In this document: piece by piece, positions 1-37,076 of the stretch | How positions within the stretch are numbered: position 1 is the first letter of the stretch | Layout: each line of letters begins with the position of its first letter | Source of the DNA: Alphaproteobacteria bacterium HGW-Alphaproteobacteria-6 | GTDB lineage: Bacteria > Pseudomonadota > Alphaproteobacteria > Rhodobacterales > Rhodobacteraceae | DNA length: 37,076 nucleotides | Assembly (NCBI GenBank): GCA_002841115.1 | Contig: PHEC01000019.1 | Coordinates: 1 to 37,076, forward strand | Direction: 5' to 3' | Notes under the pieces: model-generated | Databases searched by the model: none | The model's input: the letters and a program-made list of their open reading frames with translations, nothing else | What the model was told of the DNA's origin: nothing | Program-made: the position numbers and the translations under genes

Positions 1-98
1 GAGCATGTCGCGCAAAAGTGGGAACCGGTTTTGCGCTATTCGGACATGCGAAATCAGAAGGTTAGAGTGGGTCGCGTGAATGCGAATGAACGCGATCC
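1..98 (+). repeat. Intergenic mosaic hairpin element, left copy
   Basis: This 98-bp element matches the reverse complement of 4205-4302 with only four mismatches by eye. Its outer part folds into a two-step hairpin: 3-9 (GCATGTC) pairs with 43-49, and 10-17 (GCGCAAAA) pairs with 29-36. The inner part carries the GCGTGAATGCGAATGAACGC segment. The AAAAGTGGGAACCGGTTTT core is typical of the short intergenic (RIME-like) elements of rhizobia and relatives. It contains no gene. The element may continue to the left of the window. Its inner end lies about 20 bp upstream of the first gene. Confidence 0.75.
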
Positions 99-118
99 GA
101 TCTAAGGGGAGGGACGGC

Positions 119-877
119 ATGACGAGCGGAAACGGACGGGTCGCGCTGGTCACCGGCGCCAGCCGGGGCATCGGGCGGGCGATCGCACTGGACCTGGCCG
201 CGCGCGGCTTCGATCTGGCGCTGAACGACATCGCGGCACAGGCCGGGGCGCTGCGCCGGACCGCGGACGCGGCCCGCGCCATGGGCCGGCGGGTCGAGGA
301 ACTGCACGCAGATGTGTCCGACAAGGCGCAGGTGCAGGCGATGGCCGCCGCCGCGGTCGCCGCCCTCGGCACGGTGCATGCGGTGGTGAACAACGCCGGC
401 ATCCTGCGCGCCTCGGATGTCGAGCATTGCCCCGAGGACTATTGGGACAGCGTGATGGATGTGAACGCCAAGGGCACCTTCCTTGTGGTGCAGGCGCTGT
501 TGCCGGTCATGAAGGCGCAGGGCTATGGCCGGATCTGCAACATCAGCTCGATCGGCGGCAAGCACGGCGCGCCCGAACAGGCGCATTACTCGGCCTCGAA
601 AGCCGCGGTCATGGGCTTTACCCGCGTCCTGGCGCAAGAGGTCGGGGCGCTGGGCATCACCGCGAATTGTGTCTGCCCCGGCATCATCCTGACCGACATG
701 GGCCGGGTGAACCTTGACGATCCGGCGATCAGCGACGCCTGGAAGGCCCGGACCGCCATGGCCCGCATCGGCGCGCCCGAAGACGTGGCCGGGCCGGTTG
801 CCTTCTTCTGCTCGGACGACAGTGCCTTTGTCACCGGGCAGACGCTGAACGTCGACGGCGGCATTGTCCTGAGTTGA
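119..877 (+). CDS. SDR-family NAD(P)-dependent oxidoreductase
   Basis: This 252-residue protein is a classical short-chain dehydrogenase/reductase. The dinucleotide-binding motif TGASRGIG lies at about residues 12-19, NNAG at about 94-97, the catalytic serine in NISSIGG near 145 and the YSASK pair near 158-162. The C-terminus ends in the usual TGQTLNVDGG. The family performs reversible carbonyl/alcohol oxidation; FabG-like enzymes are the closest in motif pattern, but the substrate cannot be read from sequence. I chose the ATG at 119 because it follows AGGGGAGGG at about 105-113 and gives the normal SDR N-terminus. An upstream in-frame ATG at 80 lies inside the repeat element and lacks a ribosome binding site. 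The gene is convergent with the FAD protein operon. Confidence 0.9.
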   Translation: MTSGNGRVALVTGASRGIGRAIALDLAARGFDLALNDIAAQAGALRRTADAARAMGRRVEELHADVSDKAQVQAMAAAAVAALGTVHAVVNNAGILRASDVEHCPEDYWDSVMDVNAKGTFLVVQALLPVMKAQGYGRICNISSIGGKHGAPEQAHYSASKAAVMGFTRVLAQEVGALGITANCVCPGIILTDMGRVNLDDPAISDAWKARTAMARIGAPEDVAGPVAFFCSDDSAFVTGQTLNVDGGIVLS

Positions 878-968
878 TGAAGCCCGGGGCGCGGGGCGGG
901 TCGCAGGCCAGGGTGATCCCGGGGGCAAAACCGGCGCGCAAGCCCAGTGCCCTCGGTCGGTCGCCACC

Positions 969-2348
969 TCAGCCGCCTTGCAGGCAGGACAGGCGGTCGG
1001 TGCCGAGGATGCCGGTGGCAAGTTCGAAGGTCTGCGTGCGGATGTCGGGGATCGCCGTGATCTCCCACACCGCGCCACGCGCGGCGGGGCCGATCGCGAA
1101 AAGCCGCGATGACGGCCGACCGGCCCGGTCGATCACCTGGGCATCGGCAGTGGTGTCGAGACCCAGCCCGAGCGGATCGAGACGGGCGGTGCCCCGCATC
1201 AGAAGATCGCGAATGACCGGTGCTGCGTCCCTTTCGGGGTCGCGCCGAATGCCGCGGCAGTCGATCACATGGTCGGCCAGCAGGATCCGCGCCGCCGCAC
1301 GGCCATACCCCGAGACATCAAGGCAGATCCGGTCGTCACCCCGGATCCGGGCCCGGTCGAACCGGCCGCGCAAAACGACAAGCTGACCGGTCGCCCTGGC
1401 CATTTCGATCCGTTTGGCCGAGGCCGGCGGCATCCGGTGGCGATGCACTTCCCAGAAGGTTGCGGCATGGCGCAGGAACCGGGCACGGTTCTGCCGATCC
1501 CAGGCGCGCCAGATGGCGGCGACATGCGGGCGGATCCCGTCGACCGCATCGCGCCAGGTGCCGCCCTGCTGCTCGGCCAGACCGACCTGCCGGCGCAGCC
1601 AGCGCAGCAAGGTGCTTGCCGGTGCCCCGAGGGGGATGTCCTGGCGGCCCGGCGCAAGCGGATGCGTCGGGCCATGCACCTGCGGCAGAAGCCCGCGGCG
1701 GGACAGGCAGAGGATTGGCCCGCGGTGCCCTGCACCCAGCAGCGTGACGACATGATCGACCATGCTGAGACCGGTCCCGATGATCGCGACACTTGCCTCG
1801 GGATCGGCCGGAGCGGTGAAATCCCATGCCCCGCGCAAGGGCGTCTTCGGCCTGGCGGGCACGGCGTGGCCGGTTGCCAGAACCGCAGCGTCGGCGATGA
1901 TCGACGTGCCGTTGCCGAGGTTGGCGATGACACCGGCGCGGCTTTCGCGCAGGCTGACGCAGGATCCCTGCACGCAGCGCAGGCGGCGCGCGCCGTCGTC
2001 CTTGCGCCAGGGGTCCAGAAGGCTGCCGAGGTAGTGTCCGTAGGTTGCGCGATCGACGAAGCACTGCCCGGTGACGCTGTGCCCGGTCCTTTCCAGCCAG
2101 CGCTGGAAATGATCCGGCTCTGCGGGAAAGGCGCTCATCTGGGTCACGCGCGTATTCAGAAGGTGGTCAGGGTGCGTCGTGGCGTAGGCGATCCCGCAGC
2201 CCAGCATGGGGCCGCGCTCGATGATCGTCACCCGGACCTGCGGCGATCCGTGCCCAAGCAGATGGGCAGCCATCAGGACGCCGCTGGCACCGCCGCCGAC
2301 GACGATGATGTGGCGGGCGCGATCGCGGGCAGGCCGGCCGCCATCCAT
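969..2348 (-). CDS. FAD/NAD(P)-binding protein (NAD_binding_9 / YdhS-like)
   Basis: This protein of about 459 residues opens with the Rossmann motif IIVVGGGASGVLMAAHLL, followed by an acidic residue in VTIIERG as in FAD-binding oxidoreductases. A second glycine-rich motif, VAIIGTGLSMVDHV, lies near residue 190. This layout is that of the FAD/NAD(P)-binding family containing E. coli YdhS; the reaction is unknown. Its ATG at 2348 overlaps the stop codon of the upstream 50-residue protein (TGATG), so translation is probably coupled. A GTG three bases upstream is the alternative start. It is the last gene of a four-gene minus-strand operon that begins with the hydrolase at 3229. Confidence 0.8.
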   Translation of the reverse strand: MDGGRPARDRARHIIVVGGGASGVLMAAHLLGHGSPQVRVTIIERGPMLGCGIAYATTHPDHLLNTRVTQMSAFPAEPDHFQRWLERTGHSVTGQCFVDRATYGHYLGSLLDPWRKDDGARRLRCVQGSCVSLRESRAGVIANLGNGTSIIADAAVLATGHAVPARPKTPLRGAWDFTAPADPEASVAIIGTGLSMVDHVVTLLGAGHRGPILCLSRRGLLPQVHGPTHPLAPGRQDIPLGAPASTLLRWLRRQVGLAEQQGGTWRDAVDGIRPHVAAIWRAWDRQNRARFLRHAATFWEVHRHRMPPASAKRIEMARATGQLVVLRGRFDRARIRGDDRICLDVSGYGRAAARILLADHVIDCRGIRRDPERDAAPVIRDLLMRGTARLDPLGLGLDTTADAQVIDRAGRPSSRLFAIGPAARGAVWEITAIPDIRTQTFELATGILGTDRLSCLQGG

Positions 2349-2500
2349 CACGTCACCAGATAGAGCAGCACGGCCCAGAGCGCGGCCGACACAAGTGCCG
2401 AGCCGATCACGATGCCGTCGCCGGTGCCATCGGGCAGGGGCGCGTCCGCATCCGCGAAGCAGGCGAAAAGGCCGGGGTCGTAGCCGCAGCAGGGAAACAT
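2348..2500 (-). CDS. Small single-span membrane protein, unknown function
   Basis: This 50-codon frame starts at ATG 2500, preceded by AAAGGAC about 8 bases upstream. It encodes a peptide beginning MFPCCGYDPGLFACF, a short acidic stretch (DADAPLPDGTGDG) and one hydrophobic segment of about 20 residues ending LLYLVT. Its stop overlaps the ATG of the FAD protein as TGATG. I do not recognise the family. Reasons to believe it is real: a good ribosome binding site, exact coupling to the next gene, the membrane segment, and the lack of spare room in the operon. Three cysteines in the N-terminal 15 residues are notable. Confidence 0.6.
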   Translation of the reverse strand: MFPCCGYDPGLFACFADADAPLPDGTGDGIVIGSALVSAALWAVLLYLVT

Positions 2501-2540
2501 GGCACAGTCCTTTCAGGCCTTTCAGGGGCCTTCGATCGGG

Positions 2541-2642
2541 TCAGGACAGAAGGACAAAGGCAAAGAGGGTCAGCAGGCAGGCGCCGGCCACCACGGCCGG
2601 AGCCGCGCGCTTCACGCTGGCGGCAAGCGAGGTGAGGATCAT
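2541..2642 (-). CDS. Very small membrane protein, unknown function
   Basis: This 33-residue frame begins MILTSLAASVKRAAPAVV and continues as one hydrophobic helix ending in AFVLLS. Its ATG (2642-2640) overlaps the stop of the hydrolase gene (2641-2639) in the ATGA pattern used for coupled translation. It ends 40 bp before the next small gene. No family is recognised. The coupling and the basic-then-hydrophobic composition suggest a genuine small inner-membrane protein, but so short a frame could arise by chance. Confidence 0.5.
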   Translation of the reverse strand: MILTSLAASVKRAAPAVVAGACLLTLFAFVLLS

Positions 2643-3229
2643 CGCATCACCATCGCCCGGGCATCCGCGCGCGCCGCCGCATGCGGCCGGGCCACCGGAC
2701 CGTTGCCCCTGATCGACCACAGCAGATCGCGCAGCGCCCGTCCCTCGGGCCAGGGACCAAAGCCCGAGGCGACGTTGATGTGGCCGGCCTCGCCCATGTC
2801 GACGAAATCGGCACCCCAGGACTTGCCGAGATCGCGCGCGCGACGCTGATCCATCCAGGGATCGTTCCGGCTTGCCGCGACGATGGCGGGAACCCCCAGC
2901 ACCCGTTCGGGAATACGCCCGAAGCCGCTGATGCGCGCGCTTCGCGACGGCTCGGCCGGTGCGACGAGCAGCGCGCCGGCAACCCGGACCTGCGGCCAGC
3001 TTGCCAGCAGGCGCACGATCGCCGTGGCACCAAGCGAATGGCCGACCAGCACCGCGCCGGGGTGGATCATCGTCGCGGCGGCAATCTCGGTCAGCCAGGC
3101 TTCGGGCGACGGATCGGACCACGACTGCTGTTCGACGATCTTCGCCGATGGGTCCCTTGCCGCCCACCAGTGCTGCCAGTGCGGCGGCGGTGATCCGTCC
3201 AGGCCGGGAATGAGCAACGTTCTGATCAT
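2639..3229 (-). CDS. RBBP9/YdeN-family alpha/beta serine hydrolase
   Basis: This 196-residue protein has the compact form of the RBBP9/YdeN family. The N-terminus MIRTLLIPGLDGSPPPHWQHW is the family hallmark, the nucleophile elbow GHSLG lies near residues 63-67, an acid is in the ASRNDPW segment near 118, and the catalytic histidine is in GEAGHIN near 149. The family contains serine hydrolases of mostly unknown natural substrate. The ATG at 3229 is preceded by AAAGGAG. This is the first gene of the minus-strand operon. The palindrome TTGGAATTCCAA lies 44 bp upstream. Confidence 0.85.
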   Translation of the reverse strand: MIRTLLIPGLDGSPPPHWQHWWAARDPSAKIVEQQSWSDPSPEAWLTEIAAATMIHPGAVLVGHSLGATAIVRLLASWPQVRVAGALLVAPAEPSRSARISGFGRIPERVLGVPAIVAASRNDPWMDQRRARDLGKSWGADFVDMGEAGHINVASGFGPWPEGRALRDLLWSIRGNGPVARPHAAARADARAMVMR

Positions 3230-3272
3230 GGCGATCTCCTTTCCCGTAAAAGACTACCAACTTGATCGTGTA

Positions 3273-3284
3273 TTGGAATTCCAA
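3273..3284. promoter_or_regulatory. 12-bp perfect palindrome, possible GntR-type operator
   Basis: TTGGAATTCCAA is a perfect inverted repeat in the short AT-rich stretch between the hydrolase start and the dehydrogenase remnant. Palindromes with TTGG/CCAA arms are typical operators of FadR/FCD-type GntR regulators. Which gene it served is unclear: it could be the operator of the hydrolase operon or a relic of the lost dehydrogenase promoter. Confidence 0.35.
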
Positions 3285-3379
3285 ATTCTGCCGGGTCTGG
3301 AGAAGGGCATTCTCCGTTCCGGGCATGACGCCCCGTCGCGGGGCGCCGCCTCGCCCTGCGCGGGCGCGCGACGGACGGC

Positions 3380-4249
3380 GTGGGTCAGCGGTTGCTTGCA
3401 GGGGCCGACCGCGACCATATCGAGGCGCTGGAGCGGTTCGGCTTTGCGCATGAGGTGATCGGGCGCCAGGCGATCAGGGCGCTGGAGCCGGAACTGTCGG
3501 ACCGGATCGGCCTTGCGGTGCTGTTGCCGCAGAACCGGTCGATGATGGACCCCTACCGGCTGGTGCTGGCGCTGGCGCTGGCCGACCGCTTCGCCGCCCT
3601 GGGCGGGCAGATCGAGCGCGGCGAGGCGGTCGGCTTCACGCGAACCGACGCGATCCGCGAGGTGGTGCTGAGGGACGGCCGCCGCCTGCCCGCGGACCAG
3701 GTGGTGATCTGCGCCGGGGCCTTCTCTGCCCGACTGGCGAAGGCGCTGAACGAGCCGATCCCGCTGGAAACCGAGCGGGGCTATCACACCCAGATCATGG
3801 CGCCGGGCATCACCCTGAAACACTCGCTCATCTGGCCCGCCCGCAGCTTCATGATCACCCCCACCGGCGGCGGCATCCGCGTCGGCGGCACGGTGGAAAT
3901 GGCCGGGCTGGACGCCGCACCCGACTGGCGGCGGGCGAAGGTGACGCTGCGGCACGCGCGCGAGGCGCGGCCGAACCTTGAGCCGCAGCAGATCAGCGAA
4001 TGGATGGGCCACCGCCCGGCGCTGCCCGATACGCTGCCGATCCTGTCGCCCTCGGCCCGCACCAGGGGGGTGTTCTACGCCACCGGGCACGGCCATCTTG
4101 GCCTGACCCATGCCGCGACGACCGCGCGGCTGATGGGCGATCTGATCACCGGGGCAAGGCCGCCGATCGACCTGCACCCCTACCGCATCAACCGTTTCCA
4201 GAGTGGATCGCGTTCATTCGCATTCACGCGACCCACTCCAACCTTTTGA
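3380..4249 (+). pseudogene. D-amino-acid dehydrogenase (DadA family), 5'-truncated
   Basis: The translation matches the C-terminal two thirds of DadA-type FAD-dependent D-amino-acid dehydrogenases. It contains IRALEPEL, the QNRSMMDPYRLVLALA segment, VVICAGAFSARLAK, the substrate-domain GGIRVGGTVE, and the C-terminal FAD segment GVFYATGHGHLGLTHA. The N-terminal 130-150 residues, with the GxGxxG FAD-binding motif, are absent. The frame is closed by a stop at 3326, and the sequence upstream belongs to the hydrolase promoter. The only possible start (GTG 3380) has no ribosome binding site. The 3' end reads into the repeat at 4205, so the last 14 or so residues are encoded by the element. This is a non-functional remnant. 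Family members oxidise D-amino acids such as D-hydroxyproline, which fits the racemase remnant next door. Confidence 0.85.
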
Positions 4250-4302
4250 TTTCGCATGTCCGAGTAGCGCAAAACCGCTTCCCACTTTTGCGCGACATGC
4301 TC
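4205..4302 (-). repeat. Intergenic mosaic hairpin element, right copy (inverted)
   Basis: This is the reverse complement of 1-98, differing at four positions, with the same two-step hairpin (4294-4300 pairing with the 4254-4260 region, and the GCGCAAAA/TTTTGCGC arms inside it). It forms the 3' end of the dehydrogenase remnant and supplies its stop codon. Together with the left copy it brackets a 4.1 kb segment in inverted orientation. Confidence 0.8.
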
Positions 4303-4447
4303 TAGGCGGACAGGATGTTGTGTCGCGATCAGTCCATCCTTGTCGCCTTTCCCGCCTCGGATGCGGCCCTGTTCCTGTGCGGCGCCCTGGCCGAGAATAC
4401 GGCACCCAAGCCGCATGCCGAACCCGCTGCCCAAGGAGAGTCACGCC
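4303..4447. other. Leader of racemase remnant; no gene assigned
   Basis: This stretch of 145 bp lies between the repeat element and the racemase start. A 49-codon open frame (4315-4464) exists in it but overlaps the racemase gene and resembles nothing I know. The only clear signal is the ribosome binding site AAGGAGAG near 4432-4439 for the racemase ATG. Confidence 0.4.
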
Positions 4448-5110
4448 ATGTTCGACACGTCGCTTGAGTGCCTGCTGGTTCATTGCCAGGGCGAGATCGG
4501 CAAGGTCGTCACCGGCGGCGCGCCCGAGGTCCCGGGTGCAACGATCCTCGACAAGATGAACCATATCAACAGGGTGGACGACGCCCTGCGCCGCTTCGTC
4601 AGCTTCGAGCCCCGCGCCCATGCGGTGCAGACGGTGAACCTGCTGCTGTCGCCCTGCCGGGGGGATGCCGATGCCGCCTTCATCGTGCTGCAGGCCGACC
4701 GGGCGCATCCGATGTCCGGCTCGAACGCCATCTGCGTGGTCACCGCCCTTCTGGAGACCGGCCGGGTAAAGATGGCAGAGCCGGAAACCCTGGTGCGGCT
4801 GGACACGGCGGCGGGGCTGGTCGTGGCGCGGGCGCGCTGCGAGAACGGGCGCTGCCTGTCGGTCTCGCTCGACAATGTCGCGGCCTTCGTGGTGGCGCTG
4901 GATGCGCCGGTCCGGACCGGACGCTTCGGCACCTTCACCGCCGAACTGATCGGCGAGACGATGGTCGGCCCCTGCAGGGCCGTGCTGCCGCGCATCACCG
5001 GCCAGGCCTGGATCTATGGCCGCGAAGAACTGCGGATCAGCCCGGATGATCCCTTTCCCGCCGGCTTTGCCCTGTCCGACACCTGGGGGCCAGAGGTGGG
5101 CGATCTGTGA
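4448..5110 (+). pseudogene. Proline racemase / hydroxyproline epimerase family gene with internal deletion
   Basis: The 220-residue product starts at ATG 4448 after AAGGAGAG. Residues 1-155 match the N-terminal half of the proline racemase family: HCQGEIGKVVTGG, a FEPRAHA segment where EPRG is usual, and HPMSGSNAICVVTALLETG near 88-106. The MSGSN form is typical of the trans-3-hydroxyproline dehydratase-like subgroup, in which the first catalytic cysteine is replaced. After GRFGTFT the protein jumps to the family C-terminus (AELIGETMVG, ITGQAWIYG, DPFPAGF). The family is about 330-345 residues long, so 110-130 residues are missing, including the second half-site with the GTGxSAR catalytic motif. 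The reading frame survives, but the enzyme should be dead. The next-door dehydrogenase remnant supports a former hydroxyproline pathway. Confidence 0.8.
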
Positions 5111-5636
5111 TCCGGTCCGGCGGCCGGCGCGCCGCACGCGCCCCTGGCATCAGTTCGGCCGATGCACGGCGACAGGACATTCCGATTTGCGCCGCGGCCG
5201 CCTTCGCCCCTGTCCAGTCCGGACCGGGCGCGCGGGCCCGGTGTTCCAGACCGTGGCGCTGATCCCGACCCGGCACCCGTGCCGGAAAGCGCCGCCTTCG
5301 GGCGCGAGGTGCTGGGTGTGGCCCCGGTCGAACGCCGACGCATCGCAACCGATGCCCCTGCGTGTGCCGGTTTGGCCGACTGCCATCACCTTCCCGCTCG
5401 GGCTGATGGCGGCGCGCCGCCCGCGACTGCAACAGTCGCTGCGGCCGGTGCCGGGCTGGTCGGGGCCGGGGGCTGGGTGGCGAAGTGACCCGCGGCCTGA
5501 CCCGGATGGAAATGGGGACGGAGGGTCAAAGTTGCCCATGGGCGGGCACGGCAATGCTCGATTCATGCAAAGGAAGCACATGCGGTATCGATAAAAGGTC
5601 AGAATGTGCGGGAATGGCGGGAAGGAGACCTGCGCT
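5111..5636. other. 526-bp stretch with no recognisable gene
   Basis: Several open frames cross this GC-rich stretch on both strands, as expected at this base composition. None has a ribosome binding site plus a recognisable family, and none shows a membrane segment or motif I trust. It separates the racemase remnant from the convergent SDR gene and may be the decayed remainder of the same catabolic module. I see no convincing terminator. Confidence 0.4.
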
Positions 5637-6395
5637 TCAAATGCACTCGGCCCCGTCGATCACCAGCGCATGACCGGTCAAGAAGGCCGACTGGTCGGAG
5701 GCCAGAAAGACGATACCCTCGGCGATTTCCTCCGGCGTGCCCCAGCGGCCCATCGGAATGGTGTGGGCGACGTATTCCTCCAGCGCGTGACGGCCGCCCA
5801 TCTGGCGCTTGAACCCGTCGTTGAACGGGGTGTCCACGAACCCGGGGCAGAGCGCGTTGCAGCGGACATTGTAGCACGCATAGTCCACTGCCATCTGCCG
5901 CGTCATCGCGATCACCGCGTGCTTGGTCGTGGCATAGGCGATCATCTCGCGGTCGTACTGCACGCCAGAGTTCGACGACGTGATGATGATCGACCCCTTG
6001 CCCTGCGCCTTCATCACCGGCATCGCCGTCCGGGCGGCCACGAAATGCGACCGCACATTCAGAGTCCACGATGCGTCCATCTGCTCAGGCGTGACCTCTT
6101 CCAATCGGCCCGGAATCTGGATGCCGGCATGAGAGTGCAGGATGTCCAGCCGACCGTGGCGTGACGCGGCCCCGGTGATCTCGGCGGCCAGGGCCGCGTC
6201 GTCGCCGACGTCAAGGCCGCGCGCCTCGGCCCGCCCGCCGGACCGGCCGATTTCAGCGACCACCGCTTGCGCGCGGTCAGCGTCCCGGTCCGTCACCACC
6301 ACCAGCGCACCCTCGCTGGCCATGGCAAGCGCACCTGCCCGACCGATGCCCGATCCTGCCCCGGTTACGAAAGCCACACGATCTTCCAGCCGCAT
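5637..6395 (-). CDS. SDR-family oxidoreductase, last gene of the ABC operon
   Basis: This 252-residue short-chain dehydrogenase has TGAGSGIG at about residues 12-19, the position normally NNAG read here as HSHAGI, the catalytic serine in ITSSNSG, the YATTK pair and a C-terminal TGHALVIDG. The substitution of both asparagines before AG is unusual but the fold motifs are otherwise intact. I prefer the ATG at 6395 because AGGGG lies 9 bases upstream and the N-terminus MRLEDRVAFVTG is canonical. An ATG at 6416 that overlaps the permease stop (ATGA) is the alternative and would add seven residues. Its position behind the transporter suggests it acts on the imported compound or a derivative. Confidence 0.87.
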   Translation of the reverse strand: MRLEDRVAFVTGAGSGIGRAGALAMASEGALVVVTDRDADRAQAVVAEIGRSGGRAEARGLDVGDDAALAAEITGAASRHGRLDILHSHAGIQIPGRLEEVTPEQMDASWTLNVRSHFVAARTAMPVMKAQGKGSIIITSSNSGVQYDREMIAYATTKHAVIAMTRQMAVDYACYNVRCNALCPGFVDTPFNDGFKRQMGGRHALEEYVAHTIPMGRWGTPEEIAEGIVFLASDQSAFLTGHALVIDGAECI

Positions 6396-6412
6396 ATCAG
6401 AGCCCCTAGGCA

Positions 6413-7228
6413 TCATGCGGCCTTGTGTCCGCGCTGCAGGATGGCTTGCGCCGCAATCAGCATCATCAGCGAGACGGCAAGCACCATCGTGCCGATGGCA
6501 TTGATCTCGGGTGTCACGCCACGGCGGATCGAGGAAAAGACATAGACGGGCAGGGTGGTCTGCGACCCGGCGACGAAAAACGCGATGATGAAGTCATCAA
6601 AGCTGAAGGTGAAGGCCAGCAGGAACCCCGCAAGGATGCCGGGAAAGATCTGCGGCAGCGTCACCTGCCGGAAAGTGCCCCAGGGCGTCGCGCCAAGGTC
6701 GGCCGAAGCCTCGATCAGGCTGCGGTCCATGCCGGCCATCCGGGCGCGCACGATGATGATGACCAGCGCCATCGCAAACAGCCCATGCGCCGCGATCAGC
6801 GAGCCATAGCCCAGTGACAGTTGCGGGGCCTTGGCCGCAAAGGGCCATATCGCGACAAGGATCGGGTTCAGCCAGCCGAACAGCGTCACAAGCGCGATCA
6901 GCGTGGCGATGCCGATGACGATGCCCGGCACCATCACGGCAATGTAGATCAGCGCGTCAAAGGCCAGCCGCAGCCGCCCGCTGACCGATTGCAGCGCCAG
7001 TGCCGCCATGGTGCCGAACAGGGTGGCCAGCACCGCCGAGGCAAGCGCCACGCTCAGGCTGGTCTGGAAAGCATCCATCACGAAGGGGTTTGACAGCGCC
7101 TTGCCATACCACTGCGTCGAAAAGCCCTGAAACTGCGAGGCATGTCGACCGGCGTTGAAGCTGAACAGCGCGATGATCCCGATTGGGATGTAGAGGAACA
7201 GATAGACGGCAAGCGCGTAGATCCGCAT
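6413..7228 (-). CDS. ABC transporter permease, PotC type
   Basis: This 271-residue integral membrane protein has about six predicted spans and begins MRIYALAVYLFLYIPIG. The EAA loop that contacts the ATPase is visible as EASADLGATPWGTFRQVTLP. The FSFDDFIIAFFVAG segment after it is a strong PotC/spermidine-putrescine family signature. It pairs with the PotB-type permease just upstream, separated by 9 bp, to form the membrane channel. The substrate is a polyamine or a related cationic amine or amino-acid derivative by family; the exact ligand is unknown. Confidence 0.9.
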   Translation of the reverse strand: MRIYALAVYLFLYIPIGIIALFSFNAGRHASQFQGFSTQWYGKALSNPFVMDAFQTSLSVALASAVLATLFGTMAALALQSVSGRLRLAFDALIYIAVMVPGIVIGIATLIALVTLFGWLNPILVAIWPFAAKAPQLSLGYGSLIAAHGLFAMALVIIIVRARMAGMDRSLIEASADLGATPWGTFRQVTLPQIFPGILAGFLLAFTFSFDDFIIAFFVAGSQTTLPVYVFSSIRRGVTPEINAIGTMVLAVSLMMLIAAQAILQRGHKAA

Positions 7229-7237
7229 CGATCCCCC

Positions 7238-8092
7238 CTACATCAACGAGACATCGTCGCGCCCGCCAGCCCAGCGACGGGTCAGCCGCAGGTAGGCCGC
7301 CACCGTCACCAGCATCACCAGCACCAGCGCCACCGCCACCGCCGATCCGTAGGCCCAGTTGCGCGATTGCAGGAACAGGTCCACCAGCGCGTTGCCGATG
7401 AAGAAGACCTTGCCGCCGCCCAGCATCGCCGGGATCAGGAATTCACCCATCAAGAGGATGAAGACCAGCATGCAGCCGGTCGCGACCCCTGGCATCGACA
7501 GGGGCAGCGTAACTTGCAGGAAGCTGCGCCAGGGCGGGCTGCCAAGGTCGGATGAGGCTTCCAGAAGGCGCTTGTCCAGCCGTTCCAGCGCCACATAGAT
7601 CGGAAACACCATCAGCGGCAGGTAGCCGTAGACGATACCGACCAGCACCGCGAAGGGCGTGTTGATCAGCCGCGGGTTGCCAAGGCCAAGCGCGTTCAAC
7701 AGGGACGGTATCCCCTGACCTCCCAGCAGGTAGATCCAGGCATAACTGCGGATCAGGATCGAGGTCCAGAACGGCACGATCACCAGGATCAAAAGCAGGG
7801 TCCGCCAGCGGGGCGATGACCGCAGAGCGAGGAAATAGGCCAGGGGATAGGCCACCAACAGGCAGATCAGGGTGCCGATCGGTGCCAGGATCAGGGTGTT
7901 CTTGAAGGCGGCCCAGCGTGCGCCGAGGTTGAGAAAATTGTCAAAGGTGAAGGCCGGCACATAGCCGCCCGCCGGCCCCCGTTCGCCGAAGGAAAAGACG
8001 AATACGACGATCAGCGGCAAGACCAGCATGCACAGAAACCATGCCCCCGCAGGGGCAAGGAACAGCCATGTCCGAAGGTCCTGCCGCTGCAT
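7238..8092 (-). CDS. ABC transporter permease, PotB type
   Basis: This 284-residue membrane protein begins MQRQDLRTWLFLAPAGAWF, has six or so hydrophobic segments, and an EAA loop EASSDLGSPPWRSFLQVTLP near residue 180. GEFLIPAMLGGGKVFFIGN near 220 is a PotB/PotH signature. It starts 4 bp after the binding-protein stop and ends 9 bp before the second permease, so it lies in the middle of one operon. Confidence 0.9.
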   Translation of the reverse strand: MQRQDLRTWLFLAPAGAWFLCMLVLPLIVVFVFSFGERGPAGGYVPAFTFDNFLNLGARWAAFKNTLILAPIGTLICLLVAYPLAYFLALRSSPRWRTLLLILVIVPFWTSILIRSYAWIYLLGGQGIPSLLNALGLGNPRLINTPFAVLVGIVYGYLPLMVFPIYVALERLDKRLLEASSDLGSPPWRSFLQVTLPLSMPGVATGCMLVFILLMGEFLIPAMLGGGKVFFIGNALVDLFLQSRNWAYGSAVAVALVLVMLVTVAAYLRLTRRWAGGRDDVSLM

Positions 8093-8096
8093 TGCC

Positions 8097-9257
8097 CTAT
8101 GCCGACTTGAAGCGCGCCATCAACTCGGCGCGGTTGGGGTCGGTCAGCGTGACCGCCGCGCCGAATTCCAGGGCGTCCAGGAGTTCGGCAGCCGGATACA
8201 TGATCGGGTCGTTCAGCATCTCGGCCGGCAGCATCGCGTTGACCCGGGCATCCGCCACCGGATAGCCGTGGAACATCACTTCTTTCATGTTCACCTCGGG
8301 CGCGAGCAGATAGTTGATCAGCGCATAGGCTGCGTCACGGTGTGGCGCGCCCTTCGGAATGGCGAAGAAGTCGCTCCATAGCTCGCCGCCCTCCTTGCCC
8401 AGAACATAATCGATTTCCGGCATGTCACGGTGCAGTTGCAGCCCGTCGCCCGTCCAGGCAATCGACATCCAGGCATCTCCCGACCGCATCGATGGCTGGT
8501 AGTCCGAGGTGATGCCGAAAAGATGCGGCTTGACCTCCAAAAGCAGCTTCTCGGCATCCGCCAGTTCGTTTGGATCGACCGAGTTGAAGGAATAGCCAAA
8601 GTATTTCAGAGCGTTGCCGATGGTGGTCAGTTGATAGTCATGCACCATGGTCCGGCTCGAGAACTCGGCCTTGGTCATGTCCCAGAATTCCTTCCAGGTG
8701 GTCGGCTTTGGCAGCCCGCCCAGATTTGCGGTATTCACCACAAAGCCGGTGCTGCCCCAGTTCCGGGGAACGGCATAGACCACCCCATTGACCGTGCCGG
8801 CATCGGCAAAGCGCGCCTCGAAGCTGGCCGGGTCGTAGTTCGGCAGCTTCGACAGGTCCAGAGGCTCGATCAGGTCTTCCTCGACATAGGTCGTGATCGT
8901 GTAGTTCGTGGGCACGAAGAGATCCCAGCCCGAACCGCCGGCCTGAAGCTTTGCCAGCATCTCTTCGTTCGAGCCGAAGACGTTCAGGTCGACCGCAGCC
9001 CCGGTTTCCGCGGCGAAGGCGTCAAAATTGGCCGGATCGTGGTAGTTCGGCCAGCTTGCCACCACCACCCGGTCGCCGATCGAGCCCTGGGCATAGGCGG
9101 CAGAGCGCAGTCCCGGCATTGCGCTGCCCAGCACGCTGGTAGCCAACCCGAGGCCAGTCACGCCCAGGAAATGCCGCCGCGTCACCGAGCCCCTCTTGTA
9201 GCGCCAGAGCTCCTCCATGAACTTTTCCCGCGAGAGGAAGTCATTCCGGTCTGTCAT
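8097..9257 (-). CDS. Spermidine/putrescine-type substrate-binding protein, Tat signal
   Basis: This protein of about 386 residues belongs to the PotD/PotF family of periplasmic binding proteins. The N-terminus carries a twin-arginine motif (TRRHFLGVTG) followed by a hydrophobic stretch and an AYAQG cleavage region, so it is probably exported folded by the Tat system. The mature part has VVVASWPNYHDP, FVPTNYTITTYVEEDLIEPL and AVPRNWGSTGFVVNT, all typical of the family. The ATG at 9257 was chosen because GGGAG lies 7 bases upstream. Two longer in-frame starts have worse spacing. It sits between the ATPase and permease genes and should deliver the ligand to them. Confidence 0.9.
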   Translation of the reverse strand: MTDRNDFLSREKFMEELWRYKRGSVTRRHFLGVTGLGLATSVLGSAMPGLRSAAYAQGSIGDRVVVASWPNYHDPANFDAFAAETGAAVDLNVFGSNEEMLAKLQAGGSGWDLFVPTNYTITTYVEEDLIEPLDLSKLPNYDPASFEARFADAGTVNGVVYAVPRNWGSTGFVVNTANLGGLPKPTTWKEFWDMTKAEFSSRTMVHDYQLTTIGNALKYFGYSFNSVDPNELADAEKLLLEVKPHLFGITSDYQPSMRSGDAWMSIAWTGDGLQLHRDMPEIDYVLGKEGGELWSDFFAIPKGAPHRDAAYALINYLLAPEVNMKEVMFHGYPVADARVNAMLPAEMLNDPIMYPAAELLDALEFGAAVTLTDPNRAELMARFKSA

Positions 9258-9288
9258 GGTCATTCTCCCAGTTGGTCCTTGTGGTCGT

Positions 9289-10413
9289 TCAGTCGTCTCC
9301 AAGGATCAGCGCAGCCCCGTCCTGCCAAGAGGCAAGCGCCTGATCCCCCGGTTCAAACTCGCCTTCGATGGCTTCGGCCTGGCGTGAAACCAGCACGAGG
9401 AACTCGCCGAGATCGGTATTTCTGACGAGGTATTCGGTGTGTTCTCCGAGGAAGATCCGGTTGATCACCGTCACCGGCAGGGTGTTGCCGCCCGCGCCTT
9501 TGCGATGCAGCGCGATCTGTTCGGGGCGCAGGCTGGCCGAGGCAGTCTGGCCCATGGCGATCTCTACCGGGGCGCCTCCCGCGATGAGATGCCCACCGGC
9601 CGCGGCAAGCTCGGTCCGCCCCGCCTCAACCGCCGTGACACGACCGGAGAAGAAATTCGACTTGCCCACGAAATCGGCGACATAGCGGCTTGCCGGTCGG
9701 TCATAGAGCTTACGCGGGCTGCCCATCTGCACGATCCGGCCGCTCCGCATGATGCAGACCCGATCCGACATCGACAGCGCCTCTTCCTGATCATGAGTGA
9801 CAAGGATGAAGGTGATCCCCAGGCTGCGTTGCAGGGTTTGAAGCTCGATCTGCATGTCGCGGCGCAGTTTCTTGTCCAGCGCCGCCATCGGCTCGTCCAG
9901 AAGCAGAAGCTTGGGCTGGTTGATGATCGCCCGGGCCAGCGCCACGCGCTGCTGCTGGCCTCCCGACATCTCCCAGATCCTGCGCGGACCGAAGCCGGGC
10001 AGGCGCACCGTCTCCAGTGCCCGATCGACAGCGCGGGCAATCTCGCCCTCGGCCGGGCGCGGGCGGCGCTGGCGCAGGCCGTAGGCGATGTTCTGGGCCA
10101 CCGTCAGGTGCGGAAACAGCGCGTAGTGCTGAAACACCATGTTCACCGGGCGGCGGTGCGGCGGCACCTCGTTGACCCGCTGCCCGTCCAGAAGAATGTC
10201 GCCCGAGGTCGGCGCCTCGAACCCGGCCAGCATCCGCAACGCCGTCGTCTTGCCGCAGCCGGAGGGGCCAAGAAAGGACAGGAACTCCCCCCTGCGGATC
10301 GACAGATTCAGACCATCGGCCGCGACGACCGCCCCATAGTGCTTGCTGGCTTCGCGAAGCTCGGCGATCGGGGCATCTTCGGTTTCGGAGGAAGGTTTCA
10401 GGTTGCTTTCCAT
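9289..10413 (-). CDS. ABC transporter ATPase, PotA type
   Basis: This 374-residue ATPase has the Walker A motif GPSGCGKTT, the Q-loop FQHYALFPH, the signature [14 protein letters not shown], Walker B LLLLDEP and the switch histidine in VTHDQEEAL. The C-terminal 130 residues form a TOBE-type regulatory domain (SLRPEQIAL). It is the first gene of the minus-strand operon. The ATG at 10413 gives the usual PotA N-terminus; a weak ribosome binding site leaves the exact start uncertain, since a frame extends 25 codons further upstream into the promoter region. Confidence 0.9.
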   Translation of the reverse strand: MESNLKPSSETEDAPIAELREASKHYGAVVAADGLNLSIRRGEFLSFLGPSGCGKTTALRMLAGFEAPTSGDILLDGQRVNEVPPHRRPVNMVFQHYALFPHLTVAQNIAYGLRQRRPRPAEGEIARAVDRALETVRLPGFGPRRIWEMSGGQQQRVALARAIINQPKLLLLDEPMAALDKKLRRDMQIELQTLQRSLGITFILVTHDQEEALSMSDRVCIMRSGRIVQMGSPRKLYDRPASRYVADFVGKSNFFSGRVTAVEAGRTELAAAGGHLIAGGAPVEIAMGQTASASLRPEQIALHRKGAGGNTLPVTVINRIFLGEHTEYLVRNTDLGEFLVLVSRQAEAIEGEFEPGDQALASWQDGAALILGDD

Positions 10414-10512
10414 CACGCGGAGTATATGCCTTGATTTGATCGTCAGCGTAGAAACGGTGCTGTTCGATGTATATACCACAAATTGCATATATGGTTGGTG
10501 GAGGAGCGCAGG
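10414..10512. promoter_or_regulatory. Divergent AT-rich promoter region (ABC operon / LuxR regulator)
   Basis: This is one of the most AT-rich stretches in the window (about 10425-10495, with TATATACCA and CATATATGG). It lies between the oppositely oriented ATPase and regulator genes and must hold both promoters. The two TATAT boxes are about 10 bp apart. No operator can be assigned with confidence. Confidence 0.5.
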
Positions 10513-11304
10513 GTGGATAGGGCGAGTCTCCTGTCAAGGACCGGCAGCCTGATCGCAGCCCTCGGGACCGATGGCTTCGCCCCGGCCCTGACCTGCCTTC
10601 TGCAGGCCATTGCGCCCTATACCTATACCGTGATCTTCGGCCTCAGCGGCTCTGCCCGGCCGCTGGACCTGCACGATGATTTCCCTGCATCCAAGCGGCG
10701 TATCTTTGTCACTGACTATCAGGAGGGTCCCTATCTGCTCGACCCGTTCTTCCTCGCGGCGACGCGCCCGGTTCCGGCCGGCCTGTACCGGATGCGCGAC
10801 CTGGCGCCCGACCGCTTTTATCAGGGCGAGTATTTCCGCAACTACTACATCCAGACCGGACTTGCCGAAGAGATCGGCTTCTTCGTCGACATACCTGATG
10901 GCGCAATGGTGGTGCTGTCGCTGATGCGCGACGAAAGACCGTTTTCCACGCGCGAGATGAAGTCACTGGAAGAGGTCCGGCCCGTGGTAGAGGCTGGCAT
11001 CCGCCGGCATTGGGCCGATCTGCCGTCGCGTTTCGATCTTTCGTTCCGGGACCGGCATGGCCTGGTCATCGAAACCGAGATCGAAAGGTCGTTCCACAGT
11101 TTCGGGGACGGCATCCTGACCGCGCGCGAGCGTGAGATTGTCGAGCACACGCTGAAGGGCCATTCCGCCGAAGCGGTCGGACGCATTCTGGGAATCTCAC
11201 CGGGAACGGTCCGCATCCATCGGCGCAACATCTATTCGAAACTGCGCATCAGCTCGCAGGGCGAGTTGTTCTCGCGCTTCATCCAGACGCTCAGTCGGCT
11301 GTGA
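10513..11304 (+). CDS. LuxR-type helix-turn-helix transcriptional regulator
   Basis: This protein of about 263 residues ends in a LuxR/GerE helix-turn-helix: ILTAREREIVEHTLKG, then ILGISPGTVRIHRRNIYSKL. The N-terminal 190 residues form a presumed ligand-sensing domain that I do not recognise; it lacks a receiver phosphorylation motif and has no clear autoinducer-binding signature. I chose the GTG at 10513 because GGAGGAG lies 7 bases upstream. A TTG at 10483 would place the N-terminus inside the promoter region. Divergent orientation from the transporter operon suggests it controls that operon. Similar regulator/transporter pairs are common in Rhodobacteraceae. Confidence 0.85.
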   Translation: MDRASLLSRTGSLIAALGTDGFAPALTCLLQAIAPYTYTVIFGLSGSARPLDLHDDFPASKRRIFVTDYQEGPYLLDPFFLAATRPVPAGLYRMRDLAPDRFYQGEYFRNYYIQTGLAEEIGFFVDIPDGAMVVLSLMRDERPFSTREMKSLEEVRPVVEAGIRRHWADLPSRFDLSFRDRHGLVIETEIERSFHSFGDGILTAREREIVEHTLKGHSAEAVGRILGISPGTVRIHRRNIYSKLRISSQGELFSRFIQTLSRL

Positions 11305-11369
11305 CCCGCCGCGCCCTCTCGGTGCTGAAGCTGCCGTTCGACCACGCCATCGACAACGGCCAGCTCTTC

Positions 11370-11546
11370 ACCAACGCCGCGCAGGGTGCCTGCGTGGCCG
11401 AGCGCGAGGATCTCCTCATACATCCGGATCAGGGTCAGCCGTTCCCACGACGGCTTGCCTTCGTCGCCTGGCAGAAACCGATCGAGATGCTCCCGCCACG
11501 GACCGATCCGCGGTCGCGGCTGATGTCCGCGCTGATAGCTGCCCAA
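11370..11546 (-). pseudogene. IS21-family IstA transposase remnant
   Basis: The minus strand encodes a short segment, PRIGPWREHLDRFLPGDEG then KPSWERLTLIRMYEEILALGH, which matches the region of IS21-family IstA transposases just before the catalytic domain. It is preceded by an in-frame stop near 11568 and followed by unrelated sequence. The helix-turn-helix, the DDE catalytic domain and the IstB helper are all missing. It therefore marks an old insertion between the LuxR regulator and the chromate genes. Assignment is from motif memory only. Confidence 0.6.
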
Positions 11547-11671
11547 GCGGTGCAGTTCTTGACAGTTTCAGTGCGTTTCCGGTAACTGGAGCCATGGGGA
11601 TCCGCGAGCTCCCCACGAGGCGCCAGCCGAAGATCGTGTTCCTGTTCAACCCCGGCGACGGAGGAACGCAC

Positions 11672-12493
11672 ATGCCTGCGCCCAATGCCATTTCATCCGA
11701 CAAGCTTGTCCGCATCATCGGGACCCCCCGCGCGCCGCTTCTGCTCGACGTGCGGTCCGAGGACGATTTCGCCGCCGATCCGCGGTTGCTCCCTGGCGCC
11801 AACCGGATCGACGACCAGGCGCTCGCCGCCCTCGCGCCACAACTCGGCGGCCAGCCGTCGATCGCCGTCTGTCAGGCCGGCCACCGCCGCAGTCAGGGCA
11901 CGGCCGCCTGGCTTCGCGCCGAAGGCTGCCCGTCCGAGTATCTCGAAGGCGGGTTTGATGCCTGGCGGTCCGCCGGCCTGCCGCTGATCGATCCCTTGAG
12001 GCTGCCCGCGCGCGACGCGCAGGGCCGCACCATATGGGTCACGCGCTCGCGCCCCAAGATCGACCGCATCGCTTGCCCCTGGTTGATCCGGCGCTTTCTC
12101 GATCCTCGCGCGATCATCCTGTTCGTGGCGCCCGCCGAGGTGGTGGGCGTCGCCGAACGCTACAACGCGTCGCCCTTCGACACCGAAGGCGTGTTCTGGA
12201 GCCACCGGGATGATCTTTGCACCTTCGACGTGATGCTGGCCGAGTTCGGCTTGAACATTCCCGCCCTCGACCGTCTCGCGACCATTGTCCGCGGCGCCGA
12301 TACCGCGCGGCTCGATCTTGCACCCGAGGCGGCCGGCCTGCTTGCCGCGTCGCTCGGCCTGTCGCGGATGTATTCCGACGATCTGGAGCAGTTGGAAGCC
12401 GGGATGCTGCTCTATGACGCCTTCTATCGCTGGGCGCGGGACGCGACCGACGAGACCCACAACTGGCCCACCAACAAGCCGAAGGCAGACTGA
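11672..12493 (+). CDS. chrB: Rhodanese-ChrB fusion, chromate resistance protein
   Basis: This 273-residue protein joins two domains. Residues 1-105 form a rhodanese-like domain (LLLDVRSEDDF, active-site loop CQAGHRRSQG, then EGGFDAWRSAGLPL). Residues 120-273 form the ChrB C-terminal domain (WVTRSRPKIDRIACPWLIRRF, FDTEGVFWSHRDDLCTFDVM). ChrB proteins accompany the ChrA transporter and act in chromate sensing or detoxification; this type, without the N-terminal regulatory domain, may be enzymatic. The ATG at 11672 follows GGAGG 7 bases upstream; a longer frame from 11594 lacks support. The stop overlaps the chrA ATG, so both are co-translated. Confidence 0.88.
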   Translation: MPAPNAISSDKLVRIIGTPRAPLLLDVRSEDDFAADPRLLPGANRIDDQALAALAPQLGGQPSIAVCQAGHRRSQGTAAWLRAEGCPSEYLEGGFDAWRSAGLPLIDPLRLPARDAQGRTIWVTRSRPKIDRIACPWLIRRFLDPRAIILFVAPAEVVGVAERYNASPFDTEGVFWSHRDDLCTFDVMLAEFGLNIPALDRLATIVRGADTARLDLAPEAAGLLAASLGLSRMYSDDLEQLEAGMLLYDAFYRWARDATDETHNWPTNKPKAD

Positions 12494-13860
12494 TGCAGGA
12501 CCGCGCATACCCCACGCTGGCTGCGGCCACCCGCATCTGGGCCCGCATCGGCATGCTGAGCTTCGGCGGTCCGGCGGGGCAGATCGCACTCATGCACCGG
12601 ATCCTGGTCGAGGATGAGCGCTGGCTGGGCGAGAAGCGGTTCCTGCATGCGCTGAACTACTGCATGCTGCTGCCGGGGCCCGAGGCGATGCAGCTTGCCG
12701 TCTATGTCGGTTGGCTGATGCATCGCACGCTCGGCGGCATCATCGCGGGCCTGCTGTTCGTGATGCCGGGCGTCGTGGCGATCATGGCGCTGAGCTGGAT
12801 CTACGCGCTTTACGGCAATGTCGGCCCGGTCGAGGCGCTGTTTTTCGGGCTCAAGGCCGCGGTCCTGGCGATCGTCGTGCAGGCGGTCATCCGGATCGGA
12901 TTCCGCGCCCTGAAGAACGGCGCGATGATCGCCATCGCCGCGGCATCCTTCGTGGCGATCTTCGGTTTCGCCGTGCCGTTCCCGCTGATCATTCTGGTCG
13001 CCGGCCTGATCGGGTTCTTCGGTGCCCGGGCGGGCCTGCCTGCGTTCCACGGCGGCGGCGGACACGGCAAGGTCGGCAAGGTGCAGGTCGATGACGCCGA
13101 CACCCTGCTGGGCGAGGAGTCGCCGGATCACACGCAGGTCAACCGCGCCTGGGCCTTTCGCATGTCGATGGTGCTTCTCGTGCTCTGGCTGGCGCCGGTG
13201 GCCCTGCTGTTCGCCGTGCTCGGTCCGGCCAATGTCTTTGCCCAGATCGCCGGGTTCTTCAGCGTCATGGCGGTGGTGACCTTCGGCGGCGCCTATGCGG
13301 TGCTGGCCTATGTCGCGCAGGAGGCGGTGCAGAACTACGGCTGGCTCGCCCCGGGCGAGATGCTGGACGGGCTCGGCATGGCAGAGACCACGCCGGGGCC
13401 CTTGATCATGGTGACGCAGTTCGTCGGCTTCATGGGCGCCTTTCGCGATGCGGGCGGGTTGTCGCCGCTGATGGCGGGGACGCTTGGCGGGCTTCTGACA
13501 ACCTGGGTCACCTTCACGCCCTGTTTCCTGTGGATATTCCTTGGCGCCCCGTTCATCGAACGCCTGCGCGACAACCGGGTGCTGACGGCGGCGCTGACGG
13601 CGATCACCGCCGCCGTGGTCGGTGTCATCCTGAACCTCGCGGTCTGGTTCGGTCTGCATGTGGCCTTCGACGAGGTGCGAACCGTCACATCCTTCGGCCT
13701 TGACCTCGACGTGCCGGTCTGGGCCACGCTGAACCTGGCGGCCGCGGTGCTGGTGCTGGCGGCCCTTGTCGCGGTGTTCCGTTTCAGGCTTGGCACAGTG
13801 ACGGTCCTTGCAGGCAGTGCCCTGGCCGGGATGGCATTTGCGTTTCTAGGCCTGACTTGA
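12493..13860 (+). CDS. chrA: Chromate efflux transporter ChrA, two-domain form
   Basis: This 455-residue membrane protein is a long-chain CHR family transporter with two homologous CHR domains. The N-terminal half shows ARIGMLSFGGPAGQIALMH and CMLLPGPEAMQLAVYVGW. The C-terminal half shows VVTFGGAYAVLAYVAQE and GMAETTPGPLIMVTQFVGF. The paired FGGPxxQ/FGGAYA and PGPxA/TPGPL motifs are the family hallmarks. It exports chromate from the cytoplasm. The start ATG overlaps the chrB stop by one base (TGATG). An IS21 remnant lies just upstream of the pair, which fits acquisition as a resistance cassette. Confidence 0.93.
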   Translation: MQDRAYPTLAAATRIWARIGMLSFGGPAGQIALMHRILVEDERWLGEKRFLHALNYCMLLPGPEAMQLAVYVGWLMHRTLGGIIAGLLFVMPGVVAIMALSWIYALYGNVGPVEALFFGLKAAVLAIVVQAVIRIGFRALKNGAMIAIAAASFVAIFGFAVPFPLIILVAGLIGFFGARAGLPAFHGGGGHGKVGKVQVDDADTLLGEESPDHTQVNRAWAFRMSMVLLVLWLAPVALLFAVLGPANVFAQIAGFFSVMAVVTFGGAYAVLAYVAQEAVQNYGWLAPGEMLDGLGMAETTPGPLIMVTQFVGFMGAFRDAGGLSPLMAGTLGGLLTTWVTFTPCFLWIFLGAPFIERLRDNRVLTAALTAITAAVVGVILNLAVWFGLHVAFDEVRTVTSFGLDLDVPVWATLNLAAAVLVLAALVAVFRFRLGTVTVLAGSALAGMAFAFLGLT

Positions 13861-13912
13861 AACCGGGCCCGGGGGCGAAGACGGTCATCTTCTGACAGCC
13901 GGCCGGTTCGCC

Positions 13913-13938
13913 ACGATCAGGGTGGCCTGCCTGATCGT
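13913..13938. terminator. Hairpin between convergent chrA and cysA
   Basis: A perfect 9-bp stem (ACGATCAGG with CCTGATCGT) encloses an 8-base loop. It can be extended by an outer CGGTT/AACCG pairing with small bulges. It lies between the ends of two convergent genes, where a bidirectional terminator is expected. There is no T-run, so factor-independent termination is uncertain. Confidence 0.45.
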
Positions 13939-14002
13939 CGAAACCGCCGGTGGCGATGGCCCCGATCCCCCTTGGGTTCTGCGTGTCCCGACAGACCGCG
14001 GG

Positions 14003-14722
14003 TCACGCCGCGGTAAAGTCCCGCACGAAATCGCTGGCGGGTTTCGCGCGGATCTCGGCGGGCTTGCCGACTTGTTCGATGCGCCCCATCGACATGACGA
14101 CGACCAGATCGGCAAGCTCCATCGCTTCCTCCTGGTCGTGGGTGACGAAAACCGTGGTCAGGCCGGTGCGGTCGTGGATTTCGCGCAGGCCCTGGCGCAG
14201 TTCCTTGCGCACCTTGGCGTCGAGCGCGCCGAAGGGTTCGTCGAGCAGCAGCATCCTGGGCTCGATCGCCAGTGCGCGGGCCAGCGCCACGCGCTGGCGC
14301 TGACCGCCCGAAAGCTGGCTGGGATAGCGCGCGCCGATGTCGGGCAACTGGATCAGGTCCAGCAGCCGGCTCACCCGGCGGGTGATCTCGGCATCGGTCG
14401 GGCGTTCGCGGCGTTTGCGGGCGCGCAGCCCGTAGGCCACGTTCTCGAACACCGTCATGTGCTTGAAAAGCGCGTAATGCTGGAAGACGAAGCCGGCGCG
14501 GCGTTCCTGCACCGTCAGTCCGGTCGCGTCCGCCCCGTCGAAAAGCACCCGCCCCGAGGTCGGGAATTCAAGACCGCCGAGGATGCGCAGCAGCGTGGTC
14601 TTGCCCGAGCCGGAGGGGCCAAGAAGTGCGATCAGCGCGCCCGACGGGATGGCGAGCGAGACCGGGTGCAACGCCCGTTCGGTGCCGAATTCCTTTGCCA
14701 GTTCCTCGATCTCGATGTTCAT
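14003..14722 (-). CDS. cysA: Sulfate/thiosulfate ABC transporter ATPase CysA
   Basis: This 239-residue ATPase has Walker [10 protein letters not shown], the Q-loop [19 protein letters not shown], the signature [14 protein letters not shown], Walker [13 protein letters not shown] and the switch histidine in [11 protein letters not shown]. The [14 protein letters not shown] segment is typical of CysA. It is shorter than E. coli CysA (about 365 residues) because the C-terminal regulatory TOBE region is absent; short CysA forms are common in alphaproteobacteria. The ATG at 14722 follows AAAGGAG. It is the last gene of the sbp-cysT-cysW-cysA operon and powers sulfate import. Confidence 0.92.
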
Positions 14723-14735
14723 GGGATGGCTCCTT

Positions 14736-15599
14736 TCAATGACGCCGCGTGGCTGCCAGCAGGTCGGCATGGCGCCATTCGAGCAGGGATTTCAGGGTCA
14801 GCGTGACCAGCGCCAGAAGGGCGAGGACCGCGGCCAGCGAGAAGGCCGCGACCGAGAGGTATTCGTTGTAAAGCATCTCGATCATGATCGGCATGGTCGT
14901 CGTCTCGCCGCGGATCTTGCCCGAGATGACCGCGACCGCGCCGAACTCGCCCATGGCGCGGGCATTGCACAAGAGCACGCCGTAAAGCAGCGCCCAGCGG
15001 ATATTGGGCAGGGTGACGGTGAAGAAGGTGCGCCAGCCAGAAGCGCCCAGCGTCAGCGCCGCCTCTTCCTCGGCCCGGCCCTGTTCGATCATCACCGGGA
15101 TCAGTTCGCGCGCGACAAAGGGAAAGGTCACGAACATGGTGGCCAGAACAATGCCGGGGAAGGCGAAGACGATCCGCAGATCGTTGGCCACCAGCCAGGC
15201 CCCGAGCGACGAGTTGACCCCGAAGAGCAGCACCAGCGCCAGACCGGCGACCACCGGCGAGACCGAGAACGGCAGGTCGATCAGGGTTATCAGGAAGGCC
15301 TTGCCGCGAAAGTCGAACTTGGTGATCGCCCAGGCGGCGGCGATGCCGAAGACCGCGTTCAGGGGCACGGCAATGGCCGCCACGATCAGCGTGAGCCGGA
15401 TGGCAGAGCGCGCATCGGGCGAGGCGAGCGAGGCGACCGCGGCTGCCCAGCCGCGTGACAGCGCCTCGGCGAAGACGGCAATCAGCGGCGCGAAGAGAAG
15501 TACCGCGATAAGCGCCATGGTCACACCGATGAGAACCCCGCGCGTCAGTCGCGGTTCGGTGGTCACCGATTCCGCCCGGATGAATGTAATGTCAGACAA
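14736..15599 (-). CDS. cysW: Sulfate ABC transporter permease CysW
   Basis: This 287-residue permease has about six membrane spans and the EAA loop [43 protein letters not shown] is a CysW signature. The start codon is a TTG at 15599, supported by GGAGG seven bases upstream and by an 8-bp overlap with the end of cysT. It pairs with CysT as the sulfate channel and is followed 13 bp later by cysA. Confidence 0.92.
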
Positions 15600-16431
15600 G
15601 GCCGATCCTCCGCCTGCTCCAGATTTGCACGAGGTTGATCGCCAGCAACATTGCGAAGGAAATCAGCAGCATGGCGATGCCGATCGCGGCGGCGGCGTCG
15701 TAATTGTATTCCTCCAGCCGGATCACGATTAGCAATGGCGCGATCTCGGTCAGGTTCGGGATATTGCCCGCGATGAAGATGACCGAGCCGTATTCGCCGA
15801 CCGACCGCGCCAGTGCCAGCGCGAACCCGGTCAGGGCCGCAGGCGCAAGCGTCGGCAGGACCACCCGGCGCAGGGTATAGGCGCGGCGCGCGCCCAAAGT
15901 GGCACTGACCTCCTCGACCTCGCGGTCAAGCTCTTCGATCACCGGCTGCACGGTGCGCACCACGAAAGGCAGCCCGATGAAGATGAGCGCCATCCAGATG
16001 CCCGCCTCGGTATAGGCGACCTTGATCCCCAAGGGCGCCAGCATCTGCCCGAAGACGCCATTGGGCGCATAAAGGGCCGTCAGCGCGATGCCCGCCACCG
16101 CCGTCGGCAGGGCGAAGGGCAGATCGACCGCGGCGTCGACAAAACGCCGCCCCCAGAACCGATAGCGCACCAGCACCCAGGCCAGCACCAGACCGAACAC
16201 CAGATTGAAGAGCGAGGCAGCGAGTGCCGCGCGAAACGACAGCGACAGCGCCGACCAGATGCGGCGCGAATTGACCATGCCCCACAGTTCACCGGGACCG
16301 ATCATCAGACCTCGGCCCAGAAGCGTCCCGATCGGCAGCAGGACCACGATCGACAGAACCGCCACCATGACCCCGAAACTCAGCCCAAACCCCGGCAGGG
16401 GTGAGGGCGAGCGAAGGATGCTCGCCCTCAT
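15592..16431 (-). CDS. cysT: Sulfate ABC transporter permease CysT
   Basis: This 279-residue permease begins MRASILRSPSPLPGFGLSFG and has six or so spans. The EAA loop is EVSATLGARRAYTLRRVVLP, and ARSVGEYGSVIFIAGN is the CysT (CysU) hallmark. Its ATG lies 3 bp after the sbp stop and is buried in a perfect 11-bp inverted repeat (16402-16430), which should limit its translation relative to the binding protein. Confidence 0.92.
   Translation of the reverse strand: MRASILRSPSPLPGFGLSFGVMVAVLSIVVLLPIGTLLGRGLMIGPGELWGMVNSRRIWSALSLSFRAALAASLFNLVFGLVLAWVLVRYRFWGRRFVDAAVDLPFALPTAVAGIALTALYAPNGVFGQMLAPLGIKVAYTEAGIWMALIFIGLPFVVRTVQPVIEELDREVEEVSATLGARRAYTLRRVVLPTLAPAALTGFALALARSVGEYGSVIFIAGNIPNLTEIAPLLIVIRLEEYNYDAAAAIGIAMLLISFAMLLAINLVQIWSRRRIGLV
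16402..16430 (-). promoter_or_regulatory. Intercistronic stem-loop covering the cysT start codon
   Basis: TGAGGGCGAGC and GCTCGCCCTCA form a perfect 11-bp stem with a 7-base loop. In the mRNA the hairpin begins 4 bases after the sbp stop and includes two bases of the cysT start codon. Such structures between a binding-protein gene and its permease gene often protect the upstream mRNA and reduce downstream expression. The role here is inferred. Confidence 0.6.
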
Positions 16432-16434
16432 GGC

Positions 16435-17622
16435 CTACTCCGAATAAATCTGGTCGAAGATGCCGCCTTCGCCGAAATACTCGGGCTGCACCTTGGGCCA
16501 GCCGCCGAAATCGGCGATGCTGACCAGGTTCACCTCGGGAAAGCGTGCGGCATCTTCGGGGGCTGCGGCGGACGTGTCCCAGGCGCGGTAGAAATGCTTG
16601 AGCGCGAGTGCCTGCGCCTCGGGGCTGTAGAGATGTGCAAGATAGGCCTCGGCCGCCTTGCGCTGTTCGTCCGAGGTGATGTTGCCATCGACCAGCGTCA
16701 CCGGCGGCTCGGCCAGGATCGAAACCGAGGGCACGACGATGTCGAACGCATCCTCGCCCAGTTCCTTGAGCGCGAGGAAGGCCTCGTTCTCCCAGGCCAG
16801 AAGCACGTCGCCAATGCCGCGTTGGGTGAAGGTGGTGGTCGATCCGCGCGCGCCGGTGTCGAGCACGGGCACGTTCTTGTAGAGCTTGCCGACGAACTCG
16901 GCCGGATCGAGCCCGTTCTTTTCGGCATAGCCCCATGCCGCGAGGAAGTTCCAGCGCGCGCCACCGGAGGTCTTGGGGTTGGGGGTGACAACCGCCACGC
17001 CCTCGCCGATCAGGTCACCCCAGTCCTTGATGCCCTTGGGGTTGCCGTCGCGCACCAGGAACACGATGGTCGAGGTATAGGGCGCGGAATTGTGCGGCAG
17101 GCGCAATTGCCAGTCGGCGGGAAGCTTGCCGGTGCCTTCCGCAATCTTGTCGATATCGGCCGAGAGCGCCAGCGTCACCACCGTCGCCTCCAGCCCGTCG
17201 ATCACCGCGCGCGCCTGTGCACCCGCGCCGCCATGCGATTGCTGGACGGTGACCGGGGCATTGCCCTGCGCGGCCCACCATTCGTTGAACAGATCGTTGT
17301 ATTCGCGGTAGAATTCGCGGGTCGGGTCGTAGGAGACGTTGAGGATCTCGATGCTCTCCTGTGCCCGGGCGGGGCCGGTGGCACCGAAGGCCAACCCGAT
17401 GGCAGCGACGGCTGCAAGCAGCCCGCCCCGCCAGTGCGTCGTGGCCAGCGCCTGTTGCCAGGCCGGGATCCCGGGCCCGTCGACCGCGGCGGATGTCACC
17501 GGCCGACCGGTCAGGCGGGCGCCGGCGCCGTCGGTGTCGATTTCGATCCGCCCGTCGCCGAGACTTCGGACGAAGGTGCCCTGGGCGAGCGCATGAGCGC
17601 CGATCTGGATGGTGCGATACAT
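16435..17622 (-). CDS. sbp: Sulfate-binding protein with unusual N-terminal extension
   Basis: Residues 88-395 form a typical periplasmic sulfate/thiosulfate-binding protein: ILNVSYDPTREFYREYN, QQSHGGAGAQARAVIDGL, VFLVRDGNPKGIKDWGDL, TPNPKTSGGARWNFLAAWGY. The signal peptide is not at the start; its hydrophobic core is at residues 67-80 with cleavage expected after ARA at 87. Before it are about 58 extra residues (MYRTIQIGAHALAQGTF..., RLTGRPV) resembling a small soluble beta-rich domain. The ATG at 17622 has a good ribosome binding site (AGAGGAAA), and there is no ATG or GTG directly before the signal region, so the extension appears translated. It is the first transporter gene of the operon. 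Confidence 0.88.
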   Translation of the reverse strand: MYRTIQIGAHALAQGTFVRSLGDGRIEIDTDGAGARLTGRPVTSAAVDGPGIPAWQQALATTHWRGGLLAAVAAIGLAFGATGPARAQESIEILNVSYDPTREFYREYNDLFNEWWAAQGNAPVTVQQSHGGAGAQARAVIDGLEATVVTLALSADIDKIAEGTGKLPADWQLRLPHNSAPYTSTIVFLVRDGNPKGIKDWGDLIGEGVAVVTPNPKTSGGARWNFLAAWGYAEKNGLDPAEFVGKLYKNVPVLDTGARGSTTTFTQRGIGDVLLAWENEAFLALKELGEDAFDIVVPSVSILAEPPVTLVDGNITSDEQRKAAEAYLAHLYSPEAQALALKHFYRAWDTSAAAPEDAARFPEVNLVSIADFGGWPKVQPEYFGEGGIFDQIYSE

Positions 17623-17778
17623 CGGATTTCCTCTGCTGATCCCTGACGAACTCTGGTGCCAGGCGGGCGGGGCAGCGGTTCGGGAAGGCCGTTCAACTGA
17701 CCGAAGGCCTGCCCGGGGTGCCGCCAGCGCCGCCTGACATCTAAATATCGACAGAGTTACTCGTGATTTGCAAAGGAA

Positions 17779-17804
17779 AAATCACGCTCTTTCAAGTCGT
17801 GATT
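17779..17804 (-). terminator. Weak terminator-like hairpin after the Rrf2 gene
   Basis: On the minus strand AATCACG (17804-17798) pairs with CGTGATT (17786-17780), followed by a T-rich run TTTTTCCTTT. It starts 9 bases after the stop of the Rrf2 gene. The second arm can pair instead with AAATCACG at 17769-17762, a mutually exclusive fold. Confidence 0.4.
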
Positions 17805-17812
17805 GTGGAAGA

Positions 17813-18280
17813 TCATTCTTCCCCGGCCGGTTCCGGCAAGGCGAAACGCTCGATGGGGCGGGCATCCTGCATGAGATCGGCGAGTGTCAGCGATTCGATC
17901 ATCAGGATGTAGGTGGCATAAAAGCCGCCAAAGACCGCGCGGACGCGGCAGGTCTTCTCGTCCTTGCAGTCGTCGCAACGCCGGTAGGCCTTGCGCGACA
18001 GGCAAGGCAGCGGCGCCATCGGCCCGTCGATCAGCCGCAACACCTCGGCAAGCGAAATCCGCCTCGGTTCCTTGATCAGCTCATATCCGCCCTTCCGGCC
18101 GCGGCGACTGCCGATCAGCCCGGCCCGCTTCAGATCCAGCAGGATATGTTCGAGAAACCGCTTGGGCGCGCCCGACCGCTCTGCAACCTCTTCGATGCGC
18201 AGGGCTTCGGCATCGGCCGCCTTCTCGTCGGCAAGGGCCATGAGTGCCTTGAGCGCGTATTTGGTCTTGTGGGTGATCAT
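17813..18280 (-). CDS. Rrf2-family transcriptional regulator (CymR/IscR-like)
   Basis: This 155-residue protein starts MITHKTKYALKALMALAD, the canonical Rrf2 opening. It has the winged helix (RIEEVAERSGAPKRFLEHIL, GLIGSRRGRKGGYEL) and a C-terminal cysteine cluster CLSRKAYRRCDDCKDEKTC near residues 92-110. That cluster has four cysteines, more than the three of IscR, and could hold an Fe-S cluster or sense thiols. It is directly upstream of and co-oriented with the sulfate transporter genes, so control of sulfur assimilation, as for CymR in Gram-positives, is the likely role. A 22-bp direct repeat lies 27 bp upstream of its start and again 60 bp further. Confidence 0.85.
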   Translation of the reverse strand: MITHKTKYALKALMALADEKAADAEALRIEEVAERSGAPKRFLEHILLDLKRAGLIGSRRGRKGGYELIKEPRRISLAEVLRLIDGPMAPLPCLSRKAYRRCDDCKDEKTCRVRAVFGGFYATYILMIESLTLADLMQDARPIERFALPEPAGEE

Positions 18281-18306
18281 CGGCGCAGGCTGCCCTTGTA
18301 AAGTGC

Positions 18307-18328
18307 GATCAACAAGGTCGACTTTATC
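18307..18328. promoter_or_regulatory. Direct repeat copy A, candidate operator
   Basis: GATCAACAAGGTCGACTTTA is repeated with few changes at 18367. Copy A lies 27 bp upstream of the Rrf2 regulator start, a position suited to autorepression. It contains the GTCGAC palindrome. The binding protein could be the Rrf2 regulator or the divergent Lrp regulator. Confidence 0.5.
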
Positions 18329-18366
18329 AGGATCGCGGCGGAAGGCGAGCCTGAACGCATATACAC

Positions 18367-18388
18367 GATAAACATGATCGACATTATG
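18367..18388. promoter_or_regulatory. Direct repeat copy B, candidate operator
   Basis: GATAAACATGATCGACATTA matches copy A at about 16 of 20 positions and lies exactly 60 bp away. It is about 65 bp upstream of the Lrp-type gene. Its ATCGACA core is found again at 17747-17753, upstream of sbp. Confidence 0.5.
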
Positions 18389-18452
18389 CGAAAATGTGCC
18401 ATGCTCGCCGCGACTCGCTTGAAATCGCCGGGCATGTCCCAAAGGAGGCGCG

Positions 18453-18929
18453 ATGACGTTCGACCGGATCGACCTGAAGATCCTTGATCTTTTGCAAAAG
18501 GACGCGACCATGCCCGTCGCCCGCATCGCCGACCGGGTCGGGCTGTCGCAGACCCCCTGCTGGAAGCGCATCCAGAAGCATGAGGAGGCAGGGGTGATCC
18601 GCTCTCGGGTGGCGCTTCTCGACGCGCGGGCCTTCGGCATGTCCCTGACCGCCTTCGTCATGGTCGAAGCCGTCGAGCACACGGCGGAATGGCGGACAGG
18701 CTTCCTTGCCGCCGTCGAAAGCCTGGAGCCGGTCCGCGATATCTACCGCCTTGCCGGAAACTACGACTACCTGCTGCGCGTGGTGGTGGCCGACATGGCG
18801 GCCTTCGACCGGTTCTACGAGGATCTGACCGCCAGCATCAGATTGCGCAGCGTGAACTCGGCCTTCGCGCTGGAAGCGGTTCGCACCACGACGGCCTTGC
18901 CGCTGGCGGCCCTTCTGGCGGTATCGTGA
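18453..18929 (+). CDS. Lrp/AsnC-family regulator, DecR-like
   Basis: This 158-residue protein has an N-terminal helix-turn-helix (DLKILDLLQKDATMPVARIA, VGLSQTPCWKRIQKHEEAGV) and a C-terminal RAM domain (SLTAFVMVEA, EYDYL-like segment GNYDYLLRVVVADMAAFDRF). The TPCWKR motif and general pattern match E. coli DecR (YbaO), which senses cysteine and controls its detoxification. Lying divergent from the Rrf2 regulator and sulfate operon, it probably belongs to the same sulfur-amino-acid control circuit. Its gene is convergent with the histidine kinase, with only 25 bp between the stops. Confidence 0.87.
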   Translation: MTFDRIDLKILDLLQKDATMPVARIADRVGLSQTPCWKRIQKHEEAGVIRSRVALLDARAFGMSLTAFVMVEAVEHTAEWRTGFLAAVESLEPVRDIYRLAGNYDYLLRVVVADMAAFDRFYEDLTASIRLRSVNSAFALEAVRTTTALPLAALLAVS

Positions 18930-18954
18930 CAATCTGGCGCGCCGCCCTGTCCGT

Positions 18955-20295
18955 TCAGGTGGCAAGGTGTTCAAGCGGAAGGCGCACCCGAGCCTCGAAG
19001 CCATCCGCAGCGCCGGATCTGGGCGAGGCGAGCGTCAGCACGGCTCCGGTCCGTCTGGCGATGGCGGCCGCGATGAAGAGGCCAAGGCCGCTGCCCTGCG
19101 CCAAGGGATCGCCGCGCTGAAACCGCTCGGTCAGCCGGGCAAGGCGGTCCGGGGGCACGACCGGCCCGTCATTGGCGACGATCAACTCGCCCCCGGCCGT
19201 CAGCGTCACAGCGACCGGCCGCCCCGGGCTGCCATGGCGCAGCGCATTCTCCACAAGGTTGCGACACAGGATGCCAAGCGCATCGGGATCGAGCGGCGAC
19301 AGCACCGGCGCTGCGGGCAGGCGCAGCGCGATGTCCGGCGTATCCGTCCCGCGTGCCATGTCCTCGATCACGATCCGCACCGCGATCCGCAGGTCGGATG
19401 GATGGTCCGACTGCAATCGCCCGCCCTCGGCGCGCGCAAGCTGCATCAGGCGCTCGGTCCGGCGGGTCAGCCGCTTCAGCGTCTCTTCGATATCGCGCGC
19501 CCGCGCGGCGGCCGCCGCATCGGCGGTTTCCGACCTCAGGCGCTGGGCCTGCGCGATTGCGCCGGCCAGCGGCGTGCGCAATTCGTGCGCGGCATTGGCG
19601 GCAAAGCTCCGCTCTGCCTCGAAGGCCTCGCGCAGCCTTGAAAGCAGGCTGTTCAAGGTCTCGGCCAGCGGTCGGATTTCCAGGGGCAACTCGTCGGTTG
19701 GCACCGCCGAGAGATCCTGCGCATTGCGCGCCCCCAGAGTTTCGCGGAACCGACGCAGGGGATCAAGGCTCAGGCGGACGGCAAACACGATCGCCAGCAG
19801 CGCGACCGGAATGACGATCAGCAGCGGCAGGCCGAGGCCGAACTGAATCTCGCGCGCGACCGATGCGCGATGATCGAGCGGTTCGGCGACGGTGATGCGG
19901 ATCGTCCCCTGCAGGGCCGCGTCGCTGTAAAGCCGATGGGTCGTGGTCTGGCGAAATCCCGGCCCGTCGTAGGGCGGGAAGGTGGCCGGATCGGCGGCAT
20001 GGGATTGCAGCAGGATACGCGCCTCGGCATCGCGCACCACATAGGTGAAGAACTCGTCATGCGCGCGGATCGGCGCAAGCCGTTGCGTCACCCCCTGATC
20101 CTCGCGCCCGACGATATCGGTCACGGCCAGCGGCAGGATGCGCTCCGCGGTCTCTCGCAGGGCGCTGTCGAAAACCTCGTCCATCTCGTCGCGGACGATC
20201 ACGGCGGTGATCGTCGCGGCGGCGAGCCAGAGGACCGTCAGCACCAGGCCGAGCGACAGGCCGAGCCGCGCCTGAAGGCTGGCGGGCCACCTCAT
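18955..20295 (-). CDS. Sensor histidine kinase, QseC/BasS-like
   Basis: This 446-residue kinase has two membrane spans (about residues 8-30 and 150-172) enclosing a periplasmic sensor domain. After a HAMP region come the phospho-accepting histidine in AANAAHELRTPLAGA, the N box NLVENALRHG and the G box GSGLGLFIAAAIARR. The ATG at 20295 overlaps the response regulator stop in the ATGA pattern. The family signals through OmpR-type regulators and senses metal ions, cationic compounds or small molecules. Its neighbours (PepSY protein, ferric-reductase-like protein, acidic secreted protein, metal ATPase) suggest a metal or redox signal. Confidence 0.9.
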   Translation of the reverse strand: MRWPASLQARLGLSLGLVLTVLWLAAATITAVIVRDEMDEVFDSALRETAERILPLAVTDIVGREDQGVTQRLAPIRAHDEFFTYVVRDAEARILLQSHAADPATFPPYDGPGFRQTTTHRLYSDAALQGTIRITVAEPLDHRASVAREIQFGLGLPLLIVIPVALLAIVFAVRLSLDPLRRFRETLGARNAQDLSAVPTDELPLEIRPLAETLNSLLSRLREAFEAERSFAANAAHELRTPLAGAIAQAQRLRSETADAAAAARARDIEETLKRLTRRTERLMQLARAEGGRLQSDHPSDLRIAVRIVIEDMARGTDTPDIALRLPAAPVLSPLDPDALGILCRNLVENALRHGSPGRPVAVTLTAGGELIVANDGPVVPPDRLARLTERFQRGDPLAQGSGLGLFIAAAIARRTGAVLTLASPRSGAADGFEARVRLPLEHLAT

Positions 20296-20951
20296 GGCCT
20301 GCCCAGCCGGTAGCCCATGCCGCGCTCGGTCTCGATCACCGCGCTTCCCAGTTTCTTGCGCAGCCGGCTGACATGGACCTCGATGGTGTTGCTCTCGACT
20401 TCCGTCTCGAAGGCATAAAGCTTTTCCTCCAGTTGCGCCTTGGACAGAAGCTGACCGGGGCGCGACAGGAAGGCCTCGAACAGCGCCCATTCGCGCGCCG
20501 TCAGCTGGACCGGCCTCCCATCGCGGTGGATGCTGCGCGCGGCAAGGTCGATCTCCAGCGGCCCGTGGCTGACGATCGGGTTCGGGTTGCCGCTGTAGCG
20601 CCGCGCGACCGAGCCGATCCGGGCCGACAACTCGGCCAGGTCGAAGGGTTTCACCAGGTAGTCGTCGGCCCCTGCGTTCAGCCCCTCTATCCGGTCCGAC
20701 ACCTGGTCGAGCGCGGTCAGGATGATGACCGGCGTCACGTCGCCCCGCGCGCGCAGGCGCTTCAGGAACCCGATGCCGCGACCATCGGGCAGCATCAGGT
20801 CAAGCAGGATCAGGTCGTAGGACGTGGCGCCCAGTGCGTCGCCCGCCGCATCCAGCCGTGTGACCCAGTCCACCGACTGGCCGTCGCCGGCGATCTGGTC
20901 GCGCACCGCGGCGCCCAGAACCGTGTCGTCCTCGATCAGCAGGATGCGCAT
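20292..20951 (-). CDS. OmpR-family response regulator, QseB/BasR-like
   Basis: This 219-residue regulator has the acidic pocket LIEDD, the phospho-acceptor aspartate in YDLILLDLMLPDG, the conserved lysine in DYLVKPFDLAEL, and a C-terminal winged helix ending VSRLRKKLGSAVIETERGMGYRLG. MRILLIED at 20951 is the natural start. It precedes and overlaps the kinase gene. An inverted copy of the CTGACG-N5-CTGAAGCG site lies 77 bp upstream, suggesting autoregulation, and the same site fronts the two divergent or downstream units. Confidence 0.92.
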   Translation of the reverse strand: MRILLIEDDTVLGAAVRDQIAGDGQSVDWVTRLDAAGDALGATSYDLILLDLMLPDGRGIGFLKRLRARGDVTPVIILTALDQVSDRIEGLNAGADDYLVKPFDLAELSARIGSVARRYSGNPNPIVSHGPLEIDLAARSIHRDGRPVQLTAREWALFEAFLSRPGQLLSKAQLEEKLYAFETEVESNTIEVHVSRLRKKLGSAVIETERGMGYRLGRP

Positions 20952-20997
20952 GGCTGGTCCCGTTTCCTTCCCCGATGACCCTCGATGATCCGCCGGG

Positions 20998-21016
20998 CTG
21001 ACGCGAAGCTGAAGCG
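20998..21016 (+). promoter_or_regulatory. Candidate response-regulator site 1 (PepSY promoter)
   Basis: CTGACG-CGAAG-CTGAAGCG: two CTGA half-sites spaced 11 bp, as OmpR-family dimers require. It points towards the PepSY gene, whose ATG is 82 bp downstream. Confidence 0.65.
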
Positions 21017-21027
21017 GGCCTGCGCGC

Positions 21028-21046
21028 CGCTTCAGGCTGTCGTCAG
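21028..21046 (-). promoter_or_regulatory. Candidate response-regulator site 2 (autoregulation)
   Basis: On the minus strand this reads CTGACG-ACAGC-CTGAAGCG, identical to site 1 in all 14 fixed positions but facing the response regulator gene, whose ATG is 77 bp away. Sites 1 and 2 form one large inverted repeat in the divergent promoter. Confidence 0.65.
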
Positions 21047-21097
21047 CTTCGCCGCGCATGACATGCATCAAGATGGCCGCATCAAGGAGTTTGGCCG

Positions 21098-21412
21098 ATG
21101 AAGAAGACATTGACAATTCTTGGCTTTCTCGCGGTCTTGCCGGCGGGCATGGCCCTGGCCGACGATGACTGCTTCGTGCCGATGGCCGACTGGCAGCCGC
21201 GGGATGCCGTTCAGCGCCTGGCCGACGACAAGGGCTGGACCGTGCGCCGCATCAAGATCGACGATGGCTGCTACGAGATCGACGGTCGCGACGCCGAGGG
21301 GCGCCGGATCGAGGTGACGGTCCATCCCGCCACGCTGCGGGTGATCGAGGTCGAATACGAGGACGACGACGATCGGCCGATCCGGAAGCGCGGGACCGGC
21401 AGCGATGACTGA
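21098..21412 (+). CDS. Secreted PepSY-domain protein
   Basis: This 104-residue protein has a signal peptide (MKKTLTILGFLAVLPAGMALA, cleavage about residue 21) and a single PepSY domain: MADWQPRDAVQRLADDKGW, then VRRIKIDDGCYEIDGRDAEG and an RVIEVEYEDDDD tail. Two cysteines in the mature protein (DDDCFVP and DDGCYEI) may form a disulfide. Small PepSY proteins of this type are often targets of QseBC/BasRS-like systems and lie beside membrane cytochromes or reductases. The acidic tail (EYEDDDD) recalls the poly-aspartate protein further on. Its 3' end overlaps the next gene by 8 bp. Confidence 0.88.
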   Translation: MKKTLTILGFLAVLPAGMALADDDCFVPMADWQPRDAVQRLADDKGWTVRRIKIDDGCYEIDGRDAEGRRIEVTVHPATLRVIEVEYEDDDDRPIRKRGTGSDD

Positions 21413-22805
21413 TATCGTTGACCGCCCAGAGGGCGCCGGCCGGGCGCCGGGCCGTCGGTCTGCAAACGGGAGGCCCGCCAACCGGGGGTCCGCCAACTGG
21501 GCTCCCGCAAACTGGGCTCCTGCCGCGGACAGTATCCTGAATTCGACGGGGCCCTTCGGGGTGATGCTGACCTGCATGCTGGTCGGCATGCTCGGGCTTG
21601 TCACTTACGCGCCCTACGGGTTTGACGCGGCCTTCGGCATTGCCGTCGGGGCCGCGGCCGTCGTCGCGATGAGCCTGACCCTGATCCTTGCCGCACGCCC
21701 GCGCCTGCTGGAGCCGTTGTTCGGCGGTCTCGACAAGATGTACCGGGTTCACAAGTGGCTGGGCATTTCGGCGCTGATCCTGATGATCCTGCACGATCAG
21801 GTCGAGCCCGACTTCGAGCGCTCGGTCCGCGAGACCGGGCTGGGCGAACTAGCCAGCGAGGCGGGCGAGATTGCCTTCAACGCGCTGCTTGCGCTGATCG
21901 CGATCAGCTGGTTCCGGCGGTTGCCGCTGATCCGGCTGGAGATCCCCTATCAGCTCTGGCGCTTCAGCCATCGCTTCATGGGCGTCCTGTTCGCCATCAT
22001 CGTGTTTCACCAGTTCTTCGTCGATCTGCCGGCCGGGGTCGATCCGACGCTGGGGCTGCTACTGAACGGTTTCGGCCTCGCCGGCGTGGCTGCCTGGGTC
22101 CATACCGAATTCGTCGCCCCGCGCCTGCGGCGCCGGGAGTTCACGGTCAGCGGCATCAGCCGGCAGGGCGATACCACCACGGTGACGCTTTGCCCCGTGG
22201 GGCGGGCGATGCGCTGGCGGCCGGGGCAGTTCGCCTTTGTCCGCGCGCCCGAGGCAGGATTGTCCGAGCCGCATCCCTTCACCATTGCCGGCGCACCGCG
22301 CGCGGATGGCACGCTGAGCCTGTCGATCCGGGCGCTTGGCGGCTGGACCCGGCGCCTGCCCGACGCGCTGCGCGAGGGGATGAGCGTGCAGCTCGAAGGC
22401 CCCTATGGGCGGTTCGACTTCCGCAAGGGCGGGGCAAGGCAGATCTGGCTGGCGGGCGGTATCGGCATCACGCCGTTCCTTGCCTGGGCCGAGAGCCTGA
22501 CCGAGGCAGAGCGGCGCGCCATCCACCTTGTCCATTGTGTCCGCACGCCCGAAGAGGCGATCGGGTCGGAGATCCTGAAGGCAGCGGCCGGGCGCAACCC
22601 GCGGTTCAGCTATCAGGTGGTCGTGACCGCGCGCGATGGTCGCCTGACGGCCGAGCGGCTGATCGGGTCGACGCCTTTTACCGTCAGCGATGCCGATCTG
22701 TGGTTCTGCGGCCCGACCGGCCTGAAGGACGGGATCCTCAAGCGGCTGAAGGCGCTGGGCCAGGCACCGCGACGGGTGCGCTTCGAGCATTTCGAATTTG
22801 CCTGA
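21405..22805 (+). CDS. Ferric-reductase-like transmembrane flavoprotein (FRE/NOX type)
   Basis: This 466-residue protein combines a membrane domain with histidines on adjacent helices (VHKWLGISALILMILHDQ and FSHRFMGVLFAIIVFHQFF, likely two b-type haem ligand pairs) and a cytoplasmic FNR-like reductase: RWRPGQFAFV, HPFTIAGAP for FAD, WLAGGIGITPFLAWAESL and LWFCGPTGL for NAD(P)H. It should pass electrons from cytoplasmic NAD(P)H across the membrane to an external acceptor such as Fe(III). The N-terminal 45 residues are low-complexity and encoded by four 15-bp tandem repeats. It is co-transcribed with the PepSY gene. Confidence 0.88.
   Translation: MTDIVDRPEGAGRAPGRRSANGRPANRGSANWAPANWAPAADSILNSTGPFGVMLTCMLVGMLGLVTYAPYGFDAAFGIAVGAAAVVAMSLTLILAARPRLLEPLFGGLDKMYRVHKWLGISALILMILHDQVEPDFERSVRETGLGELASEAGEIAFNALLALIAISWFRRLPLIRLEIPYQLWRFSHRFMGVLFAIIVFHQFFVDLPAGVDPTLGLLLNGFGLAGVAAWVHTEFVAPRLRRREFTVSGISRQGDTTTVTLCPVGRAMRWRPGQFAFVRAPEAGLSEPHPFTIAGAPRADGTLSLSIRALGGWTRRLPDALREGMSVQLEGPYGRFDFRKGGARQIWLAGGIGITPFLAWAESLTEAERRAIHLVHCVRTPEEAIGSEILKAAAGRNPRFSYQVVVTARDGRLTAERLIGSTPFTVSDADLWFCGPTGLKDGILKRLKALGQAPRRVRFEHFEFA
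21458..21517 (+). repeat. Four 15-bp tandem repeats inside a coding region
   Basis: Four degenerate 15-bp units (for example GTCCGCCAACTGGGC and TCCCGCAAACTGGGC) encode a repeating five-residue pattern with ANW/ANR in the N-terminal tail of the ferric-reductase-like protein. In-frame repeats of this type can change copy number without breaking the gene. Confidence 0.75.
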
Positions 22806-22986
22806 GGCAGGGCCCGTCAGCCTGGCGCGCAGGGCTGGCACTGTCCCGCGCCCCCCCTTCCGGCCCCACCTTTCCTTCGGGGCCTTTTCTTCCTGACGGC
22901 AAGCTGAAGCGGGAATCGCCGGGCCGTCAGCAAGCCCTCAGGTCGGAGCCGCAGATTGATCCGAGCAGTCCAAAGGAGACCCCGCC
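22806..22986. promoter_or_regulatory. Promoter region of the poly-Asp/DUF2271/ApbE operon
   Basis: This 181-bp gap follows the reductase gene. It holds GGCCCC...GGGGCC-type inverted repeats and a T-run near 22857-22892 that could end the upstream transcript (CCGGCCCCACC, then GGGGCCTTTTCTTCC at 22879-22893). The third response-regulator site follows at 22893-22911 and the ribosome binding site AAAGGAG at about 22972-22978. Confidence 0.5.
22893..22911 (+). promoter_or_regulatory. Candidate response-regulator site 3
   Basis: CTGACG-GCAAG-CTGAAGCG repeats the site found twice at 20998-21046, in plus orientation and 76 bp from the poly-Asp gene start. The nearly equal distances (76, 77, 82 bp) argue for a common promoter architecture. 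Confidence 0.65.
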
Positions 22987-23385
22987 ATGCGCAAGACCCT
23001 CACGCTTCTCGTCGCCTCCACGGCGTTGACCGCCGCCATCGGCTGGCCCGTCTGGAGCGCGATGCACACGCCCGAAGGCGGCAGCCCGCGACCCTTTGCG
23101 GCGCTCTTCAAGGACGGCGCGCGGGCGCTGCCCTTCGTCCTTGCAAGCGACGATGACGACGATGACGACCGCAGCTATCGCAAGGGGGCGCGGCGTGGTC
23201 ACGATGACGACGATGATTGCGACGACGACGACTGCGACGACGATGACGATGATGATGATGATGATGATGACGACGACGGCCGCCGCCGCGGTGGGGTCGG
23301 CAATCCCGCGCCCGCCGTCACCGTCGCGCCGCCGCAGAACGGGCTTTTCGGAACCGGCGCCCCGCCGCAGGTCCAGGTGAACTGA
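22987..23385 (+). CDS. Secreted poly-aspartate protein
   Basis: This 132-residue protein has a signal peptide (MRKTLTLLVASTALTAAIGW...) and a mature part dominated by aspartate: D55-61, D73-77, D79-82 and D84-97, with cysteines at 78 and 83 and a histidine at 72 set inside the runs. The C-terminus is Pro/Gly/Gln-rich. Such a peptide would be extremely acidic and is well suited to binding divalent or trivalent metal ions in the periplasm or at the surface; this is inference, and I know no named family. The ATG follows AAAGGAG. GAC/GAT codons alternate, so the run is not a simple one-triplet expansion. It heads the operon with the DUF2271, reductase, ApbE and ATPase genes. Confidence 0.75.
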   Translation: MRKTLTLLVASTALTAAIGWPVWSAMHTPEGGSPRPFAALFKDGARALPFVLASDDDDDDDRSYRKGARRGHDDDDDCDDDDCDDDDDDDDDDDDDDGRRRGGVGNPAPAVTVAPPQNGLFGTGAPPQVQVN

Positions 23386-23460
23386 GTCTTGCTGCGACGC
23401 GGCGGAATTGTCCGCCTCGCGCGTCCTTCCCTCGACCATCAGTCCCGGAGACCTCACAAG

Positions 23461-23931
23461 ATGAAATCGCTTCTCTCGACACTTGCGCTGACCACCGCGC
23501 TGACGCTTCCCGGCCTCGCCACGGCACGCCCGGTCACGCTCACCACGACCCTCAACACCTATGGCGGCGATGGCGCCTATCTCGCGCTTTACGTCACCGA
23601 CGCCTCGGGCGCCTATGCGGGCAGCCTGTGGATGGCTGGCGGAAAGTCCAAATACTACAAGCACCTGACCGATTGGTACCGCGCCACGGGCGGCGACACC
23701 GGCCAGGTCAACGGCATCACCGGCGCCAGCGTTGGTGCGGGCCGGACGCTCAAGATCACGCTCGACCTTGCAGACGCGCTTTTTGACGCGGGCTATACGC
23801 TGCACGTCGACGCCGCCGTCGAGGACATGCGCGACAGCCCGGCCGAGGTTGCGGTGCCGTTGACGACGAAAGGCGCCGGAACGCCCCTGCGCGGGCGTCG
23901 CTACGTCGCCAGCGTCGCCTACGACATGTGA
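23461..23931 (+). CDS. DUF2271 protein with flavinylation motif
   Basis: This 156-residue secreted protein has a signal peptide (cleavage near TARPV, residue 22) and a DUF2271 domain (TTTLNTYGGDGAYLALYVTD, SLWMAGGKSKYYKHLTDWYR). Residues 84-90 read NGITGAS, with D79 just before. This fits the [S/T]GA[T/S] motif to which ApbE attaches FMN through a phosphoester bond on the last residue, here Ser90. DUF2271 genes are known to associate with PepSY and ApbE genes. The protein is therefore a probable periplasmic FMN-carrying electron carrier between the membrane reductase and an external acceptor. It lies 75 bp after the poly-Asp gene and 7 bp before the reductase gene. Confidence 0.85.
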   Translation: MKSLLSTLALTTALTLPGLATARPVTLTTTLNTYGGDGAYLALYVTDASGAYAGSLWMAGGKSKYYKHLTDWYRATGGDTGQVNGITGASVGAGRTLKITLDLADALFDAGYTLHVDAAVEDMRDSPAEVAVPLTTKGAGTPLRGRRYVASVAYDM

Positions 23932-23938
23932 GGGGGCC

Positions 23939-26143
23939 ATGATCCGCGCCCTGCATCGCTGGCCGGGTCTGCTGGCCCTGGCCCTGGTGACGGTGCTGGC
24001 GCTCAGCGGCGCGGCGCTGTCGGTCTTCCCCGCGGCCGAGCGGCTGGCCGCGCCGCAGGCCGGGGCGGGCCTGAGCGTCGCCACCCTCGCCTCCCGCATC
24101 CGGTCGGTCTATCCGGGCGTCGAGCAGATCCGCCGCGCGCCGTCGGGGCGGATCACCGCCTACTGGTTCGACCAGGGCGCGCCCGGTGCGGCCGTCATCG
24201 ATCCCGCGACCGGGCAGGGCGTGGCCTCTGCCGATCCCGATCCGGTCCGTCGCTGGCTGACCAACCTGCACCGCTCGCTGTTTCTGGGGGACGGGGGCCG
24301 GATCGCCATGGCCATGGGGGCGGCAATGTTGCTGGTCCTGTCACTGTCCGGCGCGGCGCTGGTCGCGCGGCGGGCCGGTGGCTGGCGGCACTGGTTCGCG
24401 CGCTCGCGCGGGCCGCTGGCCGGGCGGCTGCATGTCGAGATCGCCCGGATCGCGGTGATCGGCCTTGTTTTCTCGTCTGCCACCGCCCTGTGGATGACCG
24501 CCTCCACCTTCGATCTCTTGCCCGACGGCGGCGCGGCGCCTGCCATGCCGGCCGAGGTCAGCGGTGAGGCAGGGTTCGCTCTCGATCAGATGGCCGTCTT
24601 GCGACAGACGCGCGTGACCGGGCTGCGCGAGCTGAGCTTTCCCTATCCGGGCGATACGACCGATGTCTTCACGCTGAAGACCGACCGGGGCACCGGCTAT
24701 CTCGATCAGGGAAACGGGGCGCTCCTGGCCTGGGCCGACCTGACCGGGTGGGAGCGGGTCTCGGAAACCATCACCATGCTGCACACCGGACAGGGTGCTG
24801 CGACGCTCGGCCTCGTGCTCGGGTTGATGGCGCTTGGCGTGCCGGCGATGGGCGCGACAGGTGTGCTGACCTGGGCCGCCGGGCGGCGCGGACGGCCGCG
24901 CATCCGGGGCAATCAGGCCGCGGGGCGGGCCGAGACGATCCTGCTGGTCGGCAGCGAGGGCGGCAGCACCTGGGGATTCGCCGCGACGCTGCACGCCGCG
25001 CTGACACAGGCCGGGCAGAGCGTCCATGTCGGGCCGATGTCGGCCTTCGCACCAGACCGCTACGCCGCGGCCCGCCGGATCGTCCTGCTGGCCGCGACCT
25101 ATGGCGACGGCGCGGCACCGGCCTCGGCCAGGGGCTTTCTCGACCGGCTGGCCGCCGCCGATCGTGCGCCCGGCGCGGCCCTTGCCGTGCTAGGCTTCGG
25201 CGATCGCGGCTTTGCCGACTACTGCGGCTTTGCCAGGGCCGTCGCGGCGGCGGCAAGGGCGAAGGGCTGGGACGAACTCCTGCCCTTCGACACGGTCGAC
25301 TGCCAGTCGCCGCAGGATTTCGCGCGCTGGGGCCGCGCCCTTGGCCAGGCGCTGGGGATCGACCTGAGGCTTTCGCACCAGCCGGTTCAGCCGCGGACCG
25401 GGACGCTGACCCTGATCTCGCGCCGCGACTACGGCGCCGGGGTGCAGGCCCCGACCGCGATCCTGCGCTTTGCCCTGCCGCGTGTCCCGCTCTGGCAGCG
25501 GCTGACCGGGGCGGGCTTTGCCCGGTTCGAGGCCGGCGACCTGATCGGCATCCTGCCCGCGGGATCACCCCTGCCGCGCCTCTACTCGCTTGCCTCGGCG
25601 CGCCGCGACGGCTTCGTCGAGATCGTGGTCAGGAAGCATCCCGGCGGTCTTTGCTCGGGCCAGTTGACCGCGCTGGAACCGGGCGACACGGTGAGCGCCT
25701 TCCTGCGCCGCAATCCGGGGTTCCGGCCGGGCCGGGGCCGCGCGGCCCTGATCCTGATCGGGGCGGGAACCGGCATCGGGCCGCTGGCCGGGATCATCCG
25801 CGGCAATGCGCGACGGCCGATCCACCTTTTCTTCGGAATGCGCCACCCCGACAGTGACTTTCTCTATGACGCGGAACTGCCAGCCTGGCAGCAGGAGGGC
25901 CGTCTGGCCCGGCTGGTCACGGCGGTCTCGCGCGGGGCGCGGCCGCATTACGTCCAGGATGCGCTTGGCGGCGATGCGGCCGAAGTTGCCCGGCTGATCG
26001 CTGCCGGCGCGCGGGTGATGGTCTGCGGCGGCCGCGACATGGCCGCGGGCGTGGCCGATGCGCTGGCCGAGATCCTCGCGCCCGCCGGGATGACGCCGGC
26101 GACGCTGAAGGCAGAGGGGCGCTATGTCGAGGATGTCTATTGA
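23939..26143 (+). CDS. PepSY-TM / flavodoxin / NADPH-reductase fusion
   Basis: This 734-residue protein has three parts. Residues 1-325 are a PepSY-associated membrane domain (MIRALHRWPGLLALALV, LTNLHRSLFLGDGGR, histidines facing the membrane, final span ATGVLTWAAGRR). Residues 335-485 are flavodoxin-like, with FMN loops VGSEGGSTWGFAATLH and LAATYGDGAAPASARGF. Residues 490-734 are an FNR module like sulfite reductase or cytochrome P450 reductase (RLYSLASA for FAD, HPGGLCSGQL, GAGTGIGPLAGIIRG for NADPH, C-terminus GRYVEDVY). It should carry electrons from NADPH through FAD and FMN across the membrane, probably to the flavinylated DUF2271 protein. It overlaps apbE. Confidence 0.88.
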   Translation: MIRALHRWPGLLALALVTVLALSGAALSVFPAAERLAAPQAGAGLSVATLASRIRSVYPGVEQIRRAPSGRITAYWFDQGAPGAAVIDPATGQGVASADPDPVRRWLTNLHRSLFLGDGGRIAMAMGAAMLLVLSLSGAALVARRAGGWRHWFARSRGPLAGRLHVEIARIAVIGLVFSSATALWMTASTFDLLPDGGAAPAMPAEVSGEAGFALDQMAVLRQTRVTGLRELSFPYPGDTTDVFTLKTDRGTGYLDQGNGALLAWADLTGWERVSETITMLHTGQGAATLGLVLGLMALGVPAMGATGVLTWAAGRRGRPRIRGNQAAGRAETILLVGSEGGSTWGFAATLHAALTQAGQSVHVGPMSAFAPDRYAAARRIVLLAATYGDGAAPASARGFLDRLAAADRAPGAALAVLGFGDRGFADYCGFARAVAAAARAKGWDELLPFDTVDCQSPQDFARWGRALGQALGIDLRLSHQPVQPRTGTLTLISRRDYGAGVQAPTAILRFALPRVPLWQRLTGAGFARFEAGDLIGILPAGSPLPRLYSLASARRDGFVEIVVRKHPGGLCSGQLTALEPGDTVSAFLRRNPGFRPGRGRAALILIGAGTGIGPLAGIIRGNARRPIHLFFGMRHPDSDFLYDAELPAWQQEGRLARLVTAVSRGARPHYVQDALGGDAAEVARLIAAGARVMVCGGRDMAAGVADALAEILAPAGMTPATLKAEGRYVEDVY

Positions 26144-27103
26144 GCCGGTGCGCCATGCGCTGAACGGCGCGACCATGGGCACGCGCTGGTCCGCGCTGTT
26201 CTTCGTGCGGCCGGGGTTCGACCCCGAGCCGGTCCGCGCCGCGCTGCAAGCGGCGGTGGACGAGGTGGATGCGCAGATGTCGACCTGGATGCCGGGCAGC
26301 GACCTGATGCAGCTGAACGCCGCGCCCGTGGGGGATGGGTCGCGGTGCCAGAAGGGCTGCGGGCGGTGCTGGCCCTGGGTCTGGCGATCGGTCGCGCCTC
26401 GGGCGGGGCCTTCGACATCGGCATGGGCGATGCGGTGACAGCCTGGGGTTTCGGGCCCGAGGCCGCCCTGCCGGGGCGTATCCGCAGCGCGATGGCGGCA
26501 TCCCGCAGGCCGGCGCATGAGGTGCTGGAAATCGGGGCGGGCTGGGTCCGCAAGTCGGCGCCGCTTGTGCTTGACCTCAACGGCATCGCCAAGGGATACG
26601 GCGTGGACCGGCTGGCCGAGACGCTGCTGGACCACGGGATCGGCGCCGGCCTCGTCGGTATCGACGGCGAGATGCGCGCGCTCGGGCAGCGACCCGACGC
26701 GACGCCCTGGACCATCGCGGTCGAGGCGCCGGACCCCGAAGGCCGCGCGCCCCATTCCATCCTGACGCTGCACGATGCCGCCGTGGCGACCTCGGGCGAT
26801 TATCGCCACTGGGTCGAGGTGCAGGGACGGCGCCTGTCGCATACGATGGATCCCGGCCGGGGCGCGCCGGTGCTGGCCTCGCCGGCCTCGGTCACCGTCG
26901 TCGCGCCAAGCTGTGCCGAGGCCGACGCCTGGGCAACCGCGCTGATGGTGCTGGGCCCCGACCGGGGTGCGACACTTGCGCGCGAACGCGGGCTCGACGC
27001 GCTGTTCCTGCTGCGCGATGATGACGGGCGCGCAAGGGGCGTCGGGGTCGGGCAGCTTCTGTCCGCAAAGCCCGCGGAAACCGACCCGGCCAAGGGGAAT
27101 TGA
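26124..27103 (+). pseudogene. apbE: FAD:protein FMN transferase ApbE, broken by a one-base frameshift
   Basis: Two frames together make a normal ApbE. The first (from ATG 26124) gives NGATMGTRW, DEVDAQMSTWMPGSDLMQLN. The second (to 27103) gives SGGAFDIGMGDAVTAWGFGP, LDLNGIAKGYGVDRLA, the AVATSGDYRHW segment and the metal/flavin site HTMDPGRGAPV. They join if one base is added near 26336-26337, where GTG GGG GAT GGG would become GAT TGG GTC GCG and restore VGDWVAVPEGL. Either the gene is inactive or the base call is wrong. The enzyme transfers FMN onto Ser/Thr of exported proteins; the likely target is the DUF2271 protein. There is no obvious signal peptide at the N-terminus. It overlaps the reductase gene by 20 bp. 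Confidence 0.85.
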
Positions 27104-27108
27104 GCGGC

Positions 27109-28983
27109 ATGCACCACACCGGCAAGGACCGCTTCAAGACCGCCATCCTGCTGATCACCGTGGTCGCGCTGTTCACGGGTCTCGGCCTTTCCGTCGCCGG
27201 CAAGGGCGATATCGCGAAGATCGTCTGGCACATAGGGGTGTTGCCTGCCCTCGCCGCCCTTCTGGTCGAGATCCTGCGCAGCATCGGACGCGGCGAGGTC
27301 GGGCTTGATATCGTCGCGGCGCTGTCGATGACCGCGGCCCTGGTCTTCGGCGAGACGCTGGCGGCGGCGGTCGTCGCGGTGATGTATTCCGGCGGCACCT
27401 TTCTTGAAAGCTTCGCCGAAGGCCGCGCCCGGCGCGAGATGCATGGCCTCTTGTCCCGCGTCCCGAGAACCGCGACCCGGCACCGCAACGGCGGGCTTGA
27501 TGAGGTTCCCCTTGACGAGATCGCGCCGGGCGACCGGCTGCTGATCCGGCAAGGCGACGTGGTGCCGGTGGATGGCACCACGGCATCCGACACCGCCTTC
27601 CTCGACACCTCGGCGCTGACCGGCGAGTCGTTGCCCCGGCGCCTGGCGCGCGGCGCCGAGGCGATGAGCGGATCGACCAACGCGGGCGAGGCCTTCGACC
27701 TGACCGCCACGCGCCGCGCGGCCGAAAGCACCTATGCCGGCATCGTCCGGCTGGTCGAGGCGGCGCAACGCTCCAAGGCGCCGATGTCGCGGCTGGCCGA
27801 CCGCTGGTCGCTGGGCTTCCTGGCGGTCACCGTCGCCATTGCCTTCGCCGCCTGGTGGTTCACCGGCGACCCGATCCGGGCGGTCGCCGTGCTGGTCGTC
27901 GCCACACCCTGTCCGCTGATCCTGGCGGTTCCGGTGGCGCTGGTCGCAGGTCTGTCGCGGGCGGCGCATTTCGGCGTGCTGATCAAGGGCGCGGGGCCGC
28001 TTGAGACGATGGCGCGCATCCGCACGCTGATCCTTGACAAGACCGGCACCCTGACCGACGGGCGCCCGCAGATCGTGTCGATCGACAGCGCGGGCAGTCT
28101 GGGCGAAGACGAGATCCTGCGCCTTGCCGCAGCCCTTGATCAGGCGTCGAAACATCCGGTCGCGCAGGCCATCGTCGCCGCCGCGAAGGCGCGGGGCCTG
28201 ACGCTGCCGGTGCCGTCGGAGGTGGCCGAGATTCCCGGCGAAGGGGTCCTGGGCAGCGTCGCTGGCCGCGCGGTCATCGTTGGCGGCGACGGTTTCGTCG
28301 CCAGCCGGGTCGGGCGGCCGTCCGGCGACCACCCGGCCATGGCCGCCGGATCGGTTCTTGTCGCCGTGGCGGTCGATGGCCATATGGCGGGGCATCTGGT
28401 GATGTCCGACCCGCTGCGCGAGGGCGCCGGCGCCATGCTGGCCGGGCTGCGAAACAAGGGGATCGGTCGCATCCTGCTTGCCACCGGCGACCGGACCGAG
28501 GTGGCAGAGCGGGTGACCGAAGGGCTTGGCCTTGACGGGCTGCGCGCCGGCCTGACCCCCGACCAGAAGGTCCTGCTGGTCCTGACCGAGCGCAAGAACG
28601 GCCCGGTGATGATGGTCGGCGACGGGGTGAACGACGCGCCCGCGCTGGCCGCCGCCGATGTCGGCGTCGCCATGGGCGCGCGCGGTGCCGCCGCCTCGGC
28701 CGAGGCTTCCGACGTGGTGCTGCTGGTCGACCGGATCGACCGGCTTGGCCCGGGGATCGAGATCGCGCGGGCCTCGCGGCGGATCGCCGTCGAAAGCGTC
28801 GTCGCCGGCATCGGCCTTTCGGTCCTCGGCATGATCGCGGCCGCCTTCGGCTACATCACCCCGGTGCAGGGCGCGCTGCTGCAAGAGGTGATCGACGTCG
28901 CCGTGATCCTGAACGCGCTGCGCGCCCTGCGGATCGCACCGCATGAGCCCGCAGCACCGGCCCCCCTGGCCACCGGTGCCTGA
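27109..28983 (+). CDS. P1B-type heavy-metal-translocating ATPase
   Basis: This protein of about 624 residues has no N-terminal metal-binding (HMA) domain. It shows the actuator motif DTSALTGES, the transmembrane metal site ATPCPLILAVPVAL, the phosphorylation motif LDKTGTLTDGRP, the P1B mark SKHPVAQAI and the hinge GDGVNDAPALAAADVGVAMG. The membrane motif is TPC rather than CPC, which excludes ordinary Cu+ and Zn2+/Cd2+ types and is closest to the TPC group reported for Ni/Fe exporters; substrate assignment is tentative. ATG 27109 follows AAGGGG; a TTG at 27100 is the alternative. The stop codon coincides with the end of an IS3-like element, so the extreme C-terminus may be altered. Confidence 0.9.
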   Translation: MHHTGKDRFKTAILLITVVALFTGLGLSVAGKGDIAKIVWHIGVLPALAALLVEILRSIGRGEVGLDIVAALSMTAALVFGETLAAAVVAVMYSGGTFLESFAEGRARREMHGLLSRVPRTATRHRNGGLDEVPLDEIAPGDRLLIRQGDVVPVDGTTASDTAFLDTSALTGESLPRRLARGAEAMSGSTNAGEAFDLTATRRAAESTYAGIVRLVEAAQRSKAPMSRLADRWSLGFLAVTVAIAFAAWWFTGDPIRAVAVLVVATPCPLILAVPVALVAGLSRAAHFGVLIKGAGPLETMARIRTLILDKTGTLTDGRPQIVSIDSAGSLGEDEILRLAAALDQASKHPVAQAIVAAAKARGLTLPVPSEVAEIPGEGVLGSVAGRAVIVGGDGFVASRVGRPSGDHPAMAAGSVLVAVAVDGHMAGHLVMSDPLREGAGAMLAGLRNKGIGRILLATGDRTEVAERVTEGLGLDGLRAGLTPDQKVLLVLTERKNGPVMMVGDGVNDAPALAAADVGVAMGARGAAASAEASDVVLLVDRIDRLGPGIEIARASRRIAVESVVAGIGLSVLGMIAAAFGYITPVQGALLQEVIDVAVILNALRALRIAPHEPAAPAPLATGA

Positions 28984-29802
28984 GGAGGCCCCAATTTTCG
29001 GGACACTGAGCTACGCCTGATCGACGGCTGAGAAGGACGGATCGAGTGGCTGGAAAGAGGAAGCGGTACAGCGCGGCGTTCAAGGCGAAGGTGGCGCTGG
29101 AGGCGATCAGTGCGCGGAGAGTAGCTCGGACTGCAAGATCGACCGGCATTACATCGCCCCCGGCAAGCCGACCCGGAATGCCTTCATCGAGAGCTTTAAC
29201 AGGCTGCTGAAAAAGAAGCTTGGCCAGTGTCTGGCGGGGAAACTGTTCCCTTCCCACCATCCGATCCCGGCGCCGAGGGACGCGCCCGACCCTGGGGGGG
29301 CGCCTTGGGACGCTGGGGCTGCGGTGCTTTATCGCAACCAGACCACTCCAACCGTCGAGCAATTTGCATGGTTGCCATGCGCCCTCCCGCCGGGAGGGTC
29401 GGGCGCGGCCCGGGCTGGTCGCCCGGGCCCGGACTTGTGGGGGGCGTGGCGAGGAACGGTTTTCCGATTTGGTGGTTGAAAACGGATGGGTGCGTGACTT
29501 TTTCAACAGCCTGTTAACGGTCGGCTACGCGACGAGCTGCTGAACGAGACGCTATTCCCGTCCCTGCACCATGCCCGCGTCACGCTGGCGGCCTGGCGCA
29601 CGGACTACCACACCGAAGCCCTCATTCCCGTATCGGCTGGCAAACGCCCGCCGTCTTCGCCCAGAGCTTGACCCCGCAACGGGGCCTGACGCTGCGCAAC
29701 CCACAAAGCACCGCGCCAGCCCCCGTTGCTCAACCCGCCCATATGGGCAAAATCAAAACCCGGAGTCTCGCTCACGCTTGATAAAAGTCGGGGGCAACGT
29801 CA
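28981..29802 (+). mobile_element. IS3-family insertion sequence, degenerate
   Basis: The left part encodes the start of an OrfA (VAGKRKRYSAAFKAKVALEA from 29046). After a large deletion near 29115, the OrfB C-terminus follows: DRHYIAPGKPTRNAFIESFN, then, beyond an inserted element, DELLNETLFPSLHHARVTL and, after a frameshift near 29610, PHSRIGWQTPAVFAQSLTPQ and the tail to about 29780. The probable ends are imperfect inverted repeats: TGAGGAGGCCCC at 28981 and, on the other strand, TGACGTTGCCCCC ending at 29802. Most of OrfA and the DDE core are gone. It cannot transpose on its own. Confidence 0.75.
29200..29513. mobile_element. 314-bp MITE-like element with 16-bp inverted ends
   Basis: The ends are CAGGCTGCTGAAAAAG (29200-29215) and its inverse CTTTTTCAACAGCCTG (ending 29513), one mismatch in 16. 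TTAA stands immediately outside both ends (29196-29199 and 29514-29517). Removing the element and one TTAA restores the IS3 OrfB frame (IESFNGRLRDELLNE). It carries no transposase or recognisable gene. The TGTTGAAAAAG-type ends resemble those of several DDE transposon families, so it was probably mobilised in trans. Confidence 0.8.
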
Positions 29803-29845
29803 GCAGTAGTCCGGCGAGATGGCAGAACAGCAAGAGGTGATGCCG

Positions 29846-30079
29846 ATGAAGCGCTCGGAAATCAATGCCATCAGTCAGCGGCAAGGGCGTTCTTTGCCAC
29901 GCACCAGTTTTTTCTGCCGCCATGGGCTGACAGGTCGCATGATCAGTGGAAGCGGAATCCCGAACTCGCCCGCTGGTATCGCAGGCATCAGATGGGATGG
30001 GACATCACCGACTTCGGCTCGGGCAATTTCCTGACGCGTGGCCTGCTTCTGCTCTGCATTCGCAACGGTCGCCTGAACG
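29846..30079 (+). pseudogene. D-lyxose/D-mannose isomerase remnant
   Basis: The first 13 or so codons (MKRSEINAISQRQ) and, after a one-base shift near 29887, the frame AFFATHQFFLPPWA, QWKRNPELARWYRRHQ and MGWDITDFGSGNFLTRGL match the N-terminus of D-lyxose ketol-isomerases. The match ends at CIRNG near 30075. The metal-binding histidines of the cupin core that should follow are absent. It is a frameshifted and truncated relic. Confidence 0.65.
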
Positions 30080-30256
30080 ATATCGGCGAGATCCCCCGGG
30101 TCGCTCCGGGTGATCACGCGCCAGACCTGGCGCATCGGCTGGCGCAGCCGCGCCACGGTCGAGAACCGGACGGAAAACATCCGGTGCCACGGCCGCATCG
30201 CCACCGCCATCGCAGAGCAGGATGCCGCAGGCGCCAGGGAAGCGATGCAAGAGTAA
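30080..30256 (+). pseudogene. GntR-family FCD-domain C-terminal fragment
   Basis: A 58-codon open stretch ending in TAA at 30254-30256 encodes RVITRQTWRIGWRSRATVEN, then RIATAIAEQDAAGAREAMQE. This pattern (exposed basic helix, then xRIxxAIxxxDxxxAxxAM) is the last helices of the FCD ligand domain of GntR regulators. It has no start and no DNA-binding domain. It follows the isomerase fragment directly, as if a regulator gene and a sugar isomerase gene had been fused by deletion. Confidence 0.5.
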
Positions 30257-30502
30257 TTCGATTCCGCGGTCAGCGTGCTTCTGGGTGCGGGGATCACCTG
30301 AGGTTGCGCTTGCGGGCAAGCCGGCGCTTGCGCCGCGGGCCGCGGCGAGCGGTTGCTTTCGCGGGATGCGGCACAAGACACATGCTGCACAACCGCATCG
30401 GCCCGCCCCTGCCCAGGGCGAACCGGACACGCGAGGCGGGACCCGCGGGCCATCCGGTTGTGGCGAGACCGGGATCACCGCCGGAACCGTCACGGCCCGG
30501 GC
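30257..30502. other. Intergenic, no gene seen
   Basis: These 246 bp are GC-rich with short palindromes (for example GGCGCTTGCGCC near 30322). They show no ribosome-bound start or family match. They separate the remnant region from the end of fliP; one of the hairpins may end the flagellar transcript. Confidence 0.4.
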
Positions 30503-31237
30503 TCAGAAGTAGCTGCGCACCAGGGCGCCCGAGATCAGTGTCCAGCCGTCCGCAACGACGAAGAACGCCAGCTTGAAGGGCAGCGCGACGATCGCCGGCG
30601 GCACCATCATCATGCCCATCGACATCAGCACCGCCGAAACCACCAGATCGATGATCAGGAACGGCAGAAAGATCAGAAACCCGATCTCGAAGGCGCGGGC
30701 GACCTCGGACAGCATGAAGGACGGCACCAGAAGCGACAGCGGCGCCGCCGGATCCTGTGCCAGCGTGGCGGTCTCCGGGCGCAGTGCTGCGAGCGAGGTG
30801 AAGGTGCCGGCATCGGTGCGCGCCGCCATGAAGGTGCGAAACGGGGCGACGGCGCGGGCAAAGGCCTCGGGCAGATCGAGCGTGCCGGCGGCATAGGGCT
30901 GCACCCCCTCGGCCCAGGACGCAAGAAAGACCGGCTCCATGATGAACCAGGTCAGAAACAGCGCCAGCGAGACGATCAGCATGTTGGGCGGCGATTGCTG
31001 CAGCCCGATCGCCTGGCGCAGGATCGACAGAACGGTCACGATGAACGGAAAGCAGGTGACCATCACAGCCAGCCCCGGTGCCAGGCTGAGCACGGTGATC
31101 AGGCCGATCAGCAGCATCGACTGCCCGCCGAGACTGCCGCCGCCGCCCAGCGTCAGCGTCAGATCCTGTGCCGCCGCCGGCCCTGCCTGAACCAGCAGCA
31201 GGGCCAGAACGGCCGCGATCACCGGCGCGCGTCCCAA
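30503..31237 (-). CDS. fliP: Flagellar export apparatus protein FliP
   Basis: This 244-residue protein has an N-terminal signal-like segment and four membrane helices. LAPGLAVMVTCFPFIVTVLSILRQAIG, SPPNMLIVSLALFLTWFIM, and in the C-terminal half FMLSEVARAFEIGFLIFLPFLIIDLVV and SMGMMMVPP are FliP signatures. With FliQ and FliR it forms the export gate inside the basal body. It follows fliN by 3 bp and ends the minus-strand flagellar operon within the window; fliQ, fliR and flhA are not present here. Confidence 0.95.
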   Translation of the reverse strand: MGRAPVIAAVLALLLVQAGPAAAQDLTLTLGGGGSLGGQSMLLIGLITVLSLAPGLAVMVTCFPFIVTVLSILRQAIGLQQSPPNMLIVSLALFLTWFIMEPVFLASWAEGVQPYAAGTLDLPEAFARAVAPFRTFMAARTDAGTFTSLAALRPETATLAQDPAAPLSLLVPSFMLSEVARAFEIGFLIFLPFLIIDLVVSAVLMSMGMMMVPPAIVALPFKLAFFVVADGWTLISGALVRSYF

Positions 31238-31240
31238 TCG

Positions 31241-31525
31241 TCAGAACCCGCGACCGAGATCGACGACCTCGGTCAGCCGGACGGCAAGCTGACCGGCCGG
31301 CTCGCCGTCAAGCTCGGTCAGTTCACCCCGTGCGATCAGGCGGTCGCCGACATAAAGCTCGACCGGGTCATCGACCCGCCGGTCAAGCGGCAGCACCGCG
31401 TCACGGCGCAGCCGAAGCAGGTCGCGCACCAGCGGCCGGGCGCGGCCGACCGAGATCGTGATCTCGATCGGAACCTGGGTGAAGGGATTGTTCTCGGCCC
31501 GCTCCGGGCCCGGCTGGTCATCCAT
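31241..31525 (-). CDS. fliN: Flagellar motor switch protein FliN
   Basis: This 94-residue protein consists of a single SpoA domain: PIEITISVGRARPLVRDLL, then VDDPVELYVGDRLIARGEL and RLTEVVDLG. FliN forms the cytoplasmic C-ring below FliM and FliG. Its start overlaps the end of the FliH-like gene by 8 bp. The size is at the short end for FliN, lacking the usual N-terminal tail. Confidence 0.92.
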   Translation of the reverse strand: MDDQPGPERAENNPFTQVPIEITISVGRARPLVRDLLRLRRDAVLPLDRRVDDPVELYVGDRLIARGELTELDGEPAGQLAVRLTEVVDLGRGF

Positions 31526-32117
31526 TCGCGATATCCCTTTCCTTTTCGATCTGGAAGAATGCCGAAACCGCGGCGGCGATGGTCGCGATCACCCCGTCGA
31601 GATCGACGCGCGATTCGGCGGCACCGAAGCGCAGATAGACCTGACCCTCGCCAAGCGAAGGCTCGCCGCAGAAGGTCATCGGGATGGCGGCCTGGCCGAT
31701 CACGATCGCCTCGATCACCGCGCGGTTGGCCGGATTGGCGGTGACGGTGACCGGGGCGTCGGACAGGCCTTCGGCGACCGGGCGCAACTGTTCCAGCACC
31801 ATCTGGCCCAGCGCCTCGCGGGCGATCGCCGGCAGCACCTTGGTCACCATGTCGTGCAACAATGGCTCCAGCGCCCGCAGCACATGGCTGCGCGCCTCGT
31901 GATAGCTGAAGGCCATGTCCTGAAGGTTGCGGCCAAGATCGGCGCGCAGTCGCGCCACCTCTTCGGTCTGCGCCGCTGCGGCATCGTCCCAGCCGGCGGT
32001 ATAACCCTGCTCGAAGGCGGCAAGCCGGTTCTCCTCCAACTCGCCCCGCGCCAGTGTCACCGCGGCGCCCGATCCGTCGATATCCTCGAACACCTCGAGC
32101 CGGAGCGGACGCGACAT
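31518..32117 (-). CDS. fliH: FliH-like flagellar assembly protein
   Basis: This 199-residue soluble protein has a glutamate/glutamine-rich helical N-terminal part (ENRLAAFEQGYTAGWDDAAAA) and a C-terminal segment (VLPAIAREALGQMVLEQLRP, VTVTANPANRAVIEAIV, VDLDGVIATIAAAVSAFFQ). The FEQGYxxGW motif and placement between fliF and fliN are as in FliH, which binds the ATPase FliI and regulates export. FliH sequences are poorly conserved, so the name rests partly on position. The ATG at 32117 shares a base with the fliF stop. Confidence 0.8.
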   Translation of the reverse strand: MSRPLRLEVFEDIDGSGAAVTLARGELEENRLAAFEQGYTAGWDDAAAAQTEEVARLRADLGRNLQDMAFSYHEARSHVLRALEPLLHDMVTKVLPAIAREALGQMVLEQLRPVAEGLSDAPVTVTANPANRAVIEAIVIGQAAIPMTFCGEPSLGEGQVYLRFGAAESRVDLDGVIATIAAAVSAFFQIEKERDIANG

Positions 32118-33763
32118 CAGGCCTTCTCCTCTTCGGGGTCTTCCATCCAGTTGCGCAGGATCTCGACAGTTTCTTCCTGACGTTCGCTGATCAGGCGACG
32201 CAGCCGGGTGACCGGATCGGCGCCGTCCGTCCCGTCGGCCGAACCGGAAGCGCCACCTGCCGCGTCGCCGCCAGAGACCAGCGCCAGGCCTGCCGGGACA
32301 TAGTCGCCGTCATCGATCTCGCCGGTCAGTGCCGCCGGAACCGCGCCCGGCGGAGCCGGCAGTTCGGCCAGCCGCGCCGGGCGCGTGGTCAGGACCGGGC
32401 GCACCACGAAAAGGCCGAGCACCAGGGTGACGATGGCCAGGACCGCAAGCTGGACCAACCGCATCACGTCGAGATGCAGCCCCGCCAGAAGCGGCGCGCC
32501 GGCGCTGCCGGCAAGTTCGGCGACCGGCTTGAAGGGCATTGACCTGATGGTGATGACATCGCCGCGCCCGGCGTCGAACCCGACCGCGGCGGCGACCAGA
32601 TCCTGCAGGTCCTGCAACTCGGCCTCGCCCCGCGGCTGCTCGGTCAGGGCGCCGGCGGCATCGGCCACCTGCACCGCATCGACCAGAACCGCCACGGTCA
32701 GCCGGCGCACCGCTCCGGGGTTGCGCAACAGCTCGCGCGTGGTCTCCGACACCTCGAAGTTGGTCCGCTCGCGGGTTTCGCTCTTGTTGCTTTGCGACTG
32801 CCCGGCACTGCCGCCGGCATCGCCCGCAGGCAGGTTCGAGGCGACGGTCACCGCATTGCGGCCGCTGTCGCTGGCCGTCGTCGACTGTTCGAGCGTGTCG
32901 GTCGAGATCGCGACCCGACCCTCGGGATCAAAGCGCCGTTCGGTGATCGCCTCGCGCTCGGTCACGGTATCCACCGAAACCTCGACGATGGCATTGCCGT
33001 AGCCGACCCGCGCCTCGAGCAGCCGCTCGACGTTCTGGCGAAGTTGTCCGGCGCGGTCGGTTCCGGCCGGCGCCATCGCATCGTCGCCGGAAATCACCAG
33101 GCCGCTTTCGCCGTCGATCACCGACACGTCTTCGGGCGACATCCCCGAGACCGCCGAGGCCACCAGGAATTTCAGCGCCTTGGCCTGAACCGGAGAGAGG
33201 CCGCCTCCGGCAGTCGCGACGGCAACCGACGCGGTCGGGCGGCTGGTCGCGCGCAACCCTTGCGCCTGCGGCACGGCGACATGCACCCTGGCCGAGCGGA
33301 TCATCGGCAGGGCGCCGATGGTGCGGGCCAGTTCCCCTTCCTTGGCGCGAAGATAGGCGGCGTCGAACATCTGCGACGTGGTGCCGAACCCGGACAGCGA
33401 ATCCAGCAGCTCATAGCCCGCCGCGCTGTTGGCCGGCAGCCCCTCGGCGGCCAGTGTCATGCGCAGCGCGTCGCGGTCTGACGAGGGCACATAGATCGCC
33501 TCGCCGCGCACCTCATAGACGACGCCGCGCTGATCGAGCGCCGTCAGCACCTCACCGGCGCGGTTGCCGTCGAGCCCGGCATAAAGAAGCGCCATCGCCG
33601 GCCGCGATGCGACCCCACCCAGAGCCAGAACGGCCGCAAACATCGCCACCGTGGCCAGCGCGACGATCACCCGGCGCCGGGGGTCGAGGTTTAGCAAGAC
33701 GGCCGTCAGCTGCTGCAACGCATTTCTCCGGTCTGCGGGCTTCTGCCCGATCGCTGCCGCCAT
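32117..33763 (-). CDS. fliF: Flagellar MS-ring protein FliF
   Basis: This 548-residue protein has an N-terminal membrane span (about 30-55), the ring-building motifs YEVRGEAIYVPSSDRDALRM, LLDSLSGFGTTSQMFDAAYLR, ELARTIGALPMIRSARVHVA, a long central domain, a second span near 445-465 (LVQLAVLAIVTLVLGLFVV) and the FliG-binding tail ETVEILRNWMEDPEEE. It forms the membrane ring on which the flagellum is built. It is the first gene of the minus-strand operon; its promoter region with a CtrA-like box is shared with fliL. Confidence 0.95.
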   Translation of the reverse strand: MAAAIGQKPADRRNALQQLTAVLLNLDPRRRVIVALATVAMFAAVLALGGVASRPAMALLYAGLDGNRAGEVLTALDQRGVVYEVRGEAIYVPSSDRDALRMTLAAEGLPANSAAGYELLDSLSGFGTTSQMFDAAYLRAKEGELARTIGALPMIRSARVHVAVPQAQGLRATSRPTASVAVATAGGGLSPVQAKALKFLVASAVSGMSPEDVSVIDGESGLVISGDDAMAPAGTDRAGQLRQNVERLLEARVGYGNAIVEVSVDTVTEREAITERRFDPEGRVAISTDTLEQSTTASDSGRNAVTVASNLPAGDAGGSAGQSQSNKSETRERTNFEVSETTRELLRNPGAVRRLTVAVLVDAVQVADAAGALTEQPRGEAELQDLQDLVAAAVGFDAGRGDVITIRSMPFKPVAELAGSAGAPLLAGLHLDVMRLVQLAVLAIVTLVLGLFVVRPVLTTRPARLAELPAPPGAVPAALTGEIDDGDYVPAGLALVSGGDAAGGASGSADGTDGADPVTRLRRLISERQEETVEILRNWMEDPEEEKA

Positions 33764-33779
33764 GCTTCGTCGATCGCGC

Positions 33780-33794
33780 TTAACAATCGGTTAG
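33780..33794. promoter_or_regulatory. CtrA-type box between fliF and fliL
   Basis: TTAA-CAATCGG-TTAG differs from the CtrA consensus TTAA-N7-TTAA in one base. It lies 16 bp upstream of fliF and 46 bp upstream of fliL in the 77-bp divergent gap. CtrA controls flagellar genes in many Rhodobacteraceae. Confidence 0.6.
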
Positions 33795-33840
33795 TGCGAT
33801 CGGGTTTAGAACGAAGCGGCAAGGAACCGATGGACGTGAC

Positions 33841-34311
33841 ATGGCCGAGACCGACGAATCAGACCCCGGACCCCCGCCGAAGCGCTCGAAGCTGCCGCTG
33901 ATCCTTGGACTTGTCGCGATGCTCGGGCTGGGTGGCGGCGGATTCTTCGCGGTCTACAAGGGGCTTGTCTTCGGCCACCCGGAGGCCCCGGCAAGCCATG
34001 CCGAAGTCGCGGCGCTGCCCGATATCGCCTTCGTGCCGATCGACGCGATGGTGGTGCCCCTCGGCTCCGGGCGCTTTTTGCACTTCACCGCTCAGATCGA
34101 GGTCGCCAAGGCCTATCAGGCCGATGTCACGCTGCTCCTGCCGCGGGTTCTCGATGTGCTGAACGGCTATCTGCGCGCCGTCGCTGTTGCCGACCTCGAA
34201 GATCCCGCGGCCCTGGTGCGGCTGCGCGCCCAGATGCTGCGGCGCATCCAGATCGTCACCGGCGAAGGCCGGGCGCGCGACCTTCTGGTGACCGAATTCG
34301 TGATCAACTAG
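33841..34311 (+). CDS. fliL: Flagellar basal-body-associated protein FliL
   Basis: This 156-residue protein has a basic cytoplasmic N-terminus, one span (residues 19-40, PLILGLVAMLGLGGGGFFAVY) and a periplasmic domain (FVPIDAMVVPLGSGRFLHF, ARDLLVTEFVIN at the end). The C-terminal LLVTEFVIN is a strong FliL sign. FliL stabilises the stator and supports torque. It begins the plus-strand flagellar operon with the next three or four genes. Confidence 0.92.
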   Translation: MAETDESDPGPPPKRSKLPLILGLVAMLGLGGGGFFAVYKGLVFGHPEAPASHAEVAALPDIAFVPIDAMVVPLGSGRFLHFTAQIEVAKAYQADVTLLLPRVLDVLNGYLRAVAVADLEDPAALVRLRAQMLRRIQIVTGEGRARDLLVTEFVIN

Positions 34312-34320
34312 GGGACGGGG

Positions 34321-34716
34321 ATGGAGCTTATCGCCGATATTCTGCTTGCGGCCGGGGCCTTCGGGGCCGGGCTTTACTGCCTTGTCCTGTCGCGAAGGCT
34401 GAAGGCGTTCAATCAGCTTGAAACCGGCATGGGCGGGGCCATCGCCACCCTGTCGGCCCAGGTCGACGATCTGACCCGGGTGCTTGGAACAGCACGGGAA
34501 ACCGCCGCCGAATCGGGGCGCCGGCTGGACGAGATGACCGGCCGCGCCGAGGCGGCGGCGCGCAAGCTCGAGCTGATGCTGGCCGCGCTGCATGACCTGC
34601 CGGGGGACGACCGGCAGCACCCCGACGACCCCGGCGCAGCCGAGGACGGCAGTGGCCGGCGGATGCGCGTGCTGCGCCGACGCGGCGCGGCCGCAAGCGC
34701 GGAGGCAGCGACATGA
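34321..34716 (+). CDS. Membrane-anchored coiled-coil flagellar protein (DUF6468-like)
   Basis: This 131-residue protein starts MELIADILLAAGAFGAGLYC (one span), followed by a long helical region (LSRRLKAFNQLETGMGGAIA, ETAAESGRRLDEMTGRAEAA) likely forming a coiled coil, and an Arg-rich tail. Genes of this type (DUF6468) lie between fliL and the motE-like gene in Rhodobacteraceae flagellar clusters. The biochemical role is not known to me. It starts 9 bp after the fliL stop and overlaps the next gene by 4 bp (ATGA). Confidence 0.75.
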   Translation: MELIADILLAAGAFGAGLYCLVLSRRLKAFNQLETGMGGAIATLSAQVDDLTRVLGTARETAAESGRRLDEMTGRAEAAARKLELMLAALHDLPGDDRQHPDDPGAAEDGSGRRMRVLRRRGAAASAEAAT

Positions 34717-35354
34717 TCCGCACCGCACCACCGGCCGGGGCTGGCACCGTTGCAACCGGTCCGCGCCGGCCTGCGCGGCGCAGCCGGCAACGGGCCGGGC
34801 GCAGCGCGCTCATGGTGATCGCGCTGCTGCTCGGCGGATCGGGCCTCATGCGGATTGCCACCGGGGCCGGCCATGCTCTGGACAGCAGCGGCCAGGACGC
34901 GGCCGAGGCGGTCGCCGCGCCCGATCCCGCGGTCTGCGAGGGCGAGCCCGGCGCGCTGGTGTTGCTGGCCTCGCTGCGCGACCGCGAGGCGCGGCTGGCC
35001 GCGCGCGAGGCCGAGATCGCCGACCGCGCCCGGACCAACGAGCTGGCCAGCGCCGCCATCGACCGCAAGCTGGCCGATCTGGTCGCCGCCGAAGAGCGCC
35101 TTGCCGCATTGCTGACCCTTGCCGATGACGCCGCGGACGCGGATGTCGCGCGGCTGGTGACGGTCTACGAGAACATGAAGCCGAAGGACGCGGCCCCGCT
35201 TTTCGCCGAAATGGATCCGGATTTCGCCGCCGGCTTTCTTGCCCGCATGCGCCCCGATGCCGCCGCCGCGATCCTCGCCGGCCTCGACCCGAAGACCGGC
35301 TACACGATCAGCGCGCTTCTGGCCGGGCGCAACGCGACCGTTCCGAAAGAGTAG
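34713..35354 (+). CDS. MotE-like / MgtE N-domain flagellar protein
   Basis: This 213-residue protein has one span near residues 31-48, a helical Ala/Arg/Glu-rich region (about 83-135) and a C-terminal MgtE-N-like domain (VTVYENMKPKDAAPLFAEMD, FAAGFLARMRPDAAAAILAG). The layout matches MotE, a periplasmic chaperone-like protein for the stator protein MotC in rhizobia; equivalents occur next to fliL and motA in Rhodobacteraceae. Overlap with the previous gene indicates coupled translation. Confidence 0.78.
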   Translation: MIRTAPPAGAGTVATGPRRPARRSRQRAGRSALMVIALLLGGSGLMRIATGAGHALDSSGQDAAEAVAAPDPAVCEGEPGALVLLASLRDREARLAAREAEIADRARTNELASAAIDRKLADLVAAEERLAALLTLADDAADADVARLVTVYENMKPKDAAPLFAEMDPDFAAGFLARMRPDAAAAILAGLDPKTGYTISALLAGRNATVPKE

Positions 35355-35453
35355 GCCCGAAAGACTGGAATCGCGACGGAATGTTAACGACCGCCTGCAA
35401 GGGTCGCAGCCGTGCCGCGGCGAAGGCCGGTTGAACGAGGGAGCCAGCATCAG

Positions 35454-36323
35454 ATGATCGGAATCGTCGGCATCGTGATCATCTTCGTCATGGTCTTCGG
35501 CGGCTACATCGCCGCCGGCGGCAAGCTCGGGATCATCCTGAAAGCATTGCCCTTCGAGATGATCATGATCGGCGGTGCGGCACTCGGCGCCTTCGTGCTG
35601 TCCAACGACATGCCTGCGATCAAGCACACCGCCAAGGATATCGGCAAGGTCTTCAAGGGGCGGCGCTGGCAGCCGGACGACTACCGCGACCTTCTGTGCC
35701 TGCTCTTCGAGCTGATCCGCCTGGCCAGGCAGAACCCGGTCGCGATCGAGGAACATATCGAGGCGCCGGAAAGCTCGTCGATCTTCGGCAAATACCCGAA
35801 GATCCTCGCCAGCCACGAGGCGATCGAGATGATCTGCGACACGCTGCGCTCGGCCTCGATGAACTATGACGATCCGCATCAGGTCGAGGAGGTGCTGGAA
35901 AAGCAGCTCGAGGCGAACCTGCACCACGCCATGCACTCCAGCCACGCGCTTCAGTCGATCGCCGACGGGCTGCCCGCGCTCGGCATCGTCGCCGCGGTGC
36001 TCGGCGTGATCAAGACCATGGGCTCGATCGACCAGCCGCCCGAGATCCTCGGCAAGATGATCGGCGGTGCGCTGGTCGGCACCTTCCTCGGGGTCTTCCT
36101 CGCCTATGGCCTCGTCGGCCCCTTCTCGGTGCGGGTCAAGGCGGTGATCGAGGAGGACAGCCATTTCTTCAAGCTGATCCGCGAGGTTCTGGTCGCCAAT
36201 CTGCACAACCACGCCGCCAATATCTGCATCGAGGTCGGACGCCAGAACACGCCGCACCACATCCGCCCGAGCTTTACCAGCCTGGAAGAGGCGCTGAAGG
36301 CGCTCAAGTCGGAGGCGGCCTGA
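35454..36323 (+). CDS. motA: Flagellar stator protein MotA
   Basis: This 289-residue membrane protein has four spans: IGIVGIVIIFVMVFGGYIAA, FEMIMIGGAALGAFVL, then LPALGIVAAVLGVIKTMGS and GTFLGVFLAYGLVGPFS. The long cytoplasmic loop between spans 2 and 3 carries the charged residues that contact FliG. MotA and MotB form the proton-driven stator. The ATG at 35454 gives the standard MotA N-terminus. The 99-bp gap before it holds a TTAAC half-site near 35384 that may be part of a CtrA-type promoter. The stop overlaps the next ATG (TGATG). Confidence 0.95.
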   Translation: MIGIVGIVIIFVMVFGGYIAAGGKLGIILKALPFEMIMIGGAALGAFVLSNDMPAIKHTAKDIGKVFKGRRWQPDDYRDLLCLLFELIRLARQNPVAIEEHIEAPESSSIFGKYPKILASHEAIEMICDTLRSASMNYDDPHQVEEVLEKQLEANLHHAMHSSHALQSIADGLPALGIVAAVLGVIKTMGSIDQPPEILGKMIGGALVGTFLGVFLAYGLVGPFSVRVKAVIEEDSHFFKLIREVLVANLHNHAANICIEVGRQNTPHHIRPSFTSLEEALKALKSEAA

Positions 36324-37076
36324 TGTGCGCCCGGTTCCCGCTGCGGTGCCGCGGCACCGCATGGCGGCTGCTGGCAACGCTGGGATTTCTGCTCTGGTCC
36401 GCGGCGGCATCGGCCGAGACGATCGTGCTGCGCTCGGGTGAACATGGCGGGTTCTCGCGGCTGGTTCTCGATGCCGCCGATCCGGGCGGCTGGACGCTGG
36501 GCCGGTCCGACGACGGCTATCTGTTGCGGCTTGACCGCGCCGGGACCGACTTCGACCTGTCCGGGGTTTACCGGCTGATTCCGCGCGACCGGCTGGCGAT
36601 GATCGCGCCCGGGCCGGTTCCGGGGTCGCTGCGCTTGACGGTTCGCTGCGCTTGCCACGCCACGGCTTTCGAGACGAGCGGCGGCCGGATCGTCATCGAC
36701 ATCGCCGACGGCCCGCCACCGCCGGCTTCGCCATTCGAGCGGGATCTGGACGCTTCTGCAGCCCGCCCCGGCGGTGACGGGCCGGGGGCGGAACCGGTCT
36801 TTCCCGTCGCTTGGCTGCCCGCCCGGCCGGAGGGCCTCGCCGACCCGCGCCTTGGGCTTTTCCAGCGGGCCGCCGATGCCGCCCGGCCGGCCGCCCTGGC
36901 GGGCGACCCCGCCTTCGGCCCGGCGGGAGGCCCGGCCACCGTCCCGGCGGCCGTCCCGGCCGGCGATCCGCCGATGCAGCAGTCCCGGCCGGATCACTCC
37001 GCCGCGACGGATACCGCCGCATTGCCGCATCCGGCGTCGGGGCGAGGCGGAACCACGGCGCCGGCCGCTTCGCCGA
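36323..37076 (+). CDS. Secreted protein of unknown function, flagellar cluster (partial)
   Basis: The frame from ATG 36323 stays open to the window edge (251 codons). GGAGG lies about 8 bases upstream, and the start shares a base with the motA stop. It has a signal peptide (cleavage expected after ASA, residue 31), then a folded region (ETIVLRSGEHGGFSRLVLD, GWTLGRSDDGYLLRLDRAG, RLTVRCACHATAFETSGGR, IVIDIADGPPPP). From about residue 130 it is Pro/Ala/Gly-rich and probably disordered. A long exported protein follows motA in many Rhodobacteraceae clusters; its role is unknown to me. The C-terminus is outside the window. Confidence 0.75.
   Translation, partial: MCARFPLRCRGTAWRLLATLGFLLWSAAASAETIVLRSGEHGGFSRLVLDAADPGGWTLGRSDDGYLLRLDRAGTDFDLSGVYRLIPRDRLAMIAPGPVPGSLRLTVRCACHATAFETSGGRIVIDIADGPPPPASPFERDLDASAARPGGDGPGAEPVFPVAWLPARPEGLADPRLGLFQRAADAARPAALAGDPAFGPAGGPATVPAAVPAGDPPMQQSRPDHSAATDTAALPHPASGRGGTTAPAASP

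Follow-up and report, generated by a model that had tools for sequence, protein, structure and literature searches.

A flavin-reductase gene cluster with its own two-component regulator and optional metal exporters: a candidate iron-centred redox module

Flavinylated PepSY/DUF2271 systems have been counted in thousands of genomes (passages of Méheust et al. 2021, PMC8238504), and the locus analysed here carries one beside its own regulator and a metal ATPase. The window (the whole stretch analysed, 37,076 nucleotides of contig PHEC01000019.1) belongs to a draft genome of Alphaproteobacteria bacterium HGW-Alphaproteobacteria-6 (288 contigs, 87% complete). A sequence-only reading had proposed nine genes acting here as one unit of flavin-based metal reduction and export. 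All nine are present and Pfam identifies every one except the poly-Asp ORF (22987-23385, no Pfam family match), but ApbE is not a single open frame and the unit is truncated on the 3' side. The features are as follows.

18955-20295, minus strand: sensor histidine kinase, QseC/PmrB-like (HisKA/HATPase by Pfam; RETAER in the periplasmic part)
20292-20951, minus strand: OmpR-family response regulator, PmrA/QseB-like (every NCBIfam score listed falls under its curated cut-off)
20998-21046, no strand: divergent promoter region with two CTGAMN6CTGAMG boxes (20998-21014, plus; 21030-21046, minus; no mismatch)
21098-21412, plus strand: small secreted PepSY_2 protein (Pfam), DbfQ/PA2658-like by position
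21405-22805, plus strand: ferric-reductase-like flavoprotein (Ferric_reduct, FAD and NAD domains by Pfam)
22893-22909, plus strand: third exact CTGAMN6CTGAMG box, 5' of the second unit (pattern scan)
22987-23385, plus strand: acidic secreted (poly-Asp) protein, longest D/E run 14, conserved C-terminal tail
23461-23931, plus strand: DUF2271 protein, NGITGASVGAG with predicted FMN attachment motif TGAS
23939-26143, plus strand: fusion of PepSY_TM, flavodoxin and CysJ-like NADPH reductase (PepSY_TM, Flavodoxin and NAD_binding by Pfam)
26124-27103, plus strand: ApbE (FAD:protein FMN transferase), frameshift-split in the assembly (N part 26124-26438, C part 26345-27103)
27100-28983, plus strand: P1B-type ATPase, P1B-5-like, without hemerythrin domain (TPCPL motif; start 27100, TTG, or 27109, ATG)
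28984-29245, plus strand: transposase-like debris at the position of VIT1 in relatives (IS3-type by eye from the frames, no library comparison)

The best start of the kinase gene lies at 20295 rather than 20490. The two ApbE parts lie in different frames in the window and in register in the coordinates of relatives (tblastn); of the best 80 relatives (out of 223 found), 74 carry an ApbE ORF, with a median length of 326 aa. The split may be an assembly error or a real mutation, which a draft genome does not separate. Transposase-like pieces, read by eye from the frames, follow position 28983, and VIT (PF01988) had no match in the window. Because VIT1 is missing and ApbE is split, this copy may not work as a whole, and we count the lineage, rather than the window copy, as a working PepSY-like flavinylation member. 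The VIT1 loss, the split ApbE, the shared box, a cytochrome b561 swap and the plasmid location of relatives had all been absent from the earlier reading.

Gene order was kept in the 80 named loci (the best 80 of 223; several are near-identical, and grouping the fusion genes at 99% nucleotide identity gives 63 clusters). It was also kept in a taxon-wide sample of 51 places, the window among them, in 46 out of 292 genomes within the order. Counts of flanking genes in the close loci were confined to the 68 of 80 with at least 6 kb upstream or the 68 of 80 with at least 4 kb downstream, while 36 of the 51 wider-sample places, with at least 7 kb upstream and at least 5 kb downstream, form the full-flank set; the aligned protein sets contain duplicate loci. 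The full-flank set, window included, held a kinase and a regulator in 33/36 loci each, ApbE in 36/36, DUF2271 in 34/36 and PepSY_2 in 30/36, compared with VIT1 in 12/36, any P-type ATPase in 14/36, either exporter in 17/36 and no exporter nearby in 19/36, so that the core is near-constant and the exporters are optional. The cluster is real, and by sequence comparison the stretch from kinase through ApbE is a core common to alpha-, beta- and gammaproteobacteria. The ferric reductase is swapped for a cytochrome b561 in other strains.

The claim of one co-regulated unit with its own regulator is supported by a common box at both promoters. The pattern CTGAMN6CTGAMG precedes both transcription units. 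The window has three exact copies, each of them at one of the two promoters, where shuffled sequence gives 0.05 (these promoters had been inspected before the pattern was fixed), and six copies with one mismatch, where shuffles give 2.25. The first promoter (P1) carries the box in 75/75 close loci and in 45/46 wider-sample loci, the second (P2) in 74/75 close loci; the box persists down to about 44-50% identity, with CTTAAG or CTTAC halves in a few divergent loci. These counts support co-regulation of the two units through the shared predicted box. A scan of 20900-23500 for sigma-70 promoters and intrinsic terminators found none, and a hairpin seen by eye before the second unit fails the terminator scan, so no terminator is claimed.

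This regulatory arrangement resembles BqsRS of P. aeruginosa and DbfQRS of V. cholerae, in which a two-component system lies beside one or more small periplasmic PepSY proteins (parts of PMC12666569, PMC4682146 and PMC12714742); a PepSY periplasmic protein gene adjoins the kinase and regulator genes in the window and in 30/36 wider-sample loci. Like BqsRS, whose regulator is described there as Fe(II)-responsive, the window has a PmrA-like regulator, a repeated pentamer with an N6 spacer (BqsR box, TTAAGN6TTAAG) and a kinase ExxE motif. Unlike BqsRS and DbfQRS, it carries different pentamers (CTGAM/CTGAMG in place of TTAAG) and an adjoining flavin-reductase cluster, and the second Glu is not family-wide. 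The full ExxE, the iron motif of BqsS, was present in 71/91 kinases of a closer set, with RETAER in the window kinase, but in only 17/46 wider-sample kinases (ExxQ in 26/46), and ExxE was therefore dropped as proof of Fe(II) sensing.

A flavin electron path across the membrane, as proposed earlier, is supported by flavinylation-type genes and their published parallels. PepSY_TM was identified in the fusion (Pfam, E 2.5e-29) beside ApbE and DUF2271, whose predicted FMN motif is TGAS in 104/108 and SGAS in 4/108 aligned proteins (79 distinct). His residues are conserved: H116, H130, H189 and H202 of the ferric-reductase-like flavoprotein in 43/43 aligned (33 distinct), and H6, H111 and H282 of the fusion in 107/107, with H165 in 106/107. 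The N part of the fusion matches the ferrisiderophore reductase FoxB (7abw) in a profile search (E 6.8e-8, only the first segment strong), which places H6, H111 and H282 opposite FoxB His residues, consistent with a common PepSY_TM family with three His in register. In a Foldseek search with a model of the complete fusion, diflavin reductases (P450 reductase, CysJ, NOS) ranked first, and FoxB was not among the 50 matches listed out of 907; the FoxB link therefore rests on the profile search. Unlike FoxB, the PepSY_TM part has a flavodoxin and an NADPH reductase of its own fused to it, and no TonB receptor lies nearby in 32 genomes.

The PepSY-like systems with DUF2271 and ApbE in passages of Méheust et al. 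include 1077 PepSY-like genes with an NAD-binding domain, and 167 clusters with VIT1, 108 also with MsrQ-like genes. The window has in common with them a PepSY_TM protein, DUF2271 with [ST]GA[ST], and ApbE, to which it adds a two-component system with its box, two PepSY_2/acidic secreted proteins, the flavodoxin-CysJ-like fusion and a P1B-5-like ATPase; the main text of PMC8238504 does not contain 'P-type ATPase' and contains 'two-component' once. The earlier statement that this is not a named system thus holds, within the literature searched, for the combination, which appears new, but not for the flavin core (Méheust 2021) or the PepSY-two-component module (DbfQRS/BqsRS), both already published.

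The poly-Asp protein did occupy a conserved slot, but as one of two versions, the other being a PepSY_2 protein in 38/80 relatives (best 80 of 223). A strict C-terminal tail pattern was found in 80/109 loci scanned; of the 29 misses, 8 fall within the set of 80 close loci and 21 outside it. As the PepSY_2 version has the same tail, the idea of the poly-Asp protein as an independent family was dropped; the poly-Asp stretch is interchangeable with the PepSY_2 domain in this slot.

The ATPase had been counted as part of the unit, and a neighbourhood search, named beforehand as a check that could refute its linkage and that of the poly-Asp gene, did not do so. Of the 68 close loci whose contigs extend 4 kb or more downstream, 48 have a full-length ATPase and 9 just a fragment, but a TPC ATPase was linked in just 9/36 wider-sample loci, window included, mostly close relatives. 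Neighbourhoods of ATPase orthologues (34 loci fetched; 30 counted, L136-L165, after setting aside the ATPase-fragment locus L166 and three loci from the genome that contains the window) were without flavin gene or VIT1 in 20/30 cases, two of them contigs shorter than 8 kb, and contained flavin genes in 6/30, a figure that understates linkage because orthologues already beside the fusion were not refetched. The ATPase thus belongs to the unit mainly in close relatives. A TPC motif in the transport helix marks the P1B-5 class, of which a C-terminal hemerythrin domain is typical. The window ATPase has TPCPL, as have 55/58 aligned (SPC in L054, L066 and L073; the CPC case, L120, lies outside the ATPase slot). 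Over 602 aa, the window ATPase shares 56% identity with a hemerythrin-fused ATPase of S. meliloti, which we take to be Nia (P1B-5) or its orthologue. Pfam detects hemerythrin (PF01814) in the relatives from S. meliloti and Methylocella but not in the window ATPase, and because this domain is missing we call it P1B-5-like rather than a P1B-5 member.

VIT1-family (Fe/Mn) transporters follow the ATPase in 50/68 close loci with room downstream, usually with a 4-nt overlap at the ATPase stop, and occur at other positions in L119, L120, L122, L238, Rhizobium, Shinella and a Klebsiella plasmid whose fusion is 44% identical. Among 32 of the 46 wider-sample genomes, 13 of 40 full-length VIT1 genes lay inside loci fetched around the fusion, which make up about 0.6% of the sequence (hand count). 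The proposed metal link is supported by these exporter families, and the metal handled is probably iron. The reading we favour, at slightly less than an even chance, is an extracytoplasmic redox module centred on iron, with Fe(II) efflux as an optional arm.

Built on gene content, motifs, His residues, the shared box, exporter-family linkage and the plasmid location of relatives, this model would assign metal, sensing, heme binding, reduction, transport direction and physiological purpose as follows. The kinase would sense periplasmic metal, probably Fe2+, aided in the periplasm by the small PepSY_2 protein as an accessory, and the regulator would bind the CTGAM-N6-CTGAMG boxes and switch on both units. 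Two putative heme proteins, the PepSY_TM-flavodoxin-NADPH reductase and the ferric-reductase-like flavoprotein (or cytochrome b561), would lead NAD(P)H electrons through their hemes across the inner membrane to FMN attached to DUF2271 by ApbE. Iron in the periplasm, for which the acidic slot protein may be the holder, would be kept as soluble Fe(II), while the P1B-5-like ATPase and, where present, VIT1 would pump Fe(II) out of the cytoplasm, with tolerance of iron excess as the net effect. Against this reading stand the optional exporters, the TPC ATPase often found alone, the limited spread of the full ExxE, the reported lack of an iron response in V. cholerae DbfQRS, a related PepSY-two-component system, and the ties of PepSY_TM/DUF2271 clusters elsewhere to iron uptake.

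Reductive iron acquisition, in which the flavin chain would strip iron from ferric complexes and the exporters would be lineage-added safety valves, is the published reading of PepSY/DUF2271 clusters: passages of PMC8238504 report that Fur represses such clusters in Shewanella and Caulobacter and that 231 clusters include TonB receptors, and DUF2271/PepSY genes are induced by iron limitation in Alteromonas. The optional exporters also fit this account. We nevertheless consider it improbable here, as control by a PmrA/BqsR-type two-component box and the recurrence of transporters from cytoplasmic metal export families argue against it, as do 0/31 TonB-dependent receptors over the cut-off and 0/4 FeoB in loci around the fusion in the 32 genomes (16/32 had no receptor match and 28/32 no FeoB_C match). 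Less probable again is the same machine working on Mn, Ni/Co or Cu: P1B-5 may move Ni (S. meliloti Nia is described as handling Ni and Fe) and VIT1 may move Mn (in the Klebsiella locus a VIT1/CCC1 protein bears a Mn-homeostasis annotation), and the PepSY_TM protein CrpH is tied to copper, but iron is the sole metal common to the reported substrates of P1B-5, VIT1, FoxB-type reductases and BqsS. Least probable is an envelope redox or stress module with DbfQRS-like control, MsrQ-like electron supply and an incidental link to metal pumps, which draws on the reported response of DbfQRS to outer-membrane stress and not iron, on MsrQ-like proteins in the ferric-reductase-like family (passages of PMC8238504) and on the 19/36 loci without exporter, but is opposed by the strong concentration of VIT1 near the cluster, in different positions and classes, and by the lack of a methionine-sulfoxide reductase among the flanking families named (part of the flanks).

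Relatives of the cluster, from marine bacteria among others, often lie on plasmids, conjugative ones included. A fuller version of the favoured iron reading, namely a horizontally transferred, conjugative-plasmid-borne, Fe(II)-inducible iron tolerance combining an NADPH-driven flavin chain that reduces periplasmic iron with Fe(II) efflux by P1B-5-like ATPase and VIT1, and with poly-Asp and PepSY_2 as interchangeable metal-holding modules, seems to us rather unlikely. If true, it would be an iron counterpart of mobile mercury, arsenic and copper resistance operons and would matter for the way bacteria of marine sediments deal with Fe(II). This variant has a regulator of its own and a predicted operator, its metal exporters form a narrow set, and many relatives have it on plasmids as a natural vehicle, so that metal, signal and transport direction are testable in one strain. 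The mmf cassette (Tn6048, IncP-1beta plasmids; PMC4914505) is likewise a mobile PepSY and two-component cassette on a plasmid, the main text of that paper containing neither 'DUF2271' nor 'ATPase'; the plasmid with the cassette changed growth at different iron levels, and the link of mmf to this phenotype is its authors' hypothesis.

All nine genes that the sequence-only reading had joined into one unit for extracytoplasmic metal reduction and export were present in the window; eight were identified by Pfam, and no family matched the poly-Asp open reading frame in that search. The kinase and regulator genes run leftward and the remaining seven genes rightward, within the following surroundings:

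11594-13860, tandem genes for a ChrB-like protein and a ChrA-type chromate transporter, 5 kb to the left of the cluster
18955-20295 (best reading), leftward, kinase, overlapping the end of the regulator gene
22987-23385, rightward, poly-Asp protein (slot 5)
23939-26143, rightward, PepSY_TM-flavodoxin-CysJ-like reductase fusion
30503-33763, flagellar FliP and FliF genes, right of the cluster

In this draft assembly (288 contigs, 87% complete) the ApbE gene lies in two parts in different frames, while in relatives both parts are in register and form a full open reading frame in 74 of 80. The cluster ends at 28983, followed by transposase-like debris. The split of ApbE, which may be a true mutation or an assembly error, and the debris-bounded 3' end are defects particular to the window copy. 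A second, distant ApbE (contig C165) and another VIT1-type gene (contig C267) are found elsewhere in the same genome.

A wider sample came from 292 genomes taken evenly across the order, of which 46 contained the fusion; 51 places were examined, 36 of them with full flanks, window included. These 36 loci carried ApbE (36/36), DUF2271 (34/36), kinase and regulator (33/36 each) and PepSY_2 (30/36); a ferric reductase was found in 8 and a cytochrome b561 in 15. A TPC ATPase was found in 9 of the 36, any P-type ATPase in 14, VIT1 in 12 and either exporter in 17. With falling fusion identity (at least 75%, 55-75% and below), the TPC ATPase was present in 7/13, 2/14 and 0/9 loci, and VIT1 in 7/13, 4/14 and 1/9. 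Based on these counts, gene slots one to eight form the core; export is optional and commonest among close relatives. Among 68 close loci (from the best 80 of 223 relatives), 35 had the ferric reductase and 22 the cytochrome b561. None of the 80 close loci and none of the 51 wider-sample places had both, which suggests that the two are interchangeable electron donors.

In the closest named loci, the ATPase is directly followed by a 233-aa gene of the VIT1 family (E 1.3e-67) that the window lacks. VIT1 adjoined the cluster in 50 of the 68 close loci with at least 4 kb downstream, among them 46 of the 48 whose ATPase is full-length. Both a long ATPase and VIT1 were found in 46 loci, and in 44 of these the VIT1 start overlapped the stop of the ATPase gene by 4 nt. 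The protein of the relatives matches the solved plant VIT1 structure 6iu3, and when aligned by eye it has Glu residues opposite those in the plant protein's metal-binding region. ATPase orthologues had at least 51% identity among the matches listed, other P1B matches at most 42%. Of 30 fetched orthologue neighbourhoods, 6 had flavin genes, 3 had VIT1 without the fusion and 20 had neither flavin genes nor VIT1; one, L143, lacked the fusion and had the two-component system together with PepSY_2 and cytochrome b561. In L143 (G104:C56) the ATPase is present, DUF2271 is absent and the ApbE match is weak; flavin genes of that genome lie on a separate contig, C59. Three relatives carry SPC-type P1B ATPases in the ATPase position, which are non-orthologous replacements:

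L066, 13324-15267
L073, 8155-10344
L054, 13212-14924

Slot 5 was compared in 80 proteins, the window's and those of 79 relatives. In 42 there were no PepSY marks and acidic runs were 6 to 24 long; 38 were PepSY_2 proteins (likewise 38 in the 80 relatives alone). Printed examples of both kinds share a nearly identical C-terminal tail, NPAPAxTVAPPxNGLFGxGAPPxVQVN. Because the poly-Asp stretch replaces PepSY_2 ahead of one shared tail, an arrangement undescribed to our knowledge, the two versions may serve one job, possibly metal holding, and the tail may dock to a partner. In L046, L054, L056, L075, L082 and L113, slot 5 is preceded by a secreted protein, about 177 aa long, with no assigned Pfam family.

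An electron path through DUF2271, the fusion and the ferric-reductase-like protein is predicted from protein families. The DUF2271 motif was TGAS in 104 and SGAS in 4 of 108 aligned sequences (79 distinct); such motifs take FMN in other systems, as shown in PMC8238504. The fusion matches FoxB in a profile comparison, and towards the C terminus it resembles CysJ and P450 reductase in both sequence and fold (model pLDDT 83.7, pTM 0.53). Its H6, H111 and H282 were kept in 107/107 aligned sequences and H165 in 106/107; the ferric-reductase-like protein kept four His in 43/43.

A sequence is common to both promoter regions of the window, the divergent regulator/PepSY_2 region (first) and that upstream of slot 5 (second). 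The pattern CTGAMN6CTGAMG, picked after inspecting these promoters, had three exact window sites, all at these promoters (shuffle mean 0.05, 20 shuffles), and 6 sites with one mismatch versus 2.25 in shuffles. With up to one mismatch it was found at the first promoter in 75/75 and at the second in 74/75 close loci, with 195 other matches in 1.5 Mb. In the wider sample, 45 of the 46 loci whose regulator is divergent had it at the first promoter; at the second it was present, by falling identity, in 17/17, 13/21 and 1/8. A looser box, counted without a shuffle control, was found in the matching region of Klebsiella, Shinella, Rhizobium, Paraburkholderia and Methylocella loci. Across the window's whole genome, a long form of the pattern had only the two exact sites of these promoters, and 12 matches with two mismatches versus 4 for the control. 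Through this candidate box, both promoters would be under one regulon. Its layout equals that of the Fe(II)-responsive BqsR operator, TTAAGN6TTAAG (PMC12666569, PMC4682146, PMC12714742). The regulator's best NCBIfam match was PmrA, far under its cut-off.

Three lines point to iron as the metal, short of proof. The first is the linkage to VIT1, in several positions and classes: in 32 genomes, 13 of 40 full-length VIT1 genes were near the fusion, in loci that by a hand count make up about 0.69 Mb of the 121 Mb, compared with none of 31 TonB-dependent receptors and none of 4 FeoB. TonB-dependent receptor matches were absent from 16, and FeoB_C matches from 28, of the 32 cluster-bearing genomes checked. 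The second is the type of the linked ATPases, TPC in general and SPC near the Shinella cluster and in L054, L066 and L073. The SPC motif marks P1B-4 ATPases. P1B4 ATPases and Nia of S. meliloti are among reported Fe(II) exporters, and nia deletion in another S. meliloti strain is reported to have left Ni tolerance unchanged. The third is the resemblance of the PepSY-linked two-component system to BqsRS (PMC12666569, PMC4682146, PMC12714742). Against iron, the complete ExxE motif was found in only 17 of 46 wider-sample kinases, and DbfQRS does not respond to iron in those sources. The comparison literature comprised PMC8238504, PMC11334425, PMC13038864, PMC12714742, PMC12666569, PMC4682146, PMC7762939, PMC4932525, PMC7190382, PMC4914505 and PMC4965479; literature searches, restricted to main texts and mostly outside subscription journals, found no paper naming the combined cluster.

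At E values up to 1e-50, fusion relatives were found on 97 PLSDB plasmids, in 23 cases at <60% identity; 70 of the 97 are typed conjugative, and 38 are Pseudosulfitobacter plasmids, mostly near-duplicates among the matches listed. The flagellar genes nearby argue for the window contig being a chromosome or chromid. In L179, a Klebsiella michiganensis plasmid with a 44%-identical cluster, VIT1 directly follows the fusion and no ApbE match was found within the 26 kb read. Fusion copies at 99% nucleotide identity occur across differently named genera, and on a Celeribacter plasmid the cluster lies beside repBC and ends in the ATPase and a 'VIT family protein'.
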